From assembly GCF_032854445.1 (NCBI RefSeq), contig NC_088301.1:1862001-1926000 (forward strand): a stretch of DNA of 64,000 nt. The letters run 5' to 3'. The stretch is from Liolophura sinensis (Eukaryota; Mollusca; Polyplacophora; Chitonida; Chitonidae). The notes under the pieces were generated by a model. That model was not told the DNA's origin, made no database searches, and saw nothing but the letters and a program-made list of their open reading frames with translations. Shown here one piece after another: positions 1-64,000 of this stretch; positions within the stretch are counted from its first letter, which is position 1; each line of letters begins with the position of its first letter. The translations under genes were made by a program, and so were the position numbers.

Positions 1-16
1 CATCAAATTTTCAGAT

Positions 17-166
17 ATTTATTTATTTATTTGATTGGTGTGTTACGCCATACTCAAGAATATTTCACTTATACAATGGCGGCCAGCATTATGGTGGGAG
101 GAAACTGGGCAGAACCCGGGGGAAACCCACGACCATCCGCAGGTTGTTGACAGACCTTCTCACATA
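17..166 (-). repeat. SINE1, 3' part
   Basis: Third-largest copy of the commonest dispersed repeat in the window (called SINE1 here). It reads, in reverse, the (AAAT)n tail, the GTTTTACGCC tail block, the GGCGGCCAGCATTATGG core and the ACCCACGACCATCCGCAGG block. The tRNA-like head is missing, so the copy is 5'-truncated. Confidence 0.8.
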
Positions 167-284
167 CCATTTTCAGATATAGTTCAAATTACTGCCTTTT
201 TGTAAATATCACAACAGTACTATTTATAGTATTAAAAGAATTCTGAAAAAAGAAAAAGTTTGAAAAAGTTAAAATGCAGCCTAC

Positions 285-446
285 ATTACAAATTTTTGTA
301 ACTTCATTACCGATTTTGAACAGTAGCATGTGCAGAGACTAGGCTGGTATTTTGTGAAAGGCAATTATATTTACAATTCTGAAATAATCACAAAAATTCA
401 ACCCGGTTAGCACTGATCTAGTTATTCTGATTTCTCTGCTATAGCC
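285..446. repeat. Foldback/MITE family FB1, right half of a copy
   Basis: This stretch aligns by eye with 60490-60650, 48290-48436 and 58180-58301. Shared landmarks are ATTACCGATTTTGAA, a GACTAGGCTG block, GAAAGGCAATTAT, and AGCACTGATC close to the end CTATAGCC. I cannot place its left arm securely. The region 167-284 to its left is AT-rich and may be the decayed left arm. Confidence 0.5.
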
Positions 447-1464
447 TTTTCCAAATGACCGCCGTCAGGTTTGTAACTGGCGAGTACACTACACTGATCT
501 CAAACCAAGAAATCCACAATCAAGTGACAGGCCTTTTAGTCACCTGTTATCCACACTCACTAATTCTGTGGTTCTTGCAAGATTAACGCACAAGTTAACT
601 ACCACTAATAGTCTACCACCATTGACATACCAAATCCTCCAGGTCCACACCAACATAATCTAGAACAGTCCGCAGCACTGTCACAAGGTGTTCTATCACA
701 TCCATGATACCAATATATAATAATATAGGTCACATTCACATTAACTTGTTTCCCCTCACAGTAACTGTGAACTCATCTGAAAAGATAGAAGCAAAGAAAA
801 ATAGTCACTAATGATACAGTGCCGCAACAACATTGTCTGCTGAAATGCAACAAACAATCACTTTAATTGTAAAGGCTAATGGAGTGATCAATGGCAACAT
901 CTGGATTGATCTTTAATATTCCCTTCACACGGGCCAAGTTAAGCGTCGTGACATCGCCCGTGTCAACGCAAAATGCGAGCATTTAATCTGGTTTACTTAC
1001 ATCTGCTAGTGATGCGGCTATATATGTAAGCCAGTTGCAGCACCTGAGTTGGTTCGTTCATTTTGCCATGTGAGCGATAATTGGATCAAGTGACCCAGAT
1101 ACACATTTTTCAAGATGACGTTGCTAGTACTGAACTTAAATGTGAATGTGTTAAAGGATAAATTCCTGAAATCTCTTAAAAACGGTTTGACCACAGTCAT
1201 TTTCACCCACTGTGACCGCCACCTTGTTCTGACAGTCGTGCGTACACATACAAGTCATGTGATTGATTTGAGTTCAGAAAAAATCATGGTCATTCAATAG
1301 ATAACACCTTTGGCAATGATAATAGTAACATTAGGCAAGTCTAGTCACCCATTTGCCAAGGTTCCCTGCAACGTCATATGGCACTAATGGCTTCAGTCTC
1401 GTTCGCTCACTCAAGTGATGAAAATGCATTCTAAAATGGAAATGTACCTACCGCCTCCGCTGAG
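447..1464. other. Intergenic, nothing recognised
   Basis: No open frame resembling a protein, no tandem repeat and no SINE block is visible here. The overlapping 61-62 codon frames near 1018-1300 on both strands have no family resemblance and are treated as chance. Confidence 0.6.
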
Positions 1465-1677
1465 TGAGTGAGTGAGTGCTTGGAGTTTAACGTCGTACTT
1501 AACAATTTTTCAGTCATATGACGACGAAGGAATCATTAGGGTGCATGTACGTGTAATGTGCCTCCTTGATGCAGGACGGATTTCCACCACAGGAATCCTT
1601 AGAGAGCCATAATAGACTCTGGATCACTTGCCCGCGAAGCGGACGCTCTACAACTCAGCTATTGGGGCCGGTCTACC
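1461..1677 (-). repeat. SINE2, internally deleted copy
   Basis: Second SINE family. In reverse it shows the GAGT-repeat tail, then GCTTGGAGTTTAACGTCGTA, the CAGTCATATGACGACGAAGG block, and at the right end a tRNA-like head whose reverse complement reads TAGCTGAGTTGTAGAGCGTCC, an A-box. Compared with the 371-bp copy at 11620-11990 it lacks about 150 bp of the middle. Confidence 0.75.
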
Positions 1678-2660
1678 TCTGTTGAGATTACATCTCTAAT
1701 ATGCTTGGGCAGAATTCTTGTCATAAAAGCAGCGTCGAAAGCGAGGCTTGTGCATTACGTCACCTGATCTGAAAAAACTACTTTTGCCTTAAGTAAACAA
1801 CTGCATGTCATAGCGAATGTACAGAACTTGATCAGTTCTCTGTTTACAGGCATTCATAGGTATTATTATCATCTCCGTCAGTGTTCAATCTGAACCATAG
1901 CAATTTAAATATATTTACCCACTTTCCACTTGATTTTCCATAACAGAATTCAGAGGGGATACAAAAATAGTTATCATGGGTTCCTCACTGTGTTCCCGAC
2001 ACTGAACAACCCAAGGCATAAGCTGATAAATAAACGTAGAAAGGCTCGCGATCTTGAATGATCAATATGACAGACGTCTCGCGTTGGTCATGTCACCGAT
2101 TTGTTAACATACCTTGGCAAACTGCCAAGAGGCTCTCTCATGTGGAGACTCTCCAGAAAATAATATGTACTGAGCTGTCAAAACAATAAACATAAATACA
2201 AGACACCAACTTACATTCAACAAGGACATTACAAAAATTTCACTAAATGTGATCAAAATAAAAGACCCACTGGCTTATCATTATCAGAGAGAACATCTGG
2301 ATTTTTGTTTTACTGACAGTTATTGACACCACCTTACTGTACGTCTTGGACAACATCTGTTCCTCCTGAATCTACTCAATCTTGCCTACAGAGATCAACC
2401 AGCCTGCAAACGTTGTTGTTGTAAATTATTCACGCCGGCGAGTAAAACCACTGCACACCACTTATGGTGAATAATGAAAAGGAAAATAAAAGTTTTACGG
2501 CAGGCACGGATAGTGATTACTAAACTTCGCTCAACACTAATACGTTATTTTTCACGCAACGCCAGCCAACAATGTTTTTATCAAGCAACAATCACAAAAC
2601 TTACACAATCTTCTCAGCCATGCTGTTTGAAATAAACATGTGACACCAACGACCAGTTGA
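1678..2660. other. Intergenic, nothing recognised
   Basis: Ordinary AT-rich sequence upstream of the ARMC1 promoter region. No gene, repeat block or tandem array was recognised. Confidence 0.6.
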
Positions 2661-2667
2661 AGCACAT

Positions 2668-2787
2668 CCAATCAGTGGCCAGGATTTCTTCAACTAGCCA
2701 ATGAAATCGCTAGCCGTTTGAGGGGTAAATTCAACACATCTCAAGTCAAAAGTAGAAGACGGTGAAAATCAAGGGAGGAGAAAATAG
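2668..2787 (+). promoter_or_regulatory. Candidate ARMC1 promoter and non-coding first exon
   Basis: Two CCAAT boxes (2668-2672 and 2698-2702) lie exactly 30 bp apart. They are followed by purine-rich sequence ending in AAAATAG with a GTAAAC donor (GT at 2788). This would give a short 5' non-coding exon spliced to the acceptor at 3407-3408. It is an inference from motifs and position; no transcript supports it. No TATA box is seen. Confidence 0.35.
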
Positions 2788-3414
2788 GTAAACAACAGGA
2801 GAAATATGGTTATTTCTTGTAGGAGAGCCTTCAAATTCGAGGTTATAGCGTGGCTATTTCCTTAAAGAGTGATTATGTATGAAAGTTATGTTCACGATTC
2901 AACTGACGGGCAGAACGGTTGAACCAGGGTTGTTTAACAGCACACCATGAGGTGTTACTGTTCAAGAGATATCGTACCCCAGATCCAACACTACATCCAT
3001 GTAGGCTAAATTTTTAAAAAATATATGAAGAAAACTCTGTAGAACCGTATTTTTCCTGCAGTGTTAGCTTTTATCTACTGGTACTACTGGTAAAGTTGGA
3101 CCACATTGTGATCTTTACATTTTGTTTTTCTATTCGCAAATTATTACAGTGTACGTACATGTAGTTCGATTCCCACAGCCGATCAGCGATGTAGGAATGT
3201 GTTTTCTCATGGAGTTAGAGGCGTAACAAGTAGTCCTGATCAATACGCCATTACATGTATGTCTTGCTGTAGATGTCTGCCTTGTGTGGTCATGTGTTTG
3301 TCGCTAAAGTTGAACAAGTAAGGACACGAATATGTAAAATAAGTTTAAATTTCTAAGATATTTTTTGATGAATTCATTTTGAATTTGGCCATGTTTGTGT
3401 TTTTACAGATTTTG

Positions 3415-6400
3415 ATGCCATCTTTTGGTGATTTGCCCTCAACTTTCAGAATCATGGTGTCAACAAATGCAATTGTAGCAATGAAGTCCATAGCTTCAGA
3501 TCCAAAGAAGAGGCCAGTTTTAATGCAGGACTCTGCATGTTTAGGGGGCCTTGTTATGGTTTTGTCAAACCAGGACAAAAAGATTGTCAAACTTTCTTTA
3601 GAGGTATTGACACAGTTTGATTTATGTTGTGCATGAGAAAATATCTTTCTCAGCACAGTAATTTACACACATATATATGTGCTAATCTACCTTGAGACTC
3701 TCTCTGTCTCAAACAAACATGTCATACTCACAAAGAGACCAGTAACTTCAATCATTACTGGGGTAAAACTTTACTACACCCACATAGATTACTACATATA
3801 TAACATGCAAATTTAGAGGCAAATAAATGTCACAAAATATTACTTTTAGTGCTGAAACATGCATATTTCAGGTACAATATCATCCTTCTCTCGAATCAAA
3901 CATTAAAACACCTTTTTAAGATCAGCAGAACTGCAATCAGAAAACTTGGGTAAGATGGACCCAGTTTTTAGGGCATTTACAATAATTTGTTTGAGCATCA
4001 TTCCGAGGTGGTTGGATGCCAGCATGATGTGAGTTCAAGTCCAGCTCATGCTGGCTTCCTCTCCGGCTCTACATGGGAATTAAGGTACCTCCGCAACCTG
4101 TAGATGGTCGTGGGTTTCACCAGGCTCTGGCCGGTTTCCTCCCACCATAATGCTGACCGCCGTCGTATAAGTGAAATATTCTTGAGTATGGTGTAAAACA
4201 CCAATTAAATAAAATGAATAAATAAAGTAAACACCATTAGATATAAATATCTTGTGTATGCTGTTAAATACATGTAGTGATAAGATCAAATCAAAATGTA
4301 TAACTACTGCCAGATCTGCAGATACGTAACACAGTTTTCGTGGTTAAACCCTATTCAGTTTTGTGTTTATTTAGTTGATTGTTTAACACCACCGTGCTGT
4401 CTGTTACAGACATTATCTTTATTGGCGGAGAGTGCAGAGAATAGGGCTCCCCTGAGAGACTTCATCGGACTCTTAGATCAGTTAGACTCGTTAATTAACA
4501 GGTGATATGAAGTCATTATCAGATTTATGATGCCTTGAAAATTAGAAATTGTTCATCACTAAAAAAAAAATTTCAAAATTTTGAAGCATTTTTCATTTCA
4601 TTTGTTGAAATCTGTCACATAAAAGAATAGTCTTGTGATACTCTGGCAGAAGTCAACTGTTCTAAGATAATTTACTTTTTTGCCTTGACAGTTACCTGCC
4701 TTGTTTTGTTTTTCGGTGATGCAAGTATTGCATTCCAATGCCCGTACATGTGTATAGACTTTTAAAGTCAAGCAAAAGTATTTGCACTTAATATGTTGGT
4801 AATCGTACTATATTCTGTTTTGCAACTTCAAATCTTACAGAAAGACAACTTTGTTTTGTTCACCCCTCAACCAGTCCATCCTTGTGCTGGCGAAATTTCC
4901 TTCAGTATTTTATTAAATCCTCCACCCCCTAAATAAATATATAGATCATAAGTTGATGTTTTCAGATGTAAAGACAAAGAAATCCAGGGTGTAGCTGAGA
5001 AGCTCTACACTGTTTTGACTACTGTAGAAATGACCACTCCTTTAAGAGATACTAAAAACACTAGCAGGTAAATTGTTCATTGATGTTTGTACAGCATATT
5101 GTCTTCTGTATGTATCAGTGGGCACATTGTATATGATTTGTCTGTACAGCATATTGTCTTCTGTATGTATCTGTGGGCACATTGTATATGATTTGTCTGT
5201 ACAGCATATTGTCTTCTGTATGTATCAGTGGGCACATTGTATATGATTTGTCTGTACAGCATATTGCCTTCTGTATGTATCTGTGGGCACATTGTATATG
5301 ATTTGTCTGTACAGCATATTGTCTTCTGTATGTATCAGTGGGCACATTGTATATGATTTGTCTGTACAGCATATTGTCTTCTGTATCTATATGTGGGCAC
5401 ATTGTATATGATTTGTCTGTACAGCATATTGTCTTCTGTATGTATCAGTGGGCACATTGTATATGATTTGTCTGTGCAGCATATTGTCTTCTGTATCTAT
5501 ATGTGGGCACATTGTATATGATTTGTCTACAGCATATTGTCTTCTGTATGTATCTGTGGGCACATTGTATATGATTTGTCTGTACAGCATATTGTCTTCT
5601 GTATGTATCTGTGGGCACATTGTATATGATTTGTCTAATGTTAGAATTTTAATATTAATTGATGCGTAAATGTAAAATGTCAACCTATGTATATGTATAT
5701 TAAAACAAGGAGAAGTCAGTTGAATATTTGGATTGCTTGGTTCTAGTTTTGATGTGAAAATACCCAGAGTCGCATACAAAACCAATTTCATCCTCTTTAT
5801 GGTTGCCGAAAAAAAAGCCCAAAATAAAAAAAAAATAAATAAAAATTGACCCAAATTAGGATGAGCAGTTACATCATGTTTATTTCAGACATAACAGTAG
5901 TGCAAACTGCAGTAAGAGCTTTCTGGGAAAACACAGCACGCGATCTAAGACCATTGTCATGCAAATACGAGGCATGTTAGATAAGGTAAGATGCATGTAG
6001 AAATAAGCCAGCAAATATGTTATCTTACTGCCCAGTGGTTTTAATTGGTATGTGTAGAAATTTGAAACTGTCACCTTTTCCTTTTTTCTGTCAAGTGTAA
6101 GAAATCAGTACCGGTATGAATTTTAATATTTTCACACAAATATTTACAACTTGTTGCTACCCTTTGTCTTTTTAATGTTAATATGTTGCTTTAAATTATT
6201 TATATTAATGAGACATATTTAGGGTTTGACCGGGTTTGTGTGAGGCCTTGAAAAGCCTGAAAATAAAAAGTAACTTTTTAGGGGAAAAAGCATTTTTTTT
6301 TGGTTTTTTTGGTTGGGCATTTTAAAGCCTATTTGTTAGCAATTTCAATGTAAAAGTCTGTTTTGGGCCTGGAAAAGAACCTGGAAGTTTGAAGTCATTA

Positions 6401-9400
6401 AGGTGTGCAAATCCTGGATTGAGAAGACCATATTTCTTGTTGTCTGCAGACAAGTTTGTAGTTGACACAGCAACCACAAGTGCAACATAAAATATCAGTC
6501 AGTGTAAAGCTTGCACTTTCTGTGTAGTGGAATCTGCTTGACACCAGGTCACCATCTTGTATACTAGGAACTGCTGTTGGGCATCAGTACAGTTCTAATT
6601 AACTGATGGTCCAGTTGTGGTTGATGGAAAAGAAAACAAGGAGTTCCAGCTATGCATACATGAACAATTTTTGACCATAACATATTTATAGATATATATA
6701 TGTATATACTGGTATAACACCATGCGGTTGGGCCGCACATCACTAAGTTACAGAAGAACAGCAGGCTGATGTCGAGAGAACTGAAAATTGAGTATTAAAT
6801 TTAGTTATATTGTTCTTGTACAGACACGTTGCTGTTATTCATAAACTGATTGAGGCTTTATTACTGGGTATGTGGACACCTGGCATTCATAAGCTGATTG
6901 AGGCTTTATTACTGGGTGTGTGGACACCTGGCATTCATAAGCTGATTGAGGCTTTATTACTGGGTATATGGACACCTGGCATTCATAAGCTGATTGAGGC
7001 TTTATTACTGGGTGTGTGCACCTGGCACCTGGCATTCATAAACTGATTGAGGCTTTATTACTGGGTGTGTGGACACCTGGCATTCATAAACTGATTGAGG
7101 CTTTATTACTGGGTGTGTGGACACCTGGCATTCATAAACTGATTGAGGCTTTATTACTGGGTGTGTGGACACCTGGCATTCATAAACTGATTGAGGCTTT
7201 ATTACTGGGTGTGTGGACACCTGGCATTCATAAACTGATTGAGGCTTTATTACTGGGTGTGTGGACACCTGGCATTCATAAACTGATTGAGGCTTTATTA
7301 CTGGGTGTGTGGACACCTGGCATTCATAAGCTGATTGAGGCTTTATTACTGGGTGTGTGGACACCTGGCATTCATAAGCTGATTGAGGCTTTATTACTGG
7401 GTGTGTGGACATCTGGCATTCATAAGCTGATTGAGGCTTTATTACTGGGTGTGTGGACACCTGGCATTCATAAACTGATTGAGGCTTTATTACTGGGTGT
7501 GTGGACACCTGGCATTCATAAACTGATTGAGGCTTTATTACTGGGTGTGTGGACACCTGGCATTCATAAACTGATTGAGGCTTTATTACTGGGTATGTGG
7601 ACACCTGGCATTCATAAGCTGATTGAGGCTTTATTACTGGGTATGTGGGCACCTGGCAGTCATGAGCTGATTGAGGCTTTATTACTGGGTGTGTGGACAC
7701 CTGGCATTCATAAACTAACTGAGGCTTTATTACTAGGTGTGTGGACACCCGGCAGTCCTAAGCTGATTGAGGCTTTATTACTGGGTGTGTGGACACCTGG
7801 CATTCATAAGCTGATTGAGGCTTTATTACTGGGTGTGTGGACACCTGGCAGTCCTAAGCTGATTGAGGCTTTATTACTGGGTATGTAGGCACCTGGCATT
7901 CATAAGCTGATTGAGGCTTTATTACTGTGTGTGTGTGGACGCCTGGCATCAAAAACTGATTGAGGCTTTATTACTGGGTGTGTGGACACCTGGCATTCAT
8001 AAACTGGTTGAGGCTTTATTACTGGGTATGTGGACACCTGGCATTCATAAACTGATTGAGGCTTTATTACTAGGTGTGTGGACACCTGGCAGTCCTAAGC
8101 TGATTGAGGCTTTATTACTGGGTATGTAGGCACCTGGCATTCATAAGCTGATTGAGGCTTTATTACTGGGTATGTGGACACCTGGCATTCATAAACTGAT
8201 TGAGGCTTTATTACTAGGCGTGTGGACTCCTAGCATTCATAAACTGATTGAGGTCAATTTCACGGCTTTACAAAAATCAGAACTTTATCAGTCTGCACAG
8301 AGTAATACCCTCAGAATATGCTTGAATAAACAACTTTCAAAGTTGCGAACAGTAATAGTTTGCAGTACAGTTTGCCTTTTCCTTGTCTCTTTTCTGTATT
8401 GCAAGCCCTTTACATGTATCATGATTGACAACAGAAATGAGAATACATGGTAAATATTTGTTGTGATGTATGTGTTTATTTGTTATGTAACATTTTTTTT
8501 ATATTCCAGCATGACAGGGAAGTCTGCATGAGATTGCTGTTACAAGTCAAGGGTATCATCAGTGTGACCTTTGACCTCACCAGGAAACGCTGTATCGCCC
8601 GTACTAGAGCTGACGTCAAGACAGAGGTATCAATGCTATTCTATTAGACACACTCTGCAGGCTTCTAGTTTTGGTGTATCATGTTCATTTTGTGGATGCT
8701 TTTTAAACTTATTCTTTCACACATTTTTATATGATGATATCTAAAATGTGCAACAGAACTTGTTTGTGTAAAATCTTTTTTTTTTTTTTTGGCGAAATCT
8801 GTTACAGTGTTGATTTTTTTTCTTTCGTCTGACTGTAACAGTTGTGAAATCTTCCAAACCAAAGTTGCAATTTGTTTTGTACTATTTACGTTTCTACTTG
8901 ACAGACACTTGTTCAGGCGGTAGCTCGCTCCCAGACCATGTCCGCCCAGCAAGTTATTAAGGATCAACAGGGTAAAGAGGTGGGTATCATACTTAGCTTC
9001 CTATTTATGGGGGCCTGTTCATGGGGTCTGTTCCTGTTTTTTTGTGAAATGGGGGCAATAGGCAGTTCGTAGGTCTTGGGGGTCTCTGTGGCAGAGTGGT
9101 TAGTGTGCTAGCGCAGTACATCGACATACACGTAGGAGCCTCCCTCCAACGCGGTCACTGTGAGTTCAAGTTCAGTTCACGCTGGCGTCCTCTCGGGCCC
9201 TTCATGTACATGGGAAAGTTTGCCAGCAACCTGCGAATGGTTGTTGGTTTTCTCAGGACTCGGTTTCTTCCTACTATAATGCTGTAAATACTCAAGAAAA
9301 GTGAAATATTCTTGAGTACGGCACCAGTGAAATAACTCATACCTCTAGCGTGATCATCTAGGTTGTAGTAAAACAACAACGGTGATGTAGATCACTTGGT

Positions 9401-9958
9401 GTCCACCACTCGGGCCTACTCTGCTGAGCTAGCTCTGGGGGTAAACATCTGAGGCATATTTGGCAGTGTCCTTTGGTTACTTAACAAAGGGATGGGAAAT
9501 TATAACTTCCTCTAGTAATACTTGCATGGGTAAAATAATCTTGAGTAGCCTGCCAGGCATTAAACAACAGTCAGTGTAGTACCGACACGTATCAATCAAT
9601 CAATCAATCAGTCAGTGTGTTAGACTTCAGGTGTTTATATACTGGGAACCTGAAAGAAATTGATCCCACCTATATTTTGAATAGTACGCCTGTTTTGTGT
9701 TTTGGCTGAATGATACACATAGTGGGAAAATCCAGTCAGCACCAGTAACTCACTTCCCCACAGATACTGCTGTCCTTTGGAGCCAAACCTGAGGAGATGG
9801 ACAAAGAGAACAGCGATATGCCGGAGTACTTGTCGGATGACGGTAACAGTCCTGTGGTGGACGCTAAAGCCATGGCACGCACAGATCGGGGCGAAAAGAA
9901 ATCCGGGGGCTGGCTCGGGGCTGCTGCCAGTTTCCTCAGCAACTCATTTTACTGGTGA
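3415..9958 (+). CDS. ARMC1: Armadillo repeat-containing protein 1 (7 coding exons)
   Basis: Coding exons: 3415-3603, 4410-4501, 4966-5067, 5889-5985, 8510-8626, 8905-8979, 9764-9958. Every junction is AG/GT and all phases match, giving 288 residues (human ARMC1 has 282). Residues about 19-94 are the armadillo-like helices (SLETLSLLAESAENRAPL). Residues about 148-212 form the heavy-metal-associated-like fold of the family but lack a CxxC metal site (TIVMQIRGML, VKGIISVTFDLTRKRC). An acidic linker follows (PEYLSDD), and the chain ends in AASFLSNSFYW, the family's conserved tail. ARMC1 is known to associate with mitochondria and the MIB/MICOS-linked complex (with DNAJC11) and to affect mitochondrial distribution. 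The start at 3415 follows an acceptor at 3407-3408 and gives an N-terminus of family-like length; Met at 3454 (275 residues) is the alternative. Orthology rests on my own comparison with the remembered human protein and is strong across exons 1-7. Confidence 0.92.
4003..4228 (+). repeat. SINE1 copy in ARMC1 intron 1
   Basis: Reads in sense from just before the B-box (GAGTTCAAGTCC) through GCTCATGCTGGCTTCCTCTC, the core GGTTTCCTCCCACCATAATG and the tail AACACCAATTAAATAAAATG. The 5' head with the A-box is eroded. It lies between coding exons 1 and 2. Confidence 0.8.
5089..5637. repeat. 55-bp minisatellite in ARMC1 intron 3
   Basis: About 10 copies of a 55-bp unit beginning GCATATTGTCTTCTGTATGT and ending GATTTGTCTGTACA, with few substitutions between copies and a 2-base loss in one. 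It begins only about 21 bases after the exon 3 donor (GT at 5068). Open frames crossing it on both strands are by-products of the repeat. Confidence 0.95.
6836..8254. repeat. 48-bp minisatellite in ARMC1 intron 4
   Basis: About 29 copies of a 48-bp unit (CATTCATAAACTGATTGAGG ... GGACACCTGG). Because 48 is a multiple of three the array is open in long frames on both strands; one frame reads a 16-residue repeat, GIHKLIEALLLGVWTP. It lies wholly between coding exons 4 and 5 of ARMC1, whose frame is complete without it, so it is intronic. Point variants (GTGTG/GTATG, ATT/AGTCCT) cluster toward the right end; the left end is the most uniform. Confidence 0.96.
9077..9338 (+). repeat. SINE1, nearly full-length, in ARMC1 intron 6
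   Basis: Best complete example of the family. The tRNA-like head contains an A-box (TGGCAGAGTGG, 9089-9099) and a B-box (GTTCAAGTTC, 9164-9173), so it is a tRNA-derived RNA polymerase III SINE. Then come the shared middle (CAACCTGCGAATGG, CTTCCTACTATAATGCTG) and the tail GAAATATTCTTGAGTACGGC. The core just before the tail is damaged. No convincing target-site duplication was found. Confidence 0.85.
9089..9173 (+). promoter_or_regulatory. Internal pol III promoter (A and B boxes) of SINE1
   Basis: A-box 9089-9099 and B-box 9164-9173, both close to the tRNA gene consensus. The spacing is wider than in a normal tRNA. No other part folds as a functional tRNA. Confidence 0.6.
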
Positions 9959-11540
9959 TTCGTGGCAGAGGTACCAGTATATTTGTAACCATGGCAACTG
10001 TTCTACACCTGGCCTCCATTGCACACTGAGAATCTCGGCTGTAACCAAACATACAACAGTTTGTATCTGTGGATAACTCAGTGTCACAGTCAGTTCAAGA
10101 AAAGTACTTCAGGTTAAAAGCAACTTTTTTTTGCCCCCCATTTCAGTGCAACAGTTTCTCCATGACTCTCCATGAATGGTTTTTGTGTTGACCATAGTCT
10201 TTGACGTAAGTCAGGTTGTGAAATTGAGTAGAGTTGGGTGCATGTGTCCTCACCATGGTGGTTACAGAAGTTTGTATGTTACTCTGAATGAGCTTTGTGG
10301 CTTGACCAAAGTTATCCATCTCATTCAGCAAGCCACACACAAAAGACAAGTAGCATGATCAAAACAAAGTCATCTCTCATCAAGTCTCGACTTGTGACTT
10401 TCTTCATTGTACATTTGTGGATTGTTGTCAAGTGAAAAGGGGAAATAACTCTAGTTGAAAAAGCAGTTAACAACAATCTTATATCTTGGCCGTGAATATT
10501 TTCAGGCCCCCAGATCACAAAGCTGTCTTAGACTCAAGTCAGACGTAGTCATAACTTCAAAACAGTTTATTGTGCTAAAATTGTGATACACTGAGTTTCA
10601 AAAATAAGTTCAGGAATAATGCCACAGGTAAATGCCAAGTCTGATTTCAGTCTAGGACAGATTGGTTATCTGGGGTCACGTTGTCATATATGACTCGATC
10701 TCTCCACAGTCCAGCAGACAAACACAATTAACAGATGTGCAAAATGGTTCAGGTTAAATATTACAGCAGCGTCATATGGTAGTAATGACATGTTTGATGA
10801 ACCAGAGAGTTTCTCTCTTTGGCTACTGTTTTGATATGGATTAATTGGATAAAATTGCTAATCCTTGATATGAATGTGAACTGTTGAATGTGCGAGATTT
10901 TCAGACGATGTACATAGCATTACAACCGAATTACAACCGCATTACAATGTGGTCATTAGTGTGTTCATACCAACCAATGAAATTCTTCTGACTCATATAC
11001 ATCAATGTTGACACTCACCTGTACACAATGAAGTTTTCGTGTGATAATACAAAATATGCGTCAGATTTACATTATTATTTGTGTTGAGTCTTTCTTCATA
11101 AACCACATACTTGTATTAGCATAAAAATGCAACAAATTAAGCCTTGATTTGCCTAGCATGTAAAATACCCTACGGTAGGGTACAGAGAATATGGTACGGT
11201 AACTATTGGTGGGAATCCTGCACTATGAGACAGTCGAAATTTCATCAGAGAAGCAAAGAAGATTGTTCTTACTTATCACATTTCTGGTAAGCATTTCTTT
11301 ATGGTATTTTTCTGGGCCGTTTCAGCGGATGTATTTATGCAGTACTTGCAAGAATGTAATCAAAGGCTTCTATTTATTAGCTGCAATTCAGCCTTAAAAG
11401 TCTTCTGTCAATTGGTAACAGCCTATCTGTTAACACGGGCCATTCATTTAACTGGGGGTCTGAGTACAAGACTGAGGATAAAAGCCTGGAGTGAAAAAAA
11501 GGGGCGCTATATTCAAGCTGCTAAGGAACTTTCCCATGTG
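9959..11540. other. ARMC1 3' flank, nothing else recognised
   Basis: Starts at the ARMC1 stop codon and must contain its 3' UTR, but I found no exact AATAAA close by that fixes its end. No second gene or repeat is recognised. A short duplicated phrase, GCATTACAACCGAATTACAACC, occurs near 10920. Confidence 0.5.
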
Positions 11541-13085
11541 TAACAATTGAAATATGTACAGGATTTAGGTAAGCGATCTTCATGTAACACCGCCCAAGAG
11601 AGCACCATCAACCAATTGAGTGAGTGAGTAAGTGAGTGCTTGGGGTTTAACGTCGTACTCAACAATTTTTCAGTCATATGACGACGAAGGAATCATTAGG
11701 GTGCATGTACGTGTAATGTGCCTCCTTGTTGCAGGACGGATTTCCACCGCTCTTTTATTTAGTGCTGCTTCACTGAGACGACTTACCGAAGGCAAGTAAG
11801 CTGCCCCACCCGAGCCATTATACTGATACGGGTCAACCAGTCGTTGCACTATCCCCTTCATACTGAACGCCAAGCGAGGAAGTTACAACTTCCTCTTTTA
11901 AAGTCTTAGGTGTGACTCGATCAAGGATTGATCCTGGATCTACCGGTCCCGAAGTGGACGCTCTACCAACTGTGCTATCCGGGCCGGTCTCAACCAATTG
12001 ATTGTCAACATGTGAAATAAGTACAGGATTTAGGTCAGCGATCTTCGTGTAACACCGCACAAGAGAGCACCATCAACCAAATGGCTGTCAACATGTGAAG
12101 TAAGTACAGGATTTAGGGCAGCGATCTTCGTGTAACACCACGCAAGAGAGCACCATCAACCAAACGACTGTCAACATGTGAAATAAGTACAGGATTTAGG
12201 TCAGCGATCTTCGTGTAACACTGCACAAGAGAGCACCATCAACCAAATGGTTGTCAACATGTGAAATATGTACAGGATTTAGGGCAGCGACCTTCGTGTA
12301 ACACTGCACAAGAGAGCACCATCAACCAAATGGTTGTCAACATGTGAACTATGTACAGGATTTAGGTCAGCGATCTTCGTGTAACACCGCGCAAGAGAGC
12401 ACCATCAACCAAATGGTTGTCAACATGTGAAATATGTACAAGATTTAGGGCAGCGATCTTCGTGTAACACCGCACAAGAGAGCACCATCAACCAAACGAC
12501 TGTCAACATGTGAAATAAGTACAGGATTTAGGGCAGCGATCTTCGTGTAACACCGCGCAAGAGAGCACCATCAACCAAATGGTTGTCAACAGGTGAAATA
12601 TGTACAGGATTTAGGGCAGCGATCTTCGTGTAACACCGCACAAGAGAGCACCATCAACCAAATGATTGTCAACAGGTGAATTATGTACAAGATTTAGGGC
12701 AGTGATCTTCGTGTAACACCACGCAAGACAGCACCATCAACCAAATGGTTGTCAACACGTGAACTATGTACAAGATTTAGGTCAGCGATCTTCATGTAAC
12801 ACCACACAAGAGAGCACCATCAACCAAATGGTTGTCAACATGTGAACTATGTACAGGATTTAGGGCAGCGATTTTCATGTAACACTGCACAAGAAAGCAC
12901 CATCAACCAAACGATTGTCAACATGTGAACTATGTACGGGATTTAGGGCAGCGATCTTCATGTAACACCGCACAAAAGAGCACCATCAACCAAACGACTG
13001 TCAGCATGTGAAATATGTACAGGATTTAGGGCAGCGATCTTCATGTAACACCGCACAAGAGAGCACCATCAACCAACGGTTGTCT
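11541..13085. repeat. 83-bp satellite array
   Basis: About 14 copies of an 83-bp unit with landmarks GTACAGGATTTAGGGCAGCG, TCTTCGTGTAACACCGC, AAGAGAGCACCATCAACC and TTGTCAACATGTGAAATATG. It is interrupted at 11620-11990 by a SINE2 copy. Copies differ mainly at GGGCAG/GGTCAG, CGCAC/CGCGC and the AAATGG/AAACGA positions, so no long higher-order period is obvious. Confidence 0.95.
11620..11990 (-). mobile_element. SINE2, full-length with target-site duplication
   Basis: A 371-bp element inserted in the 83-bp satellite. CAACCAATTGA stands at both 11609-11619 and 11991-12001 and extends to 12 bp if the preceding T is counted. In sense (reverse) it starts with a tRNA-like head, A-box TAGCACAGTTGG (complement of 11966-11977) and B-box GGATCAATCC (complement of 11925-11934), and ends in a (CACT)n-type tail. 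The middle holds a 68-codon open frame shared with the copy at 34641-34938. Confidence 0.92.
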
Positions 13086-13353
13086 ACATGGCCTCTATGT
13101 AATGGAAGCGGCGTTATCTTGATATTTCCTGTCTGTGGAGAACGGTTACAAACCCATGTCCCTGGTGATTATAATGACGTCTTGTCGGAAGCTCATTGTT
13201 TCACAAAAAAAATTTCCCGCTGGTTCAACTGCAGCTTTGAGTCAGAAGGTTTGCCAGGTACCTGGTGAAATGGGTCATTGCGACGCGCTGACTCCTGTGG
13301 TGGATTGCCCCGGGCTCTTGTCAGTTTTCACATCTGGTCGATATTAGTGGAAT

Positions 13354-13525
<172 letters not shown>

Positions 13526-14500
13526 GATGAGATGTAAATATTTTCAGAGAAGTTTAAACGTTGCCTTAAATATACATTTAAACAAGCAATATTATTCAGG
13601 CCAAACCAAGTTGTCTGTACTTGTAGAAACCAAAGAAATGATCTTGGTTTAAAGGGATAATTAAAGAAAACTTTACCTATGCTTTAAAACAAAACAGCTG
13701 TTTGTTTTTGGGCAGTTTATTTTAAATATAAAATTATAAACCATTATGGTTTACAGGTGGTTTATGTATAGATCAGGTGGGGCTTGTTAATATTTGTAAC
13801 TTTGCCTAAATCCTCGCCCAGTGAAGAAGGTATTAACGGGAACTCTTACTGGATGCGTATCTCTGTTGTAAAGATTCTCTGGTGTTGGAAATTAAGGGAC
13901 AACTAATTTTGGAAACTAACAGGGCCATACAAAACGTTATCAGTTTGAACCATATAAGGTCGATAAATTCAGGTACCGGTAAAGAAATTAATGTATTCAC
14001 GTGGAACTGAACATGATTCTTAATTGAAACCAATTTGACATTAATTTTTAAACCTTATCTGCGGAATTGCTATATCTGCTGTAATTTATTATATTGCCCA
14101 ATAAAATTGTCGTCTGTACATACATGTATATGTCATTAATATATACGGTGGTTTTGATTATCCCTCAGGACGTGATACTGTGCATGCTGTATTTATACGC
14201 CAGCCTCAGCCGGTTGTCGTCACTAGGCCTATATGGGCAAGATTGTAATTCGATCGGCGAGGCGTGCAATGACATTATGTCATAATATTATACAGTGCTA
14301 AGCATCTTTGTCGTTGAGCAATTATATGTGACAGAAGTATTTGAATTGTGCATGGCCTCGAGACGGATTAGAGAGATTTAAAAAGAGAGCTGAGACGTAT
14401 AATGTTACTGTAATGATGAAAAATGATGACACCTTAACCTCTACACTGATTTAGTAAAAGATTGCATCTAATTACACTACTCAGATGACATGAAGAAATG

Positions 14501-14502
<2 letters not shown>
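13526..14502. other. Intergenic, nothing recognised
   Basis: AT-rich. At 13650 a TTTAAAGGGATAATTAAAG stretch resembles one end of a TTAA-type MITE, but I could not find its partner end. No gene was recognised. Confidence 0.5.

Positions 14503-14551
<49 letters not shown>
14503..14551. repeat. (AT)n microsatellite
   Basis: Uninterrupted AT dinucleotide run of about 48 bp. Confidence 0.97.
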
Positions 14552-14554
<3 letters not shown>

Positions 14555-14947
14555 GTCTTGCTGTATGCGTGGGCTATGCAGCACAGTTTGCCGCATTAAT
14601 ACACGAAACTATGAATTCGTTTCATAATATTGCAGATTATTGAGGATTGCACATTCCATTGTCTGTAACTGGGATTACTTTCATGGAGTCAGATTTGGCT
14701 TTACCATTTCAGATGAGGCTTGATAGTGGATTAAAAGGGCCGAAGACTTACTTCATCAACCAAGCACATCATTAGACTGTGGCATACCTATTATGATACA
14801 CTTATATTGTTGTGTCGTGCTGACGTTTATTTTTAATTTTTTTGTGAAAACATGACCTATAAGGCATACAGTGATAAACTGCTGTAAACTGTCTCAGAAC
14901 AAAATAGCATGTGTTCATTTCCTGCTTATACACGTGGGAATTGCTGC

Positions 14948-15225
14948 ATGGAGAAAATGTCCATAGGTGGAGATGTCCATATAATTATATACATGTGGGT
15001 TGGAATGTCCAATGAGGGAATTCTCCAATGGAGAAAATGTCCATACGGGTAATTGTCCGATGTGAAAAATGTCCATATGGGGAAAATGTCCGATGGGGAA
15101 AATGTTTATACGGGGGAAATGTCCGATGGGGAAAATGTCCATATGGGGAAAATGTCCGATGGGGAAAATGTTCATACGGGGGAAATGTCCGATGGGGAAA
15201 ATGTTGATATGGGGGAAATGTCCGG
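14948..15225. repeat. Short-period (16-17 bp) tandem array
   Basis: Alternating blocks of the type TGTCCGATGGGGAAAA and TGTCCATATGGGGAAAA give a 33-bp dimer period at the right end. The left part (from 14948) is a looser, older version. The Met-Ser-Asp-Gly-Glu repeats readable here are a consequence of the array. Confidence 0.9.
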
Positions 15226-17354
15226 GCTATACCAACGCCCGTCGGGCCGGAAGCAATAGATTCATTATAGCAACTTTGGATTTATAACTGGGGTCTTACC
15301 ACTTGTCTCTGTACTATTTATTATGCATATTTGTCCAGACTGTGAAATGCTTTCAATACGCATTTTCTAAGCATGTAAATATAATCGTAATCTGCTTTGC
15401 AAATGTACATGTCGTTTGATCTGCAAACCATGGTGTGAAATACATTCCGTACTTCTTGAAACAAGCCACGTCTTCTCGCATTTCATTCGCCCACGGTTAT
15501 AAGCCTGTCAACAACATGATGAATGGCTTCTCTCAGTAATTTGTTTTGATGCGAAATGAAGTCTAGGTCTCAAACGTCTTTTGTCCGAGATGAACTCAGA
15601 TGATTTGCGGTAGAGACTCTGGCGCCAATTTATTCGTCGCTTTGTATTAATTACAACTGCGCCTGGCTTTTCTTTATGTCAGTTTTTTTTAACATGGTGT
15701 CAGCATGATTACTGCATGCTGAACGGCGATTATTTACACACCTACCCGATCAAATAAATGTATGAATAAATACTTACATTTGCCTACTGTTTAAATATGT
15801 TAAAATCTATAGTACAGGATCAGTACATGTTTTATTATCAGCTTGAATAAAATTTGATTAAATAAAGTAATTCATAACATGCGCCTGTACCTAGTATTGA
15901 GAGTAACTGACAATCTAATGACTCATGACACATGAGGACTGAATCTGAAATCTTCTTTATATTTACATTATGTCCATGGTGTCACTTGATATATTTCACA
16001 AAAATATTTTGGGTTTTCAAGTTAATGCCTAAGTGCCTATGCCTAATTGTTTACCTTGTAAATATTGTATCGACACTCCCCTATATGGTCCACCGCAGAA
16101 AGCTCTATATTCCTATTATGGCTTTCAATGACTTTTACTTCAGTTTTTATTTCGTATTATGTTGTGACTGCTCGTGAAAATAACAATGAAAAATGAACAA
16201 AATTAGATCTACTGGTGAGCTGCACGGTCAACATTATAACTATGCGTTAAATCTCAGCATAATTCAGTGCTTCCGCAGCCATGCGTTTGGGTTTATGACA
16301 GTGGAGTGGCTTCACACATTCACTGCAGTGTTGGCACGACCTTTGCGTTAGCAGCTGCGTTTAGATATATGATTCTGTTACACCATCAATCTACCTCAGC
16401 AATAAATCCTGTCCGATGCGTTATAAAATGTGATATGTTCTATTCCCTCAACATTAACGCTTGCGTGAAACAATGGTGCGGTGTGCTCTAAAACACTTGA
16501 GTGTGTTTCACGCAATACCATGTACCACAGTCAAGAGGCAAAGCACAAGGGCCATGGCTGCGATTAGTGGGTTCATTTTTGTCGGGAGGGTTTCAACAGT
16601 TCACTTTGGGATAAACACCGCCAAACTGTATGTACCAGAGCACCCATCAGGTAGTGATAGTCAAATTATATTGTTTCCTTTATCAAAGGTGTGGGTGTAA
16701 CATTTAAGACTGCCAAAAGATTTTTGCAAATTTCAATAGCGGAAAGAAAATTGTTAAAAGACTAAATGTACATAAAAAAACATTCCGTGTAATGTACACA
16801 CCTGGTACCTATCAGTCAGCTCGATGGTAACAAAAAATGTGTCTACAAGGCAATTGATGTACATATCCAAATACGTTGCAAAACAGGTAAAGGTCACGGA
16901 AAAAGATGACTGTTATTTTACATGACTTGGTGCACATGTGATACAAATTTGTTAAAGATTTCTTAATAAGAAGAACAGACTTTTTATTACCGTGTCAAAA
17001 AATGTAACTTAAATTATCCAAAAAACCTAGGGAAAATAAGTCAAGGTAACAGAAAGCCAATAGGTTTCTCGCCAACACGTACGGAGTTTCCTGCATATGC
17101 TCCATTGAAGATATGGTAAGACTTTAGTAAAAATGGCTGCAGTACAACTTTTCAAGATACAGTGTCTCAACAGACATAAACAAAGAAACACTTTTACATC
17201 ATCGTTCCTTGGAATGTTAAACAGCTAACAAGAAATACCTTATATACGGAAACCATAGGCTTAAAATGACTGCAATATAGCCGTCCATTTTGTAGGGGCT
17301 CAATCACATTTTCAGGTGTTTCTGTTCTAAGTAATACTAGATCTACATTCTGCT
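15226..17354. other. Intergenic, nothing recognised
   Basis: About 2.1 kb without a recognised gene or repeat. A hairpin with perfect 11-base arms (TTGCGTGAAAC at 16461-16471 and its complement at 16505-16515, loop 33) is noted. Frames near 15932-16177 and 16267-16700 have no family resemblance. Confidence 0.55.
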
Positions 17355-17545
17355 TACTGGCAATCTGGATGTTAGTGTTCCCTATTTCAATTTTAAGGAG
17401 TAGATGGTCACATCAATTCACATATTTGGCTTGTGAAAATTTCAAATCATTTTGAGCTGTGTGGAAAAAAGATTGCCATGCAGTTTTGTTGTTGACAATC
17501 ACTGCTTTAGTTCAACACATCTGGTCTAGTTTTGGTTTCGTTTCA

Positions 17546-18833
17546 GGGGTGAGCGTTCACACTAACCGTGCCCCAGTTATGAGCTCCTCGTGCAGATGTT
17601 ATGTGCTTTCTTTCATGGCAATGACAGATCGATATTATACAAAAATATAAATATAGGCTTGGTGTATGCATGTGTAGAACCAGCTACATATACATGGAGT
17701 TGTGTTAAGAAAACACAGTATATGAGATCTAAACGCTTTCTTTTCTTTGTTTATTACTTGTTTGATATTCTCCACCGCAGTTCTGAACTTTTGCCTCATT
17801 TGAACATTAGGTTTAAAGATATGTGCAGCTAGAAGAGAACATGGGTTTTATCCTCAAGGCACATGGATTTCTGAAGGGTAACATTTTGAGGGGTAATTCG
17901 TGACAATCCAGGTGTTAGTGTTCTTTATTTCAATTTTGAAGAGAAGATGGATCCATCAATATATATGACTGCCTTGCGATGTGAAAGAAGCTGATGTTAA
18001 TCCAATGAATGTGATAGAGATATACAAACTGAATTCCTTGGCAAGGGAAATGAATGTGTAAATGATGTAGCTTTGAGAGGTTTCCCACGGGCTGTGTCCG
18101 GTTGCCTCTCACCATAATGCTCGCCGCCGTCGTTTAAGTGAAATATTCCTAAGTCCGGCGTAAAACACCAATCAAATAGATAATTAAACAAACTGGATTC
18201 CTTGACGAGGGAAATGAATGTGTAAATGATCTAGCTATATGGACTCGCGTGTATCAGCTTAGACGTTTTAGCCCTTGGTACATTATCTGTAATACGTTTT
18301 TGGATGTATGAGTAAAAGTGGTGAATGGATGGGAAACCCGTTTCACATTTGGCCGATTTACGTGTGAGTGGCGCAACGGGCAAGTAACTAATATTTATTT
18401 TACCTTTGAGAGGTTTCCCACGGGCTGTGTCCGGTTGCCTCTCACCATATTGCTCGTCGCCGTCGTATAAAAGAAATATTTCTGAGTACGGCGTAAAACA
18501 ACAATAAAATAAATAATTAAACAAACTGGATTCCTTGACGAGGGAAATGAATGTATAAATGATCTAGCTATGTGTGTATCGCGTGTATCAGCTTTGACGT
18601 TTGAGCCCTGGGCATATTATCTGTAATACGTCTTTGGATGTATAAAGAAAGAGGTGAATGGATGGGTAACCCGTTTCACCTTTGCCAGTGAGTACCTAAT
18701 CTTTATTTTAACTTAGAGAGGAAATACGCAGGCTTAAATTTACAGGTTTGGCTTGTGAAAAATCCACCGATTTCTAACTGTGTCACATAATGTCTGTTGG
18801 GCCTCGTCATTTCTTTCTTTATATTTGTTTTCA
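17546..18833. repeat. Array unit 0 (type B, deleted module A)
   Basis: Module A is reduced to its palindrome and its last part (GCCCCAGTTATGAGC...). Module B follows, with two SINE1 core/tail pieces at about 18075-18185 and 18410-18520. Being at the edge, it is more diverged than inner units. Confidence 0.85.
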
Positions 18834-20170
18834 GGGGTGAGCGTTCACGCTAACCCCCAGAGTAAAAATTCTCCACCCGATCACCCCAGGTTACCCCCGG
18901 CTAGATTACCATCCGCAGGTTTTTTTTTTTTAGGTGATCGCAGATCTCAAGCCTACCGATTTCTCGGCAAACCCTCGACCTGTGGGCTCCCGCCTTGCTG
19001 ATCACGGATACCCCGGTGACAATTAACTCCGATCCGTTGGTAGTGTACACCTATTACTCTTTTTCCCGTGCCCCAGGTGTGGGCCCCATGTGCAGATGTT
19101 CCGTGTTTTTGTTCAAGGCAATGACAGATCTATATTATAGAAGACATAAGTAAATGCTTGATGTATGCATGTGTAGAACCAGCCACATATATATGGAGTT
19201 GTGTGAAGAAAACACAGTATATGAAATCTAAACGCTTTCTTTTCTTTGTTTATTACTTGTTTGATATTCTCCACCGCAGTTCTGAACTTTTGCCTCATTT
19301 GAACATTAGGTCTATATAACTGTGTGTAGCTCGAAGAGAACAACGCTTTTTTTCCTCAAGGCACATGGATTTCTGAAGGGTAACATTTTGAGGGGTAATT
19401 CGTGACAATCCAGGTGTTAATGTTCTTTATTTCAATTTTGAAGAGAAGATGGATCCGTCAATATACACAATTGCCTTGCGCTGTGAAAGAAAGTGATGTT
19501 AATCCAATGAATGTGAAAGAGACACACAAACTGGATTCCTTGACAAGGGAAATGAATGTGTAAATGATCTAGCTATATGGACTCGCGTGTATCAGCTTAG
19601 ACGTTTTAGCCCTCGGTACATTATCTGTAATGCGTTTTTGGATGTATGAATAAAAGTGGTGAATTGATGGGAAACCCGTTTTACATTTGGCCGATTTACG
19701 TGTGAGTGGCGCAACGTGCAAGTAACTAATATTTATTTTACCTTTGAGAGGTTTCCCACGGGCTGTGTCCGGTTGCCTCTCACCATAATGCTCGTCGCCG
19801 TCGTATAAGTGAAATATTCCTGAGTACAGCGTAAAACAACAATAAAATAAATAATTAAACAAACTGGATTCTTTGACGAGGGAAATGAATGTATAAATGA
19901 TCTAGCTATATGGACTCGCGTGTATCAGCTTAGACGTTTGAGCCCTGGGCATATTATCTGCAATACGTCTTTGGATGTATAAAGAAAGAGGTGAATGGAT
20001 GGGAAACCCGTTTCACCTTTGCCAGTGAGTACCTAATCTTTATTTTAACTTAGAGAGGGAATACGCAGGCTTAAATTTACATGTTTGGCTTGTGAAAAAT
20101 CCACCGATTTCTAACTGTGTCACACAATGTCTGTTGAGCCTCGTCATTTCTTTCTTTATACTTGTTTTCA
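18834..20170. repeat. Array unit 1 (type B)
   Basis: Full module A with a 12-T run, module B, one SINE1 piece (about 19743-19858), then the closing segment ending in a pyrimidine-rich TTCTTTATACTTGTTTTCAG just before the next module A. The part from about 19575 on is nearly identical to 23307-23900. Confidence 0.9.
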
Positions 20171-21061
20171 GGGGTGAGCGTTCACGCTAACCCCCAGAGT
20201 AAAAATTCTCCACCCGATCACCCCAGGTTACCCCCGGCTAGATTACCATCCGCAGGTTTTTTTTTTAGGTGGTCGCTGATCTCAAGCCTACCGATTTCTC
20301 GGCAAACCCTCGACCTGTGGGCTCCCGCCTTGCTGATCACGGGTACCCCGGTGGAAATTAACTCTGATCAGTTGGTAGTGTACATCTATTACTCTTTTTC
20401 CCGTGTCCCAGGTGTGGGCTCAAAGGTCAGATGTTAACTTTTTTTAAGGTCGATCATGAAAACCCTTTCGCCTGAAATGTGAATCTAATAATATTGGCGG
20501 AAGATAATGCCAAAGTTTGTTCGCACATAACACACAGTACAAGATTCACTTACAAAAGATACAAGTCAATGAACCGCCAATGAGTGTAGCGAGGGATCTT
20601 TTATCCAGCAGTTCAAAGAGTTTGAGATAAACACTGAGCACTACGTTATATCTACAGTATTAACATTTATCAGATTGTGAATGGGAATTTAAGTATGCCT
20701 TGCGCTGTGAAAGAAAGTGATGTTAAACCAATGAATGTGAAAGAGACATACAAATTGGATTCTTTGACAAGGGAAAGGAATGTATAAATGATGTAGCTAT
20801 ATGGACTTGAGTGTATCAGCTTAGACGTTTGAGTCCTGGGCATATTATCTGCAATACACATTTGGATGTATAAAGAAAGAGGTGAATGGATGGGAAACCC
20901 GTTTCACATTTGCCAGTGAATAACTAATCTTTATTTTAACTAAGAGAGGAAATACGCAGGCTTAAATTTACATGTTTGGCTTGTGAAAAATCCACCGATT
21001 TCTAACTGTGTCACACAATGTCTGTTGAGCCTCGTCATTTCCTTCTTTATATTTGTTTTCA
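20171..21061. repeat. Array unit 2 (type C, 891 bp)
   Basis: Module A, then module C (about 20436-20690), then the closing segment. The reverse-strand frame of module C that is open in the three other copies is broken here by a TGG to TGA change. Confidence 0.88.
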
Positions 21062-22393
21062 GGGGTGAGCGTTCACGCTAACCCCCAGAGTAAAAATTCT
21101 CCACCCGATCACCCCAGGTTACCCCCGGCTAGATTACCATCCGCAGGATTTTTTTTTAGGTGATCGCAGATCTCAAGCCTACCGATTTCTCGGCAAACCC
21201 TCGACCTGTGGGCTCCCGCCTTGTTGATCACGGGTACCCCGGTGACAATTGACTCCGATCCGTTGGTAGTTTACACCTATTACTCTTTCTCCCGTGTCCC
21301 AGGTGTGGGCTCCATGTGCAGATGTTCCGTGTTTTTGTTCAAGGCAACGACAGATCTATATTATAGAAGACATAAGTAAAGGCTTGGTGTATGCATGTGT
21401 AGAACCAGCTACATATACATAGAGTTGTGTGAAGAAAAGACAGTATATGAAATCTAAACGCTTTCTTTTCTTTGTTTATTACTTGTTTGATATTCTCCAC
21501 CGCAGTTCTGAACTTTTGCCTCATTTGAACATTAGGTTTAAAGATATGTGCAGCTCGAAGAGAACATGGGTTTTATCCTCAAGGCACATGGATTTCTGAA
21601 GGGTAACATTTTGAGGGGTAATTCGTGACAATCCAGGTGTTAATGTTCTTTATTTCAATTTTGAAGAGAAGATGGATCCATCAATATATATGACTGCCTT
21701 GCGATGTGAAAGAAGCTGATGTTAATCCAATGAATGTGATAGAGATATACAAACTGAATTCCTTGGCAAGGGAAATAAATGTATAAATGATGTATCTATA
21801 TGCTCTGACGTGAATCAGGTTAGACGTTTTAGCCCTCGCTACATTATCTGTAATGCGTTTTTGGATGTATTAATAAAAGTAGCGAATGGATGGGAAACCC
21901 GTTTCACATTTGGCCGATTTACGTGTGAGTGGCGCAACGGGCAAGTAACTAATCTTTTTTCTAGCTTTGAGAGGTTTCCCACGGGCTGTGTCCGGTTGCC
22001 TCTCACCATAATGCTCGTCGCCGTCGTATAAGTAAAATATTCCTGAGTACGGCGTAAAACACCAGTCAGATAGATCATTAAACAAACTAGATTCCTTGAC
22101 AAGGGAAATGAATGTATAAATGATGTAGCTATATGGACTCGCGTGTATCAGCTTAGACGTTTAAACCCTCGGTACATTATCTGTAACGCTTTTTGGATGC
22201 ATGAATAAAAGAGGTGAATGGATGGGAAACCCGTTTCACCTTTGCCAGTGAATAACTAATCTTTATTTTAACTTAGAGAGGGAAAACGCAGGTTTAAATT
22301 TGAATGTTTGGCTTGTGAAAAATCCACCTATTTCTAACTGTGTCACATAATGTCTGTTGGGCCTCGTCATTTCCTTCTTTATATTTGTTTTCA
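21062..22393. repeat. Array unit 3 (type B)
   Basis: Module A, module B, one SINE1 core/tail piece (about 21965-22075) and the closing segment. Order as in unit 1. Confidence 0.9.
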
Positions 22394-23900
22394 GGGGTGA
22401 GCGCTCACGCTAACCCCCAGAGTAAAAATTCTCCACCCGATCACCCCAGGTTACCCCCGGCTAGATTACCATCCGCAGGTTTTTTTTTAGGTGATCGCAG
22501 ATCTCAAGCCTACCGATTTCTCGGCAAACCCTCGACCTGTGGGCCCCCGCCTTGCTGATCACGGGTACCCCGGTGACAATTAACTCCGATCCGTTGGTAG
22601 TGTACACCTATTACTCTTTTTCCCGTGCCCCAGGTGTGGGCCCCATGTGCAGATGTTCTGTGTTTTTGTTCAAGGCAACGACAGATCTATATTATAGAAG
22701 ACATAAGTAAAGGCTTGATGTATGCATGTGTAGAACCAACCACATATATATGGAGTTGTGTGAAGAAAAGACAGTATATAAAATCTAAACGCTTTCTTTT
22801 CTTTGTTTATTACTTGTTTGATATTCTCCACCGCAGTTCTGAACTTTTGCCTCATTTGAACATTAGGTTTAAAGCTGTGTGTAGCTCGAAGAGAACATGG
22901 GTTTTATCCTCAAGGCACATGGATTTCTGAAGGGTAACATTTTGAGGGGTAATTCGTGACAATCCAGGTGTTAGTGTTCTTTATTTCAGTTTTGAAGAGA
23001 AGATGGATCCATAAATATACACAACTGCCTTGCGCTGTGAAAGAAAGTGATGTTAATCCAATGAATGTGAAAGAGACACACAAACTGGATTCCTTGACAA
23101 GGGAAATGAATGTGTAAATGATGAAGCTATATGGACAATCCAGGTGTTAGTGTTCTTTATTTCAGTTTTGAAGAGAAGATGGATCCATAAATATACACAA
23201 CTGCCTTGCGCTGTGAAAGAAAGTGATGTTAATCCAATGAATGTGAAAGAGACACACAAACTGGATTCCTTGACAAGGGAAATGAATGTGTAAATGATGA
23301 AGCTATATGGACTCGCGTGTATCAGCTTAGACGTTTTAGCCCTCGGTACATTATCTGTAATGCGTTTTTGGATGTATGAATAAAAGTGGTGAATTGATGG
23401 GAAACCCGTTTTACATTTGGCCGATTTACGTGTGAGTGGCGCAACGTGCAAGTAACTAATATTTATTTTACCTTTGAGAGGTTTCCCACGGGCTGTGTCC
23501 GGTTGCCTCTCACCATAATGCTCGTCGCCGTCGTATAAGTGAAATATTCCTGAGTACAGCGTAAAACAACAATAAAATAAATAATTAAACAAACTGGATT
23601 CTTTGACGAGGGAAATGAATGTATAAATGATCTAGCTATATGGACTCGCGTGTATCAGCTTAGACGTTTGAGCCCTGGGCATATTATCTGCAATACGTCT
23701 TTGGATGTATAAAGAAAGAGGTGAATGGATGGGAAACCCGTTTCACCTTTGCCAGTGAGTACCTAATCTTTATTTTAACTTAGAGAGGGAATACGCAGGC
23801 TTAAATTTACATGTTTGGCTTGTGAAAAATCCACCGATTTCTAACTGTGTCACACAATGTCTGTTGGGCCTCGTCATTTCTTTCTTTATACTTGTTTTCA
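22394..23900. repeat. Array unit 4 (type B, with 176-bp duplication)
   Basis: Longer than its neighbours (1507 bp) because 22961-23136 is repeated immediately as 23137-23312, with no difference that I could see. It has one SINE1 piece at about 23473-23588. Confidence 0.92.
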
Positions 23901-25592
23901 GGGGTGAGCGTTCACGCTAACCCCCAGAGTAAAAATTCTCCACCCGATCACCCCAGGTTACCCCCGGCTAGATTACCATCCGCAGGTTTTTTTTTTTTAG
24001 GTGATCGCAGATCTCAAGCCTACCGATTTCTCGGCAAACCCTCGACCTGTGGGCCCCCCCCGCCTTGCTGATCACGGGTACCCCGGTGACAATTAACTCC
24101 GATCCGTTGGTAGTGTACACCTATTACTCTTTTTCCAGTGTCCCAGGTGTGGGCTCCATGTGCAGATGTTCCGTGTTTTTGTTCAAGGCAACGACAGATC
24201 TATATTATAGAAGACATAAGTAAATGCTTGATGTATGCATGTGTAGAACCAACCACATATATATGGAGTTGTGTGAAGAAAATACAATATATAATATCTA
24301 AACGCTTTCTTTTCTTTGTTTATTACTTGTTTGATATTCTCCACCGCAGTTCTGAACTTTTGCCTAATTTGAACATTAGGTTTAAAGCTGTGTGTAGCTC
24401 GAAGAGAAGATGGGTTTTCCACAAGGCACATGGATTTCTGAAGGGTAACATTTTGAGGGGTAATTCGTGACAATCCAGGTGTTAGTGTTCTTTATTTCAA
24501 TTTTGAAGAGAAGATGGATCCATCAATATATATAACTGTCTTGGGCTGTGAAAGAAGCCGGTGTTAATCCAATGAATGTGAAAGAGATATACAAACTGAA
24601 TTCCTTGACAAGGGAAATGAATGTGTAAATGATGAAGCTATATGGACTCGCGTGTATCAGCTTAGACGTTTTAGCCCTCGGTACATTATCTGTAATGCGT
24701 TTTTGGATGTATGAATGGAAGTGGTAAATTCATGGGAAACCCGTTTCACATTTAGCTGATTTACGTGTGAGTGGCGCAAAGGGCAAGTAACTAATCTTTA
24801 TTTTAGCTTTGAGAGGTTTCCCACGGGCTGTGTCCGGTTGCCTCTTACCATAATGCTCGCCGCAGTCGTATAAGTGAAATATTCCTGAGTACAGCGTAAA
24901 ACACCAATCATGTAGATAATTAAACAAACTGGATTCCTTGACGAGGTAAATGAATATATAAATGATGTAGCTATATGCCACTGACGTGTATCAGCTTAGA
25001 CGTTTTAGCCCTTGGTACATTATCTGTAATACGTTTTTGGATGTATGAGTAAAAGTGGTGAATGGATGGAAAACCCGTTTTCCATTTGGCCGATTTACGT
25101 GTGAGTGGCACAACGGGCAAGTAACTAATCTTTATTTTAGCTTTGAGAGGTTTCCCACGGGCTGTGTCCGGTTGCCTCTTACCATAATGCTCGCCGCAGT
25201 CGTATAAGTCAAATATTCCTGAGTACGGCGTAAAACACCAATCAAATAGATAATTAAACAAACTGGATTCTTTGACAAGGGAAATGAATGTATAAATGAT
25301 GTAGCTATATGGACTCGCGTGTATCAGCTTAGACGTTTTAGCCCTTGGTATATTATCTGTAATACCTTTTTGGATGTATGAGTAAAAGTGGTGAATGGAT
25401 GGGAAACCCGTTTCACATTTGGCCGATTTAACTGTGGGGCGCAACGGGCAAGTAACTAATCTTTATTTTTGTCTTGAGAGGGAATACGCAGGCTTAAATT
25501 TGTATGTTTGGCTTGTGAAAATCCACCTATTTCTGACTGTGTCACACAATGTCTGTTGAGTCTCGTCATTTCCTTCTTTATATTTGTTTTCA
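23901..25592. repeat. Array unit 5 (type B, two SINE1 pieces)
   Basis: 1692 bp. The SINE1-containing segment of module B is present twice in tandem (SINE1 pieces at about 24812-24925 and 25140-25258), which explains the extra length. Confidence 0.88.
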
Positions 25593-26280
25593 GGGGTGAG
25601 TGTTCACACTAACCCCCAGTGTAAAAATTCTCCACCCGATCACCCCAGGTTACCCCCCGGCTAGATTACCATCCGCAGGGTTTTTTTTCAGGTGATGTAA
25701 CCATTAATAATATTGGCGGAAGATAATGCCAAAGTTTGTTCGCACATAACACACTATACAAGATCCACTTACAAAAGATACAAGCCAATGAACCATCAGT
25801 GAGTGTAGCGAGAGCTCTTTTATCCAGCAGTTCAAAGAGTTTGAGATAAACACTGAGCACTACGTTATATCTACAGTATTAACATTTATCAGATTGTGAA
25901 TGGGAATTTAAGTATGCCTTGCGCTGTGAAAGAAAGTGATGTTAAACCAATGAATGTGAAAGAGATATACAAATTGGATTCCTTGACAAGGGAAAGGAAT
26001 GTATAAATGATGTAGCTATATGGACTTGAGTGTATCAGCTTAGACGTTTGAGTCCTGGGCATATTATCTGCAATACGCCTTTGGATGTATAAAGAAAGAG
26101 GTGAATGGATGGGAAACCCGTTTCACATTTGCCAGTGAATAACTAATCTTTATTTTAACTAAGAGAGGAAATACGCAGGCTTAAATTTGAATGTTTGGCT
26201 TGTGAAAAATCCACCTATTTCTAACTGTGTCACATAATGTCTGTTGGGCCTCGTCATTTCCTTCTTTATATTTGTTTTCA
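25593..26280. repeat. Array unit 6 (type C, short)
   Basis: Only 688 bp. Module A is cut after its T-run (about 25697) and joined to module C (about 25698-25918), then the closing segment. Module C carries the open reverse frame 25666-25860. Confidence 0.88.
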
Positions 26281-27637
26281 GGGGTGAGCGCTCACGCTAA
26301 CCCCCAGAGTAAAAATTCTCCACCCGATCACCCCAGGTTACCCCCGGCTAGATTACCATCCGCAGGTTTTTTTTTTAGGTGATCGCAGATCTCAAGCCTA
26401 CCGATTTCTCGGCAAACCCTCGACCTGTGGGCTCCCGCCTTGCTGATCACGGGTACCCCGGTGACAATTGACTCCGATACGTTGGTAGTGTACACCTATT
26501 ACTCTTTTTCCCGTGCCCCAGGTGTGGGCTCCATGTGCAGATGTTCCGTGTTTTTGTTTAAGGCAACGACAGATCTATATTATAGAAGACATAAGTAAAT
26601 GCTTGATGTATGCATGTGTAGAACCAGCCACATATATATGGAGTTGTGTGAAGAAAAATACAATATATAATATCTAAACGCTTTCTTTTCTTTGTTTATT
26701 ACTTGTTTGATATTCTCCACCGCAGTTCTGAACTTTTGCCTCATTTGAACATTAGGTTTAAAGATGTGTGCAGCTCGAAGAGAACATGGGTTTTATCCTC
26801 AAGGCACATGGATTTCTGAAGGGTAACATTTTGAGGGGTAATTCGTGACAATCCAGGTGTTAGTGTTCTTTATTAAAATTTTGAAGAGAAGATGGATCCA
26901 TCAATATACATAACTGCCTTGCGATGTGAAAGAAGCTGATGTTAATCCAATGAATGTGAAAGAGACACACAAACTGAATTCCTTGACAAGGGAAATGAAT
27001 GTGTAAATGATGTAGTTATATGGACTCGCGTGAATCAGGTTAGACGTTTTAGCCCTCGGTACATTATCTGTAATGCGTTTTTGGATGTATGAATAAAATT
27101 GGTGATTTGATGGGAAACCCGTTTCACATTTAGCTGATTTACGTGTGAGTGGCGCAACGGGCAAGTAACTAATCTTTATTTTAGCTTTGAGAGGTTTCCC
27201 ACGGGCTGTGTCCGGTTGCCTCTTACCATAATGCTCGCCGCCGTAGTATAAGTGAAATATTCCTGAGTACGGCGTAAAACACCAATCAAATAGATAATTA
27301 AACAAACTAGATTCCTTGACAAGGGAAATGAATGTGTAAATGATGTAGCTATATGGACTCGCGTGTATCAGCTTAGACGTTTGAGCCCTGGGCATATTAT
27401 CTGTAATACATCTTTGGATGTATAAAGATAGAGGTGAATGGATGGGAAACCCGTTTCACATTTGGCCCATTTACATGTGAGTGGCGCAACGGACAAGTAA
27501 CTAATCTTTATTTCAACTTTGAGAGGGAATACGCAGGCTTAAATTTGTATGTTTGGCTTGTGCAAATTCACCTATTTCTAACTGTGTCACACAATGTCTG
27601 TTGAGTTTCGTCATTTCTTTCTTTACACTTGTTTTCA
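26281..27637. repeat. Array unit 7 (type B)
   Basis: Standard order, with a SINE1 piece at about 27190-27305. Its frame 26901-27395 is residue-for-residue the same as 29612-30106 in unit 9, a sign of recent duplication. Confidence 0.9.
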
Positions 27638-28995
27638 GGGGTTAGCGTTCACGCTACCCCCCAGAGTAAAAATTCTCCACCCGATCACCCCAGGTTACCC
27701 CCGGCTAGATCACCATCCGCAGGTTTTCTTTCAGGTGATGTAGCCATTTCTGGGCAAACCCTCGAGCTCTGGGCCCCTGCCTTGCTGCTCACGGGTACCC
27801 CCGGTGACAATCAACGCCTACTATTACTACTATTACTAGTAATAGAAAATATTGGCATATTCAGGTGCCATATAGCCCTATTCATGCCAGAGCAACCAAA
27901 TATTTTCTGTTCTTGTCATCCTGAAAAGTAATTAGTAGTTATCAAATTTAGAGACCAGTTAAATAATAACGATGATAACAGAATCTGTTTATTTTGGTGA
28001 CGCCCTAAAGGTGGCTAATATTTTAGCTAACAGAATCGCTTACTTCTTGTGACAAAAAATACTACCATATTAAATATTTGAGCTTTGTTGGTTTTTGGCT
28101 TGAAAGATTCGCCACTGATGGTTGTTGCACACCTAAAATCGAAAGCCGTCTTAATATGTCATTACGAATCTGTCCATAATATAGACACCGAAGTAAAAAA
28201 TGATCGATAGTTTCTGAAACACTGCAGTGGTTACAAAAACCAGAGGGATGCTTTCCAATTCTATGAAGATAAAAATTCAAAGGAACGTGACCCAATCAAC
28301 GCCTTTGTTTGGCAGTGCAGACGTATAGGTCCTTTACCCTTGTCCCAGGCGTGGGCTCAAATGTCAGATGTTAACTTTTTTTAAGGTCGATCATGAAAAA
28401 ACTTTCGCCTGAAATGTGAATCTAATAATATTGGCGGAAGATAATGCCAAAGTTTGTTCGCACATAACACACTATACAAGATCCACTTACAAAAGACACA
28501 AGCCAATGAACCATCAGTGAGTGTAGCGAGAGCTCTTTTATCCAGCAGTTCAAAGAGTTTGAGATAAACACTGAGCACTACGTTATATCTACAGTATTAA
28601 CATTTATCGGATTGTGAATGGCAATTTTAAGTATGCCTTGCGCTGTGAAAGAAAGTGATGTTAATCCAATGAATGTGAAAGAGATATATAAACTGGATTC
28701 CTTGACACGGGAAATGAATGTATAAATGATGTAGCTATATGGACTTGGGTGTATCAGCTTAGACGTTTATTAGAGTATAGTATCTGTTATCCGGTCTTTG
28801 TATAAAGAAAGAGGTGAATGGATGGGAAACCCATTTCACCTTTGCCAGTGAATAACTAATCTTTATGTTAACTTTAAGAGGGATTACGCAGGCTTAAATT
28901 TGAATGTTTGGCTTGAGAAAAAAATCCACTTAGTTGTAACTGTGTCACATAACGCCTCTTGACCCCTCATCATTTCGTTTTTTGCATTTTTTTCA
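27638..28995. repeat. Array unit 8 (type C with LINE tail)
   Basis: Module A is shortened and its end is split by the LINE fragment 27820-28292. Module C (about 28382-28632) and the closing segment follow. The palindrome at its start is altered to GGGGTTAGCGT on the left arm. Confidence 0.9.
27820..28292 (-). mobile_element. 5'-truncated LINE (non-LTR retrotransposon) 3' end
   Basis: A 473-bp insertion flanked by the 12-bp duplication CAATCAACGCCT (27808-27819 and 28293-28304). On the minus strand 28062-28295 reads GHVPLNFYLHRIG, PSGFCNHCSVSETIDHFLLRC, i.e. a C-x2-C ... H-x4-C knuckle as found at the C-terminus of non-LTR retrotransposon reverse transcriptase polyproteins. Its 3' end is a TAG/TAA-type short repeat instead of poly(A). 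Only the last about 75 codons remain, so it is dead. The clade cannot be set from this much. Confidence 0.85.
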
Positions 28996-30349
28996 GGGGT
29001 GAGCGTTCACGCTAACCCCCAGAGTAAAAATTCTCCACCCGATCACCCCAGGTTACCCCCGGCTAGATTACCATCCGCAGGTTTTTTTTTAGGTGATCGC
29101 AGATCTCAAGCCTACCGATTTCTCGGCAAACCCTCGACCTGTGGGCTCCCGCCTTGCTGATCACGGGTACCCCGGTGACAATTAACTCCGATCCGTTGGT
29201 AGTTTACACCTATTACTCTTTCTCCCGTGTCCCAGGTGTGGGCCCCATGTGCAGATGTTCCGTGTTTTTGTTCAAGGCAACGACAGATCTATATTATAGA
29301 AGACATAAGTAAAGGCTTGATGTATGCATGTGTAGAACCAGCCACATATATATGGAGTTGTGTGAAGAAAAGACAGTATATGAGATCTAAACGCTTTCTT
29401 TTCTTTGTTTATTACTTGTTTGATATTCCCCACCGCAGTTCTGAACTTTTGCCTCATTTGAACATTAGGTTTAAAGATGTGTGCAGCTAGAAGAGAACAT
29501 GGGTTATCCTCAAGGCACATGGATTTCTGAAGGGTAACATTTTGAGGGGTAATTCGTGACAATCCAGGTGTTAGTGTTCTTTATTAAAATTTTGAAGAGA
29601 AGATGGATCCATCAATATACATAACTGCCTTGCGATGTGAAAGAAGCTGATGTTAATCCAATGAATGTGAAAGAGACACACAAACTGAATTCCTTGACAA
29701 GGGAAATGAATGTGTAAATGATGTAGTTATATGGACTCGCGTGAATCAGGTTAGACGTTTTAGCCCTCGGTACATTATCTGTAATGCGTTTTTGGATGTA
29801 TGAATAAAATTGGTGATTTGATGGGAAACCCGTTTCACATTTAGCTGATTTACGTGTGAGTGGCGCAACGGGCAAGTAACTAATCTTTATTTTAGCTTTG
29901 AGAGGTTTCCCACGGGCTGTGTCCGGTTGCCTCTTACCATAATGCTCGCCGCCGTAGTATAAGTGAAATATTCCTGAGTACGGCGTAAAACACCAATCAA
30001 ATAGATAATTAAACAAACTAGATTCCTTGACAAGGGAAATGAATGTGTAAATGATGTAGCTATATGGACTCGCGTGTATCAGCTTAGACGTTTGAGCCCT
30101 GGGCATATTATCTGTAATACATCTTTGGATGTATAAAGATAGAGGTGAATGGATGGGAAACCCGTTTCACATTTGGCCCATTTACATGTGAGTGGCGCAA
30201 CGGACAAGTAACTAATCTTTATTTCAACTTTGAGAGGGAATACGCAGGCTTAAATTTACATGTTTGGCTTGTGAGAAATCCACCGATTTCTAACTGTGTC
30301 ACACAATGTCTGTTGAGCCTCGTCATTTCTTTCTTTATACTTGTTTTCA
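28996..30349. repeat. Array unit 9 (type B)
   Basis: Full module A, module B and a SINE1 piece (about 29900-30015). Nearly identical to unit 7 from about 29530 to 30240, then switching to a different variant near 30250. Confidence 0.9.
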
Positions 30350-31690
30350 GGGGTGAGCGTTCACGCTACCCCCCAGAGTAAAAATTCTCAACCCGATCAC
30401 CCCAGGTTACCCCCGGCTAGATCACCATCCGCAGGTTTTCTTTCAGATGATGCAACCATTTCTGGGCAAACCCTCGAGCTCTGGGCCCCTGCCTTGCTGC
30501 TCACGGGTACCCCGGTGACAATCAACGCCTACTATTACTACTATTACTAGTAATAGAAAATATTGGCATATTCAGGTGCCATATAGCCCTATTCATGCCA
30601 GAGCAACCAAATATTTTCTGTTCTTGTCATCCTGAAAAGTAATTAGTAGTTATCAAATTTAGAGACCAGTTAAATAATAACGATGATAACAGAATCTGTT
30701 CATTTTGGTGACGCCCTAAAGGTGGCTAATATTTTAGCTAACAGAATCGCTTACTTCTTGTGACAAAAAATACTACCATATTAAATATTTGAGCTTTGTT
30801 GGTTTTTGGCTTGAAAGATTCGCCACTGATGGTTGTTGCACACTTAAAATCGAAAGCCGTCTGAATATGTCATTACGAATCTGTCCATAATATGGACACC
30901 AAAGTAAAAATGATCGATAGTTTCTAAAACACTGCAGTGGTTACAAAAACCAGAGGGATGCTTTCCAATTCTATGGAGACAAAAATTCAAAGGAACGTGA
31001 CCCAATCAACGCCTTTGTTTGGCAGTGCGGACGTATAGGTCCTTTAGCCTTGTCCCAGGCGTGGGATCAAAGGTCAGATGTTAACTTTTTTTAAGGTCGA
31101 TCATGAAAACCCTTTGGCCTGAAATGTGAATCTAATAATACTGGCGGAAGATAATGCCAAAGTTTGTTCACACATAACACACTATACAAGATCCACTTAC
31201 AAAAGATACAAGCCAATGAACCATCAGTGAGTGTAGCGAGAGCTCTTTTATCCAGCAGTTCAAAGAGTTTGAGATAAACACTGAGCACTACGTTATATCT
31301 ACAGTATTAACATTTATCAGACTGTGAATTGGAATGTAAGTATGCCTTGCGCTGTGAAAGAAAGTGATGCTAAACGAATGAATGTGAAAGAGATATACAA
31401 ACTGGATTCCTTGACAAGGGAAAGGAATGTATAAATGATGTAGCTATATGGACTTGGGTGTATCAGCTTAGACGTTTATTATCTGTAATCCGGTCTTACT
31501 ATACAGAAAGAGGTGAATTGATGGGTAAGCCGTTTCACCTTTGCCAGTGAATAAATAATCTTTATTTCAACTTACAGATGGATTACGCAGGCTTAAATTT
31601 ACATGTTTCGCTTGTGAAAAATAACCAGCTATTTGTAACACATAACGTCTGCTGTGCCACATTATTTCGTATTTAGCATTCATTTTTTCA
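30350..31690. repeat. Array unit 10 (type C with LINE tail)
   Basis: Duplicate of unit 8: shortened module A, LINE fragment, module C (about 31092-31340) and a more diverged closing segment. Confidence 0.9.
30531..31002 (-). pseudogene. Second copy of the LINE tail (by duplication)
   Basis: Same fragment as 27820-28292 with the same flanking 12-mers (30519-30530 and 31003-31014), so it was copied with its host unit and did not insert independently. I count about 9 differences over 472 bp. One is a lost A in the run near 30908, which breaks the reverse-transcriptase C-terminal frame still open in the other copy. Confidence 0.88.
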
Positions 31691-31960
31691 GGGGTGAGCG
31701 TTCACGCTAACCCCCAGAGTAAAAATTCTCCACCCGATCACCCCAGGTTACCCCCGGCTAGATTACCATCCGCAGGTTTTTTTTTTTTAGGTGATCGCAG
31801 ATCTCAAGCCTACCGATTTCTCGGCAAACCCTCGACCTGTGGGCCCCCGCCTTGCTGATCACGGGTACCCCGGTGACAATTAACCCTGGCTATGTTGGTG
31901 ATACAAATGTATAGGCTTTACCCGTGTCCCACATGTGGGCTCCATGCGTGTAGATGTACG
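31691..31960. repeat. Array unit 11 (module A only)
   Basis: A well-preserved module A with a 12-T run, diverging after TGACAATTAACCC and ending near GTGGGCTCCATGCG. This is the right edge of the array. Confidence 0.88.
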
Positions 31961-32364
31961 GTGGAACGTGAATACTAGCCATGGTGTATAAGAATAATAT
32001 TTTAAAAACTACAATAAAATCGTCGTAAATAAAAAAATTAAATAAAACATAGAACTGTGCGAACCAAAATCAAAAACAGTACGAAAACCAGTGAAAATTG
32101 AAATACATGTACAAACTTCCTGTAATAACAAATTGGAATGTAAATTAACAACAACCTCAAACACGAAACAAAAACAAATTTAAGCAAAAATTCAAATGAG
32201 GCGACAAATTTAAAACCCGAATAAAAACCGCAACAAGACTAAAATATTTTAAAATGCAAATCAAAACTCTCCAGGCCATAAGCCCTGCTACAACCTTCTT
32301 CGTAATAAATTCGAGGAGTTACCTCCCCTGGACATTTTCGGTTTGGGTGTGTCAGTTTGCAGTG
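31961..32364. other. A-rich stretch, no gene
   Basis: Strongly A-rich low-complexity sequence (AAATAAAAAAATTAAATAAA and similar) next to the array edge. Nothing else recognised. Confidence 0.6.
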
Positions 32365-32475
32365 TTTGTATTTATTGACAGGCATTTAACGCCGCGTGCC
32401 ACTTATATGACGGCAGTCAAGCTAACAGCTGGAAGAAACAGCCCCTATAAACCACCCACCTTCGTTATGTTCCTG
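32365..32475 (-). repeat. Diverged SINE1-like fragment
   Basis: TTTATTGACAGGCATTTAAC, GCCGCGTGCCACTTATATGA and CGGCAGTCAAGC match the tail and core of SINE1 in reverse, with many changes. It may be a related but separate family. Confidence 0.45.
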
Positions 32476-33023
32476 ATAAACATCTTGACTACAAGTCGCA
32501 GCAGAAATAGCGAGAGGTGGACTAAAACACGCGATCTCATTGGTCAAGTGCCTGGTGATGACAGCGAGCACGTGCCATAACAATGGGAGCCAGCGAAGGC
32601 CGAAACAAGACTTCATATGTTTAATTTATATTTTCACAAAGGTCTACACCGTTAACGAAGAAATCAATTACCTGATGGTATTCACTACTCACCTACGATC
32701 ATAAACCAATCAATGGAATGATATTTAATGACATTTCTAGTTATTCAGTTCCAACATTTATGCTAGAATCTCAGGAAATGTTCCTAAATAGGCAAATAAT
32801 CACGAATATTAGGACGGATTAGATAATACGGACATAATAACCTGGGTGGCGAACAGAAAAAAACGGCAATCTTTCAAAGTAAAAAAGACAATAGTCGGAG
32901 TATAAAGATGGTAATTGTGCCAACCCTGGAAATTAAAAATGAACAGGAATCGAAGAATGTGTGGAACCTGTGTGTCAGACAGAACTTTCACCACGGCAGG
33001 CATGTTATGTAACGTCATAGAGT

Positions 33024-33056
33024 GAGTGAGCGAGTGCTTGGGGTTTAACGTCATTC
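33024..33056 (-). mobile_element. 33-bp SINE2 tail insertion with 16-bp target duplication
   Basis: Only the 3' end of SINE2 (GAGTGAGCGAGTGCTTGGGG ...TTTAACGTCATTC) remains, flanked by TGTAACGTCATAGAGT at 33008-33023 and 33057-33072. This is an extreme 5' truncation, as expected when target-primed reverse transcription stops early. Confidence 0.85.
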
Positions 33057-33072
33057 TGTAACGTCATAGAGT

Positions 33073-33595
33073 ATGAGGATACTTTTTCTTGCCAGCAAAC
33101 AATGCAATGATGTCAATATTTTTAAAAATGCACATCTGTGCTCCGTAAAAAGATGCTACCTGCTTGTTGTTATTATTTATTTGTTTAATAGTGTTGTTTT
33201 TTTTGTTTGTTTGTTTTTTTTTTTTTTTTGCTTTTTTTTTTTTTGATTTTTGTTTTTTTGTTTTTGATTTTTTTTATAGTGTAAAATTTAGACTACTATT
33301 ATTTATTATAAAGGTTGTTACAGCTTTATGGATGTTTGGAATCGGGACAGAGCATGAAGAAACCAGCGTTCGTTTCATTAGTCAGATATTTCGAGTTGCT
33401 CATATGAATGTTGTCACTCATGCTGCATAGCGGCCGCGCCTCTTTGTCGAAAAATCCACATACGCAGGCTACCGGCATAGTGTGCAGAAATGCTATAGCA
33501 GAGGAATCGGTAAAAAGCAGATTGTAAGGCCACCAGTGAGCGCCAAATCTTCTCTTCCCTCACGCTGCTAGTTCACTGGTTTTCCTTGGATTCGA
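33073..33595. other. T-rich region, no gene
   Basis: Contains a long imperfect poly(T) tract (about 33195-33280). The 88-codon Phe-rich frame across it is a product of the T runs. Confidence 0.6.
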
Positions 33596-33596
33596 T

Positions 33597-33700
33597 GGTG
33601 AGCGTTTACGCTGATGCCCTGAATAAACATTCTGCCCCCGATCATCCCAGCCTACTTCCTGAAACATTGACACCTCGCCAGATCTTCGCTTTGTATAATC
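33597..33700. repeat. Decayed module A outside the array
   Basis: TGGTGAGCGTTTACGCTGATGCCC, AAACATTCTGCCCCCGATCA and CCCAGCCTAC match the first 100 bp of module A at reduced identity. It lies about 1.6 kb beyond the array edge. Confidence 0.6.
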
Positions 33701-34080
33701 GCAAATAAGAAGCCTTGTAATAACTCATCAAGGTGCTCGCCCGTGGGATTTATGTTGAAGATTACAACTGCCCCTGTAACGATTGGCTTGTGTTCGGACG
33801 GTATAATAATGTGTATACCCGAATACGACTTGTGGGTCTCGGCATGTTTGGTACTGAATAATAGCCATTTTTGCGCTTGTTATGAAACCTGCCACTATTT
33901 TTCCGTGATATTAAAAGTATTTCTGTAAACTAAGCAGTTATATACACTTAAACAAAATTTGTCTGCTTTTTCTTTTAGCTTGTATAATTTTTGTTTAACT
34001 GGATAGGTTTCCACTCAGCGTACACAACAATTCGGTTGAAGGTCACCTTCTAGAATTCCCCTACGTTTTGATTCATGACA

Positions 34081-34270
34081 GGGGTGAGCGTTCACGCTAA
34101 CCCCCAGAGTAAAAATTCTCCACTCGATCACCCCAGGCTGGATATAACCTTTGGCAAGTTTTGTCATTAAGGTGATCGCAGATCTCTAGCCTAGCGGTTG
34201 CTCGACAAAACCCTTGACCTGAGGGCCCCGTCTTGATGATCATGGGTACCCCTGTGTTATTACATGTACG
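34081..34270. repeat. Diverged module A outside the array
   Basis: The first 60 bp match array module A almost exactly, including the palindrome. Then a different 30-bp piece replaces the CCCCCGGCTAGATTACCATC part, and the match resumes at GGTGATCGCAGATCTC and runs to GATCATGGGTACCCC. It shows module A existing apart from modules B and C. Confidence 0.85.
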
Positions 34271-34384
34271 CGCTTTACGTAGAGGGCATTTATGGACTAT
34301 GCATGCGTAGCCCAATTGTGGGCCCTAAGCCTTGAATATTTTAATAGCGGCCTTTGCTCTACACAGTGATCGCCATGTAAACTA

Positions 34385-34386
<2 letters not shown>

Positions 34387-34417
<31 letters not shown>

Positions 34418-34424
34418 TGTATGT
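34387..34424. repeat. (GTAT)n microsatellite
   Basis: About nine uninterrupted TATG tetranucleotides. Confidence 0.95.
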
Positions 34425-34640
34425 TTGCTCTAAACTGGTATCATTACTTTGATACGACGCCCATTATCTAAATGGACCGTCCTAAATTCTGGGCCGAATT
34501 AAGTGAAGCCATATTCTATTAATATAACACACAATTAGGGGCTCAAGCCATTCAGACCTGAATCCCAGTTGAAATCGTTAGGATTATTATTCTTCTTCTC
34601 CTCACCAATTTTGTGATTCGTCCCTTGCACGTGTCGCCTG

Positions 34641-34938
34641 CGATCAATTCTGGGTCGACTTACACCTAAGACTTCAAAATAGGAAGTTGTAACTTCATCG
34701 CTTGGCGTTCAGCATGAAGGAGATAGTGCAACGACTGGTTGACCCATATCAGTATAATGGCTCCGGCGGGGCAACTTACTTGTCTTCGGTGAGTCGTCTC
34801 AGTGAAGCAGCACTAGATAAAGGAGTGGTGGAAATCCGCCCTGCGACAAGAAGGCACATTACATACACACTAAGGATTCTTTCGTCGTCATATGACTGAA
34901 AAATTGATGAGTACGACGTTAAACCTCACTCACTCACT
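34641..34938 (+). repeat. SINE2, sense copy lacking the A-box
   Basis: Begins near the B-box (GCGATCAATTCTGG), continues through the whole middle and ends in the tail GACGTTAAACCTCACTCACT. The open frame 34702-34899 (GSGGATYLSSVSRLSEAAL) corresponds to the reverse frame of the copy at 11670-11873. Confidence 0.85.
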
Positions 34939-34959
34939 ATATACGAAAAAGTCACGGGT

Positions 34960-35350
34960 TGAACTGGCCGCAGACACCGATTAATTTTCCCTATTAAAGC
35001 GACAATGTTAAATTTTCGTGTTGCAACTGGTCCCAAACGTTCCGTAACAGTACTGGGACACACCGTGCCATAAAAGCAATAAAAATCTTAACATAGGCTG
35101 ACCGTCAAAATCAGGTTCTTTCTATGCCAGCAGGAGTGGAGGGTACGTGCCTATCAACATCATGGGGACGTCACTCTCAGACTCATCACCACATGCCTCC
35201 TTGTGTCCTCTCGCCAAAGAAACAGATTGTGTCCTCTCGCCCAGAATTTCAATTTTTCATCATACCTGCCCAAAATTTAGACAATTTCCATTATTTTAAT
35301 ATCAATCAGCACCCGTACACCAAAAATGGGAGGCTATCAACGTAAAAAGC
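34960..35350. repeat. 390-bp dispersed repeat, copy 1
   Basis: Homologous to 35998-36375 over the whole length at perhaps two-thirds identity. Shared blocks are TTAATTTTCC, GCGACAATGTTAA, CCTTGTGTCCTCTCGCC, CCCAGAATTTCAA and CACCAAAAA. Not recognised as any known family. A small internal duplication of TGTGTCCTCTCGCC is present. Confidence 0.7.
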
Positions 35351-35874
35351 CCAAACTCTAAAATACACATAATAGCATTCGCTCTCGAAAAACGTGCCGA
35401 TCAGGACTACAAAGACTTAATCGCACTTTGATTTTACTTCGCCTTCTTCACTACGAGTAGACTTCTACAACTCTCGACATTTGTATTAAGGTTTAATAAC
35501 ATGAAAAGTACCTCTTCTATCCTGTTTTGAACGCACTTATGCTTTGAATTAGGCTACAGCATCCCATGATCTCAGTTCGGACTTAATTCTCGGGGAGCAG
35601 TCTGTGTTTTACCGACACTGCTGTTCTTATAAAATGCTTTAAAAATCATTTCTAAAGCTATCAGTATACGCTATTTTCGAAGCTTTACAAATCATTTTCA
35701 AGGGTTTAAAAAATCATTTATAAAGCTTTACAAATGAGTTTAAAAGCTTTGGAATAATTTTTGAAGTTTTAAACATACTGAATAAATAACACAAACGAAC
35801 CGCATAAATCTCGGCCTTCCTTTTCTGTACCACCAGTCAGACTGAACCATAACCAGACTTATACACTACAAAAG

Positions 35875-35937
35875 AATAAGTGAAATATTCTTGAGTACGG
35901 CGTAAAACACCAATCAAATAAATAAATAAATAAATAT
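35875..35937 (+). repeat. SINE1 tail only
   Basis: GTGAAATATTCTTGAGTACG and GCGTAAAACACCAATC are followed by (AAAT)n; everything 5' of the tail is missing. Confidence 0.85.
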
Positions 35938-35997
35938 AGCCTACAATGTTGTGGGACTAAAGTATGGGTTGTTTAAACCTCGCGAGATCTGAAGACG

Positions 35998-36375
35998 TCG
36001 ACTACAAGGACACAGACCCCCGTTAATTTTCCATAAGCGACAATGTTAACGTTTAGCACTGTAGCTCAGCCCCAAACATTCCGTGGCCAATAAGCTTTGG
36101 TGCTTTGGAGAGAAAGAAGCCATTAAAATCTTGACATGGGTTTACCATCAAAATCTGGACCTTTCTATTCCGGCAGCTGGGGGGTGTGCCTAGCAACGCC
36201 AAGGAGACGTCAATCGCAGCCTCATCACTACCTATCTCCTTGTGCCCTCTCGCCCAGAATTTCAAACTTTCATCAGTAAAACTCATACCTTCCCAAAGCT
36301 TAGGCCGTTTCCAGCATTTTGATACCAAGCATGCACCTGTACACCAAAAACGGCAGACTAGCAGCAAAAAAAAAA
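35998..36375. repeat. 390-bp dispersed repeat, copy 2
   Basis: Partner of 34960-35350, ending in a 15-A run. A 104-codon reverse frame (36053-36367) is open here but riddled with stops in the partner, so I do not call it a gene. Confidence 0.7.
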
Positions 36376-36589
36376 AAAAAGCGCACTGACAGGACAGGCG
36401 GGGCCAGTCACAAAAAGGGCCGTCACCTTCTGTGTACAGTCCCTTTATTGTTTAAGCTTATGGAACCCTGAGGAAGGTCAACCAAGATTCCATTATGTCA
36501 TGCTGTATTATGCTGTCAACAGTTCAGTACTGGGCATAAAGAGTATTTCAGGAGCTGGGCTGTTATATATACGTATATACAGCATACAG

Positions 36590-36790
36590 TAAAACCAGAG
36601 TAACCGCTGAATTACAACCTCTTGTCAGTTTACCTCAGTCAGGGTTTTTGTTCTAACTGTTCATGTAAATGCATGAATAGTAACAATTTACACGCTCGCT
36701 AGCACCATGGTTTACGCAAAAATAGGTAAAAAAAATGCAGTGATGTTAACTGCAGTTTTTTAGACGTCACTGGTCTAGAACTACTCAAAA
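36590..36790. repeat. 190-bp dispersed repeat, copy 1
   Basis: Matches 61552-61730. Shared phrases are TCAGTC-GGGTTTTT, TTCTAACT-TTCATGT, AATGC-T-AATAGT, CTACACGC/TTACACGC, AATTAGGTAAAAAAAA and GTCTAGAA. Family unknown. Confidence 0.6.
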
Positions 36791-37487
36791 TGCTGCGTTA
36801 CCATCATACGTTTTTCATTTTCGATGTGCATGGAACTAGGGAATGGAAATATTTATGATTGGCACCTACAGAAGTATCAAGGTATAAGTTTTTCAAAGAT
36901 AAATAACATTCTTCGTAGAAAACTCCCAGTTATTAAATGATGAGACAGCATTTGGTTAAACCGTAGGCCTATATTTCCAAAAAGGATATACAGGACGGTC
37001 AAGTTTTCTAAAAAGTACAATATTGTATTTTTGCGATGTGATTTCACCGAATAAGAATATATGTATTTATTATTATTTAGGCGAAATGTCAGGATTTCTT
37101 TCACTGATAAAAGTGAACTGGCTAGAGTTAGATATCACTGTTGTTATTACACACCCCGAGCCATGGCGTCAAAAATAAACATTTTGTTTTCTAACGTCCC
37201 ACTCTGAGCTGAAGGGAATAATGTCAAAATACATGTTCATCATGAGCTTATGGGGCAACAATGTATGACGTCACACAAGACGTCATGTACAACATCACGT
37301 TTTATACACAAGTCTGTGATGGCCTACAGCTATATACATTGCTTGAACTTCTTCAAATACACAAAGTCACGATACTGTCCAGATATAAATAATAAATACA
37401 ATATTGGTTCACGTTTCGTGAGTTATCATTTTCACCTCTCACTTGAAAAATAGTTATGATATTGGTTCTTCGCTGTTCAATATCCTC
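36791..37487. other. Intergenic, nothing recognised
   Basis: AT-rich sequence with no recognised gene or repeat. Confidence 0.55.
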
Positions 37488-37515
37488 TATGTATGCTTTG
37501 GATTTTACGTCGTAT

Positions 37516-38531
37516 TTAAAGGAGAAGAAAACGTAAAAATCATGCCCAAATCAGATGAAAGAGCGTCAAAACTTATTTGCAAATATGATCTTTAAAGGAG
37601 AAGAAAATTAAAATATCACACAAATACCAATGAAAAGAATATGCATTTTCCCGCAGGTGCATGCCATAAGAAAAAATTCTAATATGTACCTCAAGTTGAT
37701 AAATTATAAATAAAGTCAGCGCCAAAATCCGCTGTGGGCGACTCCATTTTGCCTAAGAACTAGTCCTGAAGTTTTCTGTGTTAAGAGAAGAATTGCCGTC
37801 GGAAACCGACGAAGTTTTAACAACTCTCATTGGCTGAGAGACCCGAACATAAATTACATGGTGCTAAAGATGGAGGACGCGATGAACTCAGCGATTTATG
37901 TCAGCTTTGCCGTTTTCAGACTTTACGTGTTCCAGACTTTAATTATGCAACAGGAGCCACCAGATAGAAAAAATGTGTTCTTTTCAGGCTATAGTCTCAT
38001 CGTTTTAAGTTTTCTTCTCCTTTAATATTTTTTTGGATTTTTTTTCAAGAGAAAAGGGTATTTGAAAATATTTTTGTATGGTGGGTATTTGGGACCAACT
38101 TTTGGTATTTCTCGTTGCATAATAATGTTCTAAATAAGGATGTGATGCTTGTCTAATAAATTTATTTGAATGTAACTTTGTTGTTTATATAGAAACATAT
38201 GCATTTAACCTAAATTATGACAATTTTATGAACATATTAAAAATATAAATATGATCCAAATTGAGGTTTAATAAATTTGTTAGCTGAAAAGAACAAATTC
38301 TAGTGCATAAATATTTATTAAACCTGCGTTATATCCTCATTTATGACATTATTAAACAAAGACTATAAATACCAAAAGGTGGCCCCAAATACCCACCATA
38401 CAAATATTATTTTCAAGTGTCTTTTTCTCTCCGAAAAATCGGGAAAAATATTGAAGGCCACATTTAGAAATAACTTTTCACACGCTTTCATCTGAACTTT
38501 GTGTCATTTTTATGCTTTCTCCACCTTTCAA
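37516..38531. mobile_element. Palindromic TTAA-type MITE (T2/Kolobok-like ends)
   Basis: Both arms align over about 200-250 bp once the inner element (37592-38025) is removed. The left arm starts TTAAAGGAGAAGAAAACG. The complement of the right arm starts TTGAAAGGTGGAGAAAGC. Both then share CAGATGAAAG, a TTATTT block, GAAAATA and TATGGTGGGTATTTGGG. The ends fit the TTAAAGGRR pattern described for T2/Kolobok-type MITEs with TTAA target duplication. It carries no protein frame, so it would have been moved by a transposase coded elsewhere. Confidence 0.75.
37592..38025. mobile_element. Inner MITE with same ends, nested
   Basis: TTAAAGGAGAAGAAAA at the left and its complement TTTTCTTCTCCTTTAA at the right, with about 22 bp of terminal inverted repeat. 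It is inserted at a TTAA in the left arm of the outer element; the right arm of the outer element is continuous at the matching place. It is non-coding, and its interior is unlike that of the outer element. Confidence 0.78.
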
Positions 38532-38700
38532 AATTTATCGGTCATATTATGACGAGGAGTCATTAGGTGTGTGTACATATACTGTGTCTTCTTGTGACAG
38601 GGGAGTCAGTGCCAAAGTGCTGCCGCCGTTGAAGTATAGCATGCCGAAGACACCAGACATGACACCCCACAATCACATTATACTGATACCATTCTTCTTA

Positions 38701-39549
38701 CCAGTCTTCTTTCCGTGCTGTAATCTCTCAGTGCTGAGTGTCAAGGGACGAAAGTAGGATGGTCAAGGTTTTTAAAAGTGCTATACTTTACTTTTTCGAT
38801 GTGCTATCACCCAGTGCCGCCAAGCACATCCAGTACATCACGAGTACATCCCTTCCGGAGATCACCACTCGAATCAGGAAACTTGTCAGTGCATCTGCAG
38901 ACAATTTGAACTGGGTTGCAGGGGAAGCTGATAGGTAAAGGCCTCCCAACTGCACTGGTAGGAGTGCACGAGGAGATCAGACGGTGATATATAGGAATAA
39001 TGTCCAATGTCCACAAATTTATCTGCCATGCAAACTAGTTATATCGTTGATCATACGGATAATACCTCCGATGTTAGAGAATGTGAGTAAATGTGACGTC
39101 ATTCTGTTATTCTAGATAATGGCGGCCGAGTGGATACTGACGAGATCAAGTTTCACTAACTTGTATTGGGTTAAAAAAATCATGCAGGTTCAAAATACTT
39201 TGAATAGTTTCATTGGGATAAGTATCAGTCAGACACTGTCTTAACCTTTAATACTCCGGATCATGAACTCAGTGAGATGATCTTTCCCGTTCTTTTATAT
39301 TTGCATGTGAAATATGGAAGTTTGATTAAGCACACATTTCCGAAAACACGCAATGTCAACCTATGTTACATGGTTTTGAAGGATAATACCCTTCCGAAAT
39401 AATGATTAAAACTAGAATGATTAGTTTCTGGACAATGATACTCGATGGTAGAACAAAACCAAATTGCCATACCTGTTGTATCAACTTCAGTTGTGAGACA
39501 CCCATGCTGGTCTGAAAGGTCATAAATGGATAAAACATGCATGTTTGAT
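38701..39549. other. Intergenic, nothing recognised
   Basis: No supported gene. Two overlapping frames of 66-69 codons on opposite strands near 38738-39016 have no family resemblance. Confidence 0.5.
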
Positions 39550-39562
39550 GCTAATGGAATGA

Positions 39563-39798
39563 TTTTTTTTTTTTGATTGGTGTTTTACGCCGTACTCAAG
39601 AATCTTTCACTTATACGACGGCGGCCAGCATTATGGTGGGTGGAAACCGGGCACAGACCGGGGGAAACCCACGACCATCCGCAGGTTGCTGGCAGACCTT
39701 CCCACTTACGGCTGGAGAGGAAGCCAGCATGAGCTGAACTTGAACTCACAGCGACCGCATTGGTGAGAGGCTCCTGGGTCATTACGCTGCGCTAGCGC
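39563..39798 (-). mobile_element. SINE1 with 13-bp target duplication
   Basis: GCTAATGGAATGA flanks it at 39550-39562 and 39799-39811. In sense it starts GCGCTAGCGCAGCG, just 3' of the A-box, has a B-box (GTTCAAGTTC), the full middle and core, and ends in an A-run. It is well preserved and so is a relatively young insertion. Confidence 0.92.
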
Positions 39799-39811
39799 GC
39801 TAATGGAATGA

Positions 39812-40864
39812 ACTATGTATGGATTTCAAAGTTGTTTATATAGTCACATATGTCTCTGATGGTTAAAATGGACAATGTCGAAATATTGTGATAGAATGTG
39901 ATTTGTGAGGTTTAATCGGCCGTATTTGCTGCGGTAAAATGACGTGGGTTTTACATACGCAAGGTTATACATGTAGTATATACGCTGATTGGCCAGCTTC
40001 ATATAATATTGTATGCAATTGGCAAATGATCCCGATTTCTATGGTAAGAAAGAGATATGTGTGTGTGTTGGCTTTAACAAAAAAACTTTTAGAAATGTTG
40101 TAAACTTGAAATATTGTGATCGTATACAGAATTTCTTAGTTCCTATACATTCAGTGGGTGATTCGGACCTTTACTCATGTCATTTGTTCATTCAATGCTG
40201 CATAATTTCGCGCATTTTCTGCATATGGGGTGTAACTTAACTGACTCTGAAACTGTCATAGTGGAGATCATGCCGTACAATCTCCACAATATAAAATACA
40301 TAAATCAAAATCAGGTTTTAAAAATAAGCACGGATGATTATATGCCCAAACCTGTGCAGACAGCTCAGTGACCGATTTCAACAATCCCGCCCTCCGGGGC
40401 ACTGGTAACTGCTGGCCCGTTACTATCACTGACACCATCACCGACTTTTTTGAAATAGCCTAACCCTTAAAAAGCCTAAGTAAAACTGTATACTGCCCTC
40501 AGTGTTCGGGGAGATCTAATAAGGACAGGCTAAATCACTTTGAAATGGCATGTGCTAATGTATTAATCACGTGGTTTGTTTATCTGGGAAAAGAGACCAT
40601 ATACCGGTTACTCAAAAAAAAATTCTAGACGGTTGAATTTGCTTAGGCTAAAATATATATTTATATAAAAGATATATTTATATGTAGTATATTTATATAC
40701 TATATAGCCGATCTATAGTCTCGTGGTTCTTTAGGAGAAGTAGCGCAGTTTTCAGAGAGGTAATATTTTTGCGGCTGACAGCTTACAGCCGCGGGCCAGT
40801 ATCATGACAAAATGTGCAGCGGGGAGGGGCCAGGTTTGACAACACTGGTAACCACAGGGATACC
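39812..40864. other. Upstream flank of the GCNT-like gene
   Basis: No repeat or gene was recognised. A TATAT-rich segment lies near 40650-40705. Confidence 0.55.
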
Positions 40865-40872
40865 TATATAAA
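40865..40872 (+). promoter_or_regulatory. TATA box of the GCNT-like gene
   Basis: TATATAAA about 30 bp upstream of a short GC-rich stretch that ends at a strong donor (ACAG/GTGAGG, GT at 40919). Together with the coding region 330 bp further on, this suggests the start of transcription near 40895. Confidence 0.5.
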
Positions 40873-40894
40873 CTGTCACAGCAGAGCGAACTGG

Positions 40895-40918
40895 CACAGG
40901 CTACCGCACGAATTACAG
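40895..40918 (+). other. Candidate non-coding first exon of the GCNT-like gene
   Basis: Runs from an inferred start about 30 bp after the TATA box to the GTGAGG donor. A possible acceptor is GTCGTCCTAG ending at 41159, which would leave about 92 bases of 5' UTR before the ATG. Inferred from motifs alone. Confidence 0.35.
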
Positions 40919-41251
40919 GTGAGGAATGGGAAGAATATTCCTAGCTCCAGGATTAAGTATAATCTCTGTGCTTCGTAACTTAAGTGCAGTTCGGAACACA
41001 GGCCTACACAACCTGTATGCTGTCTGTATGACACCCAGTGAGCCATTCCTTCACTTTAGATGCTGGTAAGCGACACTCCTGTATACATCAGCAGTAAACG
41101 CCGCTTTTAAGCTTTATATCCTTTTCATTATACCCTTGATTCTAATGCGGTCGTCCTAGAGAAACGCTCTCCCGAATAAAATGACAAGTGCTGCGGTGGA
41201 CTGTCGTTAGGAATCCGGAAAGGGATGGGTATGTAGCACTCTACAAGTGCC

Positions 41252-42697
41252 ATGCCCGTGTTTTGGAAATCGAAATGGCTCGCCTTCGGTCTGTTGGCAC
41301 TGACTGTTCTTTTACTGACCATTCACAACATGGATGTATGTCTACTAACGACATGCGGTCGTCCGTACTTGGAGGAGGACCAGTCATTATCCAGGAGGGA
41401 CACGGTCGCCCTCACAAGCAGCAACACACCAATGACAGGTTCTGGCACCCAGCTGACAAAAACTCAGAACGTCTGTAAACCACAGCCAAGGAAAATTGTC
41501 GATTGCAAGGCGCTGTACCGAGGAGAAAACACAACGACCCTCCCTAACGTCGTTCAAGTTCCCAAAGAATGTCGGTTAGAAAACATTGTCAGAAACTGTA
41601 GTCTGCTCCGTTTGGCCCACGGTTACGGAATGGCTCCCATAACGCGTGAGGAGCTCGACTTTCCAATTGCTTTCTCTATTAAAGTGCACGTAAATGCTAG
41701 ACAAGTAGAGCAATTGTTACGAACAGTATACCGGTCTCACAACACTTACTGCATCCACGTAGACAAGAAAACAGACGAAAACGTTCACGTGATTATCAAC
41801 CAAATCGGAAATTGTTTCAAAAACGTCCATATTATTCGACATCCGATCAATTTGATCTACGCGTCATCTGCGCACGTCAAAGTGGAACTGGAGCTTATGA
41901 AGCTATGTCGTGCAAAAGAAAAAACCTGGAAATATTACATTAACTTATCAGGGCAAGATTTCCCTCTGAAGACAAACCTGGAAATGGTACAGATCTTGAA
42001 GCAGCTGCAGGGCCAAAATGACATAGAAAACTACATGCTAACACAATTCAGATGGAAGCATTTAATGCGGAAGACCAAAATTGTTGACCGAAATCTTATA
42101 ACTACGAACGAAACCAAAGAGCCGTTTCCTTATAATTTATATTTTCGGAAGGGCAGCACTTACGGCATATTCAGTCGACCGTTTGTGGATTTTTTACTGG
42201 AAGATAATTTCGCTCAGCTTTTCGTAAATTGGTCACGTGATATTACACCGTCCGAGGAAATCGTGTGGTCAACGCTGAACAGTCTGCCGTGGGCACCGGG
42301 TGGCTATAGTGTTGAAGTACGACGCGCAGACGGCTTCCACATGGCTAAAGCAGTTATTTGGACTTTTGACGCTGACTATTGCCAAGGGAAGGTGGTGAGA
42401 AGTGTCTGTGTGTTTGGGTCAGGTGACTTGCCTTGGCTCAAGGATCGTCACGAATTGTTCGCCAATAAATTCCACGACGACTATGATCCTGTTCCCCTGG
42501 ACTGTTTGGAGACGACATTGCACCAGCGCGCGTTCAGTCAAGACACAAGTGCTCTACAATGGTATAAGTACAGGCACCTGTTGCAGGTTCTCAATGACAG
42601 ATTCCAAAAGGTTATCTCCAAGGTGACTTCACGTCAGCAGTTTTTGGTCAAGGAGAAAAATAAGTGGCTTCGAGAACATTATACGGGAGTAACGTGA
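41252..42697 (+). CDS. Beta-1,6-N-acetylglucosaminyltransferase, GT14 (GCNT-like)
   Basis: A 481-residue protein in one uninterrupted coding exon. It transfers GlcNAc from UDP-GlcNAc in beta-1,6 linkage, making core-2 or I-type branches on glycans in the Golgi; the acceptor cannot be told from sequence. It shows type II topology: a 9-residue cytosolic tail (MPVFWKSKW), a hydrophobic anchor at about 10-32, a stem to about 135, then the Branch domain. Family marks are YCIHVDKK (166-173), the YASS-H-KVELELMK stretch (203-217), YYINLSGQDFPLKTNLE (228-244), TPSEEIVWST (332-341, with E336 at the place of the catalytic glutamate), VRSVCVFGSGDL-W (382-395) and LFANKF (402-407). Family-type cysteines lie at 167, 188, 219, 377, 386 and 418. 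Sequons are at N93, N115, N231, N286 and N326. The length is a little above the vertebrate core-2 enzyme (about 430). The start is fixed by an in-frame TAG at 41234, 18 bases upstream. Invertebrate GT14 genes are often multi-copy, so no one-to-one symbol is given. Confidence 0.95.
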   Translation: MPVFWKSKWLAFGLLALTVLLLTIHNMDVCLLTTCGRPYLEEDQSLSRRDTVALTSSNTPMTGSGTQLTKTQNVCKPQPRKIVDCKALYRGENTTTLPNVVQVPKECRLENIVRNCSLLRLAHGYGMAPITREELDFPIAFSIKVHVNARQVEQLLRTVYRSHNTYCIHVDKKTDENVHVIINQIGNCFKNVHIIRHPINLIYASSAHVKVELELMKLCRAKEKTWKYYINLSGQDFPLKTNLEMVQILKQLQGQNDIENYMLTQFRWKHLMRKTKIVDRNLITTNETKEPFPYNLYFRKGSTYGIFSRPFVDFLLEDNFAQLFVNWSRDITPSEEIVWSTLNSLPWAPGGYSVEVRRADGFHMAKAVIWTFDADYCQGKVVRSVCVFGSGDLPWLKDRHELFANKFHDDYDPVPLDCLETTLHQRAFSQDTSALQWYKYRHLLQVLNDRFQKVISKVTSRQQFLVKEKNKWLREHYTGVT

Positions 42698-42827
42698 AAC
42701 ATTTTATTAATATTGGAAACATGAATTACCTAACAAATGCAATGAATGCAGACTTCTACTATAGTGTATGTCATCAAAATTCCAGGCACACTGTGTACTT
42801 TGTTCGATACAGATCTTAAATTGTTTA

Positions 42828-42833
42828 ATTAAA
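42828..42833 (+). terminator. Candidate polyadenylation signal (ATTAAA)
   Basis: The variant hexamer ATTAAA lies about 130 bases after the GCNT-like stop codon, in AT-rich sequence. No exact AATAAA is nearer. If it is not used, the transcript would run toward the 26-bp minisatellite. Confidence 0.35.
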
Positions 42834-43030
42834 ATATTTTTCTAAGCTTTTATTCTGTGCACAGGACTGAAATATTTAGATGTTAAAATATGTTGTTAAT
42901 ATGTGTTAACTGGTTTCTAAACCTACATTCATTTGGAATTCTTAACAATTGTAAATGCATGTACCTGTGGAGACAGATGTTAACACATTTAATATGCTTT
43001 AAAGGTATATAATAGCCTGATTTGTCCAGA

Positions 43031-43979
43031 CACTCTGAGGATATTTATATACTGCCAACTCTGAAGATGTTTATATACTGTCAACTCTGAAGATGTTTAT
43101 ATGCTGTCAGCTCTGAGGATATTTGTATACTGTCAACTCTGAGGATATTTATATACTGTCAACTCTGAAGATGTTTATATGCTGTCAGCTCTGAGGATAT
43201 TTATATACTGTCAGCTCTGAAGATGTTTATATACTGTCAGCTCTGAGGATATTTATATACTGTCAACTCTGAAGATGTTTATATACTGTCAACTCTGAGG
43301 ATATTTATATACTGTCAACTCTGAAGATGTCTATATACTGTCAGCTCTGAGGATATTTATATACTGTCAGCTCTGAGGATATTTATATACTGTCAACTCT
43401 GAAGATGTTTATATACTGTCAGCTCTGAGGATATTTATATACTGTCAACTCTGAAGATGTTTATATACTGTCAACTCTGAGGATATTTATATACTGTCAA
43501 CTCTGAAGATGTCTATATACTGTCAGCTCTGAGGATATTTATATACTGTCAGCTCTGAGGATATTTATATACTGTCAACTCTGAAGATGTTTATATACTG
43601 TCAGCTCTGAGGATATTTATATACTGTCAACTCTGAAGATGTTTATATACTGTCAACTCTGAAGATGTTTATATACTGTCAACTCTGAGGATATTTATAT
43701 ACTGTCAACTCTGAAGATATTTATATACTGTCAACTCTGAGGATATTTATATACTGTCAGCTCTGAGGATATTTATATACTGTCAACTCTGAAGATGTTT
43801 ATATACTGTCAGCTCTGAGGATATTTATATACTGTCAACTCTGAAGATGTTTATATGCTGTCAACTCTGAGGATATTTATATACTGTCAACTCTGAGGAT
43901 ATTTATATACTGTCAACTCTGAAGATATTTATATACTGTCAACTCTGAGGATATTTATATACTGTCAACTCTGAGGATA
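43031..43979. repeat. 26-bp minisatellite with seven-unit higher-order period
   Basis: About 36 copies of a 26-bp unit (CTCTGAGGATATTTATATAC + TGTCAA). Two main variants, GAGGATATT and GAAGATGTT, alternate irregularly. The rare GATGTCTATAT variant recurs at about 43316 and 43498, 182 bp (7 units) apart, within the same run of variants. Confidence 0.95.
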
Positions 43980-44093
43980 GAAAAGTTTTCAGTTTTCACC
44001 TAATTTGCGACAGGCTAGAGCTGTTTGGATTACTCTTCTAAAATATATTAAAGCTTCACGACATCAAGGGAATGGTGTTATTTATTTGTTTAT

Positions 44094-44206
44094 TTTTTAT
44101 TTATTTATTTATTGATGTTTAAAGCCATGTTCAAAAACTGTGCACTTTCACACAATGGCGTCCATTTTTTATGGTTTTATGGCGGAAACTGGAGTGCCAG
44201 ACTTGT
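44094..44206 (-). repeat. Diverged SINE1-like fragment
   Basis: A (TTTA)n run, then TTGATGTTTAAAGCCATGTT, CACTTTCACACAATGGCGTC and ATGGCGGAAACTGG follow the SINE1 tail and core in reverse with many changes. Confidence 0.55.
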
Positions 44207-44515
44207 GGCAAATATATGAAAGTGACGAACCCAGAAATACAGTTCAGTTCTATGATTTAATGTTATACTTTTTATCCGTAAAAAAAGGGTGATGTCTTCC
44301 AGGTTAATTATCTGAGTCATTCATGTCACTGTTACATTTCATAACCGTGGATATCAATATAGATGCGTGACATTTTCCAAAGACAACACAGGCAAGCCGA
44401 AGGCTGTCCGAAAATTGCAGTTCGATGAAAGCTGCACAGAGGCAAAAGACAAGATAAGTTGATAAACAAAGGCCGTTGCATTGCCGCCAGCAATCAATAT
44501 GTGTTCATAACGGTA

Positions 44516-44548
<33 letters not shown>

Positions 44549-44770
44549 TGTATGTATGTATGTATGTATGTATGTATGGGGTTTTACGTCGTATTTAACA
44601 ATTTTACAGTCACGACGAGGAGTCAATAGGTGTGTGAACATATACTATATCTTGTGGCAGGGCGACTCCATACCGTCAAATTGCCGTCGCCACAGAAGTA
44701 TTATGCGGAAGACACCCATCCAGTCACCTTATACTGGGCCATCCTATCTTGTTTCCTTGCTCTAACCGAG
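44516..44770 (-). repeat. SINE3 with long (TATG)n tail
   Basis: About 14 TATG units (44516-44577) precede GGGGTTTTACGTCGTATTTA, CAGTCACGACGAGGAGTCAA, a GTGTGTGAACATATACTA block and AAGTATTATGCGGAAGACAC. The tetranucleotide lies at the element's 3' end, as in the copy at 54176. Confidence 0.8.
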
Positions 44771-45770
44771 CGAGGGTGCAACAGGGACCTTTACTAAGTC
44801 TTTGGCATGATCCGACTCCATTTCTCCTGATCACGAGGCCGCCGAAGCTATCCATGACGTTAATATGGGAGAGTTAAATGCGTATTTATGTGAGACAAAT
44901 GTCATTGTGCAAGTTCAAATTTGCACTCAGTTGTTTTTAAAGTGCATTGTAAAGCTTAATTACTCTGATAAAGATAATTTACTTATTAATAGGGTTTTTC
45001 AACGGTGAAAAATGATGTCTGGAAATATGAGACAGACAGACAGATAAATTAACCTCTTGTGACAGCGCATGCTAAAATCTGTTATGCGTATTTTGATATG
45101 TAAGACCTGCATATGTAGGAAGATGCTTTCCCCATGTCTACCTGTACGCAATACTGCCCCGATATAGAAACTGTCATGTCCGCGTGCATGTGTGGGCCCT
45201 ATTGGTGTCACAAAGGTGACGTACACACGTTCAAAAGTAATCAAACGTTTATGTTGATACCTATATACCGCGACAAAATCATTATAAAACCGTGCAGCGT
45301 TCGCATGTCTGAAAACATAACATGTGATATAGGTTACAGCGTGTGTGTAGAGCGAGGACATGAGAAACAGTGTATCCCCCAGCTGAGCGCTCTGTCACGG
45401 CGAGGGTATATATACGCACGAGGATCGACCACATGCAGAACATAATATAAATCAAGTCCTCTGTAGCTCCTACCTCAAAAAAACTTGCCCCCAGAGAATT
45501 TCAATTTAGGCATGCATACAGCGAGCTTCGCGACACATTTACAAGAAAAGGGATAAACGAAGTTTTATGGCTTGAGCATGGCCCCAAACAGGCTACATAT
45601 ATATAATGTATATTTGTTTGACCCGTGCTCAGTAACGAGTAGTAGTTAAGATACACCAATAGGACGGCTAGATTTGTGGCTTGTGAAAGGTGAAAATGCT
45701 GACTAATTAGGCATGTAGCGTGACGTGTGGGAACATTTAATGGGACGTTAATGACGATGCTATATGTCTG
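44771..45770. other. Intergenic; open frames of unknown meaning
   Basis: A 103-codon cysteine-rich frame on + (45134-45445) overlaps a 120-codon frame on - (44999-45361). Neither has a signal peptide or a recognisable family, and neither has clear splice or promoter context, so no gene is called. Confidence 0.4.
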
Positions 45771-45832
45771 ATGATTTATTCATTTGATCGTTGTTTAACG
45801 CCATGTGCTCCCTACATTTTATGGATGAATGA
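45771..45832 (-). repeat. Short SINE1-like tail fragment
   Basis: TTTATTCATTTGATCGTTGT and TTAACGCCATGTGCTC resemble the reverse of a SINE1-type tail. Short and diverged. Confidence 0.4.
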
Positions 45833-47406
45833 AATCATAACGCTGATTGTATTTGTGTATTATTAATGCTGACAATTGATCATCACCATGGAGATTTATG
45901 CCGGTTTTGTAGTACATCCTCCAAAATTCCCTCGCCCCTTAAAATTTACAGTTCTGTTAAACAGGTAATTTAAAACACCCAGTGCAAGGTATTTTGTAGA
46001 AACTATAGTTTTTGATGATTTATAATTAAGCTTTAGGTATAGTAGAACCTTCTCAGGCCGGAAATGTTTTTTATTTTGATTCTCTATTTTCTTACCTATC
46101 TCTCACCGTCTTAAAAATGAAAACCAAAAACAAAATTTAAATACCTTAAATTTAATAAAAAAAATATAATTTTAAGTTTAAATGATCACTCAAAAAAATG
46201 TAAGACAAATTTTAAAAACCCATGGGAGCGCATTTTAGCTGAAATAGTAAACTATCACCTGGACAGTAAAATTTTCAAAACTGGCGAAAAAATTATCTTT
46301 TTCCAAAAAAAGGCCTGATAATTACAATTTTCTCCTTAGTTCTACAAATACAAAAACTAGACAAATTTTTAATTTATTTTGAATCAGTAGTAACTGATTT
46401 TTGAAACTGAGCAAGCTAGCTTGCCCTTCATTGGGACTATGTCCCCAAATGAGTTCTGTTTAATTGATGACTGTATTTCTAATTCGCGAGAGCTTATACC
46501 TGGCGATATTGTCGTTAAATATTTAAAACATATTTTAAACAGACAAGGATATTGTACATAAGAATTACTTTAAACGTGAGTTTTGAATTGTAACCGATGT
46601 TTGTGTATTTTAGGGCATTCTAAAAGCGTCTGTCTACGTCACGCATTTTTCCTGATATTAGAAGTTGCCTTTCTCATGTCGAGAAAATAGTTTCCCGCGC
46701 ACGGTTGTTCATAACTGACTGAAGACTTAATACTAGACTTAACCTTAAGCCAAGTCTTCACTTTTGTACTTAGCCCCAAAAATTGTATAAATGGAAAATA
46801 TGACTTAATACCTGTATTGACCAATGTGCTTTCAAACAACTGGGCCTAGGTTCTAACATGTTCTGACACGGATGAAACCCTGCCTATATAGCCTTCATTC
46901 AATCACTCAGTGACTTACATGTTACCTCACGCAATGTCATCAATAATTAAGTCTCCATGAAGAGTTACGGGAAGGCAGAGCCCACTATGACGCCAGCATT
47001 CCTCATAAATGTGTCACATTTTGTTCCTATATAAAACACCTACATCCATGTACAGTATACAGGCACGAAATGAAGTTTTTCAATTACGTCTTGCCCATCA
47101 CACAAACAGTTATTAATGAAAAATTAAATCCTATCATGCACGTCTAGACAGCATGTGTTATGCATCAAATCGTAAACAGATGCTTGAATATAAAGTAATG
47201 CAATGTGCGTATAAAACAACGGGAGTGTGACAGATAACTGATCTAGTAACAGTCATGGTTAATGTCAGGTAACACATACAGTCAGTTTGGTGACAGGGAG
47301 AGAGAGAGAGGGAAAACGTTAACATCTTCTAGAACTTGCTTGAGACATGTTTATTTTCAACGCAGTTCTCGCGCAATGAGTGCTTGGAATATTTATTGAG
47401 TGCCCT
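45833..47406. other. AT-rich intergenic, nothing recognised
   Basis: Contains many A and T runs. A TATATAAAA motif near 47030 has no coding region behind it and is not called as a promoter. Confidence 0.55.
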
Positions 47407-47550
47407 TGATTTATTTATTTATTTTATTAATGTTATACGCCGTACACAAGAGTATTTCACTTATACGACGACGGCCAGCATTGTTATGGGAGGAAATCGG
47501 GCAAAGTCAGTCACGATCATCCGCAGGTTGCTGCAAAGGCCTTACCATGT
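47407..47550 (-). repeat. SINE1, 3' part
   Basis: (TTTA)n tail, ATGTTATACGCCGTACACAA, TTCACTTATACGACGACGGC, then ATCATCCGCAGGTTGCTG, in reverse. About 20 bp of the GCCCGGGGGAAACCC part is deleted. Confidence 0.8.
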
Positions 47551-48100
47551 AGGGTATTAGGCCTTGAGTGAATATTGTTATATGAATAGATTGTATAGAA
47601 ACCTCTTACGAAAACATCGTAAATGTATTTCTCAAATGCAAATCTTTGTATTTAACTGCATGATTAAATCGCATGTTAAACTTGTCTGTATCGTTCTCAG
47701 TGTTACTGATAAACTGTAAAATCAATAATTAAAGATATTAATTGAATATTGTAAGCCATGGCTTATATATAGAATATCTCCTGCTGTTTAAAAACAGTAT
47801 TAAGTGAAGCGGAAATTGGTTACCTGATAGCTGCACTGAGCAGAAAAAAGGGATATCCTAGAGATGAGTCAAGAAAAAAGACCTAGGGCGAGTGCATTGA
47901 GAATCGACACCTCAGCAGTTAACAGACAAACTTATACCACAGCACATGTAGATGAGCCATGGATTAAGTGCAAGGCCAAGGGCTTGAGGGAAAACTTTGT
48001 TAGTCCCGTTTTCTCGGAACGTCTTTTTTTTCATGTACATGACGATTGATATCTATAGCCCATAAATCAATAAGGCAATCTTTTTTTGTAATCACACAGC

Positions 48101-48436
48101 CTCTATACGGGAGATTTCTGACAAAAAATAGATCCGCGCGAATCGTAAATCATATTTTCTGTATTTAGTAAGAACATCTCAAATCATTGCCATCAGAAAA
48201 TATCAGATCGCTATACCATTGTTAACGTGATTCTTAAGATTCAAGAAGTTATAATGCGATCCGCATTATAAATATTCGGCACTTTTTTATCGGTTTTAAT
48301 GGTAACAAGAGCAAAGACCAGACTAATGTTATGTGAAAGGTTATTATTTAAGGTGCTCTAAGATAAAACATAACCAGAAAATTATTGGATTTAGACGATG
48401 ATCGATTTTTTTGGCGAAAAGTCTCAGGTATATCCC
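48101..48436. repeat. Foldback/MITE family FB1
   Basis: The left end CTATACGGGAGATTTCTGAC is the imperfect complement of the right end GGCGAAAAGTCTCAGGTATA. The internal block GACCAGACTAATG, GTGAAAGGTTATTATTTAAG matches the copies at 285-446, 58180-58301 and 60490-60650. No protein frame. Confidence 0.65.
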
Positions 48437-48493
48437 CCTTAATCAAGAAAAAGACCTGGCGGAAAATCGGCCACAGAGACAAGCAGCAAGGAA

Positions 48494-49600
48494 GCTCCCA
48501 CAAATGTTTCACAGAGATGGTTGCTTAGTAAAAACCCAGCTCCCGCAAAGGTTTCATAGAGATGGTTGCTTAGTAACAATCCAGCTCCTACAATGGTTTC
48601 ATAGAGATGGTTGCTTAGTTATAACCAATCTCCCGCAAAGGTTTCATAGAGATGGTTACTTAGTTATAACCCATTTCCCGCAAAGGTTTCATCGAGATGG
48701 TTACTTAGTAACAACCCAGCTCCCGCAAAGGTTTCATAGAGATGGTTACTTAGTAATAACTCAGCTCCAACAAAGGTTTCATCGAGATGTTTACTTAGTA
48801 ATAACTCAGCTCCCACAAAGGTTTCATGGAGATGGTTACTTAGTTATAACCCAGCTCCCGCAAAGGTTTCATAGAGATGGTTACTTAGTAACAACCCAGC
48901 TCCCGCAAAGGTTGCATAAAGATGTTTACTTAGTAATAACTTAGCTCCAACAAAGGTTTCATAGAGATGGTTGCTTAGTAATAACCAGCTCCAACAAAGG
49001 TTTCATAGAGATGGTTACTTAGTAACAACCCAGCTCCCACAAGGGTTTCATAGAGATGGTTACTTAGTAACAACCCAGCTCCTACAATGGTTTCATAGAG
49101 ATGGTTGCTTAGAAATAACTCAGCTCCAACAAAGGTTTCAAAGAGATGTTTACTTAGTAATAACTCAGCTCAAACAAAGGTTTCATAGAGATGGTTGCTT
49201 AGTAATAACTCAGCTCCAACAAAGGTTTCATAGAGATGGTTGCTTAGTTATAACCCAACTCCCGCAAAGGTTTCATTGAGATGGTTGCTTAGTAATAACT
49301 CAGCTCCAACAAAGGTTTCATAGAGATGGTTACTTAGTAATAACTCAGCTCCAACAAAGGTTTCATGGAGATGGTTGCTTAGTAATAACTCAGCACCCAC
49401 AAAGGTTTCATCGAGATGTTTACTTAGTAATAACTCAGCTCCAACAAAGGTTTCATGGAGATGGTTGCTTAGTAATAACCCAGCTCCCGCAAAGGTTTCA
49501 AAGAGATGGTTACTTAGTAATAACTCAGCTCCAACAAAGGATTCATAGAGATGGTTACTTAGTAACAACCCAGCTCCCCCAAGGGTTTCATAGGGATGGT
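48494..49600. repeat. 45-bp minisatellite
   Basis: About 24-25 copies of a 45-bp unit (CAAAGGTTTCATAGAGATGG, TTACTTAGTAATAACTCAGC, TCCAA). It is open in long frames on both strands because 45 is divisible by three; in one frame the unit is QRFHRDGYLVITQLP. The + frame is broken near 48980, where one copy has lost a base, and copies carry third-position and first-position changes alike, so I treat it as non-coding. Confidence 0.93.
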
Positions 49601-51119
49601 AACAACTCGTCAAACAAGCACTCTCGATCAAACATGGTTGAAATTAGGCACGGTCTTTTTTGTATTTTATTAAGTTCTATCAACATTAACCAGGAAAATA
49701 ATATTTACTCAGACTGCTAATTACGTACGTTCATACTTAATTCTCCGTGTTGTTGTTTTGCGCTTCGTTCTGTTAAACGTTTGTCTTCGTACATGAAACA
49801 TAAATTTTATAATATGACCAGTTTTGTCCTTTTTGGCAAGCAAGTGTAATCTGTACTGCTGTCATTGTTATAAGCAGGTGTCTTTTATAGTAGTGAGTTA
49901 ACTACTGGGAACGGGTAGGTTCAAATCCTTTCGTGGTTCTTTTATCTTGTAAACATAATTTGTGTGTATACCGATATAGGACATCTTGTATTTGATAGTT
50001 GCTACCATGAAGTAGAACTGAAGATGTCATGCTACATGTCATATGTAAGGGAATTGTAATGCTCATGAAAGTTACATTTGTGGTACAATTATTTCCGCAC
50101 TCTACCTCGTTTAATGCAGACAAAATATATTTCAGTGTCACACGAATATGAACTCGCTTCTTATTCGGAGAATATTTGGAGATTTGAGTCACATGCCTGT
50201 CACATAACACGTAAATAGGAGTAAAACAGAACAGCACAAGGAAGTTGTCTTACGAGGGTGTCAGCTGCTCCTTGTTAGTCAAAGCTACATTCATTTTCAC
50301 TTGCTGAAGTGCACAGATTCCCGCTTAACCCGTTCCATGAAGGTCCTTTATGGGAAACTGGTGTTACGTGTGAGTGGGACAGTACGTAAGTGTACCAAAG
50401 TGAGTTTTTGGTTTCAGTGACCATAAACTGGAGTGGCCAGAGTGAACTGCGGGCTTTTGGTATATCACTGTCGTACTTTTCAACGAGTTATAACTGCCGG
50501 ACTACTGAGTAAGTTACACGAATGTGGTCCCAAAGCACATCGCGACACAGGTATTTGTGATCTGAGCTGAAGAATTTTGTAGCCTCCACCACACAGCCAA
50601 AGAGGGGTTTGAGAGAACATAACAATTAATTGGATTCTTTGATTAGCGTTACGATAAACTCGCTGACCTGAGAGAGATTAAAACTTACCTTTAATTTAAA
50701 TTCACTTTGCATTCTGACTGTAATTGTTTAACTATATAGCGCAAGACGGCAAAGATAATGATGATCTTCTGACCAATGACAGATTAATTAATCCATATAT
50801 TTTAATTAAAATTCTCCTAGTGTATACATGCAAATAGCATTATAATTAATGACCCGTCCCCTAGTCTATTACTGCACCTATTTATACCTGGTGTATATGA
50901 AGGACATTCATTGTCCTAGGCCTATGTGGGATAAACAACCTTAACCTTATAGAAATCATATATATAAATTAAGTAAAGGGAATTTTTGTTACTGTTGTAC
51001 TAAACTAGACATAAACCTATTGTTCGTCTTCATTATTTACATACATATTTTGTTTCATATCTTACATGTAAACTTGAGACGTGGTTCGAATCTTACCTCT
51101 ATAAAGCAGAGAGATTTGT
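49601..51119. other. Intergenic, nothing recognised
   Basis: No supported gene or repeat. The 111-codon reverse frame 49902-50237 has no recognisable family. Confidence 0.5.
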
Positions 51120-51284
51120 AGCTATCTGTGTATGCCAACCAACTGACTCTATGCCCATACACCTGACCGCTGGCGCAGCTATCTGTGTATGCCGCCCAAC
51201 TCTATGCTCATACACCTGACACCTGGCGTATGTATCTGTGTATGCCGACCATCTTTATGCCCATACACCTGACCGCTGTTGTAT
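51120..51284. repeat. Three-copy tandem repeat, 53-57 bp
   Basis: Copies at about 51120, 51177 and 51230 share TATCTGTGTATGCC, CTATGC-CATACACCTGAC and a GCTGGCG-type end. Confidence 0.85.
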
Positions 51285-51761
51285 AAGAACACGGCAAAAT
51301 AAGTTCAGCATCGAGGTATCATAGCAACCACGCGCAGATCAACGTTCAATTTCACTTAACTTGGTTGAAAGTAAATTGATGTTAATAGTTTTGATGGGCA
51401 ATGGATAAGTTGACACCCGTCAGATACTTTATACCCAGCACTTAGTCACAAACATTACTCAAACACTATATTACAGGTGCACCCCCACCCCCCACCCCCT
51501 CACTGTCATGATTTCATCTCATCGGGCGTTCAAAAGCGACTGCATTGACATTCAAAGAGGTACAAAAAGTGCTTTCTTGGTGTCGGTGAAAAAAAGGTAC
51601 AGAAACCGGGTTGCTTTTCCTTACTGCGAAGTGTTTTGAGAAACTTTACACACATGTATCAAAAGCAAAATTTTTTAAACTATATTACACAAGATTTTAA
51701 AATATGGAAACAGCTATTACAAAAGAAAGGTGGGAAGTCTGTGTACATGTGAGCCTAGGTA
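51285..51761. other. Intergenic, nothing recognised
   Basis: Includes a C-rich run (ACCCCCACCCCCCACCCCCT) at 51482. No gene seen. Confidence 0.55.
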
Positions 51762-52254
51762 CATGTACACAAATAATGCATGGCGCACCACATGTACACA
51801 AATAATGCATGGCGCACCACATGTACACAAATAATGCATGGCGCACCACATGTACACAAATAATGCATGGCGCACCACATGTCCACAAATAATGCATGGC
51901 GCACCACATGTACACAAATAATGCATGGCGCACCACATGTACACAAATAATGCATGGCGCACCACATGTCCACAAATAATGCATGGCGCACCACATGTAC
52001 ACAAATAATGCATTGCGCACCACATGTACACAAATAATGCATGGCGCACCACATGTACACAAATAATGCATGGCGCACCACATGTACACAAATAATGCAT
52101 GGCGCACCACATGTCCACAAATAATGCAAGGCGCACCACATGTCCACAAATAATGCATGGCGCACCACATGTACACAAATAATGCATGGCGCACCACATG
52201 TACACAAATAATGCATGGCGCACCACATGTACACAAATAATGCATGGCGCACCA
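51762..52254. repeat. 30-bp minisatellite
   Basis: About 16 nearly identical copies of a 30-bp unit (CATGTACACAAATAATGCAT + GGCGCACCAC). A TGTCC variant occurs four times. All three reverse frames are open through it and give 166-239 codon artefacts. Confidence 0.96.
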
Positions 52255-54175
52255 AGACACTGCATTATCTTTATCATTATTTATATACATGTAATTCATT
52301 TTTTGCAAACTTTTGTCTTTATCTCGTTCCTGTTTTTTAACTTTCTTAGCCATATTCGTTACAGATTTTGTAGTGAAATAAATACTTGCCCATGCAATAA
52401 GGTCATCAAACATCAAATAATAAATACTTGTATGGCATAGAAATATAGTTATTTAAAAAATATGCTCTTTATCTTTTTGATGAACGTTCTTATGTTTATA
52501 TGATCTATATAAACATGAATATATAGCCTATATCTGATTTATGCCACGTGACCCCGGGGTTAGAGGCTGCACTGAATGTTTAACTACTTTTATACCCTAA
52601 CATACGTCATAATGTAAAAAGTAACCTTAGGCTAAGGAAGACTCCGAATGTATCGCGCAACAAACTTCAAATCAAATTCAAGTGGGGACAACTCTTAAGT
52701 ACAGCACACTTGCCCTCACGAAACGTGTGAAATATCTTCCAGGGTTGTCGTTCCTGATTACATTCCACTATTAGCTGATAAGCAGGCAGTTACATCAGTT
52801 CCGCGAAGAGAATACAGTGTTATCAACAGTTATCTCCCATGACACACTCGTTCCAGTTTAACTTGCGAAAAAATAAAAATGGAAATTTTCCAAACATAAC
52901 ATGAAAAAAGTTGGCTATCACACGAATCAAACTAATGACCTCACAGATGATAGTAGCTATTTGTTTTATCGCCTACAAGTTTATTAGACTACATCTGGCA
53001 GCAAAATTCCCACGTGTGTTGACTGATGACAGAAATTACCCTTTGGAAATGTGTTCCACGCAGTGTCTTCCATGTGTGAAATCTGCTGGATACAGTTACA
53101 CGACGTCGCACCATTTGAATATTGTTTTAAAAGGATTTCGCAAAAGTATTTTACAATGAATTGATTTAGCTAAGAAGAAAGTGAAAATAATGAGTTTGAA
53201 GTGGTCTAATTCAAAATTGCATTTCCTATTTGGAATAGCTTTCGTCCACTTTTAAAGTTTACTGCTTTTCTGGAATATCAGCCATCGATTGTGATTCAGG
53301 GAAAAAACAATAATAATATAAACAACTATACAACTCCAATCTGGTTTGAACAAAACTCTAGAGCTCACAGATCAAAGCATGCTTTGTCATTCAGCAATAT
53401 CTGTAAAAATCAAATACATTACACCCAGGTAGCGTGACAGGTGTTCTCAATAGCCGTCACGATCACGAGGTCCTCAGATCGATACCTGAACGGGATGTGG
53501 GTGCATCCTGGGACATGGGCTGATTTCAGACGCCGATCATTGGTGGAAAGTGGGTGAGTGGACACGTCTTCACCACCAGCACACACATAAACACTCGTGA
53601 CTGTCCATGCGCATGCGCCTCTGTATCGTGTTAGGGAAATCATTATCTCAGTCTAATATGTCAATACCTACAATCTTACATGTACGTTGGCATCGCTGTC
53701 GGCTATGTGCTCATCTTATTTTTTTAACGTATTGTAAGGTTTATTAATATATTAGCTTCGATCTATGCAAATATGCCAGATATGCAAGAAGAAAAAATAA
53801 TTTCCAAGCATGATTTTTATATTTTGTCTAAATATATGGTACTTTTTGGTATACGCCGAAGGCTTGCTATACATATACACATGCTGCCAATGATGTGTCC
53901 AGTATTGTTACGTGTAGGATCTGAAATATGATTCTGACATGTTGCACGACACTTTGTAACACAGCGTTTTTTTTTTTAGTTTTTTTTCCAGGTATACATA
54001 TCTGACAAAGCTCTTGACTTCTAGCCCCAGATTTAACCCATCTGAAGTTTTCTTACCACATTACTGTAAGCTAGATGTAATTAGCTGATTTATTAGTCAG
54101 CCAATATATTTTATACAATAACTTTCATGTCTGTAAAAACAATTAACATACGTCACACACATATGATACAATACA
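52255..54175. other. Intergenic, nothing recognised
   Basis: No gene. A slightly GC-richer patch lies at 53420-53640 and a T run near 53970. Confidence 0.5.
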
Positions 54176-54400
54176 TGTATGTATGCTTGGGGTTTAACGT
54201 CGTACTTAACACTTTTTCAATCATGTGATGAGGAGGCGTCATTTGGTGCGTGTACATATATTGTGTCTGCTTGTGGCTGGGCGAGTCCATGCCGCCAAAT
54301 CCTGCCTCCACTGAAGAATCATACCGAAGACATGACGCCCCACCCAGTCACAGGGTACTGACACCAGACCAACCAGCCTGTGGGGTGACCCGACCCGGGT
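54176..54400 (-). repeat. SINE3
   Basis: TATGTATGCTTGGGGTTTAA begins the tail, followed by CGTCGTACTTAACACTTTTT, AATCATGTGATGAGGAGGCG, GTGCGTGTACATATATTGTG and CATACCGAAGACATGACGCC. This is the most complete uninterrupted copy in the window. The first 70 bases match SINE2; the rest does not. Confidence 0.8.
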
Positions 54401-55959
54401 GTGATACCGTGTCTCCCGACCAGTAGGTCTAATAGACACAAAACAGCCTTGAATAATGATGATAAGAAATCTGAATACAATCAAATCCCTTCCAGAATTA
54501 GCCATCTTCATCCATGACGCTTTGAGACAAAGCATCTTACTTTTAGCGCTCAAAATTCACACAGTGCTATATTAATCTGATAATATCATCCTTTCATTCA
54601 TGCTTCATGGGGGACTTTTTGCAGGTACTGGGATGGGGATGTGGGCACCTTCCTCTCAGTGTGTGTGTATGTTGCATGTTTTACACTGTTACACCCATCG
54701 ACAATTTGACTCTTTCACGCCTCGAGTATCGACTGCTGCGTCTCTGGGTGCTTAACTTATGACTAAATCAATGGAATAAATGAATAAACCTAGGTCACAG
54801 TAAAGCTGAGCCAAAAGAAAAAAAATAAATACAACATGTCCCTTTCAAGTTTAAATACCATTCAATTATTTGTGTACATACGACAAAAGCCTAGTAAAAC
54901 AAAACAATAAGTCCCAGGATTCTACTGAAATCGATTGATAACTCCTGATGCCGGGTTATTTCTTTAGCCTATCAACGTTGAGAGAACGATACATGAAAAC
55001 ATGAGCTTTGCGAAGATGATGTCATCTCATTTTTTGGGTTGTATTTTGCATATGCAGGTGTATATGTTACCGTATGACCAGTTCTACACGTGCACAGTGA
55101 CACGTGCACGGTGACACATGCAGACCTGTTTGGCTGCACACCCTATGTTTACTTGATTTCCGTTCAATCATGTAGCTGCTCACGCCACTATATGTAATAC
55201 ACGTACAGTAATAATAACAGGTAGGACAAAACTGTAGTTTATTTACATTACTGACCAGATATCTCCATGTTTATACCAGCTGTGTAGTGTAAACTACGTG
55301 CAGCCATGGTGGATGCCAGGTGCGAGGACGGGCATCACGCCATATAAGGCACTATATAGTCTATAGACTGGGAGTTGTATGACATATTACGGCAAAGTTG
55401 TAGCCAGATTGTCACCCTCAGTCACTGGTTGTGTTTACTGTCTTTGTATATATTCGGTTCGTATCGTTCTCTCTCACTCCAAGAGGCACCACTCACGAAA
55501 GCTTGTTGTATTTATTGATTTTTATTCATGCCTCACTTTTGACGAAGACACAACGAGTCTATACGCATGAAATATAAGACATGTTGCTTTACCACTAGCA
55601 ATCAGTGACACCAACAACTTGAGGCTAAAATGGACATGCGCAGTTGTGGATAAATTAGGGTGATGTTCAAAATAAGCTTGGTGACATCCATATGTGAAAA
55701 CGATAAATGAGTCATAAGTTGTCCTAAAGATCTAATCAAAAATTTAATATTAAAACAAATCAACCAAAAAACTTCGTCACCTATCGCAGCATAAGAAAAA
55801 AAAATTGTTTATTATATGTTATTTATTGTCTTCAAAAAACGCGGGGGTTGGCAGATGGGCGGCTTAACAGCTCCGTAATTGTCACATAAAGCTGCACGAA
55901 CAGTAAGAAGTAGGAATCTACAAATTCCCTGTTTAGGACTAGGCCGGCGTTGAACCCAC
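54401..55959. other. Intergenic, nothing recognised
   Basis: No gene was recognised. A short run of GTGCAC/GTGACAC-type near-repeats lies at 55090-55130. Confidence 0.5.
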
Positions 55960-56055
55960 ACGTCGTGTCACAGCCTCGCCGACTGCTGTTGTGGAAGTGA
56001 AAAGTTCTTCTGTGTACGACCGGCACTTAACACTAATTAAATAAACAAATAAATA
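55960..56055 (+). repeat. SINE1-related tail
   Basis: GTGGAAGTGAAAAGTTCTTC, TGTGTACGACCGGCACTTAA and CACTAATTAAATAAACAAAT follow the SINE1 tail pattern with many changes. The 100 bases before it differ from SINE1, which suggests a related family with another body. Confidence 0.5.
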
Positions 56056-57976
56056 TAAGTCTGAGCGCATACGGCGTTATGCCATACCATATTAAGCGAA
56101 AATAATCAACGATTTGAGGACGAACTATAACAATAAATAAGTGAAAGCCAGGCGTTAAACCAGAACATTCCTGGACCGTATAAAATTCATCATTCAGTAT
56201 TATATAATGTACACTTAGATGAAATTACTGATCTGTGATACAGGAAGAAGGCATGGAAAATTCTAGTGTGGATATATAGGTCAAATTAGGTTTCGCATTT
56301 CGCTTTTCTGGCCCGTACATATTCCCGGAAGTTTCGAGATGAAATCTTATATAATTGCGTCTTTTACACGTCCATAAATGTTTTATTTATATACATGTAG
56401 GCCCTATGAGCGGATCGACCTGGTATAAATTACGGTGCATACGATCTTTTCAGGATTGTATTACAACTGATATGACGCAGAATGTTCTAGAGGGGGCGTT
56501 CCTGGACGGATACACGCGTTACCCATGGTGATGCCAAAACACGACACAGTACTGACTTCGTGCAAAGTTAAATGTGAGCCAATCAACGGGATTTTCGTGT
56601 CACTCTCGCGAGATAGAGTCTTTTTTTGTCACGTAGTGAATGGCGAGGTATACGAGGACGATTGCAGAAACGCTGTCACGATGTTACACTGAAGTTACAA
56701 CACGATACACGCGTCGAAACTTATATCGTGTCACTCGGTCCATAAGAATTAAGTTTATTTCTGCAAGCTTCGTAAGCTACATGGAATACAAGACTCGGCC
56801 ATAAGCCCATGCATGCAACGTCGGGATTATAGGCCCTATATGTGTTGAAAATACAAACTGGAAATGGAAGAATTACGCAACCAAACAAAATGCCTGCAAT
56901 GAAGTTACAAAGGCCTTGTTCATTACCAGTGATAATCAGAAGAAACTCAATAATTTTTGCGCGTTTCGGGATCATTTCACACTGTAATAATAACGATACA
57001 AAGCACACTCGGTTGTACAAAGTATTAACATCATACATAGGCATCAATATGCTATTATTTTTACATTTTCTAGTAATGCCTCCCCTAGAAAATTTTATTG
57101 TTGTTTGCCCGGTTCTGAATTATTCTGGAAAAACTTGCTTTTACAGGTATATATTGTGTAAACTAGTTACTTTGGTTCCGCACTAATCAGTTTCTGGGAC
57201 CCGTTTCATAAACCGTACGTAATGTCACGTGCACTTAACTTCCATGACGACTAGTGCTGTATGTATTATATCGCTATGGTAATTACGTAAACAAATACTT
57301 AGTAATCATATAAAATAATCGATTAAGACTTTAACCGATTAAATGTAATTGTCTATAATTTGACTCGTATGTCAGGCAGGTAGATCTATAGGTGGGCACA
57401 GTACTGGCCTACCTATAGGACTGACTGGTGCTCAACGCCGTATTGAAGAATTTTTCTTGACGGCGGACAAGTTTATTGATCGCAGAAAAAAATACCCGAT
57501 TATACCATGCACCGACCTTCACCAAGCTTCCACTTAAACGAATATATGATTAGATTTCATTTGTGTTCTAACCACAGTGTTTAGCGTGTATAGCGTTTTT
57601 TTCTTCATAAGCCCATCTCAATGAACTGAAAAAAGTTACAATCACGCAGTAATTAAGCTAATGAGGAGAAGACGCCGAGATCTCATTCCACGTGTCTTTT
57701 TTGACTTTCACCTGACTCAACAAAGAACTCGTATGGCTTCGACAAAGGCGATTGGGTGTATATTATCTCATGACATCACACAAAGAAAACCCAAAAACCC
57801 AGACTAAGTTTTGGGGAATCCCGAATCGTTGATCACGTGAGACGATATGTCTCTAGGGTGAGACCCGTTAATGTGGGTGGGGTGGCGTGATTCTACCGTA
57901 AACATCATTCAACAGAAACAAGACACTATAGCCAAACCATGTCTCAAAGGTACGCCTACATGATTAACCCAAAGAG
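56056..57976. other. Intergenic; faint SINE-like piece only
   Basis: A piece at 57418-57485 (GGTGCTCAACGCCGTATTGA, TTGACGGCGGACAAG) weakly resembles SINE1 in reverse. Opposite-strand frames of 108 and 114 codons overlap at 56721-57186; neither has recognisable homology or splice context. Confidence 0.4.
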
Positions 57977-58301
57977 GCTATACCGGATATTTAGTGCAAA
58001 ACTATATATATTCGCTAATTTAGTCAAATTTGTTTTATTTACTAAAAAAAAAATCCAAATTATTACCTTTCACAAAATATCACACTCGTGCCTGAACTAA
58101 TTATGGTGTTAAAATCATTCTAAAAGTAAAGAAATGTTATAACGCGACTTCCCACACTATAAATTTTACCACATTATAATATTAAGACGAGCACAGACGA
58201 GGCGTTGAAAGGCAATTATTTGGGCTATTCTACAATCACAGGAAAGTTTTTATTGGGTTTGCACTGATCACTTTTTTTCAGGCCAAAAATCTCCGGTATG
58301 T
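57977..58301. repeat. Foldback/MITE family FB1
   Basis: Ends GGCTATACCGGATATTTAG and, complemented, CATACCGGAGATTTTTGGCC. The right half carries GACGAGGCGTTGAAAGGCAA, GGGCTATTCTACAATCAC and TTTGCACTGATCAC, shared with the copy at 60334-60650. Confidence 0.7.
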
Positions 58302-60333
58302 TCTTTAGACCTGGACATGCCACTGGCATCGGCTCGTGAACGTGATTTTACATTGGTAACTCCTGCAATATACACGTGATCTGGGGTTAAAGGGTGTAGA
58401 AGCAAGTCCTAAAATAGGAGTTGTGTCCCTTGCGGCTCTTCTTCAGTATGTTAGACTGGGTATAAATATAAACATTCCACAGAGTCATATGATAGCGCCA
58501 TACGAATGTAGGAAGCATGTTGGCTGACGCCAAGGCGTCATATCCCCAGTGGAATCACACCGCCACCCTTACTACCACGATAACTATAATAGTATAAGTA
58601 TAGCATAAGTCAGGCGAATGTTTATGGCCTACTGTGTGCGCACGTACTATCTGTCACACCATATCTACTGCCGTCATTGAGACTTAACAGAATTCCAATT
58701 TCACATCTAACGCAAAATTTGATTCATATTTCTGTTATTTATATAGATTAACAACTGTGGATAATATTACATTTTTTGCAATTTAGTCAAAATATAAAAT
58801 GCCGTTGTATTATATCGTGGATTTATCTTGACACCTTATAAATGGTCACATCTAACTCCAGGAATTCAAAGTTGAACTTTCAGACTTTGTCTGAAGTGTA
58901 ATCTGTCATTTTGGACCTGCCCTCTTTTATGTAGCTGGCATCAAAGATGGGAAATAAACGTTCTAACTTATATTAGTTCCTTTATAAAGGTTCATAGGCT
59001 ATATGGAAATAATGCTTGTGCACATATTGTTAAACACAACAATTAAATCACAATAATAATTATACGAAGATTATGAATGTAAAGTAAGTTTGATTTATAA
59101 TTGCTACATGACATACACACAAGTGACGAGGTATCATCATTATTATTACCAGCTATTGCATCAGCGCACCGCTTGGGTTGTAAACACGCCATCCGGGCAC
59201 GTATAAGTGATGGTTAAGGTCCATGCGGTTTTGCTGTACACAGGGTGAATTTGGGCGGGTACACGCCATTACAATTCCCCTTCCACCCACCACCCACCCC
59301 CTCGCCCTGTGCATAGGGTATTACTACATTCTAATGTCCTGGCTACTCGTAACCACTGGTTCTTCCCGTACATGCAGGCAGTCAATCAAATGTTTTGAAG
59401 TTAGTCGACATGCACAACTCCAGATAACCATATCTTGTCACGCGTGGGAAAGTTCGTCAGTAAATTACCTCAGGTTGGTGGTTTTTCCTGGGCTCCCCAG
59501 TTCTTCAGACAGTCGTTGTGTACGTGGAAAACTTTAAATTGAACATAAAGTCTGCCACTAGATATATACATAGAAAAAATAATATAGGACACCGTTATCA
59601 CAGAAAAATATATAAACAATTCTACACAGTTTTGAAATCCCAGAAGATGAAGTTCAGCACTGGGGATGTGGCACTGACGGACAATTCACTCTGAGTAGCC
59701 ATGTTGTAGAAGACTGAAAGCGTCACGTGATAACTGACTGTCACGTCAAAAAAACTATTAGCTCTCGATAGCCAGTGTGGTTTGTTATCGTGGATAGGCA
59801 CATATCGATGCAATACATTGCATTTTGTGGTTAGTTGAAGTGTTAAATGGCTGCATTTTGAACCACATATTTACGAGCAGGGGACTGAGAACCGCTGCCC
59901 GAGTCACAATGCGTACATATTGGGCAGGATACTGCAGTAACTTGTCAAGGTGAGCTGGCAAGAAAAACGCCTCAGGAGAGTCATTATTTGAAGAAAAATA
60001 TTGTGACTTTGCATCATTTTTCCTTAGCAAAGTTAGATTTATTACGAAAATAAATCAAAGTCGAAGAGCTTCTGTGACGTCATTCTTTAGCTACAACATG
60101 GCAAAATGGCATCACCAAATGAGTGGCAGGGTACTGACGACTGTTAGCTATTTGTTTTGTTGATAAGCGGAGTACAGTTTTTAAAAATATTTTTAGAACA
60201 TTTCTGGAAAACTATTTTATTAATTAATTCAGTTTTAGTCGCTGACTTTAGGTTCACTTTTGGTACGACCTTAACATTAATGAAATGATACGGCACCAGA
60301 GTGTAGTCGAATAGGCAATCTACAGTTAAAGAA
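58302..60333. other. Intergenic, nothing recognised
   Basis: Two adjoining reverse frames (59622-59813 and 59785-60030) resemble nothing I know and are not called. No tandem repeats. Confidence 0.45.
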
Positions 60334-60650
60334 ACTATTCCGGAGATTTTTGCTGGTCAAATCAATTTTTTTTTCAGTTTACCAAAAATACCTCAAATTA
60401 ATGCGTTTTAGTTAATACAAAACACGTACTTGTACTAATGATAGTTTTAAAATGACTCTAAAGTTTCAAAAATTGATAATGTGACCCGGTTTGTAAACTT
60501 TAGGAACTCTGTTACCGATTTGGAATGGTATCACGCGCACAGACAAGGCTGATGTTTGTTAAAGGTAATTATTTCAGCTATTCTAAAAGAACAGCCGAAA
60601 TTGAATTTGTGCTGATCGATTTTTTTTGGCCAAAAATATGCAGTATAGCC
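60334..60650. repeat. Foldback/MITE family FB1
   Basis: Left end ACTATTCCGGAGATTTTTGC; right end GGCCAAAAATATGCAGTATA. The right half is the best match to the copy at 285-446 (TTACCGATTTGGAA, GACAAGGCTGATG, AAGGTAATTAT, GTGCTGATCGA). Confidence 0.7.
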
Positions 60651-60828
60651 TATTTAATAGCCGAAGCTCATCTCCGGGATATCAGTGAGACAGAAATATA
60701 TGCACGTCAGACCACATTTAAACCTTCCGGAAGCTGAATGATCACTCACTGGGGAAGACTTATATGTATGTCGTCGCCTGCAATTTTTAAATCTATTTGT
60801 TTATTGAAATCTTGGCGGTTTTTGTTAA

Positions 60829-60980
60829 TCACGTGTACTGTATTCATACAGTCGTATCGTATCGTATCGTATCGCACAAACCGACGTGTGCATCAGCTTG
60901 GTATCGGCCTCTCACGTGTACTGTAATCATACAGTCGTATCGTATCGCACAGACCTATGTGTGCATCAGCTTGGTATCAG
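60829..60980. repeat. Two-copy tandem repeat with (GTATC)n
   Basis: TCACGTGTACTGTA-TCATACAG starts both copies (60829 and 60912) and GTGTGCATCAGCTTGGTATC ends both. They differ mainly in the number of GTATC pentamers (four against two). Confidence 0.9.
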
Positions 60981-61429
60981 AATGAACACTGAACTAAATA
61001 TATAAACATGAAGCTACACACATCAGTTTACACTGTCATAAAAGATATGTACGTTCAACTCGTACACAGATTCAACACGCCAAATTGTATGTGCACTTAA
61101 GTCTATGTATGTATAAAATCGATAGGATTCACGGCGTAATAAAAGCTTTCAAAGTAAAATCGGACACCAAATTGTCAGTGGCTATAAAGATGTGGTTACC
61201 CTAACGCAATGGATGCGGACGTGGCTTAGTCCACGGCATAACGACAGCCTGTGGCTGTGCCACGTGATCTTGGCAGCCGCTGGTTTGATTACCGCGTAGA
61301 GATGACAGCTGTGGCCGTGAAAGATGTGTCAAACCTAACAACGTGTACAGAGACAGCGTCGGTTTCACGTGTTTAGTAAACCATGTGCAGAAATCCAGAA
61401 GCAACGGTCAATATGAATTTCGTGCAAGC
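60981..61429. other. Intergenic, nothing recognised
   Basis: No supported feature. The 67-codon reverse frame near 61201 has no family resemblance. Confidence 0.5.

Positions 61430-61477
<48 letters not shown>
61430..61477. repeat. (TA)n microsatellite
   Basis: About 46 bp of uninterrupted TA. Confidence 0.97.
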
Positions 61478-61479
<2 letters not shown>

Positions 61480-61551
61480 AGCATCAGAGTCAAACTCAAA
61501 TCAGAGTCAAATCAGAGCAGTGGTGACAGTGTGGTCAAATGGTCACACGTA

Positions 61552-61730
61552 ACCAGTAAAATACATTATTTGCCATGAACTTCAGTCGGGTTTTTATTCT
61601 AACTATTCATGTCAATGCTTAAATAGTGTAGCAAACTACACGCCCCATATTGCCATGACTTAAGCAGAATTAGGTAAAAAAAAGTTAATTGCCATCAGAC
61701 ATAACTAGTCTAGAATTATTCAAAACAGTA
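61552..61730. repeat. 190-bp dispersed repeat, copy 2
   Basis: Partner of 36590-36790, same orientation, about two-thirds identical by eye. Confidence 0.6.
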
Positions 61731-61974
61731 ATATAGAATACTTTGTGCATCCTGAAGGTCAAACGAATAATAATATATTGGCCAACTGAAACATATGATG
61801 AAAGATTGTTACATGTATCTACACGTACTTTTGCACGTTACCCTAATCGCTGAGTGCTAGTGTGGGTACATGTGTGTGCATTTTATCACACTGTTATTTA
61901 TTAATATGCAATAAATTATACCTGTATTTTGCGTCAATTCATGCACTGTACATGCCATTCTACTACATATACTG

Positions 61975-62111
61975 CGGCGTGTATGAACGGTATGTGTGCG
62001 TGTGTCTACGTGAGTCTGCGCGACGTCCAGTTTTAAACAAATTATTGCTAAAGATAAACACAGAAGTGGGAAGTTCAATTAGCACAGCGAATATACCGTT
62101 CATACACGCCG
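61975..62111. repeat. Perfect 19-bp inverted repeat
   Basis: CGGCGTGTATGAACGGTAT at 61975-61993 has its exact complement at 62093-62111, with a 99-base spacer. A second, smaller hairpin (AGACGGAGA...TCTCCGTCT) follows at about 62118-62157. Confidence 0.85.
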
Positions 62112-62157
62112 GAATACGTGGAGACGGAGAGTTCCATTCTGGGGAAACTTTCTCCGT

Positions 62158-63054
62158 CTGTAACGGTGTATTTAGGCCAGGGTTGAAGAGGTCGTCTACC
62201 AACCACGTACAGCTCCACGTACTTATGATGCAATAAGTGTCAAACTAGTGGATTGTCCTGATGTGTACAAGTCTGCCATTGGTCGTCCGGGTAACTGTCA
62301 TGATACGTCACATGTCGTGTGTGCCCATTTATTCAAGCAGACTCACGTACTGTGTACGTGTGGAGAGCCGAGTTCGTCAAAACTCAGAACATATGTATTT
62401 ATTTGAACATTCGGAATTTAAACTTACGAGTTTAAATTTAAATCATACGAGTCAGCTTTGAATACTGACTTTCATTTCGAAAACCACAAGGGTGTGTGTT
62501 TTTTTTATTCAAAACTTTGGTATGTCTAGACAGTCTATGGCGTCACATGATCTAGTTTTATAAAACTAGATGATGCTTGACCTGGTTATAGAATGCATCA
62601 GTTTGATAAACGGTTACAGTTCTTGAGTTGTCTGTATGTATGTTTTCAATGGTCGGTTGGCAGCGAAATGAACCAACCAATGAAGTGCCTCAAACATGCT
62701 GAGCCGGGCTAGAATTTTAGAGAAGTATAAACCCATTACTTGGTTCCTTTTCACCGAAACTGAAAACTATTCCGTTTAACGATGACTTCTGTTATGTACA
62801 TTAGTAAAAATCTATGAGACATGCACCATGTTTGAACATGTATACAGTAACGTGGGCTGATCTGGTTTGGCGATGATTTCCATCATAGACGTTTGCCTAA
62901 ACTATGTAACATTTAAATACATGTGTGTATATAACATCCATAATAATAAAATTAATTTCAAGGCTACCTATTTTTAACAAACCTATTCAGCCCTTTTATT
63001 CTCAAAAACTGAATTTATATACATAACACAACATATACAGCCTGTTATTGTATA
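62158..63054. other. Intergenic, nothing recognised
   Basis: AT-rich, without supported features. Confidence 0.5.
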
Positions 63055-63155
63055 TGTGGCCTTCTGCTCGGTTCCTCCCACCATAATGCTGGCCGCCGTC
63101 GTATAAATGAAATATTCTTGAGTACAACATAAAACACCAAGAATACAAAATAAAT
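63055..63155 (+). repeat. SINE1, 3' part
   Basis: CGGTTCCTCCCACCATAATG, CTGGCCGCCGTCGTATAAAT, GAAATATTCTTGAGTACAAC, then AAAACACCAAGAATACAAAA. The 5' half is missing. Confidence 0.8.
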
Positions 63156-64000
63156 ATATGTAGCCTAACATTATACAGCCGTAGTAGTTTTCCTGCACTA
63201 ATAATGTGTATAAATGGGAAGAAGTTGCTAGAAACTATATTGAAAGCTTTTATGCAAGGCGTTTTCGGTTTTTCAAATTTTGAATTCTACTAAATGAATG
63301 TTTTTGTTTTTTGTTTTTTTTTCTTGGTTTTTTGTTGCTCAACGTGTTTATTAAGATCACAAATGCCACACATCTGTATTTTTAATGTAGAGCTTAGACT
63401 TCCGTACAGAAAGGTTTTGCCTGATTTCCTAAATAGCTTAGGACTAAATATGTTACTATATAACATGAAAATGATATTACATAGGCGAGTGATTCACAGT
63501 ATTGTGTCTGGTACACTATACAACGCCTTGCCCAACCAAATAGCCACATTACCAGCCGGGCAGATTTTTTTAATACCAAGAGGGTCACTGCATATGATAC
63601 TCTTTTCTAAAGAGTTGTCTTTTGTTAATGCGGAATGTAGCTGTGGTTGACGAATGTCATAACGCTATAAGGATTTGTCTTCGTTATAATGTGCGCCCAC
63701 CGTGAATACAGACTATAAATGTTAGCCTACACATTACCTGCCCGGACAGCCCAGACGGAGATTTCCACAGACATGCAACATGTAATCACTTGTGTAACAT
63801 GTCTGAAGACGGAAAGGACGGCAAACCAGCGCTTCTATTTTCATCTGCCTAATTTACATACCTTGTGACACGACAGGTGACATAACGTGGCTTTAAAACA
63901 GCACCACCTCGTCCTATCGGGCTTCCGGTGTGATTATAGTTACAGGTGTGCCCCTGTCGACATGGGGATTTCCCCCATATATTATCCTTACTTCCACTTC
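63156..64000. other. Intergenic, nothing recognised
   Basis: The 118-codon + frame 63294-63650 starts in T-rich sequence and overlaps a 64-codon reverse frame. No family is recognised, so no gene is called. Confidence 0.45.

Follow-up and report, generated by a model that had tools for sequence, protein, structure and literature searches.

A tandem cluster of putative genes for a divergent U1-like RNA in the chiton Liolophura sinensis

Is a long tandem array that lacks a protein frame a satellite, a mobile element, or a set of genes? This question is raised by a 64,000-nucleotide stretch of the Liolophura sinensis genome (contig NC_088301.1, positions 1,862,001 to 1,926,000), hereafter the window, in whose coordinates all positions are given. 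Self-BLAST of the window recovered a direct-repeat array at 17,355-31,963, confirming the twelve-head direct array reported in a preliminary description of this DNA. The heads, copies of a shared module A, lie at 17545, 18832, 20169, 21060, 22392, 23899, 25591, 26279, 27636, 28994, 30348, and 31689. They are 688-1,692 bp apart, and 6 of the 11 spacings measure 1,330-1,360 bp, which agrees with the usual 1.33-1.36 kb noted earlier. The upstream spacers are of alternative types, namely, module B, with seven long copies (e.g., 19078-19470), and module C, with four copies in the array (e.g., 20420-20695). Inside the array, 53 self-matches of at least 500 bp have identities of 75.7-97.5%, well above chance. 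Module A had also been described outside the array, and we found such copies at 34079-34267 and 33593-33659.

No protein frame had been recognized, and this holds: when Pfam was run on five open frames, none of the four in the array gave a match above the cut-off (three gave nothing at E 0.1, and one gave two matches far under the cut-off). The only frame with a Pfam match above the cut-off, at 41237-42694 (Core-2/I-branching), is outside the array. We rejected module A as a plus-strand exon, since the array and the copy at 33593 do not, as judged by eye, differ preferentially at third codon positions. A tRNA search of the window with bacterial settings returned none, and microRNA and snoRNA matches in Rfam were discarded because all were below the cut-offs, several of them in simple or tandem repeats. 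Read on the minus strand, module A is a U1 snRNA-like gene. This is the functional direction of the array, a correction to the preliminary description, and a protein frame is absent because the product would be RNA.

The Rfam U1 model (RF00003) finds eight complete copies in the array and one outside it, all on the minus strand, with E values from 1e-10 to 7e-8. Module A had been said to belong to no known family; it matches U1, albeit below the gathering score. No copy in the window reaches that score (69.5 bits): the best attains 52.2 bits, the nine matches fall 17-27 bits short, and no Rfam family is listed at its gathering threshold in the window. The complete copies are located at 18832-19030 (48.4 bits, E 1.2e-9), 20169-20365 (48.4 bits; a 5' arm variant), 21060-21256 (48.1 bits), 22392-22587 (52.2 bits, E 1e-10; used for the pair counts below), 23899-24100 (42.4 bits), 26279-26475 (49.8 bits), 28994-29189 (50.4 bits), and 31689-31887 (48.6 bits), the last at the array edge, with a conserved RNA and diverged near flanks. 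The other four heads, also on the minus strand, are incomplete. Two are broken by a stem-loop II deletion and a LINE-like fragment in the 5' end: 27636-27811 (21 bits, E 0.1) and its higher-order-repeat twin, 30348-30522 (19 bits, E 0.4). One is 5' truncated and aligns only from the stem-loop III loop to the 3' end (25591-25690), and one, at the leading edge, is a stem-loop IV remnant joined straight to the promoter side (17545-17569; 17.8 bits, E 0.0066 with our model R1). Broken or truncated heads therefore number 3 of 12, besides the remnant, and the two broken ones were amplified together. Both copies just outside the array are on the minus strand as well: a diverged one at 34079-34267 (43.1 bits) and a decayed, aligned Sm/stem-loop IV copy at 33593-33659, which scores 62.7 bits with R1 and is itself among the eight rows from which R1 was built.

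Canonical U1 genes are present in the genome as well: at least 40 exceed the cut-off, most of them in one separate tandem array (C10); hence, the module A genes are divergent paralogues. blastn from seven canonical loci strikes the Sm/stem-loop IV region of the window copies (best E 1.6e-8, from locus C6), and identity to the canonical U1 at locus C7 is 99 of 162 aligned sites (~61%). The array RNA almost certainly derives from U1. As to descent from a single canonical isotype, copy 22392 matches one isotype at 2 and the other at 3 of the 11 sites that separate the two, which favors neither.

The predicted array RNA is about 196-202 nt long and retains the four-way junction, Sm site, and stem-loop IV of U1, together with a conserved promoter-like block near -55. 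The junction, with stem-loops I-III and helix H, can be followed in copy 22392, where 39 of 41 standard pairs of the canonical U1 at C7 are kept, 6 of them via changes on both sides; the outside copy at 34079 keeps 37 of 42, both counts resting on alignments fitted to the U1 model. Under simulated decay, 29.7 ± 2.0 pairs of copy 22392 were kept and 0 of 20,000 runs did as well, and the count for the outside copy was equaled by 1 run in 20,000. In a sequence-only alignment, copy 22392 keeps 36 of 42 pairs, 7 of which changed on both sides. These U1 hairpins appear in the free folds of all five array copies (of the eight complete ones) that were folded. For copy 18832, the fold z score is -5.8 on the minus strand versus -1.2 on the plus strand, and other shuffles gave -7.2 for this copy and -5.5 for copy 31689, both on the minus strand. 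The outside copy folds poorly alone (z = -1.85). Within the 12-copy alignment, only two pairs changed on both sides, and one of these (in 25591) could be two CpG decays. Stem-loop IV is paired in 98.3% of cells of the copy alignment, and stem-loop III is longer than in canonical U1.

In none of the eight complete copies is the 5' arm ACUUACCUG, the complement of 5' splice sites, preserved; the array arm is GGAGUUAAUUG where canonical U1 has AUACUUACCUG. Neither ATACTTACCTG nor ACTTACCTGG matches the window on either strand with up to one mismatch. The array arm varies at nt 4-11 in three of the eight complete copies and is different again in the outside copy, and its complement contains no GU. 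Free folds of five array copies have the arm folded back on the Sm site; we do not claim this pairing, as 194 of 2,000 shuffled arms pair equally well and there is no covariation. The U1-70K-binding loop of stem-loop I is GAUCANGAAG in U1; it reads GAUCAGCAAG in the array and GAUCAAUCAG (main array) or GAUCACGAAG (C6 and C7) in the genome's own U1. The U1A-binding motif in the stem-loop II loop, AUUGCAC, is present in the canonical copies, and the array copies carry a 4-nt GAAA loop instead. The Sm stretch AATTTTTACTC / AAUUUUUACUC, followed by stem-loop IV, is the same in the array copies and the canonical U1 of this genome.

Four lineages have in common a conserved upstream block at -53 to -56. 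On the minus strand, it aligns at 19060-19084 in the first complete copy (starting at -54), at 31916-31940 in the edge copy (-53), at 28332-28356 in a broken copy, beyond the LINE-like fragment, and at 34299-34323 in the outside copy (-56). The block agrees with the promoter word of the C7b U1 gene at 16-17 of 25 positions, equaled by 6-11 of 3,000 random windows; the words were chosen by eye after the alignment had been viewed. In other U1 flanks, the C7b word reaches 13/25 at C10 (a score that 524 of 3,000 random windows also attain), 12 at C7a (1,312), and 9 at C6 (2,997), and the edge-copy block reaches 14/25 at C10 (107 of 3,000) and 12 at both C6 and C7a (1,061 of 3,000). The block is therefore regarded as no more than a candidate for the PSE that snRNA genes of the Pol II type have near -55: it finds no match in the C6 and C7a promoters, and C10 is weaker than C7b. 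Downstream of the array copies, where such genes have a 3' box, inspection by eye revealed no counterpart of the canonical C10 3' flank (GTGAAAAACAGA-like).

Among the seven core copies, diversity is 0.019 in the RNA versus 0.05-0.19 in the flanking bins, making the RNA body the lowest bin. Over the RNA, the edge copy is identical to the seven-core consensus at 194 of 201 sites. Agreement drops to 22 of 42 at -40 to 0 and 40 of 61 at 200 to 260, and it rises locally to 18 of 22 at -60 to -41. Further into the 3' flank of this copy, at 261-350, 81 of 92 sites are again identical; thus, the uniformity of the RNA may partly reflect patchy gene conversion rather than selection.

Beyond a SINE, further dispersed repeats, and simple sequence, the spacers share no homology with the seven canonical loci. 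Fragments of this genome-wide SINE lie inside the units (nine in the array; e.g., a 3' fragment at 18071-18180, plus strand), as do doubled 164-bp blocks (e.g., 18188-18351). Two units carry a minus-strand LINE-like 3' fragment with a 12-bp duplication on either side (CAATCAACGCCT, flanking the first copy); the copies, at 27818-28300 and 30529-31010, are 98.1% identical. The SINE and LINE-like fragments bear out the earlier view that the array is built of pieces with separate histories. A 2.7-kb higher-order repeat (26511-29186 versus 29225-31884) is 95.7% identical. Amplification by unequal exchange, one of two explanations offered in the preliminary description, is upheld by the direct order, the sub-arrays, the higher-order repeat, and the divergent edge copies; unequal exchange with conversion, the spacers being passengers, fits the layout, and one LINE-broken U1-like copy was amplified in the process. 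The head-to-tail homogenized repeats are a satellite-type arrangement, a term that describes layout and says nothing on function.

We favor, with a probability of about 0.63, the reading that the array is a minus-strand tandem cluster of transcribed Sm-class snRNA genes encoding a divergent U1 paralogue. Its basis is in the sequence, namely, the U1 homology, the kept fold, the shared Sm stretch, the -55 block, and the lack, in a genome search, of any match to the RNA outside the window. The array RNA is probably functional now or was so recently. The main rival, which we consider unlikely, is a pseudogene satellite, in which a dead U1 duplicate became part of a tandem repeat, whose copies resemble each other only through homogenizing exchange and conversion. 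Such an origin would suit the loss of the 5' arm and the U1A loop, the amplification of broken copies in the higher-order repeat, scores that are all below gathering, spacers built of repeats and SINE pieces, and a promoter block not common to the C6 and C7a U1 genes; moreover, the patchy downstream identity suggests conversion. Against it stand the stems compensated relative to canonical U1 (39/41 where the null gives about 30, and 36/42 by sequence only), an RNA body that is the least diverse bin and whose limits in the edge copy fall at the RNA ends, the retention of the -55 block in four lineages, and the 37 of 42 pairs kept outside the array.

Two further readings are less probable still. 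A working U1 isoform could recognize unusual, CAAUUAACU-like 5' splice sites by pairing through the changed arm; the array RNA retains stem-loop I and helix H, and human variant U1 RNAs with donor-site and protein-binding changes act in mRNA processing, according to PMC5159530. Yet an arm that varies among complete copies and whose complement lacks GU, along with the missing U1A loop, makes this isoform improbable. The least credible reading, to which we assign hardly any weight, is a U1-headed SINE or other non-autonomous element inserted repeatedly in tandem. U1- and U2-headed SINEs exist, none of which was shown in our literature search, and copies do occur outside the array. Nevertheless, a genome search with the module A RNA gave 12 matches, of which 11 fall in the array and the other is the copy at 34079; none lies beyond the window, although relatives of greater divergence would escape such a search, and this result counts against the spreading element proposed in the preliminary description. 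Likewise, an upstream block common to several lineages would be lacking in retrocopies. With a combined 1,346-base query, the 39 scored of 5,189 candidates comprised only this locus and SINE copies. A 22-mer of the RNA had no match in viral contigs or in the genome contigs collection, as expected for a eukaryotic locus.

If the array is indeed a cluster of transcribed snRNA genes, each gene would be transcribed by RNA polymerase II via the snRNA promoter complex, and its product would bind the Sm ring and form an snRNP. The changed arm would presumably have lost the ability to select GU-type 5' splice sites, and stem-loop II the ability to bind U1A, which would leave other targets, competition for U1 proteins, or an arm-independent step as candidate roles. 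We tentatively propose, as a possibility short of an even chance, a new Sm-type snRNA class that arose from U1, keeping the scaffold, dropping 5' splice-site recognition and U1A binding, gaining a long stem-loop III loop (perhaps SINE derived), and occupying its own array beside the canonical one with a job other than 5' splice-site choice.

Compared with canonical U1 (RF00003; C10 array), the array RNA shares the four-way junction, helix H, stem-loops I-IV, the Sm stretch AAUUUUUACUC, and tandem order, and it differs in the 5' arm, the U1A loop, and the length of stem-loop III; the units are about 1.34 kb long versus about 1.97 kb in C10. Human variant U1 snRNAs are much closer to U1. Like the Liolophura copies, they are U1 paralogues changed in the donor-site and protein-binding regions, as described in PMC5159530. 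The Liolophura copies differ from them in forming a homogenized tandem array, in their far larger divergence, and in a reshaped stem-loop III. Developmentally switched U1 isoforms, as in Xenopus, sea urchin, and mouse, are not known to have lost the 5' splice-site arm, which is missing from 8 of 8 complete array copies. The presence of more than one U1 isoform per genome, described in PMC4291461, is a shared feature. Mollusc satellite arrays derived from transposable elements have tandem units with SINE-related pieces, as here, and a SINE origin was proposed for a limpet satellite (PMC11121367). In the Liolophura array, in contrast, it is a U1-like RNA gene that forms the conserved core, rather than part of a transposon.

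Few eukaryotic RNAs are as constrained as U1. If our proposal is true, the U1 scaffold would be separable in nature from 5' splice-site recognition, with its fold kept by compensatory change, and the locus would allow the role of the remaining parts of the U1 particle to be tested directly. What looks like a macro-satellite devoid of protein frames can prove to be a cluster of RNA genes concealed on the opposite strand and scoring under database cut-offs. Liolophura may thus carry a U1-like RNA that has kept its shape and lost its intron-finding sequence, and that may now either serve a new function or be a relic in decay.

Our self-comparison of the window, which lies on contig C7 of the 609-Mb genome, recovers the twelve-unit array that the preliminary description had proposed, with 12 heads at 17,355-31,963. 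The spacing of 1.33-1.36 kb claimed as usual holds for 6 of the 11 head-to-head intervals (1,330-1,360 bp), within a total spread of 688-1,692 bp, and the claim that either module B or module C follows module A, the head, stands with seven long copies of B and four of C. Units comprise 164-bp blocks, frequently as doublets, a SINE fragment, module A, and then B or C. The same SINE occurs on many contigs of the genome, and its copies in the window are of a kind known from molluscs. The 64-kb window also holds six further minisatellites, 88-97% matched (5084-5636, 55-bp unit; 6837-8253, 48 bp; 11990-13090, 83 bp; 43032-43979, 26 bp; 48493-49600, 45 bp; 51761-52254, 29 bp), and an open frame of 486 codons at 41237-42694 with a Core-2/I-branching enzyme domain (E 5e-35).

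At gathering thresholds, Rfam yields no match anywhere in the window. Below them, the U1 model (RF00003) matches along its whole length on the minus strand in nine copies, eight within the array and one outside it at 34079 (42.4-52.2 bits, E 1e-10 to 7e-8), and two more copies, 27636 and 30348, score 19-21 bits (E 0.1-0.4). The earlier view that module A belongs to no known family therefore no longer holds, and the 12 heads resolve into eight complete copies, two broken (27636 and 30348), one truncated (25591) and one remnant (17545), the last four likewise on the minus strand. In the truncated copy (25591-25657), a C-G pair of stem-loop IV has become U-A through changes on both sides, both of which CpG decay could explain. 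Copy 33593 is picked up in addition by a 3'-domain model, which was built from eight rows that included this copy.

Canonical U1 genes are present elsewhere in the genome. Our RF00003 search scored 42 of 8,309 candidates, the window copies not among them, so that its counts are lower bounds: 40 of the 42 matches exceed the cut-off, at 135-148 bits. At least 33 lie on contig C10, with 32 over the cut-off in the main cluster (C10:30033968-30099180, or 30.034-30.099 Mb), mostly ~1.97 kb apart; at least four lie on C627, a small contig of 8,571 bases, at least one on C6, and at least two on C7 at 20.66 Mb. Given these separate genes, the window array constitutes a second, divergent U1-type family. 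Loop I of the tandem canonical isotype is GAUCAAUCAG, which is unusual as a U1-70K loop; a second canonical isotype, with loop I GAUCACGAAG, is dispersed (C6 and C7 at 20.66 Mb), and the upstream flanks of its genes have little in common. U1 and 5S genes are linked in razor shells.

Canonical U1 here starts with AUACUUACCUGG and contains AUUGCAC in loop II. The array RNA has GGAGUUAAUUG at its 5' end, with variants at nucleotides 4-11 in three of the eight complete copies, a 4-nt GAAA as loop II, and a loop III ~35 nt longer than that of canonical U1; the Sm stretch, AAUUUUUACUC, is identical in both. Copy 22392 agrees with the canonical U1 at C7 at 99 of 162 aligned sites. Independently, blastn from seven fetched canonical loci reaches the Sm/stem-loop IV region of the U1-like copies, the C6 and C7 loci matching array copies (best E 1.6e-8) and the C10 loci matching the outside copy alone (E 3e-4). 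The same searches revealed no spacer homology between the array and the seven loci except SINE, other dispersed repeats and simple sequence. At the level of sequence, we conclude that the predicted RNA of module A descends from U1 and has lost both the splice-site arm and the U1A loop.

The main alternative is that the array is a satellite of pseudogenes. Compensated stems and a conservation bounded by the RNA both make it less probable. In alignments fitted to the U1 model, copy 22392 keeps 39 of the 41 pairs that are standard at canonical C7 U1, with six altered on both sides; the corresponding figures are 39 of 41 for the edge copy 31689 and 37 of 42 for the outside copy 34079. Random substitution at the same number of paired sites retains 29.7 +/- 2.0 pairs for 22392 and reaches 39 in none of 20,000 runs; the values of the edge and outside copies were each equalled in 1 of 20,000. 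A sequence-only alignment retains 36 of 42 pairs, seven altered on both sides (35 of 42 for the outside copy), and against the Rfam consensus 42 of 46 are standard, 15 altered on both sides. Folding is strand-specific in copy 18832 (z of -5.8 on the minus strand and -1.2 on the plus strand), and among 200-nt windows along one unit the strongest z (-5.6, minus strand) lies over the RNA. For the outside copy the fold is weak (z -1.85), and the free fold resembles U1 in stem-loop IV alone. Within the family, 95.7% of cells are paired versus 31-58% with partners slid, in a test that takes its structure from one copy and has low variation, with both-side changes in two pairs only. Overall, the predicted array RNA has retained the U1 fold.

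As for the bounds of conservation, seven core copies have a diversity of 0.019 within the RNA versus 0.05-0.19 in flanking bins. The edge copy shares 194 of 201 RNA sites with the core consensus, compared with 22/42 at -40..0, 40/61 at 200..260 and 18/22 in the -60..-41 bin. Its identity rises again to 81/92 at 261..350, and copy 28994 has a similar downstream dip, which together suggest that patchy conversion contributes. The outside copy is identical at 48 of the final 49 nt, which make up Sm and stem-loop IV, and at 50-78% in the remaining RNA bins.

The -60..-41 bin contains the block GCCCACNNNTGGG, usually with a CACGGG-like stretch after it, which is common to the core, edge, LINE-broken and outside lineages (30348 is off by one base); a conserved upstream block thus accompanies the predicted RNA genes. 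We compared it with promoter words of canonical genes, beginning at -57 (C10) and -59 (C7b, a C7 gene); these were picked by eye with the alignment already in view, so the following odds are optimistic: the C7b word matches at 16-17 of 25 positions in 7/7 flanks (random windows as good, 6-11/3,000), the C10 word at 11-13 of 18 in six array flanks (2-64/3,000) and at 9 of 18 in the outside copy (1,135/3,000), and the edge-copy block matches C7b at 17/25 (0/3,000), C10 weakly at 14/25 (107/3,000), and the C6 and C7a flanks at chance level. The C7b-like block begins at -53 to -56, counted from base 28300 in the LINE-broken copy. As a control, the C7b word has no good match in the C10, C7a or C6 flanks, which partly counts against a general PSE. 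No 3' box of the C10-gene type was recognised at array copies. A five-T run inside the Sm site, together with the lack of a T-run past the 3' end, would favour Pol II over Pol III.

A 0.48-kb fragment with the 12-bp repeat CAATCAACGCCT on either side is present in two units. Its minus-strand frame weakly resembles zf-RVT (E 0.0076; 17.3 bits, cut-off 27.5), the zinc-binding end of reverse transcriptases, and the fragment is probably a LINE 3' end. Both fragments lie within a 2.7-kb higher-order repeat (26511-29186 versus 29225-31884, 95.7% identical), so a single insertion was probably duplicated along with its unit.

A non-autonomous element spreading in tandem had been offered as one possible explanation of the array. 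A whole-genome DNA search with the RNA of 18832 returned 12 matches (12/12 candidates scored), all inside the window: 11 in the array and 34079. Within the reach of this search, the family is local, making a mobile element unlikely; the search missed the diverged 33593 and the remnant 17545, so distant relatives elsewhere could escape too. The other proposal, amplification by unequal exchange, fares better, since with conversion it explains the direct order, the divergent edges and the higher-order repeat. The outside copy may preserve an intermediate stage, as its 3' flank (34072-34117) starts TCATGAA, like that of canonical C10 U1. Part of loop III may be SINE-derived: its insert (18908-18921, reverse strand, and the equivalent site in other copies) shares the 14-mer AACCTGCGGATGGT exactly with SINE copies at 132 and 39674, a possible case of SINE capture within an snRNA.

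Among the matches listed in open-licence PubMed Central, titles and abstract openings mention no U1-like array without the splice-site arm. A tunicate whose introns are mostly non-canonical has retained identical U1 5' ends in both of its U1 versions (PMC13326754). In humans, variants of U1 can be unstable and subject to clearance by the exosome (PMC7328512), so that the presence of a gene is no proof of a stable product. If expressed, the array genes would be transcribed by Pol II, and their RNA would assemble with Sm proteins and serve a purpose that does not involve choosing 5' splice sites. It might compete for U1-70K or Sm proteins, or base-pair with other targets; the arm differs among copies, which favours competition over target pairing.
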